Positions 1 through 64,000 of a stretch of DNA of 64,000 nt are shown here, piece by piece; within the stretch, counting starts at the first letter, position 1, and every line of letters begins with the position of its first letter. Origin of the DNA: Veillonella dispar. Lineage in GTDB: Bacteria > Bacillota > Negativicutes > Veillonellales > Veillonellaceae. The stretch covers positions 765,952-829,951 of the forward strand of contig NZ_LR134375.1 of NCBI RefSeq assembly GCF_900637515.1. The letters run 5' to 3'. The notes below the pieces were generated by a model. That model had not been told where the DNA came from and ran no database searches. It saw only the letters and a program-made list of their open reading frames with translations. Position numbers and translations under genes: made by a program.

Positions 1-87
1 GCATACATAATCGTAAGCAAATCCAGTAGATACAACAGCGGTTACGGCTAAAGCAGTCATGATGAGTATACGTTTTGTAAATTTCAT
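1..87 (-). CDS. Secreted protein, N-terminal fragment
   Basis: The first 29 codons of a minus-strand gene are present; the rest lies outside the window. The start ATG is at 85-87, preceded by a strong ribosome binding site (GGAGGT, 95-100, seven bases away). The translated start has lysine/arginine residues followed by a hydrophobic stretch and a GFA-YD junction, which reads as a Sec signal peptide. The function of the mature protein cannot be told from this piece. Confidence 0.6.
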   Translation of the reverse strand, partial: MKFTKRILIMTALAVTAVVSTGFAYDYVC

Positions 88-198
88 AGTAATTACCTCC
101 TTGTTCCTATATTTATATTATACTACTATGAGTCAAATAAAATATGATATTCTATATATATAATATTGGGGAGACATTATGTGAAAGGATGAGAGTTT

Positions 199-1419
199 AT
201 GATGAAACGTGCGTTAATGGCTGCACTATGTTTTAGTTTTGTGACATTAGGTAGCCAAGCAATTGATATTAATATACCAGGTGCAGATCCTACAATTTCA
301 AAGGATGCATATCAAAACTATCGTAAGTCGGATGCTACAGCTAAGCAAATGGAGTCTGACGTAAATACTATGATAAGAAAACAATATGCTGATAATAAGC
401 CTAAAAACTGGTCTATAGATGAATTAGTTTACTTTGCAGAGGAATTAAATCACTCTGCAGGCTTTTCATCTTCTGTGTTTATTTTAAAGAATGATGGAGC
501 AAATATAAAGTTTACAATTCCTTCAGGTAGTCGATTCGGAGTAACTATTAAAGGGGATCCTATGACTACAGAAGTAAAACGGGGCAATTTTATCTTTAAT
601 GAAGGTAATTTAAAATACTCGATTCACAAGGAAAAAGAAGGAAACTCTAAGGCCAATACATTCTCATATCCGACCATTAAAAATGGTTCATGGGAAGTTA
701 GACAAAATCAAAAGGGAACTTTAGAAGGAGTCCTAAGCTTTAGAATGAAAGCTGATCCTTCATTATCTTACCAAGTTACTTATGATTTAAGTAAGTCTAG
801 AGAACTAGAATTGCTAAAGAAACATAATCAAGAATATGTATATAAAGAGCTAATGTCACCATTAGTTAATTATGTATTACCTTCAATTGAACCAGCAAAA
901 CAAGTACTTTCAAGAACTAAACCTTTTACTATAAAGGGATTTACATTCCAAACACTTAAATCGAGTAATTTAACGTATAGTGGTACTGAGGCTGATGCTA
1001 TTTATAGTTATGATGGTAAAGGGTATCGTGAGGGCGTCATGGTAAGAGAATTAACTCCAACAGAGATAGCGAATAAACATAAATTATTTGCTGAAGTAAT
1101 AGAGTTCTTTACGAAGTATAAGCCTTATTCTGGATATAAACCAATCCAATATGCTACTGTATGGAATGATGCTACTCCAGCTATTTATATGGAAGTAGAA
1201 CGATCTACATCGAAAATGTATATTCAATCGCTATATGATGATAAATATTTATATACTCACTTTATAATGACAGACTTAGATATTAAAATTCCATCAAAAG
1301 AATTAAGGGATGTTGTTCAATATGCTGAAAATTCAAATGATAAAGAACAATATTCCAAACGAATGGCAGGTATGAGTGCTATACCAAAGGGAATGTATGA
1401 AAGGTCAACTGTTAAATAA
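199..1419 (+). CDS. Secreted INIPGA-family protein, paralogue 1 of 4
   Basis: I do not recognise a named family. The 406-residue product has a signal peptide (about residues 1-21, ending SQA), directly followed by the motif IDINIPGADPTISKDAY. The same beginning occurs in the genes at 11738 and 19929 and in the broken gene at 26152, so this is a local paralogous family. Other shared blocks are a central LVNYVLPSI and a C-terminal VWNDATPAIYMEVE. There are no transmembrane segments after the signal peptide and no lipobox cysteine, so the mature protein is probably periplasmic or exported. It begins with two ATGs in tandem behind a GGATGAGAG ribosome binding site. The start is clear; the function is unknown. 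Confidence 0.8.
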   Translation: MMKRALMAALCFSFVTLGSQAIDINIPGADPTISKDAYQNYRKSDATAKQMESDVNTMIRKQYADNKPKNWSIDELVYFAEELNHSAGFSSSVFILKNDGANIKFTIPSGSRFGVTIKGDPMTTEVKRGNFIFNEGNLKYSIHKEKEGNSKANTFSYPTIKNGSWEVRQNQKGTLEGVLSFRMKADPSLSYQVTYDLSKSRELELLKKHNQEYVYKELMSPLVNYVLPSIEPAKQVLSRTKPFTIKGFTFQTLKSSNLTYSGTEADAIYSYDGKGYREGVMVRELTPTEIANKHKLFAEVIEFFTKYKPYSGYKPIQYATVWNDATPAIYMEVERSTSKMYIQSLYDDKYLYTHFIMTDLDIKIPSKELRDVVQYAENSNDKEQYSKRMAGMSAIPKGMYERSTVK

Positions 1420-1430
1420 GCTAGAAAATC

Positions 1431-1790
1431 ATGAATCGTAATAATTTTATTAACTATTTACAACAAGAATATATCTGTGATGTTGATTATCCATGGGAGA
1501 AATACCCAGACTATGTTGTTATCCGGCGTAGAGATAATCAGAAATGGTTTGCTGGAATCTTTGCTATTAAAGGGTATCAATTAGGTCAAGATACAAATGA
1601 ACCTATGGATGTAGTCAATCTAAAATGCGAACCTGATTTAATTCCAAATCTAATTCGTGAAAGTGGAATCTACCCTGCGTATCATATGAATAAACAACAC
1701 TGGATCTCGATGGATATTGAAAGATATGAAGATATAGAGAAACTTAAAATGTTAGTCGATATGAGCTATCGGTTGGTGGGGAAGAAGTAA
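1431..1790 (+). CDS. YjbR/MmcQ-family (CyaY-like fold) protein
   Basis: The 119-residue protein has the typical size of the MmcQ/YjbR family (formerly DUF419), which adopts a double-wing, CyaY-like fold often suggested to bind DNA. The sequence shows the family pattern: an early YPWEKYPDY segment, a central VVNLKCEPDLIPNLI, then GIYPAYHMNKQHWISM. It starts 11 bases after the upstream secreted-protein gene and may be read through from it, although the two functions are unrelated. The family's biological role is not established. Confidence 0.85.
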   Translation: MNRNNFINYLQQEYICDVDYPWEKYPDYVVIRRRDNQKWFAGIFAIKGYQLGQDTNEPMDVVNLKCEPDLIPNLIRESGIYPAYHMNKQHWISMDIERYEDIEKLKMLVDMSYRLVGKK

Positions 1791-1857
1791 GAGCATTTAG
1801 GCTAAATTGATATTTAAAATAAAAGAATAATTACATATTATTGTTATATGTAAAATT

Positions 1858-1910
1858 TACCACATATTTTCACTGTTACTTTAGTAAAGTGTTTATATGT
1901 GGTATTTTTT
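1858..1910 (+). terminator. Intrinsic terminator after the YjbR-like gene
   Basis: TACCACATAT (1858-1867) pairs with ATATGTGGTA (1895-1904), followed by six T. The loop holds a second self-complementary stretch (ACTTTAGTAAAGT). It separates the YjbR-like gene from the restriction operon. Confidence 0.75.
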
Positions 1911-1964
1911 GTAGTAGAATAAAATTAATTACTATGAATAAATAATGAAAAGTTAGGAGATATT

Positions 1965-3560
1965 ATGGGTGCCGAATTAAATCAAAAATTATTTAGTGCT
2001 GCTGATAGTTTACGCGGTAAGATGAGTGCTGATCAATATAAAGATTATCTATTAGGGTTAATATTCTATAAATATTTATCCGATAAATTATTGGAATCAA
2101 CAGTTGTAAAAGCTTATAAATCTCTTGATGAATACAATACTGTAGCAAAGCAAACAGAATTATATAAATCATATATTTTGGATGATAAAAGTAAAGATTT
2201 CTTTATTGCTACCATGTCTGATACATTGGGATATCATATAGAGCCTCAATATTTATTTAGTGAGCTTGCTAATGCTGTTAAAGATAATTCTTTTGAATTA
2301 GTTCATTTAAAAAATGCTTTTGTACGTTTAGAAACAGCATATAAACAATTTGAAGGTTTATTTGATGATATTGATCTAGATTCAAAACAATTAGGCGTTG
2401 ATGCTAACCAACGTAATATTACAATTAGTGAAGTGATAAAAAAACTTGATGAAGTTGATGTCTTAGGTCATGATGGCGATGTTATTGGTGATGCTTACGA
2501 ATATTTAATTGGTGAGTTTGCCGCTGGATCTGGTAAAAAAGCTGGTGAGTTTTATACACCTCAACAAGTATCAGATATGATGGCTCAAATAGTAACTATC
2601 GGTCAAGAGGATACACCATCATTTACAGTATATGACCCTACAATGGGTTCTGGTTCTTTGATGTTAAATGTACGTAAATATTTAAATAATCCAGATCGTG
2701 TTCAATATCATGGGCAGGAATTAAATGTAACCACATATAATCTTGCACGTATGAATCTTATTCTTCATGAGGTAAGTGCCGAAGATCAACGATTACATAA
2801 TGGGGATACATTGAATAAAGATTGGCCTACAGATGAGCCATATATGTTTGATTCTGTTGTTATGAACCCTCCGTACTCTGCTAACTGGTCAGCAGACCCT
2901 ACCTTTATGGATGACGCACGTTTTAATAGGTACGGAAAACTTGCCCCTAAGTCTAAGGCTGACTTTGCTTTCCTTTTACATGGTTTTTACCACTTAAAAA
3001 CATCTGGTACAATGGCTATCGTTTTGCCACATGGTGTTCTATTTAGAGGTGCAGCAGAAGGCACAATTCGCAAAAAATTATTAGAAGATGGTAGCATTTA
3101 TGCTGTTATCGGTATGCCTGCAAACCTTTTCTTTGGCACATCTATTCCTACAACTGTTATTATTCTTAAGAAGAACCGTAAAGGTCGTGATGTATTATTC
3201 ATTGATGCAAGTAATGATTTTACTAAGTTTAAAAATCAGAATAAATTAGAACCTGAGCATATTAAACGTATTGTTGATACATATAAAAACCGTGAAAGTA
3301 TTGAAAAATATGCTTATTTAGCTTCTTTTGAAGAAATTAAAGAAAATGACTTTAATCTTAACATTCCGCGCTATGTTGATACATTCGAAGAAGAAGCACC
3401 AATAGACATGGTTACACTAGGTGCGGAAATGAAAGCCATTAATGAAGAAGAATCAAAATTAGAACAAGACATTTATGATATGCTTCTTCAATTAGAATGT
3501 GCTGAGGAAGATAGAGAATGGTTAAATGGCGTACTAGAGGTATTTAATCATGAGAAATAA
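1965..3560 (+). CDS. hsdM: Type I restriction-modification DNA methyltransferase subunit HsdM
   Basis: This is the N6-adenine methyltransferase of a type I restriction-modification complex. It uses S-adenosylmethionine and acts with HsdS to methylate the recognition site. The 531 residues contain an N-terminal helical HsdM domain (about 10-150), GEFYTP (about 195-200), the AdoMet-binding motif I DPTMGSG (224-230) and catalytic motif IV NPPY (301-304). ATG 1965 follows AGGAGA at 1955-1960. The 3' end overlaps hsdS by 11 bases, so the two are translationally coupled. All key motifs are intact. Confidence 0.97.
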   Translation: MGAELNQKLFSAADSLRGKMSADQYKDYLLGLIFYKYLSDKLLESTVVKAYKSLDEYNTVAKQTELYKSYILDDKSKDFFIATMSDTLGYHIEPQYLFSELANAVKDNSFELVHLKNAFVRLETAYKQFEGLFDDIDLDSKQLGVDANQRNITISEVIKKLDEVDVLGHDGDVIGDAYEYLIGEFAAGSGKKAGEFYTPQQVSDMMAQIVTIGQEDTPSFTVYDPTMGSGSLMLNVRKYLNNPDRVQYHGQELNVTTYNLARMNLILHEVSAEDQRLHNGDTLNKDWPTDEPYMFDSVVMNPPYSANWSADPTFMDDARFNRYGKLAPKSKADFAFLLHGFYHLKTSGTMAIVLPHGVLFRGAAEGTIRKKLLEDGSIYAVIGMPANLFFGTSIPTTVIILKKNRKGRDVLFIDASNDFTKFKNQNKLEPEHIKRIVDTYKNRESIEKYAYLASFEEIKENDFNLNIPRYVDTFEEEAPIDMVTLGAEMKAINEEESKLEQDIYDMLLQLECAEEDREWLNGVLEVFNHEK

Positions 3561-4773
3561 ACCGAGAATACGATTTAAAGGATTTGCGGAAGATTGGGAA
3601 CAGTGTAAGTTGGGAAATTTGGGGACTTTAAAGAATGGAATGAATTTTTCTAAGGAGGCTATGGGGAAAGGATATCCATTTATAAATTTACAAAATATAT
3701 TTGGAAGCAATGTTATTGATTTAACTAAATTAGAAAAAGCTGAAGCAACAGACTCTCAACTAAAAGATTATAATCTTCAGAAAGGAGATGTACTTTTTGT
3801 TCGATCTTCGGTTAAGTTAGAAGGTGTCGGCGAGGCTGCTTTGATTTCTGAAGATTTAAAAGATACAACTTTTTCTGGGTTTATTATAAGATTTAGAGAT
3901 AATTATGGATTAGATTATAATTTTAAAAGATTTATATTTATAACAGTCTTGATTAGAAATCAAATTATGTCTCAAGCTACTAATAGTGCTAATAAAAATA
4001 TTAGCCAATCTGTTTTGAATAATCTTTATTTATTTATTCCAACAAAAGATGAGCAATCAAAAATCGGATTGATTTTTTCAAAGTTAGATAAATGTATTAC
4101 CCTTCATCAGCGTAAGCTTGAAAAACTTAAATTAGCTAAAAAAGCGTTATTGCAAAAATTATTCCCTAAAAATGGAAGTCAATTTCCTGAAATTAGATTT
4201 AAAGGTTTTACTGATGCTTGGGAACAGTGTAAGTTTTCAGATATTACATATTTATCAGGTATAAAAAATAAAGAAAATAAACCCTATGAAAGTTATTCAA
4301 TTTCTAATGAGTTTGGATTTATTCCTCAAGACGAACAATTTGAGAATGGTGGAACAATGAAAACTGCTGATAAAAGCATGTATTATATTGTTAGTCAAAA
4401 CTCCTTTGCTTATAATCCAGCTAGAATTAATGTTGGATCAATTGGTTATTATGATAAGCCTGATAATGTTATTGTTAGTTCTTTATATGAGGTTTTTAAG
4501 ACTACAGATATAGTCAGTGATAAATTCTTATGGCATTGGTTTAAATCAAATCAATTTAATCGTTTGATTGAAAAGTACCAAGAGGGTGGCGTTAGACTAT
4601 ATTTTTACTATGATAAATTGTGTAAGGGTACCATAGAATTACCAACTATTAATGAGCAAAATAAGATTTCTAATCTACTTGATGATTTAGACATGTATAT
4701 TACCCTTCATCAGCGTAAGCTAGATAAGTTACAAGAGGTGAAAAAAGGGTTGCTTCAAAAGATGTTTGTATAG
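3550..4773 (+). CDS. hsdS: Type I restriction-modification specificity subunit HsdS
   Basis: This subunit sets the DNA sequence recognised by the HsdMR complex. The 407 residues form two target recognition domains, each introduced by a similar segment (IRFKGF..DWEQCK near residue 6 and IRFKGFTDAWEQCK near residue 216). Each ends in a similar helical spacer (LHQRKLEKLK.AKKALLQK and LHQRKLDKLQEVKKGLLQK). The corresponding DNA is repeated: 3571-3611 resembles 4195-4235, and the 20 bases at 4099-4118 recur exactly at 4702-4721. Such repeats let recognition domains be exchanged in other systems. Only one hsdS is in the window. Confidence 0.96.
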   Translation: MRNKPRIRFKGFAEDWEQCKLGNLGTLKNGMNFSKEAMGKGYPFINLQNIFGSNVIDLTKLEKAEATDSQLKDYNLQKGDVLFVRSSVKLEGVGEAALISEDLKDTTFSGFIIRFRDNYGLDYNFKRFIFITVLIRNQIMSQATNSANKNISQSVLNNLYLFIPTKDEQSKIGLIFSKLDKCITLHQRKLEKLKLAKKALLQKLFPKNGSQFPEIRFKGFTDAWEQCKFSDITYLSGIKNKENKPYESYSISNEFGFIPQDEQFENGGTMKTADKSMYYIVSQNSFAYNPARINVGSIGYYDKPDNVIVSSLYEVFKTTDIVSDKFLWHWFKSNQFNRLIEKYQEGGVRLYFYYDKLCKGTIELPTINEQNKISNLLDDLDMYITLHQRKLDKLQEVKKGLLQKMFV

Positions 4774-4792
4774 TTTTGTGGGGTTGTGTTAT

Positions 4793-7700
4793 ATGGTTAA
4801 ATTGAAAATTACAAAAGAAGCTCAGCTTGAACAAAATTTAATTGAATTGCTTTGTGAGGGGCACGGGCAATGGACTTATCGTCCAGATTTAAAATCTGAA
4901 GCTGACTTATGGCGGAATTTACGTGATAAAATTGAAAATCGAAATAAGAGTGAACTAGATGGTCATGATTTAACTGATAGTGAATTTGAAAGAATTAAAT
5001 CTGAAATCCTAGCTAGTACCAAAACACCATTTGATGCGGCTAAATGGTTGCGTGGGGAAAAGGGAAAATGTTCTATTGTTCTTGAGCGTGATAAAGGTTT
5101 AGGACGTATAGAGCTAGTAGTTTATTCTAATCTTGAGAAGAATGGCGGTTTTTCTTCTTATGAGATTGTAAACCAAATTGCAAAAGGTAGCTCTAAATTA
5201 GAAGAGAGGGAACGTCGTTTTGATGTTACCTTATTGATTAGTGGATTACCAATTATTCAAATTGAGTTGAAAACTGCAATTGCTAAGGATGGAGTTAAAC
5301 AAGCTTATTATCAGATTGAAAAATATGTAGATGAGGGGACTTTCTCTAATACTATTTTTCAAACATTACAACTATTTGTGATGTCTAATGAGCAAACAAC
5401 ACGTTATATGGCTGCAGCCCCAAAAGGTGAGCTGCAGGAAAAGTTTATGTTCTCATGGCGCACAAGAGATAATACAAAGGTTGAGAATATCAACGAATTT
5501 GCTAAACAGGTATTAAATATACCTAGGGCTCATGAGTTGGTATCTGAATATATGATAGTCAGTGAAGAACCAAGTAATAAAGTTCTTATGGTATTACATC
5601 CATATCAAATTCATGCTATTGAAGCTATATTTAAAGCTGCTGGTAAACATGAGTCTGGCTATATCTGGCATGCTACAGGATCAGGTAAAACATTAACAAG
5701 TTTTGTATCTACTAAGTTATTGGCTCAAAAAGCGGGTGTAGACAGAACGATTATGTTGTTAGATCGAAAGGACTTAGACAATCAAACAACATCTGAGTTT
5801 ACTAAATTTGCATCTGCTTATTCTACAGGGGTTAACACTAACAATAATACATTGATTGTTGGTACTGGCAGTACAAGAGAACTTTCAAAAGCACTTATAT
5901 CGGATACAAGTACGAATGTAGTTATAGTTACTACACGCCAAAAGTTAAATAAGGCTGTTGCAGATCTGCAAGAATATAAGCCCGATAAATTAGCTATGTT
6001 ACGTGGAAAACATATTGTGTTTATTGTGGATGAATGTCATCGTGCTATTAGTGCTGAAAATATGGATGATATTAAAAAAGTATTCCCTAAATCAACGTGG
6101 TTTGGATTTACTGGAACACCTATTTTTGAAGAAAATAAAAAAAGTGCAGATGGACAATACGCACGAACTACACATGACCAATATGGAGAAGTGCTACATC
6201 GGTACACTATAAAAAATGCATTAGAAGATGGTGCTGTATTAGGCTTTCAAGTGGAGCATGAGTCTACAATTCATGACGATGAGATTGCTAATGTAGTATA
6301 TCGTGCTATGCGTGCGGATCAGAAAAATATTAGTTTTACTGATGAGGAGCTCGTATCTGCAGTTGAATCAATGAAAGATATTGATAAGGAAGGATATCTT
6401 CAAAGTGCTCACTATGAATCTGATGAACATATTTTATCAGTAATCCGTAAGATTTTAAGCCCTAATAACGCGTATCGTAAGTTTGTATTTAAAGATGGTA
6501 AACCAACAATGTCGGCTATTTTAACAACTAGCTCTATCAATATGGCGAAGCGTTATTATAAGGCTATTAAAGAGTTTACAGGTGATAAAAACTGGATAGA
6601 AACACAATTTCCTAATCAGCCTTTACGACAAGGTACCGTTATGAATGATCCTGATTTTCCTCGTGTGGCTATAACGTACTCTTTAGAGGAAAATACAAAG
6701 GATTCAGCAGAAAAAGAAGCTGAAATGGTAGAGATTATTGCTGAGTATAATAAGATGTTTGGAACGTCTTGGTCTGTTGAAAGTATCAATCGTTATAATG
6801 GGGATATTAACAATCGTTTAGCTCGTAAAAAGGGTGAGTTTAAAGAGTTCGGCAAACATCTAGATTTAGTTATTGTTGTCGATCGATTACTTACTGGCTT
6901 TGATGCACCAAGATGTCAGGCGCTTTTTGTAGATAGAAACCTTCAATATGCTGGTCTTATACAAGCTTTTTCTAGAACAAATAGGACGTATAAAGGGAAA
7001 GATAAAGGTCTTATTACGACCTTTAGAAAACCTGCTACTATGAAAGAACATGTATATGCGGCAACACGTTTATATTCTCAAACAAATAATAACAGTAGTT
7101 TAATATACCCAACATATGAAGAATCTAAAAAGAAATTTAATGCAGCTTATATGGCTTTGGTTAAATTAGATGCAGTAAATTCTAATAACCCTATTACAGA
7201 ACATGCTCCCATATCAGATAGAATTAATTTTGTGAAGTGTTTTCAAGATTTAAATAAAGCATATCGTGCTATAGCCTCATATGATGAATTCAATATAGAG
7301 CTTGATAGTGACAAGAATGGTACTTTCACTAAGAAAATTGCACTTATAGAAGATAATATAGGTTTGTATAATACTATAAAGGCCTCTTTAAAACCTGATG
7401 ACAAAACTGAACCAGGTATTGAACTTATTGACTTCTTTGATTCTAATACAGTTCAAACTTATACAGTTGATAAAAGTTATATAGATGCTTTATTAAGTGA
7501 ATATGAGCCGAATAGTCAAGATACTCGTGCAAAGATTGAAGATGCCTTAACTAAATTAAATAAGAGTGAATCCGTTCGAGTTATCTACAAAAATATCCTT
7601 GATGATATTGATACACACGTAATAGATAAAGATAGTAATTTATTGAAAATTAAACGAGAATACTTTACCAAGGCATATGACTCTATTGTTGAAGACTTTG

Positions 7701-7927
7701 CTTCAACATGGTGTGTTGATGTAGATGAACTTATGGTATCTGTAAATCAATCTACAGTTGGTGAGGATATATATAACAAAAATCGTATAGTAGGTAGTGC
7801 TAACTATCCTGTATATGTACAAAAACACCCTGATTCCGATCCATTTTCATACCCTCAACATATGATAGAAGCATGGGAAGTATGTTTGTTTGAAGAAGTT
7901 ATTCCGTTGAGAGATGAGTTGAAATAG
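4793..7927 (+). CDS. hsdR: Type I restriction endonuclease subunit HsdR
   Basis: This is the motor and nuclease subunit that translocates and cuts unmethylated DNA in an ATP-dependent way. Of the possible starts I prefer ATG 4793 (MVKLKITKEAQ); an in-frame upstream start at 4766 would overlap hsdS and adds nothing family-like. The roughly 1044 residues show an N-terminal nuclease region with an IELK motif (about residue 156), then a superfamily 2 helicase with HPYQ, Walker A ATGSGKT (about 295) and DECH (about 413). A second helicase domain contains LLTGFDAP and QAFSRTNR. The order HsdM-HsdS-HsdR on one strand with little spacing indicates one operon. No disruption is seen. Confidence 0.96.
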   Translation: MVKLKITKEAQLEQNLIELLCEGHGQWTYRPDLKSEADLWRNLRDKIENRNKSELDGHDLTDSEFERIKSEILASTKTPFDAAKWLRGEKGKCSIVLERDKGLGRIELVVYSNLEKNGGFSSYEIVNQIAKGSSKLEERERRFDVTLLISGLPIIQIELKTAIAKDGVKQAYYQIEKYVDEGTFSNTIFQTLQLFVMSNEQTTRYMAAAPKGELQEKFMFSWRTRDNTKVENINEFAKQVLNIPRAHELVSEYMIVSEEPSNKVLMVLHPYQIHAIEAIFKAAGKHESGYIWHATGSGKTLTSFVSTKLLAQKAGVDRTIMLLDRKDLDNQTTSEFTKFASAYSTGVNTNNNTLIVGTGSTRELSKALISDTSTNVVIVTTRQKLNKAVADLQEYKPDKLAMLRGKHIVFIVDECHRAISAENMDDIKKVFPKSTWFGFTGTPIFEENKKSADGQYARTTHDQYGEVLHRYTIKNALEDGAVLGFQVEHESTIHDDEIANVVYRAMRADQKNISFTDEELVSAVESMKDIDKEGYLQSAHYESDEHILSVIRKILSPNNAYRKFVFKDGKPTMSAILTTSSINMAKRYYKAIKEFTGDKNWIETQFPNQPLRQGTVMNDPDFPRVAITYSLEENTKDSAEKEAEMVEIIAEYNKMFGTSWSVESINRYNGDINNRLARKKGEFKEFGKHLDLVIVVDRLLTGFDAPRCQALFVDRNLQYAGLIQAFSRTNRTYKGKDKGLITTFRKPATMKEHVYAATRLYSQTNNNSSLIYPTYEESKKKFNAAYMALVKLDAVNSNNPITEHAPISDRINFVKCFQDLNKAYRAIASYDEFNIELDSDKNGTFTKKIALIEDNIGLYNTIKASLKPDDKTEPGIELIDFFDSNTVQTYTVDKSYIDALLSEYEPNSQDTRAKIEDALTKLNKSESVRVIYKNILDDIDTHVIDKDSNLLKIKREYFTKAYDSIVEDFASTWCVDVDELMVSVNQSTVGEDIYNKNRIVGSANYPVYVQKHPDSDPFSYPQHMIEAWEVCLFEEVIPLRDELK

Positions 7928-8004
7928 CATTATTCAAGTATTAGTGGATAAGAGCTAGAAAAATAAAATATTTTAGTTTTGTCCATATATGGTCAGGAAA
8001 GTTA

Positions 8005-8046
8005 AAAAGTAGTATTAGACACTATATGGTGTGTAATACTACTTTT
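8005..8046 (+). terminator. Hairpin terminator after hsdR
   Basis: AAAAGTAGTATTA (8005-8017) pairs perfectly with TAATACTACTTTT (8034-8046), followed by an AT-rich run. It ends the restriction operon and separates it from the Gabija genes. Confidence 0.65.
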
Positions 8047-8151
8047 ATATTTTGTTAAATATATGTAGTGATGAGCCGATAATTTTTTTTATTATAAAAA
8101 TGCTTATAGAGCTTTGCCGTGTTCTAATTCCGTTGAAAGGTGAAGGGTAAA

Positions 8152-9870
8152 ATGTATATTAAAGAGATTAAGACGATATCAAATTATAGAAATTTAAGTG
8201 GTCAATCTATGGTTTTTGATAAAGATTTAAACTACATTATTGGTGAGAATAATATAGGAAAAACTAATATTTTAGAATTGTTAAATATAATACTATCAGA
8301 AGGCAAGTTTAAAGAAGCTGATTTTGCTGATTTATCGAGCCCAATTGAAGTAAAATATACTATTTCATATGATGATTCAAGCATAGGTTTCTTTGAAGAT
8401 AATTTTGATATAAATGAAGATAACTGTATAACTATAATTGCAGAACAAGATCTTATTGATGGTAGGATTTCTTATTACCATGATACACCTAATAAAACGA
8501 GTATAAGCTTTTCTATTATAAAAAAAATAAATTCTCTTTATTATTTTGCTCAGAGATTACCATCTAAAGAACTTGACTTTAAAGGAAGTAATGGGAGTAG
8601 TAAAACTCTTAATTACTTGATAAAAAAAAGTCTTGAGATAGTAAAGTTAGAAGAGTCAGATCTTATTAATAGCCCAAAGATTAATGATGTCATTGGGGAA
8701 GTAAATAAATCGATTAATTACATAAATGATATAACAGGTGATTCTGTCAATGCCTCTTTAGATTCAAGTCATGAAAAACTATTAGCTCGATTACTTATAT
8801 TGGGAGATCAAAATGGAAGGGAGCTGACATCTTTAGGGGAGGGCATTCAATATGCTTTTAATATAATTCTACAAATTATTGATGCAATTTATAGGTCTAT
8901 GTTAGGAAAAACACCAGAGGAGTTTAGAGAACGATTAATATGTAGTAGTGAGAAATACTATTTCCCATTAATATTGCTTTTGGATGAGCCAGAGATTCAT
9001 CAGCACCCATATAGGCAACGAAGTTTAATGAAAAAGATTAACGATCTATTAAATAATAAAAATGAAAGTTTTATCAAACTAATAAAGGGATTATTTAACA
9101 TTGATGGTTTGAAAGGACAAATCTTTATAGCAACTCATTCTCCTAATATTTTGCTAAATGACTATAAGCAATTTTTAAGAATTTATAAAGATAATGCGAC
9201 ACAAACAATTAAAGTAGCTTCGGGAAATTCATTTGATTTAGATGTAAAATTGTATAAACATTTATTGCATAATTTTTTATATCTTAAAGAAGCTACATTT
9301 AGTAAGAAAATTATATTTGTTGAAGGAGATACTGAAAATGGAGCAATTCCGATTTTTGCTGAAAAAAAGAAATTTGATCTTGATGAAAATGGGGTTGGTG
9401 TAATTAAGTTAGATGGTGCGGATAGTGTTAAATATTGTATGGAATTATACAAATTATTTGGTATCGAGACCTATGCAATTATAGACGCTGATAAGAAAGA
9501 GAGATATCACAATAATGCGAATATATTTTTTACTACTGAAAAAGATTACGAAGAAGATGTATTCGCATCATTTGAATTAAAAGATTATTTAACGTGTTGT
9601 AAAGAACTAGATATACTACAGTCTATGATTGGTATTATAAAAAAATATAAACGTGATTTAGATGTATCTAAGTTTAAAGAAGATCCTAGTATAATTGAGT
9701 TAGATGAGACTACTGCAAAATCTATTGTGGGTGAATGTAAAGAGGCGCAGTTGAAGAAGTTAAAAGACTCAAAAAATGCATGTAAAGGTGCGATACTAGC
9801 AAAGTATGTAACTAAAATACCTTCTGCTTTTGATGAATTGATAGAAAAAGTTAAAGGGGAAGTAGTATGA
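8152..9870 (+). CDS. gajA: Gabija GajA: OLD-family ATPase/TOPRIM nuclease
   Basis: GajA is the nuclease half of the Gabija anti-phage system; in characterised examples it is a sequence-sensitive DNA nicking enzyme controlled by nucleotides. The product (572 residues from ATG 8152) has an ABC/SMC-type ATPase with Walker A GENNIGKTN (about residues 30-38), Walker B LLLDEPEIHQHP (about 275) and an ATHSPN switch (about 327). A C-terminal TOPRIM domain follows, with FVEGDTENG (catalytic Glu, about 389) and IIDADKK (about 443). I chose ATG 8152 over the in-frame GTG at 8140 because AAAGGTGA (8136-8143) lies eight bases before it. The gene overlaps gajB by ATGA. Length and pairing with a UvrD-like helicase fit Gabija rather than a solitary OLD nuclease. 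Confidence 0.9.
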   Translation: MYIKEIKTISNYRNLSGQSMVFDKDLNYIIGENNIGKTNILELLNIILSEGKFKEADFADLSSPIEVKYTISYDDSSIGFFEDNFDINEDNCITIIAEQDLIDGRISYYHDTPNKTSISFSIIKKINSLYYFAQRLPSKELDFKGSNGSSKTLNYLIKKSLEIVKLEESDLINSPKINDVIGEVNKSINYINDITGDSVNASLDSSHEKLLARLLILGDQNGRELTSLGEGIQYAFNIILQIIDAIYRSMLGKTPEEFRERLICSSEKYYFPLILLLDEPEIHQHPYRQRSLMKKINDLLNNKNESFIKLIKGLFNIDGLKGQIFIATHSPNILLNDYKQFLRIYKDNATQTIKVASGNSFDLDVKLYKHLLHNFLYLKEATFSKKIIFVEGDTENGAIPIFAEKKKFDLDENGVGVIKLDGADSVKYCMELYKLFGIETYAIIDADKKERYHNNANIFFTTEKDYEEDVFASFELKDYLTCCKELDILQSMIGIIKKYKRDLDVSKFKEDPSIIELDETTAKSIVGECKEAQLKKLKDSKNACKGAILAKYVTKIPSAFDELIEKVKGEVV

Positions 9871-11624
9871 CATTAGAAGATCGATTAAAAGAATTCCATT
9901 CTGGTGATGAGGAACAGTTAAGTTTTATTTTCTCGGATAAACCTAGGTTGATAGTTAACGCACCAGCGGGTTGTGGTAAAACAACAGCTATGGTTAGTAA
10001 AATTGCTAGAGAGTTAAGTCTTGGTAATATTGAAAGTAATAAAAAAGTCTTAGCAATGTCATTTAGTGTAAATGCTTCGATTCGTATAAAGTCAGATGTC
10101 AAAGAGCTTTTGCCTTCATTGGTAGATAACTCGAAATTACTTTTAAAGAAGTTAGATATCGCTAATTATCATAATTTTGCAATGAGATTACTTTATAAAT
10201 ATGGATTTTTATTGAATGAGGAATTTATAAATCTTTCAGAGTTTAGAATCATTAGTGATAGTATTGTTATAAAGGAAAACTTAATTTCCTCATCCGATAA
10301 CTATATAATCGAAGAGTTAATAAAAATAGTTACGTCTTTTGATTTTTCTCAAATTGAATCTGTTATGGATCAATATTGGGAAACAATTAATAATACTCTT
10401 ATTAATAAAAAAATAATTACATATAATGGTATTTTAATAGCGGCTAAAAAACTTTTATCTAATGATAATATTAAGAAATTTTATACTAATTATTACTCAA
10501 TGATTATTATAGATGAATTTCAAGATACTAATATTCTTAGTTACTATTTTATAAAATCATTAATTGATAATAATAAAGTAGTTTTTCTAGGTGATGGTAT
10601 TCAAAGAATTTATGGTTTTTTAGGCGCATTAGATGATGTGTTTCAACGTGTAGAAACTGACTATAGTCCACAGATTATATCATTCAAGAATAACTATAGA
10701 TATAATAACACCTCTATAAAAGAACTAGATCATCTAATAAGAGCTTATGTAGATCAATATATAGATCCAAAGTTAGAGTCTTCTATATTAATAAAAAAAC
10801 TACAATCAGATACTGAAGAGGTTAATTTTATTAGTGAAGGAATAAAGAATATAATAGAAAGTAATTGTAATGTTGCTATACTACTTCGAGCAGGATGGCA
10901 AGGTGGCATTATAGCTGAAAAATTAAAAGATGAATCAATTCATTTTTTTAATGGGCTTTATTCGGAAGATGATTGTGAATTTATTGATTTTTATAATGTT
11001 GCAATAGAGGAGTTTTATAATAACGTTTCAGGTAATGCAGTTCAAAGTTCATTAAAAAAATGCCTGCAAGCTATTAAGAATCGTGAACATGAAATTTATA
11101 CTAATGACCAAAAAAAATATATATTTGATTCGTTATATAAGTTGTTAGAAAAGTTATTTGAAGTATCTAAAAATTGGGAGGGTACCACAAAAGAAAGATA
11201 TAAAAATATTGAGTTTAGTCTTAATAATAATGGCTTAAAACATATGATAGAATATCTTGATGAAAAAGTTGTATTAACTACTATTCACTCAGCTAAAGGA
11301 TTAGAATGGGACTATGTAATTTTGCCACAAATGAATAAAAGTGTTTTTCCTTCATGGAAACATATGTGTAAGAAGTGTCATAATTTAAATAGTTTTAAAT
11401 TAGATAATGATTCCTGCACAAGTTTGTTATTACCAGAGATGAAAACTTTGTTTAGGGAAGAGTTAAGTGTACTCTATGTTGCTTTAACACGTGCAAAGAA
11501 AAATGTTTTTTTTACTGTTAATACTGGTATAAATACACATGGGTATCCTAAGAAGGAAAATTGTTTTATTAATTTACCTGGTATTAATCAATTAGATTTT
11601 GCGTGGAATGATTATGTTAGTTAG
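9867..11624 (+). CDS. gajB: Gabija GajB: UvrD/Rep-like helicase
   Basis: GajB is the superfamily 1 helicase-like partner of GajA; the two form a large complex, and GajB is thought to sense DNA ends and hydrolyse nucleotides. The 585 residues show motif I NAPAGCGKTT (about 31-40), motif II IIIDEFQDTN (about 213-222), motif III GDGIQRIYGFLGA (about 242), motif V TTIHSAKGLEWDYV (about 471) and motif VI LYVALTRAKK (about 535). All are intact. It is somewhat longer than the best-known GajB. Its start overlaps the gajA stop (ATGA). The region is clearly AT-rich with many AAT/TTA codons, as in the restriction genes, which fits a horizontally acquired defence block. Confidence 0.9.
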   Translation: MTLEDRLKEFHSGDEEQLSFIFSDKPRLIVNAPAGCGKTTAMVSKIARELSLGNIESNKKVLAMSFSVNASIRIKSDVKELLPSLVDNSKLLLKKLDIANYHNFAMRLLYKYGFLLNEEFINLSEFRIISDSIVIKENLISSSDNYIIEELIKIVTSFDFSQIESVMDQYWETINNTLINKKIITYNGILIAAKKLLSNDNIKKFYTNYYSMIIIDEFQDTNILSYYFIKSLIDNNKVVFLGDGIQRIYGFLGALDDVFQRVETDYSPQIISFKNNYRYNNTSIKELDHLIRAYVDQYIDPKLESSILIKKLQSDTEEVNFISEGIKNIIESNCNVAILLRAGWQGGIIAEKLKDESIHFFNGLYSEDDCEFIDFYNVAIEEFYNNVSGNAVQSSLKKCLQAIKNREHEIYTNDQKKYIFDSLYKLLEKLFEVSKNWEGTTKERYKNIEFSLNNNGLKHMIEYLDEKVVLTTIHSAKGLEWDYVILPQMNKSVFPSWKHMCKKCHNLNSFKLDNDSCTSLLLPEMKTLFREELSVLYVALTRAKKNVFFTVNTGINTHGYPKKENCFINLPGINQLDFAWNDYVS

Positions 11625-11693
11625 AATCTATGAGTTTATACAATAATCTATTTTATATGTATGTTAGGTAACCCCAAAAAAAGTTGTTTAATT

Positions 11694-11703
11694 ATGTTAC
11701 AAT
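11694..11703 (+). promoter_or_regulatory. Extended -10 promoter motif ATGTTACAAT (copy 1)
   Basis: The motif has a TGT element in front of TACAAT. The same ten bases occur at 15321-15330 and 19879-19888, each time 30-45 bases before the start codon of a secreted-protein gene. No good -35 box is visible, as expected for an extended -10 promoter. Confidence 0.5.
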
Positions 11704-11737
11704 ACACTTAATATTACTATTTTGTGGAGAGATGTAT

Positions 11738-12949
11738 ATGTTAAAACGATTATTATTAAGTGCTATTGTATTGAGCGCTGTTAGTGTATCTAGTTATGCT
11801 GTTGATGTGAATATTCCTGGTGCAGATCCAAGTATTCCTAAGGATGTGTATGTACAGGGGGTATATAGTACTGAAAAGATTAAGAATGCTTATGATGTAG
11901 AAACTAGAAAGATAATAGATTCGATTATATCGAAAAAGGGAATACCTAAAGGGTTTGGTACTGCTGTTAATGATGATGAAGTTGAATCCTTTAAAAATGA
12001 TTTATATTCTATCAAGCGTCGTCAATTTGACGGTAATACAATTGTGAATTTACATAATAATGATGGTGGACTATCAGTTACACTTCCATTTAGTGCAATA
12101 CAGAAAGAGGCTATAACTGATTTTCCTAATTCAAATGCTCATTATTTAGTAGACTCCCCAATGATTGCTGCAGGTATTATTGAAAATAAAACACCAAACA
12201 CTACTGAAAAAACTGATGTGGTTTTTCAATATGACGGCTTAAGTAAAAGTTCTTTGAGAAAGACAACGCTCAGAGGGGCTGTTGAGATGGAGATTATTGG
12301 TTTAAAATTTGAGCTGAGTAAACATCCAAATCAAGAGTATAATGTTATCCTTTATCCGCGTGCAACGAAGCTAGTTACATCCAATGATATTAATACAATA
12401 ATGGCCAATTATATATTGCCTTCAATTCATTCTCTTCAAGAGTTAGCTGACTATAGTAAGGTTGAGACATATAAAACGTATTCCTTTAGAGTACCTAAAA
12501 CAGCTGTAAAAGATAAAAAGCTAAATGAAAGAGTAGAGGGTGTAACCTTTACAATTGATAAAAATATAAATCAACAGATTCGTATTGAACCTAATAATGA
12601 AACTGAAAAAGGTTTATTTAGTACAGTTGATGAAATTCGTATATTAAATAAGATTGATAATAAGTCGGCAGAGCTTTTTGGTATCCCTGGAGCAAGAATG
12701 ATAACTAAGGGACTCCATACTTATGTTTGGAATGATGGCATACCAGGGTTATTACTTGATCTTGAGTTAGATAATCAACAGGGGATATTGATGTTTATTA
12801 CTTATGATGAAAACCATAAGTATGTAAATACAATCCAATACCCGCTAGATAATGGTGTATATAGTAAAGTGCAATTACGTAAATTAATTACTGATGTAAA
12901 ATTATCGTCTACTGGTAATCTATATGCAGGTGATGTTTGGATTATTTAG
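11738..12949 (+). CDS. Secreted INIPGA-family protein, paralogue 2 of 4
   Basis: The product (403 residues from ATG 11738) begins with a signal peptide (MLKRLLLSAIVLSAVSVSSY) followed by AVDVNIPGADPSIPKDVY, matching paralogues 1, 3 and 4. The central block is MANYILPSI and the C-terminal block VWNDGIPGLLLDLE. ATG 11738 has GGAGAGA at 11725-11731. In-frame starts at 11684 and 11732 exist, but the former would put unrelated residues before the signal peptide and overlap the promoter motif. Function is unknown. It closes the block that starts with paralogue 1 and contains the restriction and Gabija genes. Confidence 0.8.
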   Translation: MLKRLLLSAIVLSAVSVSSYAVDVNIPGADPSIPKDVYVQGVYSTEKIKNAYDVETRKIIDSIISKKGIPKGFGTAVNDDEVESFKNDLYSIKRRQFDGNTIVNLHNNDGGLSVTLPFSAIQKEAITDFPNSNAHYLVDSPMIAAGIIENKTPNTTEKTDVVFQYDGLSKSSLRKTTLRGAVEMEIIGLKFELSKHPNQEYNVILYPRATKLVTSNDINTIMANYILPSIHSLQELADYSKVETYKTYSFRVPKTAVKDKKLNERVEGVTFTIDKNINQQIRIEPNNETEKGLFSTVDEIRILNKIDNKSAELFGIPGARMITKGLHTYVWNDGIPGLLLDLELDNQQGILMFITYDENHKYVNTIQYPLDNGVYSKVQLRKLITDVKLSSTGNLYAGDVWII

Positions 12950-12974
12950 TTAAAACTGTCTATAAATGAAATAA

Positions 12975-13000
12975 GGAAAGAAATCCTTCGATTTCTTTCC
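12975..13000 (-). terminator. Toxin mRNA terminator, copy 1
   Basis: Eleven base pairs are formed by GGAAAGAAATC and GATTTCTTTCC around a four-base loop. In the second copy (14883-14910) the stem has changed, but pairing survives as a G-U pair only when read on the minus strand; the plus strand would have an A-C mismatch. This favours a minus-strand terminator, at the end of the toxin transcript. Confidence 0.5.
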
Positions 13001-13026
13001 CTGTTTAGATATGATATAATTTATAT

Positions 13027-13118
13027 CAAAGTGAGGCATAAATGGTTTCGACGCCAGACTTCGCTTCTAGATTTATTGAATTGAAGAAACGGTCTGACTT
13101 CTATGTCGGGCCTTTTTT
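13027..13118 (+). ncRNA. Antisense RNA antitoxin of a type I toxin-antitoxin pair, copy 1
   Basis: An extended -10 box TGATATAAT ends at 13020, predicting a start near 13027. An intrinsic terminator follows: GGTCTGAC (13091-13098) pairs with GTCGGGCC (13105-13112), with six T at 13113-13118. The resulting RNA of about 92 nt is complementary to the 3' untranslated part of the minus-strand toxin transcript, the arrangement of RatA against txpA in Bacillus subtilis. The RNA ends and the regulation are predicted, not shown. Confidence 0.65.
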
Positions 13119-13158
13119 CATGCCCCAATTAGAAAGCTAGCTTTCAGCTAGAGGTCAA

Positions 13159-13236
13159 TCACTTTGCTGCCATGATAATGGTCGCTACAAGTATGCCAAA
13201 GGAAATCATTAACGATAACACTTTGAGTGTACTCAT
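13159..13236 (-). CDS. 25-residue hydrophobic toxin of a type I toxin-antitoxin pair, copy 1
   Basis: The short gene encodes MSTLKVLSLMISFGILVATI followed by IMAAK. This is one membrane-spanning helix after MST and resembles the small holin-like/TxpA-type peptides of Firmicutes, which damage the membrane when overproduced. The ribosome binding site GGCGGTGATC (13240-13249 on the minus strand) almost matches the full anti-Shine-Dalgarno sequence. Copy 2 differs by one residue (Leu4 to Phe) while three other base changes are silent, which indicates selection on the peptide. The toxin role is inferred from size, composition and the antisense gene. Confidence 0.7.
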   Translation of the reverse strand: MSTLKVLSLMISFGILVATIIMAAK

Positions 13237-13299
13237 ATTGATCACCGCCAATCTCTAGAAGATTAACAAAGGCTGGACCCATTTAGAGGCCTCAAGTTC

Positions 13300-13328
13300 A
13301 ATATAATGTTGTGAATAATAAAAGTAAA
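13300..13328 (-). promoter_or_regulatory. Toxin promoter, copy 1
   Basis: Read on the minus strand, TTTACT (-35, 13323-13328) is followed after 17 bases by TATATT (-10, 13300-13305). The same boxes and spacing occur in copy 2. Transcription would start near 13293, giving an untranslated leader of about 57 bases. Confidence 0.6.
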
Positions 13329-13334
13329 TAGATT

Positions 13335-13378
13335 AGAGGTTCCTAATAGTCACCTAGGTGACCAATAGGAACCTCTTT
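13335..13378. terminator. Bidirectional hairpin, AGAGGTTCCTA type, copy 1
   Basis: AGAGGTTCCTA pairs with TAGGAACCTCT, enclosing a second inverted repeat GTCACC/GGTGAC, and the stem ends in TTT. It lies just after the stop of the minus-strand OFA transporter gene and probably ends its transcript. Related hairpins occur at 15243-15286 and 16003-16047. Confidence 0.65.
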
Positions 13379-13402
13379 CGTTTTGTAATTAGTTCGGGGG
13401 AT

Positions 13403-14623
13403 TTAACAGTATCTTTTATGCAGACCTCGTTTGCCGTATATTTTTAAGATTATAGCAATAATTGTATTTAATACAAATAGAAGCGCAAAGCATACTAAGG
13501 CTGTAGTATATCCATATCCTGCTTCGTGAAAGTATGACACGAGCATAGGACCAACTATACCAGCTAATCCCCAAGCGGTTAGAATGCGGCCATGAATAGT
13601 GGAGAGTTGGCGTATGCCATAGAGGTCTGCAAGATATGCTGGCATACAGGCGAATCCGCCGCCATAGCAGGTGATAATGAGAAGAATTAAAACTTGGAAT
13701 GTTAGAGCATTATTGGTTTCGGCAAGTACGTAGAATGCGATGATTTGTATAATAAAGAATAGTATGTAAGTTTGTGCACGGCCAAAGTAGTCGGAGATAG
13801 TGGACCATGCAATGCGACCTCCACCATTGAAGATACCGATGATACCAACTAGTGATGCAGCTGCTGCAGGTGTCATACCAATGGTTTCTTGTGCCATAGG
13901 GGATGCTAAGGATAGAAGACCTATACCACAGGTAATATTAATAAAGAAAATCCACCAAAGGGCACCAAATTGCCAAGTTTTCATAGCCTCGTTGGCTAGC
14001 ATGCCATGGTTGTGAACGTACATAGTGGATTTATCTTTCGTAGTTCGAGGTGGTTGTTTTTGTTGAGGTGCTTTCAAATAGAGCGAAGAGGCGCCCATAA
14101 CCACTAGATAGATTACACCGAGGATAATGAAGTTATTTACTAATCCCACTTGAGCTACGAGGAATTGCATAAGTGGTCCTGCAATGAGTGAAGCAAATCC
14201 AAAACCCATAATGGCTAACCCGGTGGCAAATCCTGGGCGATTTGGAAAGTATTTTACCAGTGTAGAAACTGGTGTTATATAACCAATACCTAGTCCGATA
14301 CCACCGATGATACCATAGAATAGATAGAGTAAGGTAAGATTATGGACACTAAGTGCATAAGCAGTACCTAATAGGCCTGCCACCCAGAATAACATAGCAA
14401 GAAGGCCGCTTTTCTTGGGACCTATTTTTTCTGCAAAGGATCCTAAAAAGCCTGCAGACAGTCCAAGCATCAGGATAGCTAGGGAGAAGGTCCATGTTGT
14501 TTGAGACATAGTAAATCCCATATCTGCCATAATAGGTCGTGTGAGCACGCTCCATGCGTACACACTACCGATGGATATATGCAGACCAATGGCAGCTAGT
14601 GCAATAAGCCAACGATTTCTCAT
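13403..14623 (-). CDS. OFA-family major facilitator transporter (oxalate/formate antiporter-like)
   Basis: The 406-residue protein has about 12 membrane segments and the start typical of the OFA subfamily of the major facilitator superfamily (MRNRWLIALAAIGLHISIGS, then VYAWSV), which includes oxalate/formate antiporters and related monocarboxylate carriers. In the second half the family-like GGGRIAWSTISDYFGR is present. ATG 14621-14623 has AAAGGAG seven bases upstream. The substrate cannot be read from the sequence. The leader upstream looks like a riboswitch of the ZTP type, which would tie the carrier to one-carbon or formate metabolism. The gene is flanked by two 419-bp direct repeats. Confidence 0.85.
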   Translation of the reverse strand: MRNRWLIALAAIGLHISIGSVYAWSVLTRPIMADMGFTMSQTTWTFSLAILMLGLSAGFLGSFAEKIGPKKSGLLAMLFWVAGLLGTAYALSVHNLTLLYLFYGIIGGIGLGIGYITPVSTLVKYFPNRPGFATGLAIMGFGFASLIAGPLMQFLVAQVGLVNNFIILGVIYLVVMGASSLYLKAPQQKQPPRTTKDKSTMYVHNHGMLANEAMKTWQFGALWWIFFINITCGIGLLSLASPMAQETIGMTPAAAASLVGIIGIFNGGGRIAWSTISDYFGRAQTYILFFIIQIIAFYVLAETNNALTFQVLILLIITCYGGGFACMPAYLADLYGIRQLSTIHGRILTAWGLAGIVGPMLVSYFHEAGYGYTTALVCFALLFVLNTIIAIILKIYGKRGLHKRYC

Positions 14624-14689
14624 AAGAAAACTCCTTTCATATCGGTGAAATGATTAAAAATTTATATAGCAAATTTGCTATGAGAGAAC

Positions 14690-14795
14690 AAAAAAAGACC
14701 GCCTGAACAAAAGCTTGCCCAGACGGTCGGCTATCACACGATGTGCGCTACTGTGCATGTAGTCAATTCTACGAATCCGTCAGCCCAGTAGTAAT
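14690..14795 (-). promoter_or_regulatory. Structured leader with terminator, candidate ZTP (pfl) riboswitch
   Basis: Read on the minus strand: a helix CUACUG/CAGUAG (14786-14791 with 14748-14753) encloses GGCUGACGG and a small hairpin GUAG/CUAC. A hairpin CACA/UGUG follows, then CCGUCUGGGCA. Its first part can pair with the upstream GACGG as a pseudoknot, or can form the terminator stem GACCGUCUG/CAGGCGGUC followed by seven U. The order of helices, the CUGRCG joint and the CCGYCUGGGC ending match ZTP riboswitches, whose usual forms are ACUGGCG and CCGCCUGGGC; here both pairing partners differ together. The class is my inference. The terminator itself is clear and lies about 70 bases before the transporter start. 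Confidence 0.6.
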
Positions 14796-14882
14796 ATATT
14801 ATAAATATAGCAATTAAGAGGATATCTTGTCGATGATATAAGTCACTATCGTATGCACCATAAACATTTGTAATTGAAAATA

Positions 14883-14910
14883 GGGAAAGAAATCCTTTGA
14901 TTCCTTTCCC
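14883..14910 (-). terminator. Toxin mRNA terminator, copy 2
   Basis: On the minus strand GGGAAAGGAATC pairs with GATTTCTTTCCC (one G-U pair) around AAAG, followed by TATTTT. It is the counterpart of 12975-13000, with a longer stem and a better T run. Confidence 0.55.
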
Positions 14911-14935
14911 TATTTAGATATGATATAATTTATAT

Positions 14936-15026
14936 CAAAGTGAGGCATAAATGGTTTGGACGCCAGACTTCGCTTCTAGTAAGTAAAATTGAAGAAACGG
15001 TCTGACTTCTATGTCGGGCCTTTTTT
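14936..15026 (+). ncRNA. Antisense RNA antitoxin, copy 2
   Basis: TGATATAAT (ending 14929) is the promoter. The terminator is the same GGTCTGAC/GTCGGGCC hairpin (14999-15020) plus six T (15021-15026). The middle of the RNA differs from copy 1 around 14981-14989, where unrelated short AT-rich bases replace each other, so the two antitoxins may be partly specific to their own toxin transcripts. Confidence 0.65.
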
Positions 15027-15066
15027 CATACCACGATTAGAAAGCTAGCTTTCAGCTAGAGGTCAA

Positions 15067-15144
15067 TCACTTTGCTGCCATGATAATGGTCGCTACAAGT
15101 ATGCCAAAGGAAATCATCAATGATAATACTTTGAATGTACTCAT
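15067..15144 (-). CDS. 25-residue hydrophobic toxin of a type I toxin-antitoxin pair, copy 2
   Basis: It encodes MSTFKVLSLMISFGILVATI followed by IMAAK, identical to copy 1 except Phe4. The same GGCGGTGATC ribosome binding site precedes it. It is too short for ordinary gene finders and would be missed without the cassette context. Confidence 0.7.
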   Translation of the reverse strand: MSTFKVLSLMISFGILVATIIMAAK

Positions 15145-15207
15145 ATTGATCACCGCCAATCTCTAGATGATTAGCAAAGGCTGGACCCATTTAGAGGCCT
15201 CAAGTTC

Positions 15208-15236
15208 AATATAGTGCTGTCAATAATAAAAGTAAA
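15208..15236 (-). promoter_or_regulatory. Toxin promoter, copy 2
   Basis: TTTACT (15231-15236) and TATATT (15208-15213), read on the minus strand, are 17 bases apart, exactly as in copy 1, although the spacer has changed at several positions. Confidence 0.6.
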
Positions 15237-15242
15237 TAGATT

Positions 15243-15286
15243 AGAGGTTCCTAATAATCACCTTGGTGACCAATAGGAACCTCTTT
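15243..15286. terminator. Bidirectional hairpin, AGAGGTTCCTA type, copy 2
   Basis: Same structure as 13335-13378. Here it lies between divergent promoters (toxin copy 2 on the left, secreted protein on the right), so it may be a passenger of the duplication rather than a needed terminator. Confidence 0.6.
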
Positions 15287-15320
15287 CGTTTTGTAACTAT
15301 TATAATGGAATAGATTAATT

Positions 15321-15330
15321 ATGTTACAAT
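15321..15330 (+). promoter_or_regulatory. Extended -10 promoter motif ATGTTACAAT (copy 2)
   Basis: Same ten bases as at 11694 and 19879, 39 bases before the ATG of the secreted protein at 15370. Confidence 0.5.
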
Positions 15331-15369
15331 ACAAATAAGATAATAGTTTTTAGGGAGAGGGAGACTCAT

Positions 15370-15966
15370 ATGAAACGTTGTATTACATTACTAAGTCTTG
15401 GTCTATGTTTAGCATTACCAATGCTTTCACAAGCTAACGATATTAAACCTCTTATGCATGTTACGAATGTACATAATGGTCAATATGATGCGGCATTAGA
15501 TGCTATTACAGATACAAAGTTTTATGGACCGTATCAATTCCGAGTATTAAAGAATGCTATCGAAACACAGGGTGAAACGAAGGACATTGATGGTAGGGCG
15601 TTTAGAACCTCTGATGGGGTATTTATGCATGTAAAGGCTAGATCTATTGATAGTACGAGTTCCACGTTAGATGCTGAGGTTAATGAGATTGTTAAAGATA
15701 GGACGGTTCCTGAACCTACCGTAAAGATGGTATTGCCTGTTAAGCATGATGTAATAGGGGTCAATAATGATGGTGTGCGTAGTTTGCTAGCCGAATTTAT
15801 GTATGGCTGGCCATTACATAATAGGACGGATATGGTATTAGTTACTGATTATGAAGATACTCGTTACTATTATAATTTGCAGTTTTATAGAGACAAGCTA
15901 CCTGAAGGTATTCGCATTGAGCAGTTGCGCCAAATGATTATGGATGCGCAGTTCAGCTATAAATAA
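15370..15966 (+). CDS. Secreted hypothetical protein, 198 residues
   Basis: I do not recognise a family. The product has a clear Sec signal peptide (MKRCITLLSLGLCLALPMLS, then QAND), and the rest is soluble with mixed charge. It lacks the INIPGA motif of the larger secreted family but shares with it the promoter motif and a C-terminal tendency (LPEGIRIEQLRQMIMDAQFS resembles the ..QLRNMLTDVKL ending of paralogue 3). It may be a remote or shortened relative; this is a weak inference. GGAGAGGGAGA lies upstream of the ATG. An AGAGGTTCCTA-type hairpin follows the stop. Confidence 0.75.
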   Translation: MKRCITLLSLGLCLALPMLSQANDIKPLMHVTNVHNGQYDAALDAITDTKFYGPYQFRVLKNAIETQGETKDIDGRAFRTSDGVFMHVKARSIDSTSSTLDAEVNEIVKDRTVPEPTVKMVLPVKHDVIGVNNDGVRSLLAEFMYGWPLHNRTDMVLVTDYEDTRYYYNLQFYRDKLPEGIRIEQLRQMIMDAQFSYK

Positions 15967-16002
15967 GTGATATCTAATTAGCACAATATAGTTATAAATA
16001 AA

Positions 16003-16047
16003 AGAGGTTCCTAATGGTCACAGTAGTGACTTATAGGAACCTCTTTT
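16003..16047. terminator. Bidirectional hairpin, AGAGGTTCCTA type, copy 3
   Basis: AAAGAGGTTCCTA pairs with TAGGAACCTCTTT around a changed core (GGTCACAGTAGTGAC). It lies between the convergent genes at 15370 and 16092 and can end both transcripts. Confidence 0.75.
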
Positions 16048-16091
16048 GTCGGGCAAGTAATTTATATGAATTGGTTATAACGTTATATTAT

Positions 16092-17336
16092 TTATAAGTG
16101 TTTTTTGATTCGTGGTGGTTTTATATGTTTTACAATTACGATAGATATAGCAATTGTAAAAGCTATCAAAAAGGATTCTTTTGCGAAGCTAATGGCAATA
16201 GTTTCTTGTCCCATTAGCATATAATAAATGGATCGATAAAAGCTGAGCCCTGGTAGTAAAGGGAATAAGCTAGTCATTAGGAAAACTATAGCAGGGCATT
16301 TTCGTTTAACAGCCAATATTCTTGATGCTATGGCGATGATAAAACCACTGATGAATATGGAGAGCATAACATTAGACTGTAGTGAAGATAATGTTAAGAA
16401 CAAGAACCATGAGATGAATCCTAATATTGTACAATCGATAAAATGTTGTTTAGCTACACGGAATAAGATTGCAAATGCTGTAGTACCAATACCAGCCATT
16501 ATACTACGCATAAACATAGAGGTTAAGGAATTAGTATCTAAATTAGAGGTATAAAGAGGAATCATTTGTGTGTTGAAGAGTAGTGATTGTACTACTGCGA
16601 CCCCTACAGCCATTGAAATACAGGTAAGTAACGCGCCCATCATAAGGGTTATTCCTGTATTATAGTTATTCTGGCTATACTCTCTAATAGCATTGACGAA
16701 AGGAACTCCGGGAACAATGTCAATCATGGCTCCTAGTAATATAACTGATAGGTTGGAGCCTAATTCAAAGTGGATAAAGAGATTACCCAATAAGGCTATT
16801 AGAATACTACCTAAAATGGTAATCAATACATCAGAGCTAAGTATGCGTTTGATGGTACACATATAGACGCCTAATATTAAGCCTATAATACCTGCAATTA
16901 TAGAGTCTGTTATTGAACTACCAATTGCATAGCTAAAGCCCGAAGCTCCTAACGTATAAGCTACTAATCTCCAAAAAAAAGAATAGTCTGACATGGTATC
17001 AATTTGATTAAGTTCACTTTCAATCTCCTCAATAGTAATATTTTTTTGTGTGATACGTCGGGAGAGAGCATTAACAGATTCAATTTTACTGAGGTTAATA
17101 TCGACTTCAGGAACGTTATAAATACGAGTAATTTCAGTTCCATCAGCTTTCTTAGCAGTTGCAAAAATACCTCTATTGGATACGTAGGCTTCTAAATCTT
17201 TAAAATTCATAGCTCGTGCTATGTAGTTCATGGTATCCTCTGTACGACTGATTTCGGCGCCACTGCTAAGTAGTATTTTTCCAGCTTTTAGTATAATTTC
17301 TAATTCCACACCTGTCATTATTTCCTCGTTATTCAT
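16092..17336 (-). CDS. ThrE-family threonine/serine exporter-like membrane protein
   Basis: The 414-residue protein joins both parts of the ThrE family: a soluble N-terminal domain (DUF1212; the GVELEIILKAGKILLSSGAE segment, then ISRTEDTMNYIARAM) and about ten membrane segments that include the C-terminal ThrE-like half. In many bacteria the parts are separate (YjjP/YjjB). The role is probably export of threonine, serine or small organic acids such as succinate; the substrate here is unknown. Its ATG overlaps the stop of the upstream YkvI-like gene (ATGA), so the two are one operon. Confidence 0.85.
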   Translation of the reverse strand: MNNEEIMTGVELEIILKAGKILLSSGAEISRTEDTMNYIARAMNFKDLEAYVSNRGIFATAKKADGTEITRIYNVPEVDINLSKIESVNALSRRITQKNITIEEIESELNQIDTMSDYSFFWRLVAYTLGASGFSYAIGSSITDSIIAGIIGLILGVYMCTIKRILSSDVLITILGSILIALLGNLFIHFELGSNLSVILLGAMIDIVPGVPFVNAIREYSQNNYNTGITLMMGALLTCISMAVGVAVVQSLLFNTQMIPLYTSNLDTNSLTSMFMRSIMAGIGTTAFAILFRVAKQHFIDCTILGFISWFLFLTLSSLQSNVMLSIFISGFIIAIASRILAVKRKCPAIVFLMTSLFPLLPGLSFYRSIYYMLMGQETIAISFAKESFLIAFTIAISIVIVKHIKPPRIKKHL

Positions 17337-18736
17337 TTTACTTCATTGTTATTTATATTGGACTTTTTGATAGGTCTATCTTTAGAAGATTCAGTTGATT
17401 TTGATTCTTCCTGTTGTTCTTGTAGGATATTGATATTTTGATGTATAACTTCTTCGTCTACTGAGAGATGCTCTTCCACATAGTCTTTTAGCTCTTGAAC
17501 TGTTTCCGTATTTGAAAGTATTTCTTTTGCTTCATTATGAATATCTTCTTTAAGAGATTTTGTATCTGCTTGACTAATATCACCTAATGTATGGAATAGT
17601 TCGCGTTCTTTTTCTGAAAGATTTTTGTGAGGACTATGTTTTTTTAATGATAAATGGAGCATCTTTCTTCGGAAGAGTTTTTCCATAATGATATCTTTAC
17701 GATCACGGAGCCAGCCATAAATAAGAATAATTAGGAGTAATAGTCCCATATAACCGAGAATTGGGTAGAGGATACTAATCAAATCTTTAAAACCAAAGAA
17801 ACTACATATATATCCTATGATTACTACAGAAATAATAACAATTCTCATTCTTTTTGTGCTGCCGTTGGCAAAACGTCTAGCAATAGAATAAAAAAGAGAG
17901 AATGCTGTATTAAAAATAAGTGAAAAGACTGTGATTGCATATATATATGCTAGCCAAGGATGAATTTGATTGGCAATAGCAAGAATCGGCAAATCTGCAT
18001 CTTTTACTGTATCTAGATTGGCAAAAATAGAGATAGCAGCTATAAAAACAACTAATCCGACTAATAGGCCACCACGAGTGCCACCTTTTTCTGCAATACC
18101 AATACGAACAACAGAACCACCTAAAATAAAGGCCATAGAAACAGCTGTCATAGCACATAGAGAATAATAATTAATGACAGAAAACCATACATTGCTTGTG
18201 GCTGGTTTGATTGTGTGGGCTATAGTATCTAACGCAGCCCAATCATGACTTTTACCCATAAAAGAGTAACCTGTAATGATGAATATCATTACAATCATAA
18301 TAGGTGTAAAAATACCTAGAACATTGGTAATTTTATCAAAGTCCATAAATGATACGGTTATGATTAAAAGTGAGCAAATTAATCCGCCAATCCAAAAAGG
18401 AAGTCCAAATTGTTGTTCTAAGTTTGATCCTGCACCGGCTATCATAACGAAGCCCATAATAAAACTACCAGCGATTAGTACAAAATCAAGTATTTTTGTA
18501 ATAATAGGATGGGAAATCTGTGTAAAAACTTCTTCATGATTGTCTGCACGATAGTAGCTCCCCAAAGAAAGCATGATTTTACCAAATGCGGCATTTAATA
18601 GACCTAGTAATAGAACACCAATAAGACCTATTTGGCCAAAACTTATAAAATATTGTAGAAGATCTTGTCCACTCGAGAGTCCTGCACCTACAATAACACC
18701 TATGTAGGCAAATGCAATTTTCCATGATTGTTGCAT
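17333..18736 (-). CDS. YkvI-like membrane transporter with charged C-terminal tail
   Basis: The 467 residues begin with about ten membrane segments of the YkvI group (LeuT/APC-like fold; early motif IGVIVGAGLSSGQDLLQYF). A hydrophilic tail of about 115 residues (after IYGWLRDRKD) is rich in Glu, Lys and Ser and probably lies in the cytoplasm. No substrate is established for this family. GGAGGAAA precedes the ATG. It is co-transcribed with the downstream ThrE-like gene, suggesting a shared transport theme. Confidence 0.75.
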   Translation of the reverse strand: MQQSWKIAFAYIGVIVGAGLSSGQDLLQYFISFGQIGLIGVLLLGLLNAAFGKIMLSLGSYYRADNHEEVFTQISHPIITKILDFVLIAGSFIMGFVMIAGAGSNLEQQFGLPFWIGGLICSLLIITVSFMDFDKITNVLGIFTPIMIVMIFIITGYSFMGKSHDWAALDTIAHTIKPATSNVWFSVINYYSLCAMTAVSMAFILGGSVVRIGIAEKGGTRGGLLVGLVVFIAAISIFANLDTVKDADLPILAIANQIHPWLAYIYAITVFSLIFNTAFSLFYSIARRFANGSTKRMRIVIISVVIIGYICSFFGFKDLISILYPILGYMGLLLLIILIYGWLRDRKDIIMEKLFRRKMLHLSLKKHSPHKNLSEKERELFHTLGDISQADTKSLKEDIHNEAKEILSNTETVQELKDYVEEHLSVDEEVIHQNINILQEQQEESKSTESSKDRPIKKSNINNNEVK

Positions 18737-18820
18737 TATATTTTCCTCCTTTCAAATACATAACTTAGTATACAAAATAATATTATATCATACTAATGAT
18801 TCAGTTGATGGAAATCTTAC

Positions 18821-18879
18821 TGCCAATCCCTATAAGATTAGCTAAGAATGGACCTATTTATAGGCCTTAAGTTCAATAC
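18821..18879 (-). repeat. Degenerate fragment of the toxin leader
   Basis: This stretch resembles the toxin 5' leader of the cassettes at 12970 and 14878 (shared TGGACC, AGGCCT and AAGTTCAATA blocks in the same order), in the same orientation. No start codon or toxin reading frame follows. Nothing else gene-like is visible in 18737-19144 apart from an imperfect inverted repeat (TGCCT..AGGCA, about 18919-18955) and the terminator at 19029-19083. Confidence 0.5.
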
Positions 18880-19028
18880 ACTAACTATTGAATTGACGGC
18901 GTGTACATGTGAAAGTACTGCCTCATAAATGTAACATATATCACATTTTTAAGGCAATAGATTGGGGATAGTATCTATGCGTAAAAAAATATAATGTGAA
19001 AGTTGAAATAAATTAGAGAAAATAAAAG

Positions 19029-19083
19029 AAAACCGCGAAAAATGAGAAATCTAATATTTTAATTCCCATTTTTGTGCGGTTTT
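19029..19083. terminator. Terminator after the HAD phosphatase gene
   Basis: AAAACCGC and AAAAATG on the left pair with CATTTTT and GCGGTTTT on the right. The T-rich arm works for either strand; the likely user is the minus-strand phosphatase gene. Confidence 0.65.
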
Positions 19084-19144
19084 AAGATGTAAATCGTTTA
19101 TTTTATATGAATTTGTTATAGATTAATGATTATAATTTAGGATG

Positions 19145-19804
19145 TTATTTATTTAAGTTTTCCACAATGCTTAGAATATCTTCTGCTTTACGAGCAATGT
19201 GTGTTACGCCTAGTTCTTGGTGGAGAGATTCTTCTCTAAAGCCCCAGGTAACACCGATACATAGTAGGCCGGAGTTTTCTGCAGTAGCAACGTCAACTTC
19301 AGAGTCACCTACATAAATAGATTCTTCAGGAGTAGAGTTTAACTCTTTTAATGCTTGGAGTACCATGTCTGGTGCTGGTTTACGTTGTAAGCCCGGTCTT
19401 TCACCAATAGCAACAGGTAAGCGATCACCAAAATATTCTTTATTTAAAGGTGTAACGCCTTCTTGGATTTTATTAGATACAATAGCTAATTTATAACCTT
19501 TTTCACGCAATGCATCTAGCATATCTAAGATGCCAGGATACGGTGCTGTAGTATCCTTTAGATGTTCCCCATAGTAGGTTTTGAACTCCTCGATATATGG
19601 TTCTAATTCATGATCTGCTACTGTACTAGGCAAGCATTGACGCATCAAGTACGTTACAGCATTACCAAGTGCTGCCTTTACCTCTGCTAGAGACTTTTCA
19701 GGGAAGTTATGTGTACGTAGTACATGATTTACAGCACTCGCTAAATCTTTAGCCGTATCGAGCAATGTGCCGTCGCAATCAAAAACGATGGTTGTATATT
19801 TCAT
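19145..19804 (-). CDS. gph: HAD-superfamily phosphatase, phosphoglycolate phosphatase-like
   Basis: The product of about 219 residues has HAD motif I FDCDGTLLDT near the N-terminus, motif II IVSNK, a conserved RKPAPDM lysine segment and motif IV VGDSEVDVATA, all intact. These fit the Gph/PpaX group, which hydrolyses 2-phosphoglycolate or pyrophosphate; the exact substrate is uncertain. I start at ATG 19802-19804 (MKYTTIVFD), because GGAGGT at 19809-19814 is its ribosome binding site; a TTG start 12 bases further upstream would consume that site. It stands alone and divergent from the gene at 19929. Confidence 0.85.
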   Translation of the reverse strand: MKYTTIVFDCDGTLLDTAKDLASAVNHVLRTHNFPEKSLAEVKAALGNAVTYLMRQCLPSTVADHELEPYIEEFKTYYGEHLKDTTAPYPGILDMLDALREKGYKLAIVSNKIQEGVTPLNKEYFGDRLPVAIGERPGLQRKPAPDMVLQALKELNSTPEESIYVGDSEVDVATAENSGLLCIGVTWGFREESLHQELGVTHIARKAEDILSIVENLNK

Positions 19805-19878
19805 GGGGACCTCCAAATGTAATTATTAACTATTCTATTATATGACAGACAGAGAAAATTTTCATAAAAAATTGGACT

Positions 19879-19888
19879 ATGTTACAAT
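19879..19888 (+). promoter_or_regulatory. Extended -10 promoter motif ATGTTACAAT (copy 3)
   Basis: Same ten bases as at 11694 and 15321. Transcription would begin near 19895, about 34 bases before ATG 19929. Confidence 0.5.
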
Positions 19889-19928
19889 TAACGTACTATA
19901 GTTGGGACTTTTAAAATTGGAGAGATAT

Positions 19929-21272
19929 ATGATTCGTAAAACAATAGCACTTTCAGTATATATTAGCTTAATTACTGGTTTAGTAGGGGCTGTTGATGTT
20001 AATATTCCCGGTGCTGCTCATAGAATTCCTATAAATGCTTATGAAAGTTATATACATAGTGATTCTTCAATTAAAAACATACAAGAAGGAGCATTAAGAG
20101 ATTTTCAAAAAAGCAAAGAGTATGATAAAACTAAGCAACTGTACATAGATAATGGCCTAAATGAAAAAGAGGCTGAAACAGTCATTCGAGACAGCTATGT
20201 AGGTCCTCTTAATATGTATGAGGGGCAAACAGAGATTATTGACCATAGTGGAAAAGGAATTCGTTTTCTTGTACCTTATATGAGTTATTATAAAGTACAG
20301 GAAAATAATATAACTGATAAATTTACAGCCTATGATATTTTCTCTAATGATATAATGATAAATTTAATTGTTGAGAACAAACAAAATTGGCAAAGTTCTG
20401 ATTATATGGGTAAGTCATTTGATTCGATTACGGAAGATGATTTACGTAAAGATTATAAACGACCTATTAATATAAAAGAGTTTAACTCTCTTTCTTATAA
20501 GCCAGAAGATATTCATGGAGCGAGTTTTTCATATGCTGGTTTAATAGATAGCTATTGGGATTCTTTGTATGGCAAAATTAAGAAAAATAATAAAGCTCAA
20601 TTTTACTCTAATTTAAACTTTGCTTTTGATAATGATTCGACTATTCGATATCATGTAGGTATAACTGAAGCTAAGCGGGATATGGGGCAGGTAATTAGTC
20701 CAATACTGGTTAATTATGTGTTACCATCTATTAAACCTTTAACAGATAGCAATGTATATTCTCATACAACAAAAATAGACGGTGAAAATTTTATCTATCG
20801 CATTCTTAATGATGCAAAAGTTAGTGCCACTTTAGCAGATTTTAAAAGTGGTTTATTTTATAAAAGTCCTTCTGGTATAACACAAACTATCTTTATAGAT
20901 TTCATAGCTAAGGAAGGGGGAACTGATTCTATTACGCTAGCTAGCTTTATAGATGAGGTGATTATGAATGCAGTTCAATCGCCTGAAGGCTATGTCCATT
21001 TCTCTAAACGCATTGTATGGAATGATGGTATACCAGGCATTTTAGTGGAACAAGAGAAAGCTAATAAAGAAGGGAGAATGATATTTTATATTCAGGACGG
21101 AACAACAGCCTTAACTAGTATATTGAGTTATAATAGAAATATGTCTTATACTAAAGAACAACTTCGTAATATGTTAACTGATGTTAAGTTAGTTACTATT
21201 CCTGAGAAATTCAAGGGCAATGTTGATCTTGCTAATATTGAAGATATAGTTAAAAAAGATTTGGAGAAGTAG
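19929..21272 (+). CDS. Secreted INIPGA-family protein, paralogue 3 of 4
   Basis: The protein (447 residues from ATG 19929) has a signal peptide (MIRKTIALSVYISLITGLVG) followed by AVDVNIPGAAHRIPINAYESY. It carries the family blocks LVNYVLPSI and VWNDGIPGILVEQE, and ends with a lysine-rich tail. GGAGAG at 19919-19924 supports the start; a further upstream in-frame start at 19902 would add nine unrelated residues. The next gene starts one base after its stop, so the pair is translationally coupled. Function unknown. Confidence 0.8.
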   Translation: MIRKTIALSVYISLITGLVGAVDVNIPGAAHRIPINAYESYIHSDSSIKNIQEGALRDFQKSKEYDKTKQLYIDNGLNEKEAETVIRDSYVGPLNMYEGQTEIIDHSGKGIRFLVPYMSYYKVQENNITDKFTAYDIFSNDIMINLIVENKQNWQSSDYMGKSFDSITEDDLRKDYKRPINIKEFNSLSYKPEDIHGASFSYAGLIDSYWDSLYGKIKKNNKAQFYSNLNFAFDNDSTIRYHVGITEAKRDMGQVISPILVNYVLPSIKPLTDSNVYSHTTKIDGENFIYRILNDAKVSATLADFKSGLFYKSPSGITQTIFIDFIAKEGGTDSITLASFIDEVIMNAVQSPEGYVHFSKRIVWNDGIPGILVEQEKANKEGRMIFYIQDGTTALTSILSYNRNMSYTKEQLRNMLTDVKLVTIPEKFKGNVDLANIEDIVKKDLEK

Positions 21273-21273
21273 T

Positions 21274-22113
21274 ATGACTGAAATACAAGCTCTTTTATTG
21301 ATAAAATCTATTCTCGAATCCGCAGATATTCATGGTATTGAAAACATTTTGGCTGAGGATTGTGAATACATGTCTACGGGTCGAGGTATTATTGGCCGCA
21401 ATCGTAATGAAAGTATTGAGTTTTTATCCTCTATGACTGAGTCTATTAAGGCTGATAATGTGCCTGTTACGTGCAAGGTGATGCATATTACCGATGTGTA
21501 TGAGGAGGATGCGCTATTCCATGAGGGCCGTCATGGTTTGACTGTTTCTTATGAAAGCAGCGATAACTATGTGTACATGATTTTTGTTGATGTAAATGAT
21601 GAGGGGCTCGTAGACCGTATCGTATCTAGTCAGGAAAACTATAGTATTGAGTATGATGATCTTCGTTTTGGCGATGATGAAAGCGAGTATGCTTTTATTT
21701 CTGCACCAACTACTGTGAAAGATTGGATTACAGCCCTCAGTATGTGGCTTGAAACCGCGAATGTTGATGTAGACGATTTCTACCAATATATAGATGAAGA
21801 CACACGTGTTGTATTCCAAAAAGGCGATGCTGAATCCATCACCCTTGAAAGCGGCCTTGATGTAGAAGATTACTTTGATCAATTAATGAACCAACACTTT
21901 GATGCGGTACCTCATATCATTCGCGATGAAGAAGATGGTCTTATTTTAACCTATGGTCCTATGAGTGCCATTGCAACCCTCAATGAAGAAGGCGCACTAG
22001 CGCTTATTAGTATCTATATCGACACACGTGACGAAGACGAAGCTACTGATGAAGTTGGCTATATCGAAGAAGAACTAACCAAGACAACAACTACTGAAGA
22101 AGATTTATTATAA
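21274..22113 (+). CDS. Acidic hypothetical protein with possible NTF2/SnoaL-like repeats
   Basis: The 279 residues are strongly acidic and have no signal peptide or membrane segment. The beginning (ILESADIHGIENILAEDCEY, with a later GRNRNESIEFL) looks like an NTF2/SnoaL-type domain. A second similar region starts near residue 150 (VKDWITALSMWLETANVDVD), so two copies of such a fold are possible; this is an inference from pattern only. It is coupled to paralogue 3 but, unlike it, should stay in the cytoplasm. Codon use in the 3' half is less AT-rich than in paralogue 3. Confidence 0.7.
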   Translation: MTEIQALLLIKSILESADIHGIENILAEDCEYMSTGRGIIGRNRNESIEFLSSMTESIKADNVPVTCKVMHITDVYEEDALFHEGRHGLTVSYESSDNYVYMIFVDVNDEGLVDRIVSSQENYSIEYDDLRFGDDESEYAFISAPTTVKDWITALSMWLETANVDVDDFYQYIDEDTRVVFQKGDAESITLESGLDVEDYFDQLMNQHFDAVPHIIRDEEDGLILTYGPMSAIATLNEEGALALISIYIDTRDEDEATDEVGYIEEELTKTTTTEEDLL

Positions 22114-22116
22114 ATA

Positions 22117-22311
22117 ACTCTATCAGTAAAATGTACTATACTTAGTCTAAATATATATGGTTAGTGAGATACTACCAGTTAAAAGTATTATGTTTAGTCT
22201 AACTACATATGATTAATGAGATACTACCAGTTAAAAGAATATTGTTTAGTCTAACTACATATGATTAATGAGATACTACCAGTTAAAAGTATTATATTTA
22301 GTCTAGAAATG
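22117..22311 (+). repeat. 52-bp tandem repeat, about 3.7 units
   Basis: Units start at 22117 (degenerate), 22169, 22221 and 22273 (partial), each beginning ATACTACCAGTTAAAAG in the well-kept copies and ending TTAATGAG. Units 2 and 3 are almost identical. There are no unique spacers between units, so it is a plain tandem repeat. It occupies the gap between the convergent genes ending at 22113 and 22577. Confidence 0.85.
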
Positions 22312-22314
22312 TAA

Positions 22315-22403
22315 AAAACTACCAGTTAATTTCACGTTGTAGTAGATCGACCTCCTGTTATTGAAGATCGGTTTACAAAACAACATGACTAACTGGTAGT
22401 TTT
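22315..22403. repeat. Long inverted repeat built from the 52-bp repeat core
   Basis: AAAACTACCAGTTA (22315-22328) is exactly complementary to TAACTGGTAGTTTT (22390-22403). Inside, CACGTTGT (22333-22340) pairs with ACAACATG (22380-22387) with one G-U pair. The result would be a two-part stem with a loop of about 39 bases and a T-rich 3' end. It may be a terminator, a small structured RNA or the end of a mobile repeat. Confidence 0.6.
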
Positions 22404-22428
22404 AAATTTAATTAGAAATAATTATTTT

Positions 22429-22496
22429 TAACTGGTAGTATCTCAAAAAAGAGTATATATGGGATGCCTGAAATTATTTTTAACTGGTAGTATCTC
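22429..22496 (-). repeat. Inverted partial copies of the 52-bp repeat
   Basis: TAACTGGTAGTATCTC occurs at 22429-22444 and 22481-22496, exactly 52 bases apart. This is the reverse complement of the GAGATACTACCAGTTA junction in the direct array. The sequence between the two differs from the direct units, so only the core and the spacing are kept. Confidence 0.75.
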
Positions 22497-22576
22497 TAAA
22501 ATAGATATATGTAAGCGAACTAAAAGCTTTTCTACATTTCATCATGGTCTTTAATGAGACCCGCTTTTTTCTTTTT

Positions 22577-23839
22577 CTAATAGGAGTAGTAGAATGGCAA
22601 GATTACAATACAGCCGCCTAGACCCCATAGTAATTGGTTGGTTTGAGCTTGGGCGAGCATCCATAGGGATGTGCCGATTGCAATAACTGGGATTAAATAG
22701 CCACCAGGGATTGTATAAGATCGATCTTTGTCTGCCCATTTACGACGGAAGATAATAACTGCTAAACATGTTGGTAGGTATTGTGTAAAACGAGATACTG
22801 CACTGATGGCTGCTAGTGTAGTAAAGGAACCAGACCATGCAAGTAATACACTGGCAATGGCTGTAACGATAGCTGCAACATATGGTGCATTGTAACGATT
22901 ACGTTTAGCTAGAGCACTTGGTAACATACCGTCTTCAGCCATAGAGGTAGCCACACGAGGTGCATAGTAAGCCTCCGCAAAGTTGATACCACCCATAGAA
23001 ATTAGTGTTCCTACTAATACAACGTACATACCGATAGGACCTACAATTACGTTAAAAGCATCTTGGACTGGTGCTTTTGTATTAGCCAAGTCAGAGCCGA
23101 GTACACCGATAGATACGGCGAGTATTGCCATATATAGAACGGACACGAGAAGCATACACATGATAATAGCACGTGGTAAATTCTTTTTAGGATTTTTCAT
23201 ATCTTCTGCAGCAATGGCAATAACTTCAAATCCTGTATAGGCAAAGAATAGAAGAACTGCGGCTTGTGCAAATGAACCATCTACATAAGTATCTTGCGGG
23301 AAGACTGGCGTAAAGTTAGCTCCATTTATAAAGAAAATGCCAATTGCAATGAATAGGGCAAGAGGAACTAACTTAGAAATAGTGATTAAGTTGTTAACGA
23401 ATTTTGATACGTTAACACCAAAGATATTTACAATGGTAAGACCTACAATCAAGATAAATGAAATAACATCTTTTGCAAAATCACCACTTAACGCCGGCAC
23501 TGCAGCACCTAATGCGGTAGCAAAGCCAACGGCCATGGCCGCCCAAGCAATAACGGTTACAATCCATTTTAAAACGCCTACTTCAAAGGCCCAAAAGTCA
23601 CCTAATGCATGTTTTGCATATAGGTAAGGTCCGCCATTACGTGTAAATAAGCTTGCCGCTTCAGCAAAGCAAAGGGCGATACATCCTGCAATTACGGCAT
23701 CAAATAATAGGACGCCTAAACTAGCGGAACCAATGATAGAATATGCTTTGTTTGGTAGTAGAAATATACCTGTCCCTACAATACCATTGATGCCTAGGAG
23801 TACAATACTCCAGAAGCCAAATTTTCCTATTTCTTTCAT
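22577..23839 (-). CDS. APC-family amino acid permease
   Basis: The 420-residue protein has about 12 membrane segments and the standard start of the amino acid-polyamine-organocation family (GINGIVGTGIFLLPNKAYS). FAYTGFEVIAIAAEDMKNPKKNLPRAI, recognisable by its FAYTGFE and EDMKNP parts, follows. Its partner upstream, a PuuD-like hydrolase, ends 15 bases before its start, so both are in one operon. The pairing suggests import of a gamma-glutamyl compound or an amino acid related to it. The exact substrate cannot be told. Confidence 0.87.
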   Translation of the reverse strand: MKEIGKFGFWSIVLLGINGIVGTGIFLLPNKAYSIIGSASLGVLLFDAVIAGCIALCFAEAASLFTRNGGPYLYAKHALGDFWAFEVGVLKWIVTVIAWAAMAVGFATALGAAVPALSGDFAKDVISFILIVGLTIVNIFGVNVSKFVNNLITISKLVPLALFIAIGIFFINGANFTPVFPQDTYVDGSFAQAAVLLFFAYTGFEVIAIAAEDMKNPKKNLPRAIIMCMLLVSVLYMAILAVSIGVLGSDLANTKAPVQDAFNVIVGPIGMYVVLVGTLISMGGINFAEAYYAPRVATSMAEDGMLPSALAKRNRYNAPYVAAIVTAIASVLLAWSGSFTTLAAISAVSRFTQYLPTCLAVIIFRRKWADKDRSYTIPGGYLIPVIAIGTSLWMLAQAQTNQLLWGLGGCIVILPFYYSY

Positions 23840-23854
23840 ACTAAAACCTTCCTA

Positions 23855-24595
23855 CTATTTAGTTATATTTTCTCGAGCTGCTGTTACAAAGGCAGCAAAT
23901 AAACGTTTTGCATTTTCATCTGTTTCAGACATCATTTCTGGATGGAATTGGCAGGCTACTAACCAAGGATAGGAAGAGTCTTCTAAACCTTCTACGGTAC
24001 CATCCTTAGCTCTTGCTACTACTTGTAAACCTTTACCTACATGTTTTACTGTTTGATGATGGTGAGAGTTAGTAATCCATGTGGAACGACCAATAGCACT
24101 AGCAAGCTTAGATTCAAACTCGATATCTACTGTATGTGTACCTAGTGCAGGGGTTTGATTTTGTGAATGTTTTATCGTACAGTTTTCGTCATACTTCAAA
24201 TCTTGGTATAGAGATCCGCCACGATATACATTTAAAATTTGAATGCCTCGACAAATACAAAAGATAGGAATTTGTTTTTCTTCTGCTGCTTTCAATAATG
24301 CAAAATCGAATTGATCTCGTTCAGGGAATACATCGCCTAGACCTTGTAATGGTTCCTCACCGTAATTAAGTGGAGATACATCATGGCCACCAGATAATAA
24401 TAAAGCATCTAGTTTTGCCACTGTTTCTCGAGCTACGTCGAGGTCTTTAGTAAATGGGATAATAACTGGAATACCACCAGCCTCTTCGATAGAGCGTGGA
24501 TAATCATGGTTTACATAAGAACGTAACAAATCTACATAAGCTCCGCCGTTATCTCGTAAGATATTGCCAGATACACCAATGAATGGTTTTGTCAT
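23855..24595 (-). CDS. Gamma-glutamyl-GABA hydrolase family (PuuD-like) peptidase
   Basis: The 246-residue enzyme belongs to the class I glutamine amidotransferase-like peptidase C26 group. Visible are LLLSGGHDVSPLNYGEEP, the nucleophile elbow FCICRGIQILN (second Cys is catalytic), NSHHHQTVKHVG, and the catalytic His/Glu pair CQFHPEMM. Such enzymes cut gamma-glutamyl amides such as gamma-glutamyl-GABA. ATG 24593-24595 is preceded by GAGGTGAT. Its neighbour is an amino acid permease in the same operon. Assignment to the puuD step itself is not certain, since no other putrescine genes are near. Confidence 0.85.
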   Translation of the reverse strand: MTKPFIGVSGNILRDNGGAYVDLLRSYVNHDYPRSIEEAGGIPVIIPFTKDLDVARETVAKLDALLLSGGHDVSPLNYGEEPLQGLGDVFPERDQFDFALLKAAEEKQIPIFCICRGIQILNVYRGGSLYQDLKYDENCTIKHSQNQTPALGTHTVDIEFESKLASAIGRSTWITNSHHHQTVKHVGKGLQVVARAKDGTVEGLEDSSYPWLVACQFHPEMMSETDENAKRLFAAFVTAARENITK

Positions 24596-24841
24596 AATAT
24601 CACCTCAGATGTGTAAAAATTTGGACAATTAGTATAATTAGTATAATTTTAGTATATCAAATATACGTGAATAAATAATACTACTATTGTAATTAATTAT
24701 AAAACTTATACATACTAAAATATGTTAAGATTGATACATTTTCTAACATTCATATTAGTCCTGTAGGGAAATTATATTCATATATGTTTTGTTAAAAACA
24801 TGGTATGATAGATTACAAATAAACTGTATGGGAGGTTTACT

Positions 24842-25879
24842 ATGGTTTTTCTTACATCCTTACAGAGCATCATACCTATTGTATTGCTAATCTCGCTAGG
24901 GTATATACTAAAAGGGCGAGGGATGTTTCATCCTATATTTAGTGGTAACCTATCTAGATTTATCATGTCTGTTGCGTTACCAGCCGGTGTATTCGTATCT
25001 GTATTGCATCATCTACATACATCGGATTTATGGGACCTTCGATATGGGATGCTAGCTGTTACATTAACCTATGTAATTGCGTATATCGTTGCTTTTATCA
25101 TGATGAAAGCACTGAAAGTACCTCGAGGTAGGCGTGGTATTTTTATAAATATGGTAGTTAATGATAACTGCTTATTTATTGGATTGCCAGTGCAAATCGC
25201 CCTCTTTGGTCAAGATGCTCTACCATATTTCTTGTTATATTATATCGGTAACACTATTTCAGTATGGATGGTAGGGGTATTTCTTATAGAATTAGATCCA
25301 CTGCCTAATGCTGAATTAGGTTTTGATAATAGTAAAACTGATAGTATAAGTAATAGCACAGTAGATACAGAAACAAAGCGTAAGAAGTTTAAATTTGATT
25401 TGAAGAAGTTATTACCTCCACCATTGTTAGGGTTCTTTGTAGCATTGATATTCTTATTCTTTGAAATTCCTTTAGCACCAATTTTACATACTACATTAAA
25501 TTACTTAGGTGATATGGTAACCCCATTATCATTGATTTATATTGGTATCGTACTTCATGATGCGGGGCTAAAAAGTATGAGTCTTAATAAAGATTCAATT
25601 GGTGGTATTATCGGTCGTTTTGTAATTTCACCGATTATTATGTTCTGTGTCATTATGGGCTTGCAATATGGCGCCGGTATCGTCCTAGAACCAATAGCAA
25701 TCATTACCTTTGTTGTACAATCGGCGGGTCCCGTTATTGCAGTATTACCAATTGTAGCCAATGAATCCAAAGCTGATCTGCCATTTGCTACAGGACTTGT
25801 CATGATTAGTACTATATTATTTGTGGTAGCTATACCAATTATTATGGAAATCCTAACTATGATAGGAATAACTACATAA
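24842..25879 (+). CDS. AEC-family transporter (auxin efflux carrier-like)
   Basis: The 345 residues form about ten membrane segments arranged in two halves of five, typical of the AEC family, separated by a hydrophilic stretch (about residues 160-195, rich in Asp, Ser and Lys). The start ISLGYILKGRGMFH and the ending region with QSAGPVIAVLPIVANES are family-like. Bacterial members move malate, malonate or other organic acids, plausible for an organism that lives on lactate and dicarboxylates, but the substrate is not visible. GGGAGG precedes ATG 24842. Confidence 0.85.
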   Translation: MVFLTSLQSIIPIVLLISLGYILKGRGMFHPIFSGNLSRFIMSVALPAGVFVSVLHHLHTSDLWDLRYGMLAVTLTYVIAYIVAFIMMKALKVPRGRRGIFINMVVNDNCLFIGLPVQIALFGQDALPYFLLYYIGNTISVWMVGVFLIELDPLPNAELGFDNSKTDSISNSTVDTETKRKKFKFDLKKLLPPPLLGFFVALIFLFFEIPLAPILHTTLNYLGDMVTPLSLIYIGIVLHDAGLKSMSLNKDSIGGIIGRFVISPIIMFCVIMGLQYGAGIVLEPIAIITFVVQSAGPVIAVLPIVANESKADLPFATGLVMISTILFVVAIPIIMEILTMIGITT

Positions 25880-25915
25880 AATAAGGAGAAGGTTAAATTC
25901 CTTCTCCTTATTTTT
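25880..25915 (+). terminator. Intrinsic terminator of the AEC gene
   Basis: AATAAGGAGAAGG (25880-25892) pairs with CCTTCTCCTTATT (25900-25912), ending in a run of T. It starts right at the stop codon. Confidence 0.85.
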
Positions 25916-26151
25916 ATGATACTGTGTATGGTTAATGTATTACCTTATCTATATAAAACTTTGTACCTGCAATATTGATACAAGTATAAAGAGTTTATAT
26001 TCTGTAAGAAGTTTAACAACTCTTCTACACTCTATGATTAGCTGTATCAAATAATATATTTATAATAAAATTTTAAATAAAATTGATAAAAAATTAATAA
26101 TTAGATATAATATTTGTTAAATTGAGAGCTAGTATATAGAGGAGAGTATTT

Positions 26152-27489
26152 ATGAATTGGAAACGAGTAATAACTTTAGGTCTTTTAGGTATTACATTAG
26201 GTGTGGGACCGTCTTATGGGATTGATATTAATATTCCAGGTGCTTTTCCTCCTGCACCAGAAGATGCATATCAGCATTATCGGATAGATCCTAAAGTAAC
26301 GCGCTTAATGGATCAGAGTATAGAAAAAGAAATACCTGCTATTCGAGCAAAAGACCCTAATTATGATAAGTCAAAGTTAGATTCTGATATTTATGCTACT
26401 AAAGAATTAAATAATGCGATTATGTATTCAAGGACAGTTTTAATTTTGCGTGATAATGGGGCAGATATAAAATTTACAGCCCCTTATGAAAGCGGTATAG
26501 GAATTGCAAGATTAGATAATACAAAAGATGTCGTTAGAATGGGACGTATTTTTTCTCGAATTGCTCAATTAGGCTATGAAGTTCGTCCTCAACCAAAGGG
26601 TAATCTTTGAGAGAATACCAATATTGTATACAGTAAGCTAAATAGTGATATATTGCGTAAAGAATTTGAAGGAAGCAAAGGAGATATACGTCCTGATGGT
26701 TCTAAGATGTTAGGTAGTGGCACTTTTGCATATAAAGGCATCGAGAAGGCAACTTGGGATGTAATCAAATATGATTCAGATAATATAATAGGTACATTAA
26801 ATTTTACACTCCCCACATCACCTACTAGAAGTTACCACATAGGCTATCAGATGAGTGGTCGTTTAAATCATAATGTTTTGAAAGATAATGAACAAGAAAT
26901 CATGAATTCAACTATGGCACCATTAGTTAATACTATTTTGCCTTCTATCAAACCTGCATCAGCTATTTTAGAAAATACGACTCCAGTTCGTGTAGAAAAC
27001 TTTACTTTCCAAGTATTTAAAAATAGTAAGCATATTGGTCGTGAGACGCTTAAGAATGGTGGCTATAAGGTAAATTATTCTTCTGGAAATATAAAAGAAG
27101 AGATCATTGTTACTCCTTTGTCATCTATAGATAACGTGAAAAAGCAAAATGTTTTATTTAACTATTTAAATGATTTTGTTTATACTGAATCGTTAAGTAA
27201 AAGGAATCCAATTCAATCGGCTACTGTTTGGAATGATGCTACACCAGGTGTGTATTTAGAGGTTGAAGGAGATAAATACACATTGTTTACTATGACGGTA
27301 TATGACGAAAATCATCGTTATACATATATGGTAAAGAAACCACACGATATTCATGTAAGTAATTATAAAATTAGAGACATGATACAATATGTGGATAATA
27401 AGAGAAATAAAACAAACTACAATAAGATAAAACTAGGTTTAGGTGTACCACCTGATGTTTTTGGTGATACAAAAATTTTCAATAAATAG
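26152..27489 (+). pseudogene. INIPGA-family secreted protein, paralogue 4, interrupted by one stop codon
   Basis: The first part (26152-26610) has a signal peptide followed by GIDINIPGAFPPAPEDAYQHY. The frame meets TGA at 26608-26610, but the same frame continues without a stop to 27489 and carries the remaining family blocks (LVNTILPSI, VWNDATPGVYLEVEGD). A full-length product would have 445 residues, as in the other members. The codon was plausibly CGA, changed by one C-to-T step. The rest of the frame shows no decay, so the loss is recent, or readthrough or a sequencing error is possible. Its closest relative in the window is paralogue 1. Confidence 0.85.
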
Positions 27490-27510
27490 TATCTATATAG
27501 GTAGTATAAA

Positions 27511-27592
27511 AAGAGGACTGGCTTAAATATGAACTGCACCCCAAAAATTGGACACAATTTTTGGAGGTGCAGTTCAATAAGTCAGTCCTCTT
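27511..27592. repeat. Long hairpin containing fused IS3-like terminal repeats
   Basis: An outer inverted repeat (AAGAGGACTGGCTT with AAGTCAGTCCTCTT) surrounds GAACTGCACCCCAAAAATTG (27531-27550) and its near-perfect complement (27555-27575, one extra base), separated by four bases. The inner arms look like IS3-family ends (TG..CTGCACCCCAAAA.TTGGACA) with no transposase between them. It lies between convergent genes and is likely to act as a terminator in both directions. Confidence 0.65.
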
Positions 27593-27604
27593 GGTTTTAT
27601 ATAA

Positions 27605-29161
27605 TTATCTAAAGAATCTACCAATGAGTGGCATGCTTGCACCATCGTTTTTATTAAGTCCTTTTAGAAGAACCATAATAATGACGTAGAGCAATAAGCC
27701 TTCGATACCTGTGAGTATGAAGTTAACCCACATTGGTAAGATATCTGTTAAGTAGTGGTAACTCATAAAGATGAGTATACCCATGACACCGGCACTGACC
27801 ACATTTTTCCATAGAAGGGAAATATCGAGGAAGTAGCCTGTGTATTTTTTGATATAAATCAAGTTGAGTAACGCTGCAAAGCCAATATCAGCAACGGTTG
27901 CCCACGCAGCACCGCCGATACCAAGCCATGGGATGGCCGTTAATGTCCAGTTAAGGATGACTTTTATTACTAAAGCAATACCCATATTAATTACAGGAAT
28001 ACGAGGTTTGTTGAGACCTTGTAAGATACCTGTTGTTACTTGGTGTACCCCGAGGAAGAAGATAGAGAACGCAGTGATTTGTGTAGCTAATTCTGCCTTA
28101 GGTGCATTGTAAATCAAAGTAACTGTTGGGGCAGCTAAGACATATAATAGTACCGTAAATGGTACAGTAGCCATAAATGTCAATCTCATAGAGCCAGAGG
28201 TACGTTCATAAATACCTTGATGATCGCGTTTTGCAAAGGCATGAGAGATAGCTGGTACAATGCTTGTTGCTAGGGCCGCTGTAATAATGGTAGCCAAGTT
28301 GATGAGCGGAACTGCCATACCTGTAAGATAACCGAACAGTTCTGTTACCTCGTTCATCGGGAAACCAGCATCTAAGAGTCGACGTGGTACGATGAGCAAA
28401 TCGAGGTTAGCTGTTAATGGCAACATGATACTTGCTAAGGAAATTGGAATGGACAATGTTAAGAGTCGTGACAAAATTTCTTTAGCTGATTCACGAGGAC
28501 CATCGTAGCTTTCACCAGTACTACTTGCCTTAGGCAATTTATAGTAGTAGTACAAAAGGACTAGAAAGGCGCCAAAGGCACCTACGCCAGCACCTAAGCT
28601 AGCACCACCTGCAGCAGCTGGTAAACCGTAAGGCAACAAGATTGCTGCGGCACCGAGCATGACGATAACACGTAACAGTTGCTCTACAATTTGGCTGACC
28701 GCCGTTGGCGTCATCATTTCATAGCCTTGGATATACCCGCGGAAGCAGGAAATCCACGTTACAAAGAATACTGCCGGAGCGAGCGCGATGATAGAGTAGT
28801 AGGCACGGCTTTCAGCAATGAGACCACTAGAGATCAACCAATCTGCACCAAAATACATGGCGAGGCTGGCGATAAAGCCAGTAATGGTTAACATTGTAAA
28901 AGATATATTGAATACTCTCTTAGCACCACCAAAGTCGTGTAACGCTAATCGTTCTGCCGTCAAAATAGAGATGGCAATCGGCACACCTGCGCTCGAAATT
29001 TGTAATAGTAACAAATAGATAGGAAAGGCCATCTGGTAGATACCGATGCCTTCACCACCCAAGATGCGGGACAGAAGAATCCAGTTAATACTACCGATGG
29101 CTTTCACTACGAAACCGGCAATGGTTAAAATTAAGGTTCCTTTTAAAAATCCACTAGCCAT
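27605..29161 (-). CDS. SpoVB/polysaccharide-type lipid flippase of the MOP superfamily
   Basis: The 518-residue protein has about 14 membrane segments and the SpoVB/MurJ-like start (FLKGTLILTIAGFVVKAIGS, then RILGGEGIGIYQMAFP). An RGYIQGYEMMTPTAVSQIVEQ-like segment is present, seen here as CFRGYIQGYEMMTP. Members move undecaprenyl-linked sugars across the inner membrane, for peptidoglycan, polysaccharide or teichoic acid-like polymers; which one applies here is unknown. It begins three bases after the stop of the class II aldolase gene and is likely read from the same promoter. Confidence 0.85.
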   Translation of the reverse strand: MASGFLKGTLILTIAGFVVKAIGSINWILLSRILGGEGIGIYQMAFPIYLLLLQISSAGVPIAISILTAERLALHDFGGAKRVFNISFTMLTITGFIASLAMYFGADWLISSGLIAESRAYYSIIALAPAVFFVTWISCFRGYIQGYEMMTPTAVSQIVEQLLRVIVMLGAAAILLPYGLPAAAGGASLGAGVGAFGAFLVLLYYYYKLPKASSTGESYDGPRESAKEILSRLLTLSIPISLASIMLPLTANLDLLIVPRRLLDAGFPMNEVTELFGYLTGMAVPLINLATIITAALATSIVPAISHAFAKRDHQGIYERTSGSMRLTFMATVPFTVLLYVLAAPTVTLIYNAPKAELATQITAFSIFFLGVHQVTTGILQGLNKPRIPVINMGIALVIKVILNWTLTAIPWLGIGGAAWATVADIGFAALLNLIYIKKYTGYFLDISLLWKNVVSAGVMGILIFMSYHYLTDILPMWVNFILTGIEGLLLYVIIMVLLKGLNKNDGASMPLIGRFFR

Positions 29162-29164
29162 TGA

Positions 29165-30094
29165 TTATAGTTTGTTGGAAGAACCCAATACATTTTTAAT
29201 TTTGTGAGCTACCATGCCTTTAATAGCATCACGAGCAGGTCCTAAGTATTTACGAGGGTCAAATTCAGATGGATTTTGAGCCAAGTATTCACGTACGGAT
29301 GCAGTCATAGCAAGACGAAGGTCTGTATCAATGTTGATTTTGCAAACTGCCATTTGAGCTGCTTTGCGAAGCATTTCTTCAGGTACGCCTTGTGCACCAG
29401 GAATGTTGCCACCAAATTCGTTACATTTTGCTACGAATTCAGGCAATACGGAGGATGCGCCATGTAATACGATTGGGAAGTCAGGCAACAATTCGCCAAC
29501 TTTTTTCAAACGATCAAAGTCAAGGTAAGGGTCGCCTTTAAATTTATAAGCACCGTGGCTAGTACCAATAGCAATAGCTAAGGAGTCTACACCTGTAAGA
29601 TGTACGAATTCAGCGGCTTGTTCTGGGTCGGTGAAGCGAGCATCTGCATTGGATACATTTACATCATCTTCAACACCAGCTAAACGGCCCAATTCTGCTT
29701 CTACTACCACGCCATGAGCATGAGCATATTCAACAACTTGTTTAGTGATTTTTACGTTTTCATCGAAATCATGGTGAGATGCGTCAATCATAACGGATGT
29801 AAAACCACCATCGACACAGTCTTTACAGATTTCAAAGGAATCGCCGTGATCAAGGTGAAGAGCGATAGGTAAGTTGCTGTCTTCAAGAGCTGCTTCTACG
29901 AGTTTTACAAGGTAAATATGTTTAGCATATTTACGAGCACCTGCAGATACTTGCAAGATAAGAGGAGATTGTTCCTCTTTTGCAGCGTCTACGATACCTT
30001 GTACGATTTCCATGTTGTTTACATTGAAAGCGCCAACAGCATAGCCGCCTTCATAGGCTTTTTTGAACATTTCTGTAGTAGTAACTAATGGCAT
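29165..30094 (-). CDS. fba: Class II fructose-1,6-bisphosphate aldolase
   Basis: This zinc-dependent aldolase splits fructose 1,6-bisphosphate to dihydroxyacetone phosphate and glyceraldehyde 3-phosphate, or works backwards in gluconeogenesis, the likely direction in an organism growing on lactate. The 309 residues show the family signatures: GAFNVNNME near the start, LHLDHGDSFE (metal His and catalytic Asp), SVMIDASHHDFDENV, VEAELGRLAGVED and VLHGASSVL. I choose ATG 30092-30094 (MPLVTTTEMFKKAYEGGY) because AAGGAGG lies five bases upstream; a start at 30124 would make that site part of the gene. It is followed directly by the flippase gene. Confidence 0.95.
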   Translation of the reverse strand: MPLVTTTEMFKKAYEGGYAVGAFNVNNMEIVQGIVDAAKEEQSPLILQVSAGARKYAKHIYLVKLVEAALEDSNLPIALHLDHGDSFEICKDCVDGGFTSVMIDASHHDFDENVKITKQVVEYAHAHGVVVEAELGRLAGVEDDVNVSNADARFTDPEQAAEFVHLTGVDSLAIAIGTSHGAYKFKGDPYLDFDRLKKVGELLPDFPIVLHGASSVLPEFVAKCNEFGGNIPGAQGVPEEMLRKAAQMAVCKINIDTDLRLAMTASVREYLAQNPSEFDPRKYLGPARDAIKGMVAHKIKNVLGSSNKL

Positions 30095-30289
30095 GTTGTC
30101 CTCCTTGGCCATAGGGCCTGTCATATCATGTTATTAATACTGTGACTGCTAGTATTTCTAGCGCATATGAGCTAGATAAAAAACTAGTGTTATTGCAATC
30201 ATATATCAATTCAAGTTAAGTATATCAAGAAACACTATAAAGGGCCAATATTTTTTGTATAACTTATGCATAAAATTCGTCAAATTTTA

Positions 30290-30305
30290 TAGCCCATGTG
30301 GGCTA
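30290..30305. terminator. Short hairpin after the pseudouridine synthase gene
   Basis: TAGCCCATGTGGGCTA is self-complementary and is flanked by AT-rich arms that extend the pairing on one side (AAATTTTAT). It lies downstream of the minus-strand gene at 30347 and may be its terminator. Confidence 0.4.
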
Positions 30306-30346
30306 ATTTTTATGTATCGATATTAATTTACCAGAAATACATTAGC

Positions 30347-31246
30347 TCAATTGGTGAGTAATGACTCCATATCCGATGGTATGGATGCCTGTATTTCTAG
30401 CCATTCATCCGTCATGGGATGGTAAAAGCTAATGCGCGATGCATGGAGTGCTTGACGTCCAATATAGTCTAAATGCCCACCATACAGGTCATCTCCAGCA
30501 AGTGGATATCCTAGTTGAGATAGATGGACCCGAATTTGATGCGTTCGACCTGTATGTAATAAACATTGCACATGGGTAAAGCATTGCTCAATCTTATTCT
30601 TTACAATGGTATTACTCTCAATGACAGTTATATCTGTATGAGCAGGTTTACCTTCATTCGTACAGCAACGCTCGATAATACTACCTGGTTTACGTCCTAT
30701 AGGCCACTGTACGCTTATGTGATTAGTGGGTAATTGACCTTCTACAATAGCGTCGTAGTTTTTATGAAAATGAGTACGCTTTTTATCGAAAGCATGTTGT
30801 ACTACAGAGGTTTTAGCAATGATAACAATCCCAGAGGTGTCCTTATCTAATCGGTGAACAGGATGGAAATCATAATGCTGATTTGTCTGTTGGTAGTAAT
30901 GTAGAACGCCGTTTGCTAAGGTATGATCTCGTACCGTTGAGGTGGGATGCATCAGAATACCTGCCTCTTTATTGATGACTAAAATATACTCATCTTCGTA
31001 TACAATATCTAAATCCATAGGGCTTAAACTAAATTCTTGTTCTGGGGTTAACTTCATAACGAGATGGTCTCCACCGTGGACAAGGGTATTCCAAGAGGCT
31101 GGTTCGTCATTGACTGTTATAATGCCGTTATTTCGCAAGCGCCGTCGCATACGTTGGGAAATATGCTGTTGTTTTATAATATGATTCATAGACTGCGTAT
31201 GTACGTTGGAATCTACAATCAAGTCGATAATAGTTGCTGTTTTCAT
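30347..31246 (-). CDS. RluA-family pseudouridine synthase
   Basis: The product of about 299 residues changes uridines in ribosomal or transfer RNA to pseudouridine. An N-terminal S4-like region (QRMRRRLRNNGIITVND) is followed by the catalytic domain with HPVHRLDKDTSGIVIIAK (catalytic Asp in HRLDKDTSG) and the C-terminal LLHTGRTHQIRVHLSQLGYP. ATG 31244-31246 gives a family-like start, but no ribosome binding site precedes it. Instead TATAAT lies at 31254-31259 (minus strand), so the transcript may be leaderless. An alternative ATG at 31313-31315 also lacks a site. Which RluA subgroup it belongs to is not clear. Confidence 0.88.
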   Translation of the reverse strand: MKTATIIDLIVDSNVHTQSMNHIIKQQHISQRMRRRLRNNGIITVNDEPASWNTLVHGGDHLVMKLTPEQEFSLSPMDLDIVYEDEYILVINKEAGILMHPTSTVRDHTLANGVLHYYQQTNQHYDFHPVHRLDKDTSGIVIIAKTSVVQHAFDKKRTHFHKNYDAIVEGQLPTNHISVQWPIGRKPGSIIERCCTNEGKPAHTDITVIESNTIVKNKIEQCFTHVQCLLHTGRTHQIRVHLSQLGYPLAGDDLYGGHLDYIGRQALHASRISFYHPMTDEWLEIQASIPSDMESLLTN

Positions 31247-31451
31247 ACATAATATTATATCAAATAAATAATGGATGAAGAATTTTTCATAATTCGTTGT
31301 CTTTATAGAGACCATATAGTATAATTTTTATTAATGTTTTTTATATATTTTTTATGTGTAGGTATTTTACTTATTTGAATGCTTTGGCCGTTCAATATCT
31401 TAACACCATATATTGATGAGTATATGGTTTGCTTTGTAAAAGGAGAGGTTT

Positions 31452-33068
31452 ATGAAACTGAATAAGAAATCCTTATTAGTCGCTTGTGTGTTGGCGACTA
31501 TGTCTACAAGTGCTTTTGCAGCAACTACAACAACATCCACTAGTAGTAACACTGTGACAAATCAAGATACAAAAACATCTACTAGTACGCGTGTAACTAG
31601 TGAGAAACATACTTCAACTGTATCTACATCTACAACAAATACTACAGAAAAATCTTCTAGCCGTTCTAGCAGTACATCTGTCGGAGTTGGTGTGGGTATT
31701 GGTCGACTCGATACGTTTGTACCAATCTCTGGCGCTGTTAAGGAGCCACCAGCAGGTGTAAAAAAAGCTATGAAGGTATTAAAGGACGATTCCTTATTAC
31801 AACAAGGCTATTTAGGTCTTGTAAAAGAAAAGGGTAAATGGGGTATCGTAGGTACAAATGGTCAAGTTGTACTCGCTCCAGCCTATAAATCCTTAGATGC
31901 ATCTAGTAAGAAGGATGGTACTTTCTTTGTTGAAGAAGGTAAAAATAAAATTTCTCATATTAAAGGCGATGGTACTGTATTAGAATCTGGTAAAGAAGCG
32001 CAAGAAGCTTTATATAGCAGCCTTAATGAGAAGAATACAGCTGTTAAAGAGCTAAATGATTTTGATCCTAAATCTGTTAGTCAAAGCTATCCAAGTGATT
32101 CTTATATAGCTTTCACAGAAAAAGGTAAATTAGGATTTAAAGATGCTAATGGCAATGTAGTAATTCAGCCTCAATTTAAAGCACTATCTGATGTAGAAAC
32201 TAAATTTAGTGAGGACCGTGCCTTTGTAAAAGCTAATGGTAAAACTGTTGCTATTGATGGTAAAGGCACTGTATTATTTAATGCTCCATCTAATGAAGTA
32301 TATCCATATAAAAATGGCTTGGCTGAATTCCGCCGTAAGGTAAGTCACTTTGGCCTTGGTGGTATTCTAGGTCTTGTAGGTATGGGTTACTTCTATAATC
32401 ATGGTGGCGTATATCTTGATGGACTTGGTGGTCTTGTAGATGATGGTATGAAGCGTGGTTATATTGATCGTAATGGTGCTGTTGTAATCGATAGTAAGAA
32501 CGATTATGTATACCCTATGGAAGAGCATGGTACCTTGGTTCGTAATGATGGTAAATTAGGTTTTATGAATCGTCAAGGTCAATATGTAATTCAACCTGGA
32601 AATTATGAAGCTGGCACGATTGATGTAAATAATGTATTGTTAACATTGAAAAATAAAGATACTAATAAATATGGTATTTTTGATATGGAAACAGGCAAAC
32701 AAGAGGTACCGTTTAAATACGATACTATCGAGTTTGTAGGCGAACATGAAATGTCTGTTACTAATGACACAAATCGTTATGTAGTAGATATGGCTACAGG
32801 TCGTGTGATCTATAAAGGCGATAAATCTATGAACGTAAAAACTTTCCTTGGTGATACATATACTTGGGTATACAACAAAGAAGGTAATTATAAGATTCTA
32901 TCCCTTGATGGTACAGTGACAGAAACTCCAGTTATGAAAGATATTTCTGGTACTGGTAGCTTCTCTCATGGTTACAGCCCTGTAAAAATCAAAGGTAAAT
33001 GGGGGATTATCAACTCTAAAGGTGAGTTAGTAGTTCAACCTACGTATGATGAAATTACAATTTTATAA
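31452..33068 (+). CDS. Secreted WG-repeat protein
   Basis: The 538-residue protein has a signal peptide ending in SAFA, then a Thr/Ser-rich low-complexity stretch (about residues 25-75). WG (beta-strand KGKWGIVGTNGQVVLAPAYK-type) repeats follow through to the end; examples are KGKLGFKDANGNVVIQPQF, DGKLGFMNRQGQYVIQPG and the last KGKWGIINSKGELVVQPTYD. A glycine-rich hydrophobic segment (about 298-325, HFGLGGILGLVGMGYF) interrupts them. WG repeats are thought to build a beta-propeller-like surface for binding; the partner here is unknown. AGGAGAGG precedes ATG 31452. The context gives no operon partner. Confidence 0.87.
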   Translation: MKLNKKSLLVACVLATMSTSAFAATTTTSTSSNTVTNQDTKTSTSTRVTSEKHTSTVSTSTTNTTEKSSSRSSSTSVGVGVGIGRLDTFVPISGAVKEPPAGVKKAMKVLKDDSLLQQGYLGLVKEKGKWGIVGTNGQVVLAPAYKSLDASSKKDGTFFVEEGKNKISHIKGDGTVLESGKEAQEALYSSLNEKNTAVKELNDFDPKSVSQSYPSDSYIAFTEKGKLGFKDANGNVVIQPQFKALSDVETKFSEDRAFVKANGKTVAIDGKGTVLFNAPSNEVYPYKNGLAEFRRKVSHFGLGGILGLVGMGYFYNHGGVYLDGLGGLVDDGMKRGYIDRNGAVVIDSKNDYVYPMEEHGTLVRNDGKLGFMNRQGQYVIQPGNYEAGTIDVNNVLLTLKNKDTNKYGIFDMETGKQEVPFKYDTIEFVGEHEMSVTNDTNRYVVDMATGRVIYKGDKSMNVKTFLGDTYTWVYNKEGNYKILSLDGTVTETPVMKDISGTGSFSHGYSPVKIKGKWGIINSKGELVVQPTYDEITIL

Positions 33069-33082
33069 TGATAATGGTAAGG

Positions 33083-33108
33083 CTGCACTTGTAATAGTGC
33101 AGTCTTTT
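33083..33108 (+). terminator. Intrinsic terminator of the WG-repeat gene
   Basis: CTGCACT (33083-33089) pairs with AGTGCAG (33096-33102), followed by TCTTTT. The IS200 element begins a few bases later. Confidence 0.75.
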
Positions 33109-33112
33109 CCTA

Positions 33113-33871
33113 TTATTGTCTTTAGACTGGTTCGCGACGTAGTCGCGAATCATAAAACCACCCGCTATGCGGGTGCGGCAACGAAAGTTATACAAAAAAA
33201 TCACCTTGCTTAAGTATAATGTAGGTGTTCAAGCCGCATTATATACAAAAGAAAGGTGATTTTATATGGCAACAAAGACACAGAGCCTTGCGCACACAAA
33301 ATGGTTATGCAAATACCACATAGTATTTACACCTAAGTATAGACGTAAAGTTATATATAATCAATATAGAAATAGTTTACGTGAAATACTGAGACGTTTA
33401 TGTGAATATAAGGGCGTCAAGATTATAGAGGGGGAGCTTATGGCAGATCATGTGCATATGCTAGTGTTAATTCCACCTAAAATATCAGTTTCATCTTTTA
33501 TGGGATATCTAAAGGGTAAAAGTGCGCTAATGATGTTCGATAAACACGCAAACTTAAAGTATAAATTTGGAAATAGACACTTTTGGTCCGAGGGATATTA
33601 TGTAAGTACGGTAGGATTAAATGAAGCTACCGTAAAAAAATATATACGTGAGCAAGAATTACATGACCAAATGAAAGATAAACTTAGTGTAAAAGAATAT
33701 GAGGACCCTTTTAAGGGTAGCAAGTAATACATATCCCCTTTAAGGGGACCGTTACGAGTCAATGGCTATGCGGCTTGAACGTAGTGAAAGCCAGCGCCTT
33801 TAGACGCTGGCCTAGTACTACGGGCTTATAGCCCGTGAGCAAACCACCCGTTTTACGGGTGGTCCTGATTT
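33113..33871 (+). mobile_element. IS200-type insertion sequence, copy 1 (759 bp)
   Basis: The borders come from comparison with 52496-53254: both copies share sequence from TTATTGTCTTTAGAC at the left to CTGATTT at the right, and the flanks differ. The left end carries hairpins (TTCGCGAC/GTCGCGAA, CACCCGC/GCGGGTG); the right end carries CCAGCGCC/..GGCTGG-like, ACGGGCT/AGCCCGT and ACCACCCGT/ACGGGTGGT hairpins, as expected for single-strand transposition by HUH enzymes. There is no inverted terminal repeat and no target duplication. It holds tnpA only; no tnpB. It inserted just after a terminator. Confidence 0.9.
33266..33727 (+). CDS. tnpA: IS200/IS605-family transposase TnpA, copy 1
   Basis: This is a Y1 HUH single-strand transposase of 153 residues. 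The HUH motif is visible as ADHVHMLV (about residues 60-67), and the catalytic tyrosine is probably in VKKYIREQE (about 127-135). The family start CKYHIVFTPKYRRKV is present. It is identical in protein sequence to the copy at 52649, although the DNA differs at several silent sites. GAAAGGTG lies in front of the ATG. The gene is intact, so the element could be active. Confidence 0.95.
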   Translation: MATKTQSLAHTKWLCKYHIVFTPKYRRKVIYNQYRNSLREILRRLCEYKGVKIIEGELMADHVHMLVLIPPKISVSSFMGYLKGKSALMMFDKHANLKYKFGNRHFWSEGYYVSTVGLNEATVKKYIREQELHDQMKDKLSVKEYEDPFKGSK

Positions 33872-34124
33872 TGGAATATATTATGTTTATACATATACAG
33901 TTCTTGTATTACTCTACGATTTATAGTTTAAATAATCCTTCTATGATTAATAATAGTTATAATTAAAAATCTCGATTTACCTAGAAAATAAGCCTGTTAT
34001 AAGGTATAATTATAGAGATATATTCCGATTTGGTGTACATTTACACTTTTACTTGGAATATGAGGATGATGAAAGTAATACTATGAGCCCCATGCCCAAC
34101 GGGTTCAGGTGTAGGAGGTATAAA
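33728..34124 (+). other. IS200 right end followed by the yajQ leader
   Basis: Up to 33871 this is the hairpin-rich end of the insertion element. After it, TATAAT at 34005-34010 is a likely -10 box for yajQ. The predicted leader of about 108 bases contains TATTCC/GGAATA (enclosing GTGTA/TACAC) and CCC/GGG hairpins but no riboswitch class I can name. No further gene is seen. Confidence 0.5.
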
Positions 34125-34619
34125 ATGGCTAAAGATTGTTCCTTTGACGTTGTGTCCGAAGTGGATATGCAAGAAGTAGATAATGCGGTAAACCAAGCAA
34201 AAAAAGAGATTGGTACCCGTTATGATTTCCGTGGTTCCAAAGCGGAAATTAGTCTTGAAGGCGACACTATCAAAATCATCGGTGATGATGAATATAAATT
34301 GAATGCCATTATCGATGTATTAAAAGGCAAGATGATTAAACGTAATGTAGCGATTAAAAATCTTGACTACGGCAAGGTTGAACCAGCTGCTGGTGCCACA
34401 GTTCGCCAAGTAATTACTATTAAAAAAGGCATTACTAAAGAAAATGCTAAAGAAGTAGTTAAAGCAATTAAAAACATGAAAATTAAGGTACAAGCATCTA
34501 TTCAAGAAGATCAAGTGCGCGTATCTGGTAAGGATAAAGACGATTTGCAAGCCGTTATCCAAATGTTAAAACAATTGGATATTCCTGTAGAATTGCAATT
34601 CGTTAACTTCCGTTCCTAA
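34125..34619 (+). CDS. yajQ: YajQ-family nucleotide-binding protein
   Basis: The 164-residue protein starts [20 protein letters not shown], has the central [14 protein letters not shown] and ends [14 protein letters not shown], the whole typical of the YajQ family (two ferredoxin-like domains). Some members bind cyclic di-GMP and others nucleic acids or nucleotides; which applies here is unknown. The start at 34125 is decided by AGGAGG at 34113-34118; an in-frame start at 34053 would add 24 residues without family likeness. It lies directly before the cobalamin operon, but an inverted repeat separates them, and a functional link is not expected. Confidence 0.93.
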
Positions 34620-34635
34620 TAACATATGTCCATAA

Positions 34636-34675
34636 GATAGGGTTAGTTTGATTCCATAGGATCGCTAACCCTATC
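34636..34675 (+). terminator. 11-bp hairpin between yajQ and cbiD
   Basis: GATAGGGTTAG (34636-34646) pairs perfectly with CTAACCCTATC (34665-34675). It is not followed by T but, within six bases, by the ribosome binding site of cbiD (AGGAGG, 34681-34686). It may be an RNA-stabilising or processing element rather than a true terminator. Confidence 0.45.
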
Positions 34676-34690
34676 GGTATAGGAGGCCTT

Positions 34691-35809
34691 ATGAAAGTAG
34701 AGGACATGAAGGGTGGCTATACCACAGGTTCATGTGCTACGGCAGGTATGAAAGCTGGTTTATTGGCCCTCTTAGATAAAAGCATTGTGGACCAAGTGGT
34801 CATTGAAAATCCTCAAGGTCAGTATATTGAGGTGCCTATTAAAGCCGTAGAAGTACTATCTGATACTGAGGCTAAGGTAACCGTTATGAAGGACGGTGGC
34901 GATGATCCGGATGTAACACATGGCAATGATGTGGAAACAACGGTAACACTCGATGATACTGGTGAACTACGATTCCGAGCGGGTTTTGGTGTAGGGACGG
35001 TAACGAAACCGGGTCTTGCTATGCCCCCAGGAGAACCGGCTATCAATCCAGGGCCTCGAGCGATGATGAAAATCGTCTTTGAAGAGCACTGTGTACATGG
35101 TCAAGGTGTAACGGTAACGGTGAGCGTGCCAAACGGTATGGTTTTAGCCAAGAAAACATTAAATCATACCCTAGGTATCGAAGGTGGTATTTCTATTATT
35201 GGAACCACTGGTATCGTTAAGCCTATGAGTGAAGAAGGTTTCAAAAACTCTTTGGTGCCTCAGTTGAAAGTTATGAAGGCCAATGGCTGTGAAACCGCTG
35301 TTCTCGTGCCGGGCCGTATTGGTCAGGATCTTGCGGAGCAAGTTCTGGGTATTCATAAGAACCAAATGGCCGAGACTAGTAACTTTATTGGCTTTATGCT
35401 CGAAAAAGCCGTTGAAGTTGGCTTCAAACGTATCTTGATCATTGGTCATATTGGTAAGCTAATCAAATTAGCTAGTGGTAGTTTCCACACCCACAATCGC
35501 ATGAGTGATGGTCGCATGGAAAGTATCGTGGCTTATGCTGCCTTAGAAGGGGCATCCCAAGCAGTGTGTGAAGAGTTATTTAATTGCCAAACCACGGAGT
35601 CTACGTTCCCTATTTTGGAGCGCGAAGGACTGACTGGTGTATACCAACGCGTTGTAGATCGTGCATCTTTGCGTAGTGAGCGATATATTGCTAATGAAGC
35701 AGAGGTAGGTATCATTATTACGACTTTAAAGGGCGAGATTTTGGCAATGGATAAGCATGCAAAAGAGATAGGAGAGCTTGAACAATGGCACATACCTTGT
35801 ATATCGTAG
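34691..35809 (+). CDS. cbiD: Cobalt-precorrin-5B C1-methyltransferase CbiD
   Basis: CbiD methylates C1 of the corrin ring during anaerobic cobalamin synthesis. The 372 residues begin with the hallmark GGYTTGSCATAGMKAGLLAL and include KPGLAMPPGEPAINPGPR and GHIGKLIKLASGSFHTHN, all expected for the family. It opens an operon of eight cobalamin genes on the plus strand that have overlapping or nearly touching ends. The start follows AGGAGG. The last 25 bases overlap cbiE. Confidence 0.97.
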   Translation: MKVEDMKGGYTTGSCATAGMKAGLLALLDKSIVDQVVIENPQGQYIEVPIKAVEVLSDTEAKVTVMKDGGDDPDVTHGNDVETTVTLDDTGELRFRAGFGVGTVTKPGLAMPPGEPAINPGPRAMMKIVFEEHCVHGQGVTVTVSVPNGMVLAKKTLNHTLGIEGGISIIGTTGIVKPMSEEGFKNSLVPQLKVMKANGCETAVLVPGRIGQDLAEQVLGIHKNQMAETSNFIGFMLEKAVEVGFKRILIIGHIGKLIKLASGSFHTHNRMSDGRMESIVAYAALEGASQAVCEELFNCQTTESTFPILEREGLTGVYQRVVDRASLRSERYIANEAEVGIIITTLKGEILAMDKHAKEIGELEQWHIPCIS

Positions 35810-36411
35810 GCATTGGTCCAGGTAATCCTGATTATGTGGTACCTAAAGGCCTTAATTTAATTAAACATGCTACAGTATTGGTTGGCAGTGAACGGTCCTT
35901 AGAAGACTTTCAAGAGCCTGGCCAAATTACATATCCTGTAACAGGAAAGCTTAGCTTGTTAGCTGAGCAAATCGAGCATGAACTCAATAGCCATGACGTT
36001 GTAGTTATGGTTAGTGGTGATACAGGCTACTATAGCTTGTTGCCATATTTAAAGAAGAAATTTCCTGCCAATCCTATTGAGGTTGTGCCAGGCATTAGTT
36101 CTATGACCTTTGCCTTCGCTCGACTCAATGAGGTGTGGCATGATGCGGATTTAATGAGCTTTCACGGTCGCCAACCGGCACCTGAAAAACTCGTGTATGA
36201 AGCAGGTAAAAAGATGGGGTTCTTAACGGATCCTGAATATAATCCAGCGCATATTGCGCGTATTTTAATAGATGCAGGTTGGCCAAAAGAAACGAGAGCA
36301 GCAGCCCTTGAGCGTTTGAGCTATGATGATGAAAAAATTGTAGACTCCACGTTAGAGGTATTAACTGAGCTTGAAGGTTTTGGTCATTCTGTAATGGTGG
36401 TACTAGGATGA
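35785..36411 (+). CDS. cbiE: Cobalt-precorrin-7 C5-methyltransferase CbiE
   Basis: CbiE methylates C5 of the corrin ring. The 208-residue protein starts with HTLYIVGIGPGNPDYV, the glycine-rich AdoMet-binding loop of the cobalamin methyltransferases, and has VVMVSGDTGYYSLLPYL and VVPGISSMTFAFARL. The ATG overlaps the end of cbiD by 25 bases and has GGAGAG about ten bases upstream, within cbiD. It is separate from cbiT here, whereas many bacteria have a CbiET fusion; the two genes overlap by ATGA. Confidence 0.95.
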   Translation: MAHTLYIVGIGPGNPDYVVPKGLNLIKHATVLVGSERSLEDFQEPGQITYPVTGKLSLLAEQIEHELNSHDVVVMVSGDTGYYSLLPYLKKKFPANPIEVVPGISSMTFAFARLNEVWHDADLMSFHGRQPAPEKLVYEAGKKMGFLTDPEYNPAHIARILIDAGWPKETRAAALERLSYDDEKIVDSTLEVLTELEGFGHSVMVVLG

Positions 36412-36995
36412 GACATTTTTTCGGAATTCCTGATGAGGAATTTATCCGCGGTGACGTGCCGATGACGAAATGCGAGATTCGCAAAGCCGTTATGAACGAG
36501 GCACGCATCGAGGAAGATAGCATCGTCCTTGACGTTGGTGCTGGTACAGGCTCTATTTCTATTGAAGCAGCCTTAGCAGCTCCTAAAGGGCATGTATATG
36601 CGATTGAGCGCTTTGATAAAGGCATCGACCTTATCAATGAAAACATGAAGAAATTCAATGTAAATAATATGACGGTTATCAAGTCCAAAGCTCCTGAAGG
36701 CATGGAAGAATTGCCTGACCTTGATGCAGTTATTATCGGCGGCAGTGCTGGCGGTATGACAGGCATTATGGATGAGGCGCAACGTCTATTAAAAATTGGT
36801 GGCCGTCTAGTTGTAACTGCTGTAACAATGGAAACTGGCTACACAATTCTTAAAGAGTTGAAAGGTCGTCCTTTCACCTATGAAGGTTACCAAATGTCTA
36901 TCAGCCGTTACCGCAAGGCTGGTCCATATCATTTGTTAGATCCATTGAGCCCAATTTTCATTGTATCTGCAACGCGTATCGCAGAAGGAGAGTAA
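36408..36995 (+). CDS. cbiT: Cobalt-precorrin-6B C15-methyltransferase (decarboxylating) CbiT
   Basis: CbiT methylates C15 and removes the C12 acetate carboxyl group. The 195 residues show the start GIPDEEFIRGDVPMTKCEIR and the AdoMet motif VLDVGAGTGSISIEAAL. It overlaps cbiE (ATGA). The downstream cbiF starts one base after its stop. Nothing is missing compared with the family length of about 190 residues. Confidence 0.95.
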   Translation: MRHFFGIPDEEFIRGDVPMTKCEIRKAVMNEARIEEDSIVLDVGAGTGSISIEAALAAPKGHVYAIERFDKGIDLINENMKKFNVNNMTVIKSKAPEGMEELPDLDAVIIGGSAGGMTGIMDEAQRLLKIGGRLVVTAVTMETGYTILKELKGRPFTYEGYQMSISRYRKAGPYHLLDPLSPIFIVSATRIAEGE

Positions 36996-36996
36996 T

Positions 36997-37758
36997 ATGG
37001 TTGATGTACATATCGTAGGCGCAGGCCCTGGAGATCCTGAGTTAATCACTCGCAAAGGGTATCGTTTAGTGCAAGAGGCAGACGTTGTTATTTACGCTGG
37101 CTCCTTGGTAAACCCTGCCATTTTAGAGGCTTGTAAACCAAGCTGTGAAATCCATAACAGTGCTACTATGAACCTTGATGAGGTGTTGGCTGTTATGAAA
37201 GCTTCCGTTGAGGCTGGTAAAAGCGTAGTTCGCCTTCACACAGGTGACCCTGCTATTTATGGTGCGATTCAAGAGCAAATGGATGCATTAGCTGGCATGG
37301 GGATTTCTTATGAAGTCGTACCAGGTGTAAGCTCTTTCCTTGCTACAGCAGCGGCTTTGAAACAAGAATATACATTGCCAAATGTATCTCAAACAGTAAT
37401 TATTACGCGTATGGAAGGCCGTACACCGATGCCTCCAAAGGAAAAATTGCGCATGTTAGCATCTCATGAAGCGACTATGTGTATTTTCCTTAGCGTTCAA
37501 ATGTTAGATAAGGTTGTAGCTGAACTCATCGAGGGCGGTTATGACAAAACAACTCCAGTGGCAATCGTGGTAAAAGCGTCTTGGCCAGACCAACGCATTA
37601 TCCGCGGCACATTGGAAACCATTGCGGACATCGTAGCGAAAGAAGGCGTATTGCGCCAAGCTATGATCGTAGTAAGCCATGTATTAGATAGTGAATACGA
37701 ATTATCTAAACTTTACGACAAAGGCTTTGCTCATATGTACCGCAGTGCTAAGGACTAG
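36997..37758 (+). CDS. cbiF: Cobalt-precorrin-4 C11-methyltransferase CbiF
   Basis: CbiF adds the C11 methyl group. The 253-residue protein starts VDVHIVGAGPGDPELITRKG and has VVRLHTGDPAIYGAIQEQM and VVPGVSSFLATAAAL, in the order usual for CbiF/CobM. I start at ATG 36997, which has GAAGGAG upstream; a possible start at 36961 lies inside cbiT and lacks family likeness. Its stop is one base before the cbiG start. Confidence 0.96.
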   Translation: MVDVHIVGAGPGDPELITRKGYRLVQEADVVIYAGSLVNPAILEACKPSCEIHNSATMNLDEVLAVMKASVEAGKSVVRLHTGDPAIYGAIQEQMDALAGMGISYEVVPGVSSFLATAAALKQEYTLPNVSQTVIITRMEGRTPMPPKEKLRMLASHEATMCIFLSVQMLDKVVAELIEGGYDKTTPVAIVVKASWPDQRIIRGTLETIADIVAKEGVLRQAMIVVSHVLDSEYELSKLYDKGFAHMYRSAKD

Positions 37759-37759
37759 T

Positions 37760-38908
37760 ATGATGAAAGAACTAGAAACTGTTGCATCTACAACTGGAGC
37801 TAAGAAGAATAGAACGGCTATTCTCTCTGTATCTGAACGAGGTGCAAAGCTAGGTCAACGCATCAAGTCTTTGGTGGCACCTCATGCAGATTGCTTTGAA
37901 AAGGAAAACCGTCCCTCTGGTGGAGAGGCTATTTATTTTGATTCTCTGAAAAATCATATTGGACAGATTTTCAAGGATTACGACCAAGTACTTTGTATTA
38001 TGGCACTCGGTATCGTAGTGCGCATGATTGCACCGTATATTGAGCATAAATCCAAAGATCCTGCTGTAGTTGTAATGGACGAAGTAGGACATCATGTGAT
38101 TAGCTTATTGTCTGGGCACCTTGGGGGCGCCAACGAATGGACGCAGTCCATTTCGCTGGCCATCGATGCGGACCCAGTTATTACAACCGCTACGGATGTA
38201 AACGGATTGCCAGCGCCTGACGTGTTGGCGCGCCATGAGCATCTGTTGGTGGATGATTTCCAAACCTTAATCAATGTGAACTCTGCTATCGTTGGAGGAG
38301 AGCGAGTTGATTATTATATCGATGCTAGCTTACCGAATGCAGAGCATTTAGAACAAGCTGCGAAAGCTCATATTGGTGAGCATGGTATGGTTCATGTTGT
38401 TTCTCTAGAGGAACTTGCTTCCATTCCATGTAAAAATGAAAGCACTGAAGAAGGTTCTTCTCGCGTCGTTATTACGGACAAAGTAATTGCCGAGTATGGT
38501 CATCAATTGATTTTGCGCCCTCGAACCTATACGATGGGCATTGGCTGTCGTCGAGATACGCCGAAGGAATTAATCCTTGACGCCATACAACAGTCGCTAG
38601 CAGCGCATAAGCTTTCACCAAAGAGCCTTGTAACGGCAGCATCGGTTATCGTTAAACAAGACGAAGTAGGCCTCTTAGAGGCTATGCAAATTATGGGATG
38701 GCCTATCGTGTTCTATACACAGGACGAGATGGCACCACTCATTGAAAAAGAAGAATTAAAAGAATCTAATTTTGTAAAAGGAACTATAGGAGTAGGAAAC
38801 GTATGCGAGACAACGGCATTACTAGCGGCCAAGAGCCGAACATTAATACAGCACAAAACAATTTATCCCAAAACAACGGTAGCCATTGCACAGGTAACAT
38901 CAAAGTAA
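37760..38908 (+). CDS. cbiG: Cobalt-precorrin-5A hydrolase CbiG
   Basis: CbiG opens the delta-lactone of cobalt-precorrin-5A and releases acetaldehyde, the ring-contraction step of the anaerobic route. The 382 residues have an N-terminal domain with LCIMALGIVVRMIAPYIEHK and VVVMDEVGHHVISLLSGHLG, plus a C-terminal domain (about 260-382) with MGIGCRRDTPKELI and a final TTVAIAQVTSK. Start at ATG 37760, one base after cbiF. Its last 106 bases overlap cbiH in another frame, which is unusual since both overlapping ends look functional. Confidence 0.95.
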   Translation: MMKELETVASTTGAKKNRTAILSVSERGAKLGQRIKSLVAPHADCFEKENRPSGGEAIYFDSLKNHIGQIFKDYDQVLCIMALGIVVRMIAPYIEHKSKDPAVVVMDEVGHHVISLLSGHLGGANEWTQSISLAIDADPVITTATDVNGLPAPDVLARHEHLLVDDFQTLINVNSAIVGGERVDYYIDASLPNAEHLEQAAKAHIGEHGMVHVVSLEELASIPCKNESTEEGSSRVVITDKVIAEYGHQLILRPRTYTMGIGCRRDTPKELILDAIQQSLAAHKLSPKSLVTAASVIVKQDEVGLLEAMQIMGWPIVFYTQDEMAPLIEKEELKESNFVKGTIGVGNVCETTALLAAKSRTLIQHKTIYPKTTVAIAQVTSK

Positions 38909-39627
38909 TCGGCATCGGCCCTGGCGATGAAGAGTTTATGACGCCTCAAGCACGCGAAGCTATCTTAGCGGCTGACCGCGTGGTAGGTTATTTGACATAC
39001 CTCGACTTGATCAAAGACCTTATCGTAGGTAAAGAAACTGTAGGTACTGCGATGATGCAAGAAGTTGATCGTTGCCAACAAGCTGTTGATTTAGCGGTAG
39101 AAGGTCATCAAGTAGTTGTAGTATCCTCTGGTGACTCTGGCGTATACGGCATGGCAGGCCTCGTATTGGAACTTGCTAATAAAGTACCAGCAGAAAAACG
39201 TCCTTCCGTAGACATCGTACCTGGTCTTAGTGCTGTAAACGTAGCAGCATCTGTATTGGGTGCACCTTTGATGCATGATTTTGCAGTCATTTCTTTGAGT
39301 GATTTGATGACTCCATGGGATCTTATCAAAAAACGTGCTGACCTTTGCGCACAAGGCGACATGGTTATCTCCTTGTACAACCCACGCAGTAAAAAACGCG
39401 TTACTCACTTAGATGAAGTTCGCGAAATCGTTCTTAAATATCGCGACCCTAAAACACCTGTTGGTATCGTGCAAAAAGCAGGTCGTCCAGGTCAACATAT
39501 GGTAATTTCTGACCTTGAAAACTTCACTAACGAAGAAGTAGATATGCAAACACTTGTTATCATCGGTAACAGCCAAACCTATGTTGAAAATGGTCGCATG
39601 ATTACACCTCGAGGCTACAAATTATGA
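38803..39627 (+). CDS. cbiH: Cobalt-factor III C17-methyltransferase CbiH
   Basis: CbiH catalyses C17 methylation coupled with ring contraction. The 274-residue product has IKVIGIGPGDEEFMTPQA starting only at residue 33; the 32 residues before it are Asn/Gln-rich, unrelated to the family and encoded within the overlap with cbiG. ATG 38803 is preceded by TAGGAG/TAGGAAA, and no better start lies closer to the core. Further family parts are VVVVSSGDSGVYGMAGLVLE, DIVPGLSAVNVAASVLGAP, YNPRSKKR and VGIVQKAGRPGQ. The overlap with cbiJ is the usual ATGA. Confidence 0.95.
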   Translation: MRDNGITSGQEPNINTAQNNLSQNNGSHCTGNIKVIGIGPGDEEFMTPQAREAILAADRVVGYLTYLDLIKDLIVGKETVGTAMMQEVDRCQQAVDLAVEGHQVVVVSSGDSGVYGMAGLVLELANKVPAEKRPSVDIVPGLSAVNVAASVLGAPLMHDFAVISLSDLMTPWDLIKKRADLCAQGDMVISLYNPRSKKRVTHLDEVREIVLKYRDPKTPVGIVQKAGRPGQHMVISDLENFTNEEVDMQTLVIIGNSQTYVENGRMITPRGYKL

Positions 39628-40412
39628 TTTGGGTCATCGCTGGTACCTTGGATGGCCGTACCCTAGCGGTAGATATCCAAAAACGGACAGGTGAAGATAT
39701 GCTCGTTACAGTAGTTAGTCAATATGGGGCAGAGCTTGCTGCCCATAAAGGCATCACTGTGCATACGGGGCGCCTTGATCAAGAGGCTATGCAGAACTTA
39801 ATTACAGAGCACAATGTGCGCTTATTAATTGATGCTAGCCATCCATATGCTGCTATCGTTACAGCTACGGCTCAAGATGCAGCAAAGGCTATGAATATTC
39901 CTTTTGTTCGGTTTGAACGTAAAGAGGTGCCATTGCCAGACTATGATAAATTACATATCGTAGTAGACGAAGTGGAAGCAGCCAATTTAGCAGGCAAATT
40001 AGCTAAGGAAAATAACAGCCATGTGTATTTGACGACTGGTAGTAAGACAATGCACATCTTTGCCAAATCTGAAGCCTTACAAGATTGCGAAGTATGGACC
40101 CGTATTTTGCCTACAGCAGAGGTATTACAGATGATGGAAGACCTCAATGTGAGTCCGAAACGCATCGTTGCAGTGCAAGGTCCATTTTCTTACGATATGA
40201 ACCGCATCATGTTCCACGATACAAAGGCTAGCGTTGTAGTTATGAAAAACTCTGGTCTTGTAGGTGGGGCAGATACGAAATTACAAGCAGCTATGGATCT
40301 TGGTATCCATGTTATTGTTATCGATCGTCCACGTGTTAAGATTGAAGGACATGTGGTATCATCTAATGATGAATTTTTCAAATTATGGGAGGACACTAAT
40401 GGATTACGTTAA
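39624..40412 (+). CDS. cbiJ: Cobalt-precorrin-6A reductase CbiJ
   Basis: CbiJ (CobK-like) reduces the precorrin-6A macrocycle with a nicotinamide cofactor. The 262 residues begin MIWVIAGTLDGRTLAVDI, contain LLIDASHPYAAIVTATAQDA and FVRFERKEVPLPDY, and near the end MKNSGLVGGADTKLQAAMDLG. These fit the CbiJ/CobK family of about 250 residues. It overlaps cbiH by 4 bases and cbiC by 14. Confidence 0.94.
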   Translation: MIWVIAGTLDGRTLAVDIQKRTGEDMLVTVVSQYGAELAAHKGITVHTGRLDQEAMQNLITEHNVRLLIDASHPYAAIVTATAQDAAKAMNIPFVRFERKEVPLPDYDKLHIVVDEVEAANLAGKLAKENNSHVYLTTGSKTMHIFAKSEALQDCEVWTRILPTAEVLQMMEDLNVSPKRIVAVQGPFSYDMNRIMFHDTKASVVVMKNSGLVGGADTKLQAAMDLGIHVIVIDRPRVKIEGHVVSSNDEFFKLWEDTNGLR

Positions 40413-41064
40413 AAATCCTAAAGCCATTGAAGATAAAAGTATGGAAATCATTTACGATTATGTAAAGGATTTAGGTTTAACCGATGATGAAGTACGCGTT
40501 GTATCTCGTACAGTTCACGCATCTGGTGACGTTGAATATGCTCAACTCGTAAAAATGAGCCCTGACGCTGTTCAAAAAGGTATAGAAGCATTAGACAATG
40601 GTGCAGATATTTACACTGACGTAGAAATGGTTCGCACAGGTATTTCTAAACCGGCTCTTAAACTTCGTGGTAATGAAGTACATTGCTTAATCAAAGATGA
40701 AAATGTAGCTAAAATGGCTAAAGAATTGGGCGTAACACGTTCTATCGCTGCTATGCGCACATTTGGCAAACAATTAGAAGGCCAAATCGTTGCTATCGGT
40801 AATGCGCCAACTGCATTGTATGAAGTATTGCGTTTAGCTCTTGAAGAAGGTATTAAACCAGCTCTTATCATCGGTATTCCTGTAGGCTTTGTTGGCGCTG
40901 CGGAATCTAAAGATTATTTGATGGAAGTATCCCCAGTTCCTTATATCACTGTAAAAGGTAACAAGGGTGGTAGCCCAATTGCAGCATCCGTATGTAATGC
41001 ATTGCTTTACACAGATGTAAAGCGCAACGATATGCTCTTCGTAGAAGGCAAAGAATCTAAATAA
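40399..41064 (+). CDS. cbiC: Cobalt-precorrin-8 methylmutase CbiC
   Basis: CbiC moves the methyl group from C11 to C12 to form cobyrinic acid. The 221-residue protein has SMEIIYDYV, the typical RTVHASGDVEYA (its His is the catalytic residue), and IGNAPTALYEVLRL and GIPVGFVGAAESKD. The start at 40399 (MDYVKNPKAIEDKS) has GGGAGG nine bases upstream; the longer frame from 40264 is just the overlap with cbiJ. It is the last gene of this operon and is followed by a terminator. Confidence 0.96.
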   Translation: MDYVKNPKAIEDKSMEIIYDYVKDLGLTDDEVRVVSRTVHASGDVEYAQLVKMSPDAVQKGIEALDNGADIYTDVEMVRTGISKPALKLRGNEVHCLIKDENVAKMAKELGVTRSIAAMRTFGKQLEGQIVAIGNAPTALYEVLRLALEEGIKPALIIGIPVGFVGAAESKDYLMEVSPVPYITVKGNKGGSPIAASVCNALLYTDVKRNDMLFVEGKESK

Positions 41065-41069
41065 AAAGT

Positions 41070-41107
41070 AACCCGAATCGTTGCATACTGCTGGCGGTTC
41101 GGGTTTT
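41070..41107 (+). terminator. Terminator of the cbiD-cbiC operon
   Basis: AACCCGAA (41070-41077) pairs with TTCGGGTT (41098-41105), ending in TTTT; the loop can add CG and GC pairs. It ends the biosynthetic operon before the transporter genes. Confidence 0.75.
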
Positions 41108-41131
41108 ACTGTATCTAGTATGAGGTTTATA

Positions 41132-41158
41132 TGTATAATACGGGTGCTGATAGCACCA
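41132..41158 (+). promoter_or_regulatory. Possible promoter and leader hairpin of the transporter genes
   Basis: TATAAT (41132-41137) is followed by GGTGCTGATAGCACC (about 41144-41158), a perfect six-base stem, and then the ribosome binding site AAAGGAGAGG of the permease gene. A clear -35 box is not seen. Confidence 0.4.
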
Positions 41159-41183
41159 TGTATTGGTGAAAGGAGAGGTTACT

Positions 41184-42179
41184 ATGGACTCTCTGAATGA
41201 ACGAAAACTCTTTCGTATATCAGTTATTATTATTTTGATTATTGCTGTCGTGGCTAGTATGATTATCTCGCTGATTTGGGGCTCCACACCGGTGTCGCTA
41301 TCGGAGATTTGGCACACATTGTGGGCTAGTGAGCTAACAGATACAGCATCACAAATCATTTGGAATATTCGCTTACCCCGTAATATTGTTGCCGCATTAG
41401 TTGGCGCTTGTTTAGCTGTATCGGGGGCCATTTTACAGGCAGTTATGAAGAACCCTTTAGCAGATCCTCAAATCGTTGGCGTTTCCTCCGGTGCTGGACT
41501 TGCCGGTGTTATTATATTTATTCTATTCCCTGGCTATGATCATATTGTGCCTCTCGTCGCCTTTATAGGTGCTATGGCTGCGGCGTTGATGGTATATGCT
41601 CTTGCTTGGAAGAATGGTGTACGTCCAAGCCGTATCATCTTGGCTGGTGTTGCGGTGGCTGCTTTTTTAGGCTCTGGTATTTCTGCACTACTTGTATTCT
41701 ATGGAGATCGTGTGCAAGGAGCCTTACTTTGGATGGTAGGGGGCTTGGCTGCACGCAGTTGGCCTCAAGTAGAGGTTCTGTTCCCATACGCGTTAGTCGG
41801 TCTTATTTTTGCCTGTTTAGGTGCTAAACGTCTTACGATTTTAAGTTTAGGTGATGAAACAGCAAAGGGGTTAGGTCTTAAGGTAGAACAAACGCGGTTT
41901 ATTATGACTGCTGTTGCGGCTCTATTAGCAGCAGGTGCCGTTAGTATTGCGGGCTTAATCGGTTTCGTAGGCCTCGTTATACCGCATATGTTACGACTTA
42001 TCATCGGTAATGATTATGCGTATTTACTCCCCGGCTCTGCATTATTAGGGGCACTCGTCCTCGTTGTTAGTGATACGGTAGGGCGTGTTATGTGGAGCCC
42101 AATTGAGGTACCGGTTGGTATTATCATGGCATTCTTTGGGGCGCCATTCTTCTTATATCTATTGAGGAGGGATAACTAA
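41184..42179 (+). CDS. FecCD/BtuC-family ABC transporter permease
   Basis: The product of about 331 residues is the membrane part of an importer for vitamin B12, haem or iron-siderophore complexes. It has about ten membrane segments and typical motifs: IIWNIRLPRNIVAALVGACL, LQAVMKNPLADPQIVGVSSG, and near the end GFVGLVIPHMLRLIIGNDY. ATG 41184 has AAAGGAGAGG upstream. Its stop overlaps the ATPase start (TAATG). Its position between cbi genes suggests transport of cobalamin, a corrinoid precursor or a tetrapyrrole, but this is from context only. Confidence 0.92.
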   Translation: MDSLNERKLFRISVIIILIIAVVASMIISLIWGSTPVSLSEIWHTLWASELTDTASQIIWNIRLPRNIVAALVGACLAVSGAILQAVMKNPLADPQIVGVSSGAGLAGVIIFILFPGYDHIVPLVAFIGAMAAALMVYALAWKNGVRPSRIILAGVAVAAFLGSGISALLVFYGDRVQGALLWMVGGLAARSWPQVEVLFPYALVGLIFACLGAKRLTILSLGDETAKGLGLKVEQTRFIMTAVAALLAAGAVSIAGLIGFVGLVIPHMLRLIIGNDYAYLLPGSALLGALVLVVSDTVGRVMWSPIEVPVGIIMAFFGAPFFLYLLRRDN

Positions 42180-42961
42180 TGAATACGGCTATTGATGTAA
42201 ACCAGTTATCCGTCACTCTCGGTGATCGTCATATTTTACATGACATTAATGTATCTGTCCCTGTTGGTAAAATAACGACTTTAATCGGGCCTAATGGTTG
42301 TGGTAAAAGTACACTCTTACGGTCTATGATTGGATATATTCATAGTCCTCGTGACTGTGTGACTATTTTAGGTAAACCATTACAGTCGTATTCACAAAAT
42401 GAATTGGCACGTCAAATGGCGTTTCTGCCACAGGTGCCTAATATGCCAAAGGATATGACCGTAGAAGAATTGGTATATTGTGGACGCTATCCATACCAAA
42501 TGTGGTGGAAGAATACGGCTAAAGAAGACCGAGAAATCGTTGACTATGCATTAGGAATTACAAAAACGAATCATTTACGGAATCAATTAATTCCATCCTT
42601 ATCTGGTGGTGAACGGCAACGAGTATGGATTGCTATGGCGTTAGCACAACAACCAAAATTATTAGTGTTAGACGAACCAACGACATATTTAGATATTAAT
42701 CATCAACTGGAAATTATGGAATTGTTAAAACGATTAAATGATGAACAAGGGTTAACCGTATTGATGGTACTTCATGAATTGACGCAAGCCGTACAATACT
42801 CGCATCATATGGCCATTATAAAAGATGGTCATTTAGTGACAGCTGGAGAAACGAAAGAAATCGTATCGGATGAACTATTTAGAGATGTATTTTCCGTAGA
42901 TGTACAAATCGATATCTTTGATGATAAACAATATGTACGCGTAAAAGGTTTAGTTGAGTAG
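42179..42961 (+). CDS. FecE/BtuD-family ABC transporter ATP-binding protein
   Basis: The 260-residue ATPase drives the importer. Visible are Walker A GPNGCGKSTLL, the Q-loop region MAFLPQVPNMP, the signature LSGGERQRVWIAMALAQQ, Walker B LLVLDEPTTYLDI and the H-loop VLHELTQAV. All residues needed for ATP hydrolysis are present. It is coupled to the permease. The binding protein for the system is probably the lipoprotein encoded on the other strand at 43032. Confidence 0.93.
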   Translation: MNTAIDVNQLSVTLGDRHILHDINVSVPVGKITTLIGPNGCGKSTLLRSMIGYIHSPRDCVTILGKPLQSYSQNELARQMAFLPQVPNMPKDMTVEELVYCGRYPYQMWWKNTAKEDREIVDYALGITKTNHLRNQLIPSLSGGERQRVWIAMALAQQPKLLVLDEPTTYLDINHQLEIMELLKRLNDEQGLTVLMVLHELTQAVQYSHHMAIIKDGHLVTAGETKEIVSDELFRDVFSVDVQIDIFDDKQYVRVKGLVE

Positions 42962-42979
42962 ATAGCTAGACTATAAGTG

Positions 42980-43015
42980 AAAGAGGGCATTCCCGAAATG
43001 GGGAATGCCCTCTTT
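42980..43015. terminator. Bidirectional terminator between convergent transporter genes
   Basis: AAAGAGGGCATTCCC (42980-42994) is exactly complementary to GGGAATGCCCTCTTT (43001-43015). It serves the ATPase gene on the plus strand and the lipoprotein gene on the minus strand. Confidence 0.9.
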
Positions 43016-43031
43016 AGTATGTTAGGATATG

Positions 43032-43973
43032 TTAAAATGTCACATCGACGCCATATGCTTCTTTCACTAAACGAGCCATAGCCTCAGGTGTTTGTAGACC
43101 TGGGTTAAGTAGGAATAGTTTAGATGGTAAGTAAATGACACGGTTGTTTTGTACAGCCTTAAGATTTGCCCATGCAGGATTATCTGTCATAGCTTTCTTC
43201 ATGGCCTTTGTAATTTCTTCTTCTTTACCCATGGTAACGACGAAGATAATATCAGGGTTATCTGCGGTTAATGTTTCAAGAGAATAAGGTACCGTTTTAT
43301 CCTTAGTTGTACCATCTAGGTGAGATGTTACAACATTTGTCATACCTAATTCTTTGACCATAGATGCAGTTACTGCTTCGTCGGTTTCGGCTGTCACACC
43401 TTTACCGGTAGCACGTAATACAGCAACACGTGCAGGTTGTTGGTTTTTAATAGCATCCTTTACCTTTTGAATGTTGCTTTCATAGGTGGCAATAACGGAT
43501 TTAGCCTTATCTTGATGGTTGGTTAACTCTCCAAGGAATGTTAGCATTGGCACATTATCCTTAATGCCATCGTAATTGAAAAGTACGGCTGGAATATTGT
43601 TAGATTGTAATTGGGATTCATATTTTTTATGTTGATTTTCCAAACCCAATACCACATCCGGTTTTAAACCTAACAATTGTTCCATGTTGATGTTAGCCGT
43701 TTGACCCAATGCAGGTAATGCCTCTAAATCTGGAGCTAACTTATCTGTTGTGCTAGCACGGGAGATAGCCTTGCCATCCACTGCGTATAGCATGGACAAT
43801 ACGGAGTTTGAAAGAACAGCGATGCGTTGTGGATCCTTTGGTACAGTGTAGGTTTCACCATTAAAGGTAAGTTCCTTCGTAGTAGCAGAAGAGCTGGATG
43901 TGGATTTACCACACCCAGCTATTGCTAGTACGATCATGACCAAAGCTAGACTACAGAGTAGTAATTTTTTCAT
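43032..43973 (-). CDS. Periplasmic binding lipoprotein for a corrinoid, haem or siderophore importer
   Basis: The 313-residue protein has a signal peptide ending in the lipobox LAIAGC, a Ser-rich linker, and a class III binding-protein fold with PQRIAVLSNSVLSMLYAV, MEQLLGLKPDVVLG and the final LKAVQNNRVIYLPS. These are typical of the FecB/BtuF/haem-binding group. It is encoded downstream of the secreted CbiK gene (51-base gap, same strand), which suggests that both act on the same tetrapyrrole outside the cytoplasm. The permease and ATPase are next to it on the opposite strand. The true ligand is unknown. Confidence 0.9.
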   Translation of the reverse strand: MKKLLLCSLALVMIVLAIAGCGKSTSSSSATTKELTFNGETYTVPKDPQRIAVLSNSVLSMLYAVDGKAISRASTTDKLAPDLEALPALGQTANINMEQLLGLKPDVVLGLENQHKKYESQLQSNNIPAVLFNYDGIKDNVPMLTFLGELTNHQDKAKSVIATYESNIQKVKDAIKNQQPARVAVLRATGKGVTAETDEAVTASMVKELGMTNVVTSHLDGTTKDKTVPYSLETLTADNPDIIFVVTMGKEEEITKAMKKAMTDNPAWANLKAVQNNRVIYLPSKLFLLNPGLQTPEAMARLVKEAYGVDVTF

Positions 43974-44024
43974 GATGTACTCCTATGTACGTTATATAAC
44001 GATACTAGTTAAATTGTAGATTGA

Positions 44025-45014
44025 TTATTTTTGTAAAGCGTCCCAAGATTCGTTAGCACGTTCAACAAATAAGTTACGGATATTTTGGTTTTCACCTAAA
44101 CCATGAAGGTAAGTATCTACTTTGAAGCCTTCTTTTTCAAGGATGGATTTATGGGAATCTGGTTCTTTACCAGCCATGTCGTTGTTTGCATGGTCGCCTG
44201 CTACCATCATGAATGGCATCAATGTAACATGTTTAATACCATGTAATTTCAATTGAGGGATAACTTGTTCAAGATTTGGAGTACCTTCTACTGTGTAGAT
44301 AAATACATTTTTCATACCAAGAGTATGGATACGGTCTTGAATTACAGAATAGTAAGCATTGGAAGGATCTGGAGTACCATGAGCCATGATAAGAAGAGCG
44401 TCTTCTTTGCCTAATTTAGGGAATTGAGATTGAACAGCTTTTAATGTTTCAATAACTTGGTCAGTTTGGTTTTCTTGACCCATCCAGTACATAAGAGATG
44501 TACCAAGTGTCATTTTTTTGAAATTATCTTTGTACAAATTATATACTGCTGCATCGTAGTTGTATTCCATACCAGGAATTACATCAAGGGATGCTAATGC
44601 AACGCGAGTGTAACCGTCTTTTTTAAGTTCAGCCAATGCTTCTTCAGGGGTTGGGTAAGTAATACCTTCTTTTTGTTGGATACGATCACGAATAATATGG
44701 CTTGTGAAAGCTGTAATTACTTTTGTGTTTGGATGAGCTGCTTTAATAGCATCTACAGTTGCATCGATTGTTTTCGCACGAGTATCTTTATAAGTTGTAC
44801 CAAAGCTCATAACAACGATAGCATCTTTGTTTGGCAAGTTTTGTAAAGCTTCAGTATTGTGTGTACGAACACCAATTGCAGCAGCTTCTTTTAATGCTGG
44901 AGTAGGATCTTTTACTTCATCATTCAATTGGTATGCTGCATGAGATACAACCGGTGCACCAACGGATACGGCAAGACCCAAAATAGCGGATGCTAATGCT
45001 AATTGTTTTTTCAT
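44025..45014 (-). CDS. cbiK: Exported sirohydrochlorin cobaltochelatase (CbiK, periplasmic type)
   Basis: The 329-residue protein is a CbiK-type chelatase with a signal peptide (MKKQLALASAILGLAVSVGA, cleavage probably after SHA). The core has VVMSFGTTYKDTRAKTIDA, ALLIMAHGTPDPSNAYY (catalytic His) and MPFMMVAGDHANNDMAG (second catalytic His), all intact. A secreted CbiK is known from Desulfovibrio vulgaris, where it forms a haem-binding tetramer and may serve in metal or haem handling rather than in vitamin synthesis. Here it is in one operon with a binding lipoprotein, which supports such a role. Confidence 0.9.
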   Translation of the reverse strand: MKKQLALASAILGLAVSVGAPVVSHAAYQLNDEVKDPTPALKEAAAIGVRTHNTEALQNLPNKDAIVVMSFGTTYKDTRAKTIDATVDAIKAAHPNTKVITAFTSHIIRDRIQQKEGITYPTPEEALAELKKDGYTRVALASLDVIPGMEYNYDAAVYNLYKDNFKKMTLGTSLMYWMGQENQTDQVIETLKAVQSQFPKLGKEDALLIMAHGTPDPSNAYYSVIQDRIHTLGMKNVFIYTVEGTPNLEQVIPQLKLHGIKHVTLMPFMMVAGDHANNDMAGKEPDSHKSILEKEGFKVDTYLHGLGENQNIRNLFVERANESWDALQK

Positions 45015-45353
45015 TTTAATACTCCTATCTATAATTAAACTACAAATCTATGCAATGATCTTAGTAGTATAGATAATTTTATATAAATCGTTATAGGTTT
45101 ATAGACCACTATAGATTAATTGCATATATATAACCTCACGCCAATCGTAACAAAGGAAAATAGGGGTGTCAATAAACCCCATACCCCTAGAAGTATAGGA
45201 GAAATAAGGTGTTTTTAAGAAATTAATGTGATGAATATAGTATAGTATTAGCTTTTATAATTATATTCTTTTTGGTTATATGGATATGAATATGTGAATA
45301 TATAAGTAATTTTATTTTCTTGTCATCTAGATAAATTTTGATATTATTTCTCA

Positions 45354-45419
45354 TTGACTTATATTCGTGAATCTTGTACTATTATTACATAGTAGTTGAT
45401 AACAATTTTCAGTTATGAA
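45354..45419 (+). promoter_or_regulatory. Promoter and possible operator of the CbiK-like gene
   Basis: TTGACT (45354-45359) and TACTAT (45377-45382) are 17 bases apart, predicting a start near 45389. An imperfect inverted repeat TTGATAAC-N8-GTTATGAA (45396-45419, seven of eight bases match) lies just downstream, a place where a repressor could act, for instance a Fur-like metal regulator. The rest of the 440-base gap 45015-45454 is AT-rich, with a small CCCC/GGGG inverted repeat near 45163-45187; no gene or cobalamin riboswitch is seen. Confidence 0.5.
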
Positions 45420-45454
45420 GATTGTATCATGTATGAGAGATATGGAGGTCACAT

Positions 45455-46336
45455 ATGAAAGGCATAATTATTGCATCCTTTGGATCAATTTATCAAGATG
45501 CTGTGGAGAAATCCATCGGCAGTATAGAGAAAAAAGTACGTTCCATGTATAGCGATATGGAGGTACGCCGTGTATTCTTATCTGATGCATTAGTGGAAAA
45601 GTGGAATGAGAAATATGATGAAAAGATTTCTTCTTTCACAGAGGCTATGCAGGATTTTGCTCGGTTGGGTGTCGATGAGGTATACATTCAACCCATTACA
45701 TTGGTAGCAGATCAGTGTTACCAACAAATGCGTAAACAAGCATTGAAGTTTTTACATAGCAATGAATATGGTTTTAATCAAGTAAATATTGGTAAACCAT
45801 TACTTACATCATTAGGTGTAAAAAACTATGCTGACGATTATGAAGCAACATTAGAAAGTATCGTACGTCATGTTAATACAAAAGCACTTAATAAATCTAT
45901 AGTGCTCATGGCAAATGGTCAAAACCAATTAGAGTTTAGTACATTACAATTGAAAGCCATGTATGGGGCAGCACCAAATGTAGTAGTATTTACTACAAAT
46001 GGATTCCCTACATTTAAACAAGCACTTACATTATTAGATCGTATGGGTCATAAAGACTTGTTAGTAGTACCATTAGCTCTTATTGGTTCTACACATTTAA
46101 TGGACTACCTTGGCGGTGAGCGTTCTGACTCCATTTATGCATTGCTCGCTGAAGAAGGGTATAATGTAGATATTTGGAATGAAGGTCTTGGTGAAAACCC
46201 TTATGTACAAGATTTATTCTTGAAACATCTAGGCCAAGCTATCCGCATGTCAGATCGGAAGCGTCCCATGCCTCGTGAATCTGTAAAACCTGTAATGACA
46301 AACTCTCGTATAGAAGCACAAGGTATGATTTCTTAA
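45455..46336 (+). CDS. Degenerate CbiK-like protein lacking a catalytic histidine
   Basis: The 293 residues are collinear with CbiK: start KGIIIASFGSIYQDAVEKSI, middle VYIQPITLVADQCYQQM, end NVDIWNEGLGENPYVQDLFL. The active-site segment is altered: where CbiK has GHG (first catalytic His), this protein has VLMANGQNQ. The second site (GDHA.ND in others) reads GSTHLMDYLGG, with a His one position displaced. Chelatase activity is therefore doubtful; binding, regulation or a new function are possible. It has no signal peptide. GGAGG precedes the ATG, and a hairpin terminator follows. Confidence 0.85.
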   Translation: MKGIIIASFGSIYQDAVEKSIGSIEKKVRSMYSDMEVRRVFLSDALVEKWNEKYDEKISSFTEAMQDFARLGVDEVYIQPITLVADQCYQQMRKQALKFLHSNEYGFNQVNIGKPLLTSLGVKNYADDYEATLESIVRHVNTKALNKSIVLMANGQNQLEFSTLQLKAMYGAAPNVVVFTTNGFPTFKQALTLLDRMGHKDLLVVPLALIGSTHLMDYLGGERSDSIYALLAEEGYNVDIWNEGLGENPYVQDLFLKHLGQAIRMSDRKRPMPRESVKPVMTNSRIEAQGMIS

Positions 46337-46391
46337 TTTAGTCTATCACATAATTCGACATACATCTCATCACACTCCTTTATATACGTGA

Positions 46392-46431
46392 AAGTCCTCC
46401 TTGTTGGAAATCCAATGAGGAGGATTTTTAC
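46392..46431 (+). terminator. Terminator after the CbiK-like gene
   Basis: AGTCCTCCTTGTTGG pairs with CCAATGAGGAGGATT (two G-U pairs), followed by a T run. The intact cbiK that follows therefore needs its own promoter. Confidence 0.75.
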
Positions 46432-46543
46432 TTTTACTATGAAAAATATTTATAATATCCATTTTATACGTCCTATGGTATGCCCCTAAGGTGTCGTCTA
46501 TGGTATGATTAAGATACAGTATTAATTAAATAAGGAGACTTCC

Positions 46544-47398
46544 ATGAAACAAGCTATTTTAGTTGTTGCCTTTGGGTCCACTGTTGACAGTGCTCGTGAA
46601 CATAATATTGATTCCGTAGTAGAATATATCCGTAAAGCGTATCCGGACTATACTGTGGAACTAGCTTTTTCCTCTCGTATTATCGTTAAGCGTTTACGCG
46701 AACGTGGTATTGAGGTGCCTACTGAACAAGGGGCATTAGAAAAACTCATCCAAGAAGGGTATACACATATTTATGTACAACCACTTCACTTCACTGGCGG
46801 TGAAGAGTTTGATAAATTGAAAAATAATATCCTTGCTCATGAAGGGGAAGGACAGCTAGAAGTATTGCGCGTAGGTAGACCTCTCGTATATTATATTGGC
46901 CAAGAAGAGCATCCAGATGATTACCAAATCTTAATTGACCGATTCATTAAATCTCTTAACATTTCTAAGGACGATGGTTTATTACTAGTTGGTCATGGTG
47001 GCCTTGGTTCTGGTAATTCCTCATATGGTAATTTACAATTTAAACTAATTCGTGAGGGGCTTACGAATGTACGTATTGCGGTGCTAGAAAATGCGCCATA
47101 TGTAGCAGACGTAGCTATGCCATGGGAATGGCTTGATGGGAAGCGTCCAAATACAATTTATGTGCACCCATTATTATTAGTTCTTGGAGATCATGCACAA
47201 AACGATCTCTTTGGTGACGAAGAAGATAGCGTTATTAATGAACTTGCCGATTATGGTTATGAAGTTAAACCAATCCATAGCGCACTTGGTGAATATGAAG
47301 CAATACAAGATATCTTCCGTCAACATGTGCAAGATTGTATTGATGATTTGTATGGCAAACGTAGTTCACATCGTCCAACAATTCCAAATATTAAATAG
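46544..47398 (+). CDS. cbiK: Sirohydrochlorin cobaltochelatase CbiK (cytoplasmic)
   Basis: This enzyme inserts cobalt into sirohydrochlorin, the first committed step of the anaerobic route. The 284-residue protein starts KQAILVVAFGSTVDSAREHN with no signal peptide, and has LLLVGHGGLGSGNSSYG (first catalytic His) and PLLLVLGDHAQNDLFGD (second catalytic His). It is the most likely biosynthetic chelatase of the three CbiK-type proteins here. It precedes cbiL by 86 bases on the same strand. AAGGAG lies before the ATG. Confidence 0.92.
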   Translation: MKQAILVVAFGSTVDSAREHNIDSVVEYIRKAYPDYTVELAFSSRIIVKRLRERGIEVPTEQGALEKLIQEGYTHIYVQPLHFTGGEEFDKLKNNILAHEGEGQLEVLRVGRPLVYYIGQEEHPDDYQILIDRFIKSLNISKDDGLLLVGHGGLGSGNSSYGNLQFKLIREGLTNVRIAVLENAPYVADVAMPWEWLDGKRPNTIYVHPLLLVLGDHAQNDLFGDEEDSVINELADYGYEVKPIHSALGEYEAIQDIFRQHVQDCIDDLYGKRSSHRPTIPNIK

Positions 47399-47484
47399 TA
47401 GTTTTGTATATCTTGCATAAATTAGTTATAATAAAAGAAATGAAATTTATAAATAGAATGTAACTATAAGAATAGGAGAACCCC

Positions 47485-48192
47485 ATGAAAGGTAAATTAT
47501 ATGGCATTGGCGTAGGCCCTGGCGATTCTGAATTAATGACTGTGAAAGCTGCTCGCATCGTAGGTGAAGCAGATATTATCATCACACCTAAAACAGAAAA
47601 GAAAGATGGTTCTGTAGCACTTAATATTGCATCCCCATATATTCAAGAACATACAGAAATCGTTCCTGTAGTATTCCCAATGGTATTGGATGATGCTACA
47701 CAAGAGGAAGGTTGGCAAGAAGCAAAACGCATTATCTTGTCCTACTTAGATCAAGGTAAAAGCGTTGTATTCTTAACATTGGGCGATCCTATGTTCTACA
47801 GCACATACATGTATGTATATCGCTTGATCGAAAATACAGGCCATGAAATCGAAACAATTCCTGGCGTTACTGCTTTCTGTGCTATTGGTTCTCATCTTGG
47901 TTACCCAATCGTAGAAAAGGAAGAAGTATTAGCTATCGTTCCTGCTACAGCACCTAAAGAAAAAATTGATGCTGTATTAGCCGTAGCTGATGATGCAGTA
48001 ATCATGAAAGTATACAAAAACTTTGATGAAGTACAAGAAACATTGATTAAACACAATATGGCAGATGATGCGGTTATGATTAGCCGTGTAGGTTTACCAG
48101 ATGAGCAAGTATTCGTAGGCCTTGATAATATGCCAAAAGATACTAAACTCAACTACTTGTCTACAATCCTTGCAAAACGTAAGGACCGTTAA
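47485..48192 (+). CDS. cbiL: Cobalt-precorrin-2 C20-methyltransferase CbiL
   Basis: CbiL methylates C20, the next step after cobalt insertion. The 235-residue protein begins KGKLYGIGVGPGDSELMTVK and has SVVFLTLGDPMFYSTYMYVY and ETIPGVTAFCAIGSHLGYP, the pattern of CbiL/CobI. TAGGAGAA precedes the ATG. Its place next to cbiK matches the order of the two reactions. Confidence 0.95.
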   Translation: MKGKLYGIGVGPGDSELMTVKAARIVGEADIIITPKTEKKDGSVALNIASPYIQEHTEIVPVVFPMVLDDATQEEGWQEAKRIILSYLDQGKSVVFLTLGDPMFYSTYMYVYRLIENTGHEIETIPGVTAFCAIGSHLGYPIVEKEEVLAIVPATAPKEKIDAVLAVADDAVIMKVYKNFDEVQETLIKHNMADDAVMISRVGLPDEQVFVGLDNMPKDTKLNYLSTILAKRKDR

Positions 48193-48221
48193 CAAACACG
48201 TCGTATTACGAGGTAATATTT

Positions 48222-49601
48222 ATGAACACAGTACATATTCCACGTGTTGTCATTGCTGGCACTAACTCTGGTGTAGGTAAAACAACTATCGTAGCGGGCT
48301 TATTGGCTGCTTATGCAAATGGTGGACGTACGGTGCAATCCTTTAAAGTGGGCCCGGATTATATTGATCCGGGCTTTCATAAAATTGCATCCGGCCGTGA
48401 CAGCTATAATTTAGATACGTGGCTCGTGCCACCTCACAAATTAAATCCTTTCTTTGCTACTATGGCGCATGGAGTAGACCTTGCTATTATTGAAGGTGTT
48501 ATGGGCCTTTATGATGGTGGTCGAGAAGGCGTTAGTTCTACAGCTCAAATTGCTAAACAATTGAATGCACCGGTGGTGCTTGTTATCGATTGCAAGGCCA
48601 TGGGTGAAAGTGCGGCAGCTATTGCTAAAGGTTTCCGTGATTATGATCCAGAGGTAAACTTTGGCGGCGTTATCTTAAACCGCTTAGGTTCTGCCAACCA
48701 CGAGCGCATGGTTCGTGAAGGTATGGATAAAATAGGTGTACCTGTTATTGGTGCTATTTATCGCGATGATCGTATGCACTCTCCAGAGCGCCATTTAGGA
48801 CTCACACCTGTTACTGAGATTGATCCAACAGAGGCAATCAACACGATTCGCGAAGCTGTTGAGAAAATGGTAAATCTAGGTCAATTGTTGGATATTGCAT
48901 CTAGTGCACCTGCTATCGAGTTGCCGGAGGCTGTAGATGCTAAATCCGTTGAAAAGCGAGTTAAAATTGGCGTAGCCTATGATGAGGCGTTCTCTTTCTA
49001 CTATCCTGCAAGTTTAGCTGCCTTAGAAGAGAAGGGGGCCGAGCTCGTATACTTTAGCCCTCTTAATGACTTTGAAGTTCCTGATGTAGACGGTCTAGTA
49101 TTTGGCGGTGGATTCCCTGAAATGTTCTTGTTCCAACTCTCTAGTAACGAGTCAATGAAGGAGTCTATCTGTCAAGCCAACGAAAAAGGTATGCCTATTT
49201 ATGCTGAATGTGGTGGCCTTATGTATTTATGTGAAAGTATCCACGATTTTGAGGGTACCGTATATGATACGGTAGGTATTGTACCGGCTAATTGCATTAT
49301 GCAACAAAAGCTGCAAAAAGTAGGATATGTTACGGCTACAGCTAAGCGAGATACCTTGTTAGGGGCTACTGATACATCTCTTCGTGGTCATGAGTTCCAT
49401 TTCTCCACTATGGAGCCGACTGTAGAGAATTTCCCTTGGGCATTCCACTTAGAAGGGGGCCGCAAACCTCAATCCTATGACGGTGGCTATGCGACTGATA
49501 ATGTATTAGCATCGTATTTACATTTAAACTTTGCTGGTTCTGATGAAGGGGCTCAACATTTTATTGATATATGTGCTAAGTATAAAGCTAAAAGGAGCTA
49601 A
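48222..49601 (+). CDS. cbiA: Cobyrinate a,c-diamide synthase CbiA
   Basis: CbiA uses glutamine and ATP to amidate the a and c side chains of cobyrinic acid. The 459 residues have an N-terminal dethiobiotin synthetase-like ATPase (VVIAGTNSGVGKTTIVAGL, then KVGPDYIDPGFH and IIEGVMGLYDG). The C-terminal glutamine amidotransferase domain shows FGGGFPEMF and the nucleophile Cys330 in YAECGGLMYL, with a late GHEFHFS. All catalytic parts are intact. cobO follows after two bases. Confidence 0.96.
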   Translation: MNTVHIPRVVIAGTNSGVGKTTIVAGLLAAYANGGRTVQSFKVGPDYIDPGFHKIASGRDSYNLDTWLVPPHKLNPFFATMAHGVDLAIIEGVMGLYDGGREGVSSTAQIAKQLNAPVVLVIDCKAMGESAAAIAKGFRDYDPEVNFGGVILNRLGSANHERMVREGMDKIGVPVIGAIYRDDRMHSPERHLGLTPVTEIDPTEAINTIREAVEKMVNLGQLLDIASSAPAIELPEAVDAKSVEKRVKIGVAYDEAFSFYYPASLAALEEKGAELVYFSPLNDFEVPDVDGLVFGGGFPEMFLFQLSSNESMKESICQANEKGMPIYAECGGLMYLCESIHDFEGTVYDTVGIVPANCIMQQKLQKVGYVTATAKRDTLLGATDTSLRGHEFHFSTMEPTVENFPWAFHLEGGRKPQSYDGGYATDNVLASYLHLNFAGSDEGAQHFIDICAKYKAKRS

Positions 49602-49603
49602 TT

Positions 49604-50146
49604 ATGAGTGAACGAGGCTTAATTTTAGTTAATACCGGCAATGGTAAAGGTAAAACGACAGCAGCCTTAGGTGTAGCATTACGCGCTGTTGGCCAAGGTC
49701 TTAAGGTTTTAATCTTACAATTTATAAAAAGTGGTAATGGCTATGGCGAACTAGCAGGTCTTGCTAAATTAGGGGACCAAGTAGAAATTCGTTCCATGGG
49801 TAAGGGATTCATTTACTATAAACGAGATGAAGTAGGCGAGGCTGAATTGGCACGTCACAAAGAGGCAGCTCAAGAGGCTTGGCACACATTAGTAGAAGAA
49901 GTAAATTCAGATCGATGGGACCTCATCATTATGGATGAAATCAATAATGCCATTAATTATGAGCTTATTGATGTAAATTCTGTAGTAAATATGCTGAAGC
50001 ATAAACCCGAGCGCTTACACGTCATTTTGACGGGTCGTTATGCTAAACCTGAAATCATTGACATTGCCGATACGGTAACAGAGATGAAGGTAATTAAGCA
50101 TGCTTATGAGAAAGGCATTAAAGCTGCTAAGGGGATAGAGTTCTAA
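49604..50146 (+). CDS. cobO: Cob(I)yrinic acid a,c-diamide adenosyltransferase CobO
   Basis: This CobA/BtuR-type enzyme transfers adenosyl from ATP to the cobalt. The 180-residue protein starts with the P-loop NTGNGKGKTTAALGVALRA, has VLILQFIKSG and WDLIIMDEINNAINYEL, and ends with HVILTGRYAKPEIIDIADTV. These are typical of the family, which includes both biosynthetic and salvage enzymes. It is the last cobalamin gene in the window. AAAGGAG precedes the ATG. Confidence 0.95.
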   Translation: MSERGLILVNTGNGKGKTTAALGVALRAVGQGLKVLILQFIKSGNGYGELAGLAKLGDQVEIRSMGKGFIYYKRDEVGEAELARHKEAAQEAWHTLVEEVNSDRWDLIIMDEINNAINYELIDVNSVVNMLKHKPERLHVILTGRYAKPEIIDIADTVTEMKVIKHAYEKGIKAAKGIEF

Positions 50147-50194
50147 TACGCAGAGCTTAAAAATAATTAAATCTAAAATTTTCGAAAAAGTTCT

Positions 50195-50223
50195 TGCTAA
50201 AACTATATCGAAAATGTATAATA
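50195..50223 (+). promoter_or_regulatory. Promoter of the superoxide reductase gene with TTCGATA-type motif
   Basis: TTGCTA (50195-50200) and TATAAT (50218-50223) are 17 bases apart, with an extended TG. The spacer contains ATATCGAAAA (50206-50215), the reverse complement of a motif found in the thioredoxin promoter. A related TTTTCGAAAA palindrome lies just upstream (about 50179-50188). Confidence 0.6.
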
Positions 50224-50294
50224 TAGTCATAAGCACAAGGTGCTAAATATTCTTGACATTAAGTATGTATATAAGACTAACCAGGAGGTTAACT

Positions 50295-50684
50295 ATGGCT
50301 GTACATGATTACATTAAATCCGGCGATTTCGCTACTGAAAAACACGTTCCTGTTATCGAAACTGTTGACACTGTAAAAGCAGGTGAAACTTTCCACGTAA
50401 CATTGTCCGTTGGTAAAGACATCGCACATCCTAACACTGTAGAACATCACATTGAATGGATCAAATTGTACTTCGTAGCTGAAGGTACTCAATTGCCATT
50501 CGAAGTTGGTGAAATTTCCTTCAACGTACATGGTGACGGCGCAACTGCAAACGAAGGCCCTGTACACGCAATCTCTGAAGGTTCTTTGGCAGTTTCCTTG
50601 AACAAATCTGGTAAATTGATTGCTGTATCCTACTGCAACATCCACGGTTTGTGGGAATCCGAAAAAGAAATTACAGTTGCTTAA
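50295..50684 (+). CDS. Superoxide reductase, neelaredoxin type
   Basis: The 129-residue enzyme reduces superoxide to hydrogen peroxide without making oxygen, a defence suited to anaerobes. The iron ligands of the family are visible: EKHVPVIE near the start, HPNTVEHHIEW in the middle and YCNIHGLWESE near the end (Cys and His). It lacks the N-terminal desulforedoxin domain, so it is of the one-iron class. I choose ATG 50295 with AGGAGG at 50283-50288; the upstream start at 50253 is unlikely. Codon use (many AAC, TTC, GAA) suggests high expression. Confidence 0.94.
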   Translation: MAVHDYIKSGDFATEKHVPVIETVDTVKAGETFHVTLSVGKDIAHPNTVEHHIEWIKLYFVAEGTQLPFEVGEISFNVHGDGATANEGPVHAISEGSLAVSLNKSGKLIAVSYCNIHGLWESEKEITVA

Positions 50685-50702
50685 TTAACTTAATCAACTA
50701 AT

Positions 50703-50730
50703 AAAGACCAGCCTTAGAGCTGGTCTTTTT
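50703..50730 (+). terminator. Terminator of the superoxide reductase gene
   Basis: AAAGACCAGC pairs with GCTGGTCTTT around a six-base loop, followed by T. Confidence 0.9.
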
Positions 50731-50905
50731 GTATGTAATTTTTAATAATAACATAATTATTTTAGAGAAAAATCTGTCCGCACTCAAAAGAGTTTTGTTT
50801 TTATATGGTGGATAAAATGCCTTATATCCCTTTACAGTGCTATTTGTTTGTGGTAAAGTATATGCATATTGATTTTTAGTAGAATAAGTTAAATGAGGGA
50901 TTATT

Positions 50906-52135
50906 GTGGCCTTAATCGTTAAAAAATTTGGTGGTAGTTCCGTAGCTACACCAGAAAAAATATTTAATATTGTTGATCGCGTCCTTCGTGAGAAGAAAGA
51001 AGACGATAAAGTCGTTATCGTTGTATCCGCTATGGGTGATACAACAGATGACTTGGTAGCATTGGCTAAAGAGGTAACATCTAAGCCTTATGGTCGTGAA
51101 ATGGACCGCTTGTTATCTACAGGTGAGCAAGTAACGATTGCATTGATGGCGATGGCTTTCAACGAACGTGGTCATAAAGCGATGTCCTTAACAGGTGACC
51201 AAGCAGGTATTACAAGTAGTGATACATTTAATAAAGGCCGTATTTTGGGTGTTGATCCAAATCGCGTGTTTGAAGCTTTGGATGAAGGTAATATCGTAGT
51301 TGTGGCAGGTTTCCAAGGTATTACTGAATATGGTGACATGGTTACTTTAGGCCGTGGTGGCTCTGATACAACTGCTGTTGCATTGGCAGGTGCTATGAAA
51401 GCTGATGTGTGTGAAATCTTCACAGATGTTGAAGGTGTTTACTCTACAGACCCTCGCGTTGCAAAAGAGGCTTTCAAATTAGAAGAAGTAACATATGGCG
51501 AAATGCTTGAGATGGCACGTCTTGGTGCAGGTGTAATGCAACCTCGCGCCGTAGAAATGGGTTTCCGTTATGGTGTACCTATTCACGTACGTTCAACATT
51601 TAGTGACAAAACAGGTACTATTATTCGGGAGGATTATACTGTGGAAGCAAATAAACACGTAATTACTGGCGTAGCTGACGATACTAATACAGCAAAAGTA
51701 GCCCTTGTAGGCGTTGAAAATAAACCAGGTGTGGCAGAAACTGTATTTAAAGCATTGGCTGCAAAAAATGTGGACGTTGATATGATTGTTCAATCTATCC
51801 GTGCCGTAGGTGAACCTAAAACTGACCTTATCTTCACAGTAGCTATGGATGATGTTGTACTAGCTCGTGAAGTATTAGCAGAATTACAAAAAACTGTTGA
51901 TATCGAAGCTGTAAACATCGACGAAAAAATGGCAAAGGTTTCTATCATTGGTGCAGGTATGTTAGGTCAACCAGGCGTAGCTGCTCAAATGTTTGATATC
52001 TTGAGCCAAGAAGGCATCAATATTGAAATCATTTCTACTTCTGAAATTAGTATTTCTTGCCTTGTTGCTGAAGACCGCGTTAAAGATGCTGTTCGTGTAA
52101 TTCACAACGGCTTATTGTTAGACCAAAGAGGTTAA
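50906..52135 (+). CDS. lysC: Aspartate kinase
   Basis: This enzyme phosphorylates aspartate, the first step towards lysine, threonine, methionine and diaminopimelate. The 409 residues have the kinase domain (KKFGGSSVATPEKI, then TLGRGGSDTTAVALA and VYSTDPRV) and two ACT domains at the C-terminal end (about 265-409, beginning TAKVALVGVENKPGVAE), where feedback inhibitors bind. The start is GTG 50906 with GAGGGA five bases upstream. A short gene follows after three bases. Confidence 0.96.
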   Translation: MALIVKKFGGSSVATPEKIFNIVDRVLREKKEDDKVVIVVSAMGDTTDDLVALAKEVTSKPYGREMDRLLSTGEQVTIALMAMAFNERGHKAMSLTGDQAGITSSDTFNKGRILGVDPNRVFEALDEGNIVVVAGFQGITEYGDMVTLGRGGSDTTAVALAGAMKADVCEIFTDVEGVYSTDPRVAKEAFKLEEVTYGEMLEMARLGAGVMQPRAVEMGFRYGVPIHVRSTFSDKTGTIIREDYTVEANKHVITGVADDTNTAKVALVGVENKPGVAETVFKALAAKNVDVDMIVQSIRAVGEPKTDLIFTVAMDDVVLAREVLAELQKTVDIEAVNIDEKMAKVSIIGAGMLGQPGVAAQMFDILSQEGINIEIISTSEISISCLVAEDRVKDAVRVIHNGLLLDQRG

Positions 52136-52138
52136 TTC

Positions 52139-52456
52139 ATGGATAGTCTACGTAGTTTTATGGATGAAATGCTTAATGACCAAGGTCGTAAGGAAGGTTT
52201 CATTAGCGATCTACTAGGAAATCTTAAAAATCAGCCTATTCCAACATTGGAGCAAGCTCAAACAGGTTATACTACAGTAAGTAATTTACATGGCATATTC
52301 TATGATTATGATAAGGCCGAAGTTACTATTTCTTATAAGGTGGTACCTGATATGTACCCACCATATACATTGAGCTTTGTACAATTCCAAGCAGTGTTAG
52401 AAGGCTTATTAACCTTGCGCCGCAATCAAAAGTGGCAAATGCAACATAATAAATAA
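52139..52456 (+). CDS. Hypothetical protein downstream of aspartate kinase
   Basis: I do not recognise this 105-residue protein. It has no signal peptide or membrane segment. The middle part (YTTVSNLHGIFYDYDKAEVT, then YKVVPDMYPPYTLSFVQF) looks like a small alpha/beta domain. It starts three bases after lysC with AGAGG inside the end of lysC, so it is translationally coupled and probably expressed with it. A terminator and then an IS200 element follow. Confidence 0.75.
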   Translation: MDSLRSFMDEMLNDQGRKEGFISDLLGNLKNQPIPTLEQAQTGYTTVSNLHGIFYDYDKAEVTISYKVVPDMYPPYTLSFVQFQAVLEGLLTLRRNQKWQMQHNK

Positions 52457-52460
52457 CATG

Positions 52461-52492
52461 AACCCCATGGGCGGCAATGCCTATGGGGTTTT
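52461..52492 (+). terminator. Terminator of the lysC transcript
   Basis: AACCCCATGGGC pairs with GCCTATGGGGTT, followed by TTT. The IS200 copy 2 begins within four bases of it. Confidence 0.85.
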
Positions 52493-52495
52493 GCG

Positions 52496-53254
52496 TTATT
52501 GTCTTTAGACTGGTTCGCGACGTAGTCGCGAATCATTAAACCACCCGCTATGCGGGTGCGGCAACGAAAGTTATACAAAAAAATCACCTTGCTTAAGTAT
52601 AATGTAGGTGTTCAAGCCGCATTATATGCAAAAGAAAGGTGATTTTATATGGCAACAAAGACACAGAGCCTTGCGCACACAAAATGGTTATGCAAATACC
52701 ACATAGTATTTACACCTAAGTATAGACGTAAAGTTATATATAATCAATACAGAAATAGTTTACGTGAAATATTGAGACGTTTATGTGAATATAAGGGCGT
52801 CAAGATTATAGAGGGGGAGCTTATGGCTGATCATGTGCATATGCTAGTATTAATCCCGCCTAAAATATCAGTATCATCTTTTATGGGATACTTAAAAGGG
52901 AAAAGTGCACTAATGATGTTCGATAAACACGCAAACTTAAAGTATAAATTTGGAAATAGACACTTTTGGTCCGAGGGTTATTATGTTAGTACAGTAGGTT
53001 TAAATGAGGCTACAGTAAAGAAATATATACGTGAGCAAGAGTTACATGACCAAATGAAAGATAAACTTAGTGTAAAAGAATATGAGGACCCTTTTAAGGG
53101 TAGCAAGTAATACACATCCCCTTTAAGGGGAACGTTACGAGTCAATGGCTATGCGGCTTGAACGTAGTGAAAGCCAGCGCCTTTAGACGCTGGCCTAGTA
53201 CTACGGGCTTATAGCCCGTGAGCAAACCACCCGTTTTACGGGTGGTTCTGATTT
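52496..53254 (+). mobile_element. IS200-type insertion sequence, copy 2 (759 bp)
   Basis: Same borders, length and hairpins as copy 1 at 33113-33871. The flanking sequence to the left (TTTTGCG) and right (CGATAATT) is different from copy 1, which fixes the ends. In both cases TTAT is the first shared sequence, so TTAT may be the target. Both copies sit directly behind an intrinsic terminator. Confidence 0.9.
52649..53110 (+). CDS. tnpA: IS200/IS605-family transposase TnpA, copy 2
   Basis: Protein identical to the transposase at 33266 over all 153 residues, with the HUH motif ADHVHMLV and the tyrosine region VKKYIREQE. The DNA differs at several third codon positions (for example in the ISVSSFMGYLKGK region), so the two copies have been apart for some time while the protein stayed under selection. 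Confidence 0.95.
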   Translation: MATKTQSLAHTKWLCKYHIVFTPKYRRKVIYNQYRNSLREILRRLCEYKGVKIIEGELMADHVHMLVLIPPKISVSSFMGYLKGKSALMMFDKHANLKYKFGNRHFWSEGYYVSTVGLNEATVKKYIREQELHDQMKDKLSVKEYEDPFKGSK

Positions 53255-53352
53255 CGATAATTATTCTTAACATCTATATATAGGGTCGTCGATATGTTAT
53301 AATAAATTATTAGCATGAAATTAATTATATTTATATAGAAAGAAGGGACAGC

Positions 53353-56262
53353 ATGGAAATAAATAAGGTTTATTCTGGCTTTCGCCTTGACCGCATTGAG
53401 CGCATTGATGAGATCAATGGTACCGCTTATGAAATGAAGCACGAAAAGTCTGGTGCTCGCTTAATTTATATCGATTCACCAGATTCTAATAAAGTATTCA
53501 ATATTGCTTTTAGAACAACACCTCATAATAGCACAGGTGTAGCACATATTATGGAGCACTCCGTTCTATGTGGTTCTCGCAAATTCCCATTAAAAGAGCC
53601 ATTTGTTGAACTTGTAAAAGGTTCTTTAAATACGTTCCTAAACGCTATGACATATCCGGATAAAACGATGTATCCTGTAGCGAGTAAGAACGATAAAGAC
53701 TTCCATAATTTGATGGACGTATATCTTGATGCCGTATTCTACCCACGTGTTCGTGAAGATGCAGAAATCGTAATGCAAGAAGGGTGGCATTATGAGCTCG
53801 AAAATGCAGATGATGAACTTACCTACAAGGGTGTTGTGTTCAATGAGATGAAGGGTGTTTACTCATCTCCTGACTCTGTATTAGAACGCCAAATGATGCG
53901 TGAGCTTTTCCCAGATACAACTTATGGTGTTGACTCTGGTGGGGATCCTGATTATATTACAGATTTAACATATGAAGAATTCCAAGAGTTCTATCGTGTT
54001 CACTATCATCCATCTAACAGTTATATCTTTTTGTATGGTGATATGAATATTGAAGAGCAATTAGCATTCTTGAATGATGAGTACTTAAGTCATTTTGATG
54101 CTATCGATGTTCATACGGAGGTGGCTCTACAAGCTCCATTTACAGAAGGTAAAGTAGTGAGCTATCCATATAGCGTAGGTTCTGAGGAGCCAACAGATAA
54201 TCGTACATTGCATTCCTTTGCTTACGTATTGCCGGATGTAACACCAGAACATAGCTTGGCATTTGAAGTGTTAACACATGCTTTGTTAACATCTCCTGCA
54301 GCACCTCTTAAACAGGCGTTGGTAAAAGCTGGTATCGGATCTGATGTTAGTGGCTATTACTTAGATAGCATTCGTCAACCTATGTGGACAGTACAAGCTA
54401 CAGGTTCTAATCTAGATAAACAAGCTGACTTGCAACGTATTGTAGAGTCTACATTACAAGAGTTATGTGATAAGGGCTTAGATAAAGAGTTATTAGAGGC
54501 TTCTTTAAATAGCATTGAATTTGCTCTTCGTGAAAGCGATTTTGGTGGTCGTCCTATTGGTTTAGCCTATATTATCCGTATGATGGATAATTGGCTATAT
54601 GATAACGATCCATTGGAATTATTACACTATGAAGAGGCATTAGCAAATATTCGCAAGGGTTTAGCTGGCACATATTTCGAAGATTTAATTCGTCATTCCA
54701 TCTTGAATAATAACCATAAAGTTCTTGTATCTATTTATCCTGAACGTGGTCTTCAAGAACGTAAAGATGCAGAGGTTAAAGAACATTTAGCTACAGTAAA
54801 AGCTAATATGACCTCTGAAGAAATCGAAGCAATTGTAGAGCAAACAAAACGCCTAAAAATTCGTCAAGAAACACCAGATAGCGATGAAGCTCTAGCGTCT
54901 ATTCCTTTGCTCGAGTTGTCTGATTTAAATCCTAATATTGAAGCCGTAGAACGCCGTGAAAGTAAAATTGGCAATACTACAGTTCACTTTGTTCCTACTT
55001 TTACAAAAGGTATCAATTATGTGGGTTTGTACTTTAAATTGAACTGCCTCACTGAGGAAGAACTATTCTACGCTGATATTTTAAGTGATATCCTCGGTCG
55101 TATTGATACATCTGAACGCGGTTATGAAGCACTGGCTAAAGATATTAATATGAATTTAGGTGGATTAAGTTCTGATATTACGGCCATTAGTAAAGATGGT
55201 AAGCGTGATGAATTTACGCCTCTTATGATTGTACGTGCGAAAGCATTACATTCTAAATTACCTGATTTATGTCGCTTGATTAATGAAGTAGTTCAAAAGG
55301 CAGATTATAGCGATGATCAACGTTTGACTGAACTTGTTCAAGAAAGCAAAGCCATTTGGGATAATGAAGCATTCCGCCGTGGTAATTCCATCGTGAGTCA
55401 ACGCGTTATGGCTCAAGTATCTGCAGTTGGTAAGTTTAGAGATAATGGTAATTTAGGATATTATCAAAAAATTAGTGAACTAGCATCTAATCCTGCAGCA
55501 TTGCCACTTTTACCAGAGAAATTAGCCGAAGTGGCTCGTAAGATATTCCGCGCTAACAATGTAGATATTATGTTTGTTGGGGAAGAAGGCGAATTAGAAG
55601 CCTTTGAAAACCTTATGAAACCTTTCGTTGAAACTTGGGATGCTACAGAATTGAGTGATGATGCATTACAAATCACTCGTCTATCTGGCAACGATGGTAT
55701 CGTTACTGCTGGTAAGGTTCAATACGTAGCTCAAGGTGGTAACTTCATCGATCATGGTTTCAAACATGTTGGTCCAATGAGCGTGTTAGAAACGATTCTA
55801 CGTTATGAATACCTTTGGATTCGTATTCGTGTACAAGGTGGCGCTTACGGAGCATTTGCTAATTTCTATGATGATGGCAATATGATTTTCTGCAGTTATC
55901 GCGATCCTAACTTGTTGGAAACTTTGAATGTATATAAAGAGTTGCCTCAATACCTTCGTGACTTCACATTGACTGACCGTGAAATGCGTAAGTATATTAT
56001 CGGTACTATGAGTTCTTTAGACTTGCCAATGACACCTGCATTGCGTGGACCACGTGCAATGGGTATGTACTTCAGCGGTGCTAAATTAGAGGACAAAGTA
56101 GAGTTCCGTAAACAAGTAATCGCATGTAAGCCAGAAGATATTGTTGCATTAGCAGATGTGGTAGAACCTGTATTGAATGATAATCATATTTGCACAATGG
56201 GTAACGAACAAAAGATTAAAGATACTGGTAATGTGTTTGATAACATTGTGTCTTTAGGATAA
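53353..56262 (+). CDS. M16C-family zinc metallopeptidase (presequence protease-like)
   Basis: The 969-residue protein is an inverzincin of the M16C family, which forms a closed chamber and degrades peptides. The zinc motif HXXEH is visible as HIMEH (65-69), with GSRKFPLKEPFVELVKGS next to it and the third ligand Glu in VFNEMKGVYSS. The whole length with four related domains is kept. No signal peptide is visible, so it is cytoplasmic and probably clears peptides. It starts about 100 bases after the IS200 element, with AGAAGGGA upstream. Next gene is gluQ. Confidence 0.93.
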   Translation: MEINKVYSGFRLDRIERIDEINGTAYEMKHEKSGARLIYIDSPDSNKVFNIAFRTTPHNSTGVAHIMEHSVLCGSRKFPLKEPFVELVKGSLNTFLNAMTYPDKTMYPVASKNDKDFHNLMDVYLDAVFYPRVREDAEIVMQEGWHYELENADDELTYKGVVFNEMKGVYSSPDSVLERQMMRELFPDTTYGVDSGGDPDYITDLTYEEFQEFYRVHYHPSNSYIFLYGDMNIEEQLAFLNDEYLSHFDAIDVHTEVALQAPFTEGKVVSYPYSVGSEEPTDNRTLHSFAYVLPDVTPEHSLAFEVLTHALLTSPAAPLKQALVKAGIGSDVSGYYLDSIRQPMWTVQATGSNLDKQADLQRIVESTLQELCDKGLDKELLEASLNSIEFALRESDFGGRPIGLAYIIRMMDNWLYDNDPLELLHYEEALANIRKGLAGTYFEDLIRHSILNNNHKVLVSIYPERGLQERKDAEVKEHLATVKANMTSEEIEAIVEQTKRLKIRQETPDSDEALASIPLLELSDLNPNIEAVERRESKIGNTTVHFVPTFTKGINYVGLYFKLNCLTEEELFYADILSDILGRIDTSERGYEALAKDINMNLGGLSSDITAISKDGKRDEFTPLMIVRAKALHSKLPDLCRLINEVVQKADYSDDQRLTELVQESKAIWDNEAFRRGNSIVSQRVMAQVSAVGKFRDNGNLGYYQKISELASNPAALPLLPEKLAEVARKIFRANNVDIMFVGEEGELEAFENLMKPFVETWDATELSDDALQITRLSGNDGIVTAGKVQYVAQGGNFIDHGFKHVGPMSVLETILRYEYLWIRIRVQGGAYGAFANFYDDGNMIFCSYRDPNLLETLNVYKELPQYLRDFTLTDREMRKYIIGTMSSLDLPMTPALRGPRAMGMYFSGAKLEDKVEFRKQVIACKPEDIVALADVVEPVLNDNHICTMGNEQKIKDTGNVFDNIVSLG

Positions 56263-56372
56263 ATAAGTTTATATCAATAAATGATATAACTTTAGTTTGA
56301 CATATCTTCGGATGTATAAGTGGCATATTCATAATGGATATGCCACTTGTTTTCTGCTATAGGAGAGTTCTA

Positions 56373-57338
56373 ATGAAAGGTAGATTTGCGCCTAGTCCAA
56401 CAGGATATATTCATCTTGGTAACGTGTGGATAGCACTTTTATCATATATCTCTACACGCCAACAAAAAGGAACGTATGTTGTACGTATGGAGGATATAGA
56501 CCTACAACGGTCAAAACGAGAACTAGGGGAAGCTTTACTAGATGATTTAGAATGGCTTGGCTTTGAATGGGATGAAGGTCCTCGTGTAGGTGGTCCAGAA
56601 GTATCTTATTGGCAAAGTGAAAGACAAACATATTATGCAGACATATTAGAATATCTCGCATTAGAAAAACTAATTTACCCTTGCTTTTGTAATAGAGCGC
56701 GACTACAATCTATAGCTTCTGCACCTCATGTAGGCGAAGTGGTGCATCGTTATGATGGAAAATGTCGACATTTACGTGATTTTGAAATGCAAGAGTTATG
56801 TAATAGCAAAGAACCATCCTTGCGCCTTGCTATAGATTCTTGTGATCTTGAGTTTGATGATCGATGGCAAGGTAAGCAGCATATTCATTTGGAAGGTGAA
56901 CTAGATGATTATGTATTACGTCGTGGTGATGGTATGTACGCATATAATTTGGCAGTCGTATTAGATGATATAGCTATGGGAATAACTGAAGTGATTCGAG
57001 GCGATGATTTACTCGATACAACGGGACAGCAATTATATTTGTATAATACATTACAACAATGCTATCCCCATAAGAATATAGTGGTTCCTAAGTATGGTCA
57101 TGCCCCACTTTTGGTAGATACAGATGGCCATAGACTTTCTAAACGCCAAAAGAGTATTACAATCCGTGAATTACGAGAACAGCAATGGTCAGCATCTAGA
57201 ATTTTAGGAGAGTTAGCTGTTGCAGGCGGGCTTATAGATGGTGCTAAGTATAGTCATTCACAAATAAGCCTTTCTGATTTAATTCATTTAGACCTATCGG
57301 TTCCTAGTTTGAGGCAAAAAACAATTGTCATTGAATGA
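56373..57338 (+). CDS. gluQ: Glutamyl-Q tRNA(Asp) synthetase
   Basis: GluQRS attaches glutamate to the queuosine base of tRNA(Asp). The 321-residue protein resembles the catalytic half of glutamyl-tRNA synthetase, with RFAPSPTGYIHLGN (HIGH-type motif), a zinc-binding CFCNRARL...C region and RLSKRQKS (KMSKS-type motif). It lacks an anticodon-binding domain, which separates it from GltX. ATG 56373 follows AGGAGAG (56361-56367); the upstream start at 56334 is less likely. Confidence 0.93.
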   Translation: MKGRFAPSPTGYIHLGNVWIALLSYISTRQQKGTYVVRMEDIDLQRSKRELGEALLDDLEWLGFEWDEGPRVGGPEVSYWQSERQTYYADILEYLALEKLIYPCFCNRARLQSIASAPHVGEVVHRYDGKCRHLRDFEMQELCNSKEPSLRLAIDSCDLEFDDRWQGKQHIHLEGELDDYVLRRGDGMYAYNLAVVLDDIAMGITEVIRGDDLLDTTGQQLYLYNTLQQCYPHKNIVVPKYGHAPLLVDTDGHRLSKRQKSITIRELREQQWSASRILGELAVAGGLIDGAKYSHSQISLSDLIHLDLSVPSLRQKTIVIE

Positions 57339-57400
57339 TAATAGATACATTGATTTTAGTTCTGAAATGTTTGCTAAAAGCGTATAATTCTTTAACTATA

Positions 57401-57445
57401 AAATTCGATACATTATATTGACAAAATTCGATATTTGTTTATAAT
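57401..57445 (+). promoter_or_regulatory. Promoter of the CoA-binding/thioredoxin operon with repeated AAATTCGATA
   Basis: TTGACA (57418-57423) and TATAAT (57440-57445) are 16 bases apart, a near-perfect promoter. AAATTCGATA occurs at 57401-57410 and again at 57424-57433, inside the spacer, 23 bases apart. The position suggests a repressor site. A similar motif occurs in the superoxide reductase promoter. Confidence 0.65.
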
Positions 57446-57466
57446 AGTATATAAGAGGTGGTTGAA

Positions 57467-57841
57467 ATGACAATTCAACAAGCTTTAGATCAAAAGGTGT
57501 GGGCCGTTATTGGAGCCACTGATAAAACCGAAAAGTTCGGCTATAAGATTTATAAATGTCTTAAAGATCACGGATATGAAGTATATCCAGTTAATCCTAA
57601 TGTTGCAGAAGTAGATGGAGACAAATGTTACTCTAGTCTTTCTGCACTTCCTGTTGTACCAGCTGTTGTGGATTTTGTTGTACCAGAATCAGCGGGTTTA
57701 GCTGCACTTGATGAATGCAAAGAACTTGGCATTTCAACTGTGTGGTTACAACCAGGAGCGGATAAACCATCTGTTGTTGAAAAAGCACATGCTTTAAACT
57801 TGCATGTCATTCAAGATTGTGTATTAGTTCAATTACCGTAG
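57467..57841 (+). CDS. CoA-binding domain protein (YccU-like)
   Basis: The 124-residue protein is a Rossmann-type CoA-binding domain: VWAVIGATDKTEKFGYKIYK, then YPVNPNVAEVDGDKCYSS, VDFVVPESAG and ISTVWLQPGADK. Small stand-alone proteins of this family bind coenzyme A; their role is not defined. The start at 57467 has AAGAGGTGG upstream. It is followed after nine bases by trxA, so the two share a promoter, which hints at thiol or redox metabolism. Confidence 0.9.
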   Translation: MTIQQALDQKVWAVIGATDKTEKFGYKIYKCLKDHGYEVYPVNPNVAEVDGDKCYSSLSALPVVPAVVDFVVPESAGLAALDECKELGISTVWLQPGADKPSVVEKAHALNLHVIQDCVLVQLP

Positions 57842-57850
57842 GAGGGTATA

Positions 57851-58171
57851 ATGAGCGAATTAAAAGAATTAAAAACTGCTGAATATCAAGATTTAGTAAA
57901 TCAAGGTGGCGTAACTGTTATTGATTTCTGGGCTCCATGGTGCGGTTATTGCGTACGTATGATGCCGATCATCGAAGAAATTGCAGGTGAGCTTGAAGGT
58001 AAAGCTAACTTTGTAAAAGTAAATGCTGATGAAGAACCAGAATTAGCACGTAATTTACAAGTTGAAGTATTGCCTACATTTGTTATCTTAAAAGATGGCG
58101 AAGTAGTAGATCGTAAAATTGGTTTCTTGCCAAAAGGCGATCTTCAAGGTGCTATTGAATCTAAATTCTAA
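57851..58171 (+). CDS. trxA: Thioredoxin with CGYC active site
   Basis: The 106-residue protein has the thioredoxin fold pattern: VIDFWAPWCGYCVRMMPIIE, EPELARNLQVEVLPTFVILK (with the cis-proline in LPTF) and DGEVVDRKIGFLPK. The active site is CGYC (Cys31, Cys34) instead of the usual CGPC, a change expected to alter redox potential. GGAGGG precedes the ATG. It is the second gene of its operon and is followed by a strong terminator. Confidence 0.93.
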   Translation: MSELKELKTAEYQDLVNQGGVTVIDFWAPWCGYCVRMMPIIEEIAGELEGKANFVKVNADEEPELARNLQVEVLPTFVILKDGEVVDRKIGFLPKGDLQGAIESKF

Positions 58172-58208
58172 TAATCTGAATAATTCTATATAGATAGAGT
58201 AAAAAAGA

Positions 58209-58248
58209 CCTCATCAATGTATGTCCAATACATTGATGAGGTTTTTTT
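58209..58248 (+). terminator. Terminator of the thioredoxin operon
   Basis: CCTCATCAATGTAT pairs exactly with ATACATTGATGAGG, followed by seven T. Confidence 0.93.
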
Positions 58249-58550
58249 CATATTTTCTATAGAAGCAAATAAAAAGTATCGTATAAATATAAAATTAGAT
58301 TAAAATATAAAATTTCATTTTACATAATTCAATATTATTAATAACTTAGTATTCAAGCGGATTTTTAGGTATTTTTAAATGAGGAAAAAATGAAACATTA
58401 GTTTAACTTATTAATTTTTTTATGGAAGTTTAAAATAATATATGGTAGTATTATGTTAAATATTGTGAATATTTAGTGAAAAAGAGTGCAATATTTGATT
58501 TATTTCTTCATCGTGGGGTGAGAGCCACAAATGTTGGGAGGGAACTTAAT
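58249..58550 (+). other. AT-rich region before the adhesin gene
   Basis: About 300 bases of very AT-rich sequence with no reading frame. I see no convincing promoter. Near the end, GTGG (58513-58516) can pair with CCAC (58525-58528), and GGGAGGGAA forms a strong ribosome binding site for ATG 58551. Confidence 0.4.
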
Positions 58551-61500
58551 ATGAATAAGGTATTCAAAGTTGTTTGGAGTGCAACTAAGCACGCTTACGT
58601 CGTAACGTCTGAGTTGGCTAAGTCACATCAAAAATCTGCAACTACAATTGTAGCTGCAGTTATTTTGGCGGCTAGCTTTTCTGGAGGTGTTGCTAATGCA
58701 TCCAGCCCTGAGGATTGGGCTAGAGCTGATCTTATTGGTAGCCAAAGATGGTTAACACCTGATCAAAATGCTTGGGGTCATATGCAAGATCAACATCAAG
58801 TTGATTCACAACAATTAGACCAACAGCAACAGCAACAACAACAGCAGCAACAACAATGGCAACAACAAGAGCCACAGCAACAACAATGGCAACAACAAGT
58901 GCCACAACAGCAACAACAGCAACAACAATGGCAACAACAAGTGCCACAACAACAGCAGCAACAACAAATCCCTAAAAAAGGCGGTTCCACTGGTAATACC
59001 GTAATTAATAACTACTATACAGTTGTAACTACTGATGTTGAAAATGTTAAGAAAAATACACATAACATTAACGTTGTAAATAAAAAGGTAGATATCAATA
59101 CTACTAATATTAATACTGTTAATAATAAGGTTGAGAGTGTAAAAACTGACATTAATAAAATCAATGCTAATATTACAAATATCAACGCTAAAGTTGATAA
59201 AAATAGCAAAGATATTGAAGGATTAAAAGGCAAAGTCGGCACTCAAATCACTAACATTCAACAAGATATCACAAATATTAACAATAATATTGACGCTAAA
59301 TTTACTAAAATTAACAACGATATTGATGTAAAAATCGATAATAAAATTACTAACATTACAAATAATGTTGTTAATAATGTAAATACTAACATTGATGCTA
59401 GTGTAAAAAAACATATTGAAGCTAATAATACCAATATTATTAATCAAGTAAATCAAAATATTAATACTGCAGTTCAAAATAATAACACTACAATTTTGAA
59501 CAAAGTTGATGAGAAGATTGAAAATAACAACACTACTATTATTAATAATGTTAATAAAGATGTAGATGTTAAGATTAATGATATTAAAACAAATATCAAT
59601 AATACGAAAAATGAGTTGAATACTAACATTTCTAATGTTAAAAATGAACTCAATCAAAATATCAACAACGTTGATATTAAAGTTAACAACAATAAAAAAG
59701 CAATTGATAATTTAACTGTTAATGTTAACAATAATAGTAAATCTATTGCTGATTTAACTGCTAAAGTTGAAAATAACACCCAAAATATTGATGCTAATAA
59801 TACTTTCATCATGGAAAACCGTAAATTTATCGGTGATAACAAAAAAGCTATCAACGAGAACAAAAAAGCCATCGATGAATTGAAAGGTAAAGTTGGCACA
59901 ACAATCAATAATATTAACACTACAATTGATAATAAGATTAATGAAAATAACACTAAGATTATCAACGAAGTTAATCACAATGTAGATGTTAAAATCAACG
60001 ATAGCAAAACTAACATTATTAGTGAAGTTAACAAAACAATTAATTCTAAAATTGAAGCTAACAACACAACTATTATTAATAAAGTAAATAATGATGTTGA
60101 TACTAAGATCAATGCTGTTAAAACTGATATCACAAATATCAACAATACAGTTAATAATGTAAGTGCAAAAGTTGATTCTAATACTACTAACATTACTAAT
60201 AACACTACAAATATCAACAAAAATGCGACTGCAATTACTGAATTAAACACTAAAGTTGATAATCAAGGTAAAGTTTTAGTTAATCATGAAGGTCGCATCC
60301 AGGAGCTTGAACAAGACAATAAAACTATTAAAACTGATGTAGCTAACACTCAAAATCAAGTTAATATCAATACTAAAGATATTGCTGATTTGAAAGGTAA
60401 AGTTGGTCAAAATATTGGTAATGTTCAAGTAGATATTAAAGATATTAAAAACAACATCACTAATATCAACAATAAAGTTGAAGCAAACACAGTTGCAATT
60501 AACAAGGTTGATGTAAAAGTTAATGGTGTTAAAGGTGATTTGGATGGCCTTAAAGGTCGTGTTGATCGCCATGACCAACGTTTGGACTACTTGCAAGACA
60601 ACATTGCAGATAACTCTACACGAATCTCTATTGTAGAAGATGGTGTAAAAGCTAATACAAAAGACATTAATGTAGTTGGCACAATTGCAATGGAAAACCG
60701 CACACTTATCGGTGCAAACCAAAAAGCTATCGATGAGTTAAAAGGTCATGTTGGCACACAAATTACCAATATTGAAACTACAATCAATAAGAAGATTGAA
60801 GCTAATAATACTACAATTATCAACAAAGTAGATGGTAATATTGATGCTAAGATTGAAAAAAATAACACAGTTATTAACAATAACATTAACAATGTAAATG
60901 CTAAGACTGAAGTTAATGCTAAAGCTATTACAGATAATAGTAAACGTATTGATGCTAATTCTGCTCGTATTTCCAATAATGAAAAAGCAATCAACGAGTT
61001 AAAAGGCCATGTTGGTACACAAATCACTAACATCGAAAATACAATTACTAATAAGATCAATGAAAACAACACAGTAATCAACAAAAATATCGATGCTAAG
61101 ATTGAAGCTAATAATACTACAATTCTTAATAAAGTAGACAATAACATCGATGTTAAGATTAATGCTAATAACATTAAAGTTGATCAAAAAATTGATGGTG
61201 TTAAAGGCGATTTAGATGGTCTTACTAAACGCGTTGCTCAAAACGAAAAAGACATCAACGTAGCTGGCACAATTGCTATTGAAAACCGTACACTTATCGG
61301 TGCTAATAAAAAAGCTATTGATGAATTAAAAGGTCATGTTGGCAATCAAATCACAAATATCGAAAATACAATTACTAATAAAATCAACGAAAACAATACC
61401 GTAATTAATAAAACTATCGATAATAAGATTGAAGCTAACAACACTGTTATCAACCAAAATATTGATAATAAAATCAATAGCAATAACACAACAATCATTA

Positions 61501-64000
61501 ATAAAGTAGATCAAAACATTGACGCTAAAATCAATGCTAATAACACTACAATCATTAACAAAGTTGATAAAAATATTGATGTAAAGATCAATGAAAATAA
61601 CACTCAAATCAACAATACAATCAACAAAAAAGTTGGCGATGTAAATGTTAAGATTGATGGCGTTAAAGGTGATGTAGCTGGTCTTACTGCACGTGTAGAT
61701 CGTCATGATCAACGTTTAGATTACTTACAAGGCAACATTGTAGATAACTCTACACGTATTAGTGCTAATGAAGATGCTATCAAAGCATTAAAAGGTCAAG
61801 TTGGTACTACAATTAAAAATATCGAAACTACAATTAATAACAAGATTACAGAAAATAATGTAACTATTAATAAAAATATCGATACTAAGATTGAAGCTAA
61901 CAACACTGTTATCAACCAAAATATTGATAATAAAATCAACAGCAATAATACAACAATCATTAATAAAGTAGATCAAAACATTGATGCTAAAATCAATGCT
62001 AATAACACTACAATTCTTAACAAAGTTGATAAAAACATCGATGTAAAAATCAATGAAAATAACAAACAAATCAACAACACAATCAATACTAAGATTGGTG
62101 ATGTAAATGTTAAGATTGATGGCGTTAAAGGTGACTTGAATGGTCTTAAAGGTGATTTAGATGGCCTTAAAGGTCGTGTAGATCGTCATGACCAACGTTT
62201 AGACTACTTACAAGATAATATTGCTGATAACTCTACACGTATCTCTGTAGTTGAAGATGGTGTGAAAGCTAATGCAAAAGATATTAATGTAGTAGGTACA
62301 ATTGCAATGGAAAACCGTCAATTCATTGGCGATAATAAAGTTGCTATTGCTAACAACACTAAAAACATCAACATCAATGCTAAAGCTATCGATGAGTTAA
62401 AAGGTCAAGTAGGTCAATCCTCTACAGTTATCAACGATATTAAGAAACAAATTACTAATATCAACGGTAAAGTAGAAAATAACACTACAAACATTGCTAA
62501 TAACACAACTAATATTGCTAAAAATACTACAGCAATTAATAACGTAAACGTTAAAGTTGATGCTAATGCAAACGCTATCGTAGATAATAGCAAACGTATT
62601 GATGCAACTAATGTAAAAGTAGATGTTAATACTACTAACATTGCTAACAATACAACAGCAATTAACAATGTAAACGTTAAAGTTGATGGTGTTAAAGGCG
62701 ACTTGAATGGTCTTACTAAACGTGTAGAACAAAACGAAAAAGACATCAACGTAGCTGGTACAATTGCAATTGAAAACCGTAAATTCATTGGCGACAACAA
62801 AGCTGCTATTGCAAATAACACTACAAATATCAATGTTAATGCAAAAGCTATTGATGAATTAAAAGGTCAAGTAGGTAAATCTTCTACAGTGATCAATGAT
62901 ATTAAAAACCAAATTACTAATATCAATGGTAAAGTAGAAAATAATACCACTAACATCGCTAACAATGCTACAAACATTCAAGCTAATGTAGTGGCAATTA
63001 CTGACAATAGCAAACGTATTACTGAAAATACTACAAACATCGCAAACAATACTACAAACATTGCTAATAACACTACAGCTATTAACAATGTAAATGTAAA
63101 AGTTGATGGTGTTAAAGGTGACTTGAATGGTCTTACTAAACGTGTAGAACAAAACGAAAAAGACATCAACGTAGCTGGTACAATTGCAATTGAAAACCGT
63201 AAATTCATTGGCGACAATAAAAAAGCTATCGATGAATTAAAAGGTCAAGTTGGTACTACTATCACTAATATCGAATCTACTATTAATAACAAGATTGAAG
63301 CTAACAACACTACAATCCTTAATAAAGTAGATCAAAATATTGATGCTAAGATTACTGCTAATAACACTGTAATTAACCAAAACATTGCTAATGCAATCAA
63401 TGAAAATAATACAACAATCATTAACAAAGTTGATAAAAACATTGATGTGAAAATCAATGAAAACAATAAGCAAATCAACAACACAATCAATACTAAGATT
63501 GGTGATGTTAATGTTAAGATTGATGGCGTTAAAGGTGATGTAGCTGGTCTTACTGCACGTGTAGATCGTCATGATCAACGCTTAGATTACTTACAAGGTA
63601 ACATTGTAGATAACTCTACACGTATTAGCGCTAATGAAGATGCTATTAAAGCATTAAAGGGCCAAGTTGGTACAACAGTTACTAATGTTGAAAATACAAT
63701 CAACGCTAAGATTGAAGCAAACAACACAGTAATTAGAAACGATATCAACACTGCAATTACTAATAACAACACTGTTATTAACAATAACATTGCAACTGCA
63801 ATCAACGAAAACAATAAAACAATCATTAACAAAGTAGATCAAAATATTGATGCTAAGATTGCTGAAAACAATACAGTAATTAACAACACAATTAACAGCA
63901 AAGTTAATGAAGTAAATGTTAAGGTTGATGCTAACGCAAAAGCAATTGTTGATAATAGCAAAGCTATTACTGACATTAAAGCTAATGTGACAAATATCAG
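58551..64000 (+). CDS. Trimeric autotransporter adhesin, N-terminal part (runs off the window)
   Basis: The frame is open from ATG 58551 to the right edge, giving at least 1816 codons. It starts with an extended signal peptide region (MNKVFKVVWSATKHAYVVTS, then a hydrophobic stretch ending VANA, about residue 50), typical of type Vc secretion in bacteria with an outer membrane. A short linker and a Gln-rich stretch follow (58809-58967, repeats of QQQWQQQVPQ). The rest is a left-handed coiled-coil stalk rich in Asn, Ile, Thr and Lys, built of modules with VDRHDQRLDYLQ, GTIAMENR and AIDELKGHVG. No YadA-like head or membrane anchor is inside the window. Role: surface attachment or co-aggregation (inferred). 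Confidence 0.93.
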   Translation, partial: MNKVFKVVWSATKHAYVVTSELAKSHQKSATTIVAAVILAASFSGGVANASSPEDWARADLIGSQRWLTPDQNAWGHMQDQHQVDSQQLDQQQQQQQQQQQQWQQQEPQQQQWQQQVPQQQQQQQQWQQQVPQQQQQQQIPKKGGSTGNTVINNYYTVVTTDVENVKKNTHNINVVNKKVDINTTNINTVNNKVESVKTDINKINANITNINAKVDKNSKDIEGLKGKVGTQITNIQQDITNINNNIDAKFTKINNDIDVKIDNKITNITNNVVNNVNTNIDASVKKHIEANNTNIINQVNQNINTAVQNNNTTILNKVDEKIENNNTTIINNVNKDVDVKINDIKTNINNTKNELNTNISNVKNELNQNINNVDIKVNNNKKAIDNLTVNVNNNSKSIADLTAKVENNTQNIDANNTFIMENRKFIGDNKKAINENKKAIDELKGKVGTTINNINTTIDNKINENNTKIINEVNHNVDVKINDSKTNIISEVNKTINSKIEANNTTIINKVNNDVDTKINAVKTDITNINNTVNNVSAKVDSNTTNITNNTTNINKNATAITELNTKVDNQGKVLVNHEGRIQELEQDNKTIKTDVANTQNQVNINTKDIADLKGKVGQNIGNVQVDIKDIKNNITNINNKVEANTVAINKVDVKVNGVKGDLDGLKGRVDRHDQRLDYLQDNIADNSTRISIVEDGVKANTKDINVVGTIAMENRTLIGANQKAIDELKGHVGTQITNIETTINKKIEANNTTIINKVDGNIDAKIEKNNTVINNNINNVNAKTEVNAKAITDNSKRIDANSARISNNEKAINELKGHVGTQITNIENTITNKINENNTVINKNIDAKIEANNTTILNKVDNNIDVKINANNIKVDQKIDGVKGDLDGLTKRVAQNEKDINVAGTIAIENRTLIGANKKAIDELKGHVGNQITNIENTITNKINENNTVINKTIDNKIEANNTVINQNIDNKINSNNTTIINKVDQNIDAKINANNTTIINKVDKNIDVKINENNTQINNTINKKVGDVNVKIDGVKGDVAGLTARVDRHDQRLDYLQGNIVDNSTRISANEDAIKALKGQVGTTIKNIETTINNKITENNVTINKNIDTKIEANNTVINQNIDNKINSNNTTIINKVDQNIDAKINANNTTILNKVDKNIDVKINENNKQINNTINTKIGDVNVKIDGVKGDLNGLKGDLDGLKGRVDRHDQRLDYLQDNIADNSTRISVVEDGVKANAKDINVVGTIAMENRQFIGDNKVAIANNTKNININAKAIDELKGQVGQSSTVINDIKKQITNINGKVENNTTNIANNTTNIAKNTTAINNVNVKVDANANAIVDNSKRIDATNVKVDVNTTNIANNTTAINNVNVKVDGVKGDLNGLTKRVEQNEKDINVAGTIAIENRKFIGDNKAAIANNTTNINVNAKAIDELKGQVGKSSTVINDIKNQITNINGKVENNTTNIANNATNIQANVVAITDNSKRITENTTNIANNTTNIANNTTAINNVNVKVDGVKGDLNGLTKRVEQNEKDINVAGTIAIENRKFIGDNKKAIDELKGQVGTTITNIESTINNKIEANNTTILNKVDQNIDAKITANNTVINQNIANAINENNTTIINKVDKNIDVKINENNKQINNTINTKIGDVNVKIDGVKGDVAGLTARVDRHDQRLDYLQGNIVDNSTRISANEDAIKALKGQVGTTVTNVENTINAKIEANNTVIRNDINTAITNNNTVINNNIATAINENNKTIINKVDQNIDAKIAENNTVINNTINSKVNEVNVKVDANAKAIVDNSKAITDIKANVTNI
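62701..62797 (+). repeat. Adhesin stalk module repeat, copy 1 of a 97-bp identical block
   Basis: The 97 bases are identical to 63121-63217, exactly 420 bases downstream, inside modules that begin KVDGVKGDLNGLTKRVEQNE. It shows recent copying or conversion between stalk modules. Confidence 0.85.
63121..63217 (+). repeat. Adhesin stalk module repeat, copy 2 of a 97-bp identical block
   Basis: Second copy of the block at 62701-62797. After 63217 the two modules diverge: this one goes directly to AIDELKGQVG, while the earlier one has an additional Asn/Thr-rich insert. Confidence 0.85.

Follow-up and report, generated by a model that had tools for sequence, protein, structure and literature searches.

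Exported Veillonella proteins with a PsbP-like domain and apparently exchanged bodies share a defence hotspot with probable type I toxin-antitoxin repeats

Results

A family of exported two-domain proteins in Veillonella dispar

Four related genes in a window of 64,000 nucleotides from the genome of Veillonella dispar belong to a family of exported proteins with a predicted PsbP fold in the C-terminal domain. The account that we consider probable, with real room for doubt, is that these are non-enzymatic binding proteins of the envelope, that their bodies are exchanged by homologous recombination, and that they share a hotspot with defence cargo. The binding role in the envelope is the best guess from the features described below.

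The four genes, here called A (199-1419), B (11738-12949), C (19929-21272) and D (26152-27489), are all located on the plus strand. Each encodes a signal peptide with the (I/V)D(I/V)NIPGA head, here called the PGAD head, close behind it, followed by segments similar to LVNYVLPSI and VWND. For B, a TTG start codon at position 11684 was dropped, as the ATG at 11738 fits better. Member A contains two predicted domains, and seven other species have an orthologue of it at this locus. The members are only about 19-32% identical to A, but chance resemblance is excluded because every complete member in the window matches the family profile with an E-value below 1e-100. The initial annotation had described a four-member family defined by the signal peptide and the INIPGA motif; all four genes are real and carry the motifs, but D is broken by a single in-frame TGA at 26608-26610 and is probably a pseudogene, unlike its intact orthologue in one of the related species (G003; the window genome is G000), and the family is larger than the window. 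The complete genome of 2.12 Mb encodes ten two-domain members, the four in the window and six at 2.04-2.05 Mb. Two further relatives contain the C-terminal domain: a single-domain protein of 198 amino acids with a signal peptide, encoded at 15370-15966 on the plus strand (family profile E 4e-8), and a protein of 319 amino acids encoded at 1.828 Mb.

The second cluster (L014) also contains genes for further small secreted proteins at 8434-9009, 14219-14800 and 14797-15369, one of which is weakly BamE-like (E 0.0025, below the cut-off). An IS200-type transposase gene (Pfam Y1_Tnp) is present in the window in two identical copies, at 33266-33727 and 52649-53110, and it also adjoins A in G006 (L043, 12950-13414).

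Relatives of the family were found in 21 of the 381 genomes of the class, representing three of its 102 genera. These are Veillonella, in which 11 of 15 species have two-domain members, and two sister genera that have single distant relatives only; the search of the remaining 99 genera gave no relative. The alignment of the whole family contained no stretch of sufficient conservation for a profile search of genome contigs, and such a search with A alone identified Veillonella infantium only. Within the limits of the library searched, neither the family nor the hotspot described below was found to be described in the literature.

The C-terminal domain is predicted to have a PsbP fold

The family has no match in Pfam, NCBIfam, PADLOC or among the PDB sequences, and so no curated library searched gives it a name; the initial annotation likewise knew of none. 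More specifically, none of the PsbP, DUF1795 or LpqN models in Pfam matched the 54 family members. Weak Pfam matches to Rad9 and Clostridium_P47 were disregarded, as they fell below the cut-offs.

A model of the mature B protein, predicted with AlphaFold2 from an alignment of 54 family sequences, had a pLDDT of 83 and a pTM of 0.87. In a Foldseek search of the PDB, the model matched PsbP with an E-value of 9e-6 and a probability of 1.00, and all 17 matches below 0.001 were PsbP or PsbP-like subunits of photosynthetic complexes. The order of strands and helices in residues 212-364 of the model is that of an alpha-beta sandwich with an antiparallel sheet, a middle helix and a C-terminal helix. 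When the N-terminal domain was modelled by itself (pLDDT 75), Foldseek gave no significant match, which is why the PsbP match is assigned to the C-terminal domain; the best structural matches of the N-terminal domain, SciW, Tsi3 and PsbP, had E-values of about 0.02 or above and are only suggestive. There is no profile similarity between the two domains, and the idea that the PsbP domain was duplicated in tandem was rejected for want of profile support.

The first ten residues of mature B, which include the PGAD motif, are confidently placed in the model (pLDDT about 91), for which reason it is more likely that the motif forms a packed part of the structure than a free sorting tail. The near-invariant residues of the family are P, G, A, Y, W, N, S, D and R; they include no triad-like set and do not look catalytic. 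In two members from related species the AxA site is replaced by the lipobox CLSGC, so the family includes lipoproteins. In the published list of 78 outer membrane proteins of Veillonella parvula (PMC5491611), locus A is seemingly absent, where its gene number was interpolated from hydA (Vpar_1188) only and the genome was assumed to be that of DSM 2008.

The superfamily to which the C-terminal domain can be compared is that of PsbP, Mog1, DcrB (DUF1795) and LpqN. Apart from the match to PsbP structures, there are weaker matches to SciW, Tsi3 and mycobacterial Apa, and many members of the superfamily are exported or lipid-anchored, as in the family described here. The family differs in that it has no sequence match to the members in Pfam, NCBIfam or the PDB, and its proteins have, in addition, a beta domain at the N-terminus that contains two long helices, and a head with an invariant PG. 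A two-domain periplasmic protein that also has a Mog1/PsbP-like domain is PA1624 of Pseudomonas aeruginosa, to which no function has been assigned (PMC7716261). However, the PsbP-like domain of PA1624 is the N-terminal one, its other domain is OmpA-like, and it is not a sequence relative of the family. Since PsbP-fold proteins have many functions, the fold itself says little about the role.

One role suggested by the fold is immunity. Tsi3 is a PsbP-like DUF1795 protein that confers periplasmic immunity against Tse3, and the family could be an orphan array of similar periplasmic or surface proteins that protect against toxins delivered by neighbours. Both models match the Tsi3 fold with high probability, although with E-values of 0.009-0.06, and the many divergent paralogues, some of which are lipoproteins, their gain and loss and their exchangeable bodies are features that such an array may be expected to have. 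However, the Tsi3 matches are weaker than those to PsbP, no toxin-like gene was seen adjoining a member when the neighbours were judged by eye, and such an array would not be expected to have the conserved PGAD head. Moreover, the bodies of the close allele pair of A in G000 and G006 are identical at 95% of the residues and at 88% of the four-fold sites, which points to constraint more than to an arms race. We therefore regard immunity as a rather unlikely role.

It is unlikely, too, that the exported members block phage adsorption or DNA entry and are kept in the hotspot for this reason. Such a role would suit the two members that flank the restriction and Gabija genes, and Foldseek identified phage-encoded lipoproteins of the same fold (E 2e-6 and 3e-5), one of which bears the name "host cell surface-exposed lipoprotein". 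DcrB, which belongs to the superfamily described above, takes its name from phage adsorption. Against this, six of the ten members are located in the separate cluster at 2.04-2.05 Mb, where the neighbours are ordinary secreted-protein genes and not defence genes, C and D are surrounded by metabolic genes, the family has no sequence relative in phage and plasmid records, and PADLOC gave no match for it.

Variable bodies behind constant heads

A binding role in the envelope is thus the reading that we retain, and the members at loci A and B have a further property, in that a constant head is followed by a body that varies between species. The constant head of B (11685-11840, plus strand) comprises the promoter, the signal peptide and the PGAD codons, and is 86-98% identical in four other species to about position 11790, after which the identity falls off. 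Similarly, A in the window genome and in G011 is 92-100% identical from 100 bases before the window to window base 300, and 17-86% identical thereafter.

The contrast is also seen at silent sites. We compared four-fold sites in the head (codons 1-36) and in the body (after codon 48) with a Fisher test and used infC, located about 3 kb upstream, as a control. For A and its orthologue in G011, 12 of 15 sites were identical in the head and 15 of 53 in the body, as compared to 75 of 76 in infC (p 0.0005). The corresponding numbers for A and G012 were 14 of 14 in the head and 44 of 87 in the body (p 0.0002). The silent identity of the head is thus 80-100% for these two species, and the neighbouring infC is 96-99% conserved. 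The same contrast was obtained for B in comparison with G006, G012 and G014 (p 0.001-0.006), while it was weaker for B and G011 (p 0.06), A and G009 (p 0.05) and A and G008 (p 0.07), and not significant for A in comparison with G003 and G013. Neither C nor the single-domain gene showed a contrast between head and body at silent sites.

In a tree inferred from the bodies, with the heads removed, the B bodies of G006 and G012 grouped with C (support 97/86), and those of G000, G011 and G014 grouped with the lipoprotein group; the tree has long branches, some of which may be misplaced. Because the silent sites of the bodies are near saturation while the promoter and head are nearly identical and infC is 96-99% conserved, the orthologues of A and B are best read, from these sequence comparisons, as the outcome of allele replacement behind a constant head. 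The suggestion in the initial annotation that the members may be variable themselves is borne out in this form, as constant heads with replaced bodies between species.

Plain vertical divergence, by which the bodies would evolve rapidly and the heads slowly under the constraints on a signal peptide and a promoter, would require no exchange. The heads are indeed functional sequences, and the pattern at C and the single-domain gene is consistent with vertical descent. Nevertheless, we consider this explanation quite unlikely for A and B, as the silent sites in the A body of G011 are near chance (28%) when those of infC in the same pair are 99% identical, the silent sites of the heads in G011 and G012 are conserved to the extent given above, and B bodies from two different clades are found behind one head.

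A defence hotspot between rplT and an MFS transporter gene

The proposed allele replacement at A and B would fall in a region that is also variable in its other genes. The initial annotation placed the restriction and Gabija genes exactly between A and B, which they are, except that a gene of the YjbR/MmcQ family (yjbR, 1431-1790, plus strand; Pfam PF04237, E 5e-16) separates A from the restriction genes. Next in order on the same strand are hsdM (1965-3560), hsdS (3550-4773) and hsdR (4766-7927), identified with PADLOC, which belong to the cargo that varies between species and together form a type I restriction-modification system, and the Gabija genes gajA (8140-9870; PADLOC GajA, E 5e-149) and gajB (9867-11624; PADLOC GajB, E 4e-203). 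The Pfam domains of the Gabija pair are AAA_15, an OLD-like TOPRIM and UvrD, corresponding to the ATPase and TOPRIM of GajA and to the adjoining UvrD-like helicase GajB. The right flank is formed by a gene for an MFS transporter (13403-14623, minus strand) that is 89-98% identical in nine other species. Directly upstream of this gene is a ZTP riboswitch (Rfam RF01750, 45 bits) at 14710-14797 on the minus strand.

We compared the interval from rplT to the MFS gene across 14 species, each represented by one genome, using gene maps and PADLOC searches of the cargo. The core flanks are the same and the defence genes between them differ across species, as in a defence hotspot. The cargo consists of a type I restriction-modification system and an MkoC-like protein in G013, Avs2 and an MkoC-like protein in G008, Drt2 and an MkoC-like protein in G010, type II/IIG-like restriction genes in G011, PDC-S06, PD-T7-3 and an MkoC-like protein in G005, and different type I systems in G009, G014, G004 and G002, where several of the PADLOC names represent partial matches and are domain hints only. 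The block between A and B is accordingly not conserved but differs in every related species examined, in agreement with the expectation of the initial annotation, although the comparison is between species and not between strains. Cargo is present without A in G010, G005, G004 and G002, and without B in G008 and G013.

A gene for a protein of about 650-710 amino acids recurs on the left side of the hotspot, beside A or yjbR (L049, 9989-11947; L046, 12543-14558; L052, 14107-16248; L061, 13688-15676). The copy in L049, which belongs to G008, has a Schlafen group 3 helicase domain (Pfam E 2e-99), and it is possible that this is an uncharacterised defence gene. The window system has a single hsdS gene, while in type I systems of other species a gene for a protein of about 310-340 amino acids is surrounded by additional partial hsdS genes (L047, 6247-14518; L050, 6969-15098; L058, 12205-16999; L060, 9926-17222; L062, 9930-18000). 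This suggests phase-variable, invertible specificity genes in these species.

Hol_Tox modules are repeated within the hotspot

The hotspot also contains a repeat of 430 bp that is probably a type I toxin-antitoxin module. The first copy is located at 12961-13389, with the toxin MSTLKVLSLMISFGILVATIIMAAK encoded at 13236-13159 on the minus strand and a predicted antisense RNA on the plus strand that ends at a terminator at 13091-13112. The second copy, at 14871-15296 with the toxin at 15144-15067 on the minus strand, is 94% identical to the first. The assignment is based on the hydrophobic peptide of 25 amino acids, which just meets the Hol_Tox cut-off (Pfam PF16935; E 6e-5, 23.3 bits at a cut-off of 23.3) and is conserved in 19 intact copies of the module, and on an overlapping -10 box and a terminator on the opposite strand. 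These are features shared with the Hol_Tox (txpA/RatA-like) modules; the difference is that here a single locus has as many as five full copies, interspersed with accessory genes. Within the genus, copies of at least 350 bases are confined to this hotspot, and the five intact copies in G011 stand between successive accessory genes.

In six loci (L044, L046, L047, L049, L054 and L057, from G006, G012, G013, G008, G003 and G014, respectively) there are copies of the module that lack the toxin. These end or resume at nearly the same points around the toxin region, close to positions 162 and 282 of the element, as would be seen if there were an antitoxin-only form of the module.

A module is located directly upstream of B in the four other species compared (toxin-less in G006), and in the window its place is taken by the end of gajB. 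On its right side, the defence block can therefore be taken to end at about 11685, the left edge of the B head, just upstream of the B promoter. That A and B serve as mutual landing points, so that recombination between these paralogues inserts, removes or exchanges the block, was the mechanism put forward in the initial annotation, but, for all that the block lies exactly between the two genes and has its right border at the B promoter, this is very unlikely, because the similarity of A and B in DNA is limited to about 45 nt at 80% identity and two further stretches, of about 20 nt each, cargo is found at the site even in species that lack A or B, the Hol_Tox modules at the borders, 94% identical to each other, are a better repeat, and neither hybrid A/B genes nor A-B deletion junctions were seen in the species mapped.

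Discussion

Constant heads and toxin-antitoxin repeats, rather than homology between A and B, are the best reading of the hotspot borders. The mechanism that we propose begins with a Sec signal peptide that would export the members, including one subgroup as lipoproteins, to the Veillonella envelope. Each would consist of a C-terminal domain with the PsbP/Mog1 fold, an N-terminal beta domain and the conserved PGAD head, and would be expressed from a locus-specific constant head containing the promoter, the signal peptide and the PGAD codons. The bodies would be replaced between species by homologous recombination, with one crossover in or near the head and the other in conserved downstream DNA, which may be the Hol_Tox module at B and yjbR at A. 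Natural transformation is a probable route for the exchange, and natural competence is common in Veillonella parvula (PMC5397411). The interval from rplT to the MFS gene, which contains loci A and B, would also take up different defence systems, and the family would thus bracket the defence genes as a result of both being cargo in one exchange hotspot.

Core defence hotspots are known in Pseudomonas aeruginosa (PMC10250203) and defence islands in Escherichia coli (PMC10121019). The interval described here resembles these in that conserved flanking genes enclose different defence systems in each genome, but differs in that the cargo is mixed with exchangeable genes for exported proteins and with repeated type I toxin-antitoxin modules. 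A more far-reaching reading, which we put forward as speculative and doubtful, is that type I toxin-antitoxin repeats hold and shuffle both the genus-specific exported binding proteins, with their cassette-exchanged bodies, and the phage-defence systems, so that protection of the outer envelope and intracellular defence would be traded together.

These results supply a fold and a probable evolutionary mechanism for a sizeable, unnamed family of exported proteins in Veillonella, an abundant genus of the human mouth and gut. The interval between rplT and the MFS gene provides a defined, conserved address where new defence systems of Veillonella may be sought, and the proposed exchange of bodies would be a testable mechanism in a naturally competent diderm Firmicute.

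Follow-up and report, generated by a model that had tools for sequence, protein, structure and literature searches.

Between two convergent genes of Veillonella lies an array of 52-bp units whose arms point inward from both sides towards a hairpin. On balance, and with confidence only somewhat above even, we interpret this locus as a two-way intrinsic terminator that has been enlarged on both sides by arms of an interspersed palindrome carrying the same 11-bp core. The locus is a composite, in which an old central terminator-like hairpin is combined with outer arms from a low-copy repeat, and judged from predicted folds and position the array probably helps to end both transcripts. It thus belongs to the small interspersed repeats that shape bacterial gene ends. 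The window, i.e., the whole stretch of 64,000 nucleotides analyzed, stems from a Veillonella genome of 2.12 Mb (G000) and was compared within a set of 14 genomes of the genus, including its own, and 14 genomes of the family from outside the genus. The features of the locus are collected in Table 1.

Table 1 Features of the array locus and its neighbours (positions in the window).
Feature	Position	Strand	Remarks
Left convergent gene	21274..22113	+	279 aa; homologue in 12 of 14 Veillonella genomes
Tandem array	22120..22305	+	period 52, 3.6 units, arms oriented toward centre
Outermost left arm, degenerate (CTATCAGTAAAATG)	22120-22133	+	in first unit of array
Forward arm 1	22166..22187	+	
Forward arm 2	22218..22239	+	
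Forward arm 3	22270..22291	+	
Central hairpin	22315..22403	both strands	outer stem 22315-22328/22390-22403 with A/T tracts, paired inner part; two-way intrinsic-terminator-like
Inverted arm 1	22423..22445	-	
Inverted arm 2	22475..22496	-	52 bp from inverted arm 1
Right convergent gene, amino-acid permease (AA_permease_2)	22577..23839	-	

The original prediction of nearly four direct 52-bp units, followed by a long inverted repeat built from the unit core and two inverted cores exactly 52 bases apart, agrees well with the measured layout. TRF detects the direct units with a score of 274, and register copies of 82 nt start at 22120, 22172 and 22224, i.e., in steps of 52 and 52, the second and third being 84% and 83% identical to the first. 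The two halves of the central inverted repeat are 14 nt long and 100% complementary, and the inverted cores at 22429 and 22481 are spaced by 52. No open reading frame of at least 80 aa was found in 22114-22576, just as the site had been described as free of frames and situated between convergent genes. The claim of a mirror-image second half holds for the arms of about 22 bp only. The linkers differ in sequence between left and right, and the one between the two inverted arms is no inverted copy of the left linkers. The core ACTACCAGTTA occurs without mismatch seven times at the array locus, four times forward and three times reverse. When up to one mismatch is allowed, nine copies are present in the window, two of them outside the array locus, compared with 1.4 expected, and none of 100 shuffles reached nine. 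A CRISPR array was considered and rejected, as the spacers are not unique, the left array's two full linkers being 93% alike. As to the flanking genes, the product of the left gene has no Pfam match at E 0.001 and its nearest homologue resides in G011 (98%), and the permease is 99% identical in protein sequence to its counterpart in V. parvula SKV38. Note that the permease lacks the last 15 codons present in five relatives, owing to an in-frame stop beyond which the relatives' frame continues (22532-22579, minus strand).

Some form of the central hairpin of about 90 nt exists at the same place in eight of the twelve Veillonella genomes that have the left gene. In seven of them (G000, G005, G007, G008, G009, G011 and G012), ACTACCAGTTA lies opposite TAACTGGTAGT at a distance of about 70 bp; G004 carries a diverged form, and in G002, G003, G010 and G013 the left gene is present with other sequence beside it. 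The central stem AAAAACTACCAGTT/CTGGTAGTTTT is invariant in all eight aligned genomes and accompanied by A and T tracts. The outer stem as a whole hardly varies and is invariant over most of its length, and the inner sequence is 48-57% identical between three groups, formed by G000 and G011, by G005, G007, G008, G009 and G012, and by G004 alone. All eight sequences nevertheless fold as one extended hairpin on both strands. The consensus fold contains two-sided changes at 5 of 23 pairs, with an unfavourable covariation term (+1.01). Taken alone, the inner part has a better fold than almost all of 300 shuffles in G000 (z -3.3 and -4.6 for the two strands) and in G011 (z -2.4 and -3.3); the same comparison is less clear in the other genomes, down to z -0.6 in G009, and inner-part pairing is weak in G009 and G012. 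The stem is followed in the window by four Ts on the plus strand and six on the minus strand, and in the five relatives with exact core that lack the outer arms by five or six Ts on both strands. A 14-16-bp stem that is followed by Ts on either strand and lies between convergent genes is what an old two-way intrinsic terminator looks like, and this is the function we predict for the central hairpin. A terminator consensus scan with a loop limit of 8 nt made no call at the central hairpin on the plus strand and called another candidate at 22546-22561 on that strand. Outer arms occur at this locus in G000 and G011 only (two of the twelve genomes with the left gene), and the hairpin is retained in the six genomes in which they are absent, i.e., the five with exact core and G004. 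The armless form of the terminator, around which array growth could be followed, is still present in relatives.

The entire region 22114-22500 folds with -118.3 (z -9.1) and -114.3 kcal/mol (z -11.3) on the two strands, in each case better than 100 of 100 dinucleotide shuffles, forming nested hairpins in which the outer arms are paired. Together with the two-way terminator-like hairpin in the centre, these folds make a structured RNA the best supported of the four options listed in the original prediction; nothing seen along the way pointed to a recombination site or a replication element. Position relative to genes points in the same direction. According to simple ORF calls, 6 of 12 array sites in V. 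atypica, described below, lie between convergent genes and 4 between co-directional genes, none lies between divergent genes and two have no assigned orientation. For the six loci of the parvula group the respective numbers are 2 convergent, 3 co-directional and 1 divergent. Given this gene-end bias and the nested folds on both strands, a terminator with reinforcement is the most likely working of the locus. Transcripts arriving from either gene would fold into nested hairpins, which would stop read-through and protect the 3' ends, and the outer units would act as a backup for the central terminator that is dispensable to it.

The outer arm is one half of a palindrome of about 44 bp with the same ACTACCAGTTA core. 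In the window's own genome, the core is found 13 times, comprising the seven copies at the array locus and three pairs elsewhere, each of which forms a palindrome of about 44 bp (AGATACTACCAGTTAAAA, a short loop and the inverse arm). Across the genus, the palindrome occupies five further intergenic loci, of which this genome has three. For the genome search, a covariance model was built from 15 palindromes, 150 of 2127-3610 first-look candidates were scored per genome and sites with E below 1e-10 were regarded as strong. Within this scope, 16 strong sites were detected in 6 of the 14 genomes of the genus (three in G000, five in G005, one in G008, three each in G010 and G011, and one in G012). 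Judged by neighbouring genes, they fall into five shared intergenic loci, A (4 genomes), B (3), C (4), D (2) and E (3), and none of the 16 is unique to a single genome. Among the 14 family genomes outside the genus, a single place in G027 passes E 0.01, and this is a different hairpin; the weak matches in G003, G006 and G027 were read individually and rejected because they look like unrelated hairpins. The string GATACTACCAGTTAAAA occurs once in each of six viral contigs, in which the V. atypica core was not found.

Palindromes stand alone or together with tandem units of arm and linker, and at several loci such units are arranged on one side of the palindrome. The array periods are 51-53 at D, 53 at C, 51 and 54 at E, and 62 or 79 at A. 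Locus A contains one forward arm in G000, belonging to one palindrome, two in G010 and four each in G005 and G011, and seven other genomes compared by eye have no element there. These differences between species indicate that units come and go. Locus C likewise lacks the element in seven genomes and is represented in G012 by a variant whose two arms carry matching changes; locus B is comparable only in part, since several neighbours differ. An array restricted to this strain, with an inverted half that is conserved nowhere else, would have spoken against the original prediction and is not what we found. The mirrored layout recurs in G011 with other unit numbers, and the cores recur elsewhere. 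In G011, the arm closest to the terminator continues into the loop and the initial bases of a full palindrome's second arm, after which the terminator stem starts; this suggests that the palindrome recombined with the terminator through the common core. Repeat copies may thus have joined the terminator via this shared core, and units may then have been gained and lost through recombination between direct arms and duplication.

In V. atypica (G002), the same intergenic site harbours six copies of another palindrome, with core ACAGGCCTGT and longer arms, 53 bp apart, and this palindrome is also present at 12 further loci. The 15-mer TACAGGCCTGTTCTA has 34 copies at 13 loci in G002 and none in the 13 other genomes of the genus. 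Twelve of the 13 loci were read, without the one on contig C9. All 55 intervals below 70 bp at these 12 loci measure 50-56. Of 26 parvula-group intervals, 19 fall within 51-54, counting those of 30-90 bp and leaving aside 4 of 30 that touch the central hairpin; the remaining seven are all at locus A. The equal spacing remarked upon in the original prediction is thereby strengthened, as several loci and a second family again display about 52 bp. The two families, with their different cores, have almost the same period and are found in different species at one and the same intergenic site; growth, loss and constraint of arrays could hence be followed within one genus. Note that two V. atypica arrays, L104 1227-1502 and L105 604-773, have very similar linkers and lie near contig ends; they are possibly one array broken by assembly or insertion.

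A dispersed, intergenic palindrome whose place is taken by a different one in V. atypica could also be a REP- or MITE-like parasite mobilised in trans by a transposase, with arrays as a by-product and no role for the cell. IS200/IS605-type Y1 transposases, which are encoded in 12 of 14 genomes of the genus, would be at hand for this. We nevertheless consider such a parasite improbable. Its copy number is low, and the absence of single-genome sites among the 16, combined with element-free relatives at loci A and C, fits descent with losses better than present-day transposition. The distribution of the widespread Y1 genes does not track the repeat, with eight matches and one palindrome in G012 and 14 matches, many of them partial, and no strong palindrome in G006, and a link between the two was rejected. 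The exact core strings are absent from four loci with IS200-type Y1 transposase genes. At loci A and C the element-free intergenic regions are too diverged for a target-site duplication to be read. The REP-associated transposase model NF047646 is over cut-off in none of the 14 genomes of the genus and below it in ten, while one of 14 control genomes passes. The window itself contains two copies of an IS200/IS605-type transposase gene, at 33266-33727 and about 52682-53038 (both plus strand), and nine matches exist in its own genome.

Linkers are 74-93% alike within arrays. Such homogenisation, together with the degenerate outer unit and copy numbers that differ between species, would also be expected from a plain minisatellite, in which slippage or unequal recombination amplified a chance palindrome without any function. 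The linkers of the five parvula-group loci, compared with strictly one unit per locus, are in keeping with this, being weakly alike (z 2.0, reached by 13 of 400 shuffles and by 1 of 400 background draws); with eight units, including two from E and three from F, z rises to 4.3 (0/400). Linkers of V. atypica, on the other hand, are clearly alike between loci (12 units, z 16.7, 0/400 shuffles), and a minisatellite explains neither this nor the near-equal length at most loci and in the second family. It is also at odds with the arms, which are more alike than the linkers in 17 of 18 arrays, some of which are orthologous and hence non-independent. As the arm search pattern favours conserved cores, the comparison was repeated on bases outside the pattern, and the result was again 17 of 18. 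Finally, intergenic tandem arrays with periods of at least 30 are rare. In 1.6 Mb sampled from eight genomes (7,500 of 1,600,000 bases being N), counting periods of at least 30 and arrays with no more than 80% inside long open frames, there was one V. atypica array, whose piece had been chosen for it, one CRISPR-like array and three short repeats with roughly two copies each, and thus no intergenic array of about 52 bp besides the V. atypica one already known. The CRISPR-like array resides in G009 (L176 10118-11856) and has a repeat of about 36 bp and a period of 66. We therefore regard a functionless minisatellite as unlikely, to much the same degree as the parasite. That the role of the array is limited to self-maintenance is possible.

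The linkers of the two families also resemble each other. With one unit per locus (5 versus 12), z is 4.3 in forward orientation and 4.2 with one side reversed (0/400 each), 7.9 with the eight parvula-group units, and 3.7 and 4.0 against composition-matched genome pieces from a background of 20 stretches. What both have in common is mainly an ATATAT-like centre. As the reversed control is as strong as the forward comparison, the likeness may just reflect this shared A/T-rich centre, i.e., base composition by position rather than homology. A far-reaching idea, to which we assign a low probability, is that there is one Veillonella array class in which the period of about 52 bp and the ATATAT-centred linker were kept and the core was swapped between species (parvula group ACTACCAGTTA, V. 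atypica ACAGGCCTGT), as would result from a protein that gauges the spacing or recognises a core evolving along with it.

The main rival to the terminator reading is a protein-binding array, which we rate as possible yet clearly less probable. A DNA-binding protein would read the arm as a half site or the palindrome as a full site, and neighbours about five helical turns apart would be co-bound at operator, nucleoid or domain-boundary sites. The greater likeness of arms than of linkers and the narrow spacing in both families are consistent with this possibility. In addition, the palindrome stem shows hardly any variation across five loci and six genomes, and solitary palindromes exhibit one two-sided change, which is not above shuffles (140/500). 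Sequence and not structure alone is thus kept, which favours sequence recognition at these sites. No T tract accompanies the solitary palindromes, and the genes flanking locus C are divergent, a position that would suit binding; termination can therefore not be the role at all sites. However, the V. atypica spacing varies over 6 bp, which is half a turn, and locus A has values of 62 or 79, such that helical phase is not kept; the gene-end bias is atypical of operators, and no candidate protein came to light incidentally. For the array between the convergent genes, we thus prefer termination.

Interspersed repeats of about 50 bp arranged head to tail between genes are familiar from Mycobacterium as MIRU. 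The Veillonella repeats resemble them in these respects and differ by their palindromic arms and mirrored layout, neither of which is known to us from MIRU. By analogy, the Veillonella element would work similarly to NIME, BOX, SPRITE and REP/BIME, as an interspersed palindromic repeat forming arrays. Neisserial NIME are intergenic arrays composed of RS elements of 30-160 bp and, alternating with them, short repeats that have inverted ends; dRS3, ATTCCC(N8)GGGAAT, has almost 700 copies (PMC3898611). The Veillonella arrays are likewise intergenic, with inverted-end repeats alternating with linkers, but have another core, half-palindrome arms and a single kind of linker in each array, and each genome of the parvula group has them at a handful of loci only; inspection by eye reveals no match between their core and the dRS3 palindrome. 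BOX of Streptococcus pneumoniae is portrayed as an element folding into a stem-loop within which a module is tandemly repeated in variable number, and SPRITE as an interspersed repeat with an 18-bp terminator-like stem (PMC3049150). Variable numbers of tandem modules in a stem-loop element are also seen in Veillonella; on this description, however, BOX is set apart, as Veillonella has no evident boxA or boxC ends and its repeated module itself bears the arm. The terminator-like stem of an interspersed repeat is shared with SPRITE, whereas Veillonella solitary palindromes lack an adjacent T-rich tract and the repeat forms arrays. REP/BIME are intergenic palindromes, sometimes tandemly reiterated with flanking DNA (PMC3733652), as in Veillonella, with a copy number usually over 100 (PMC2817692). 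Assignment to REP/BIME was rejected in view of the low copy number (1-5 sites with full palindromes in each of six out of 14 genomes, among the candidates scored), the lack of a RAYT over cut-off and the lack of a one-sided GTAG or CGTC tag outside the stem, CTAC/GTAG being located by eye symmetrically inside both arms.

No description of these arrays was apparent by title or abstract among the papers retrieved on Veillonella repeats, palindromes, insertion sequences and terminators, and none of the Veillonella RNA motifs in the accessible portion of PMC8632094 matches them. Rfam covariance models gave no match up to E 1 in 21500-23000, and in six related loci the sole match over gathering is a riboswitch away from the array. 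A cobalamin riboswitch lies at L101 154-324 (minus strand), about 1 kb from a V. atypica array. Elsewhere in the window, 58821-63789 is rich in tandem repeats, whose periods are 12-57 bp and in one case 462 bp; these periods are multiples of three and possibly reflect a putative long repetitive protein.
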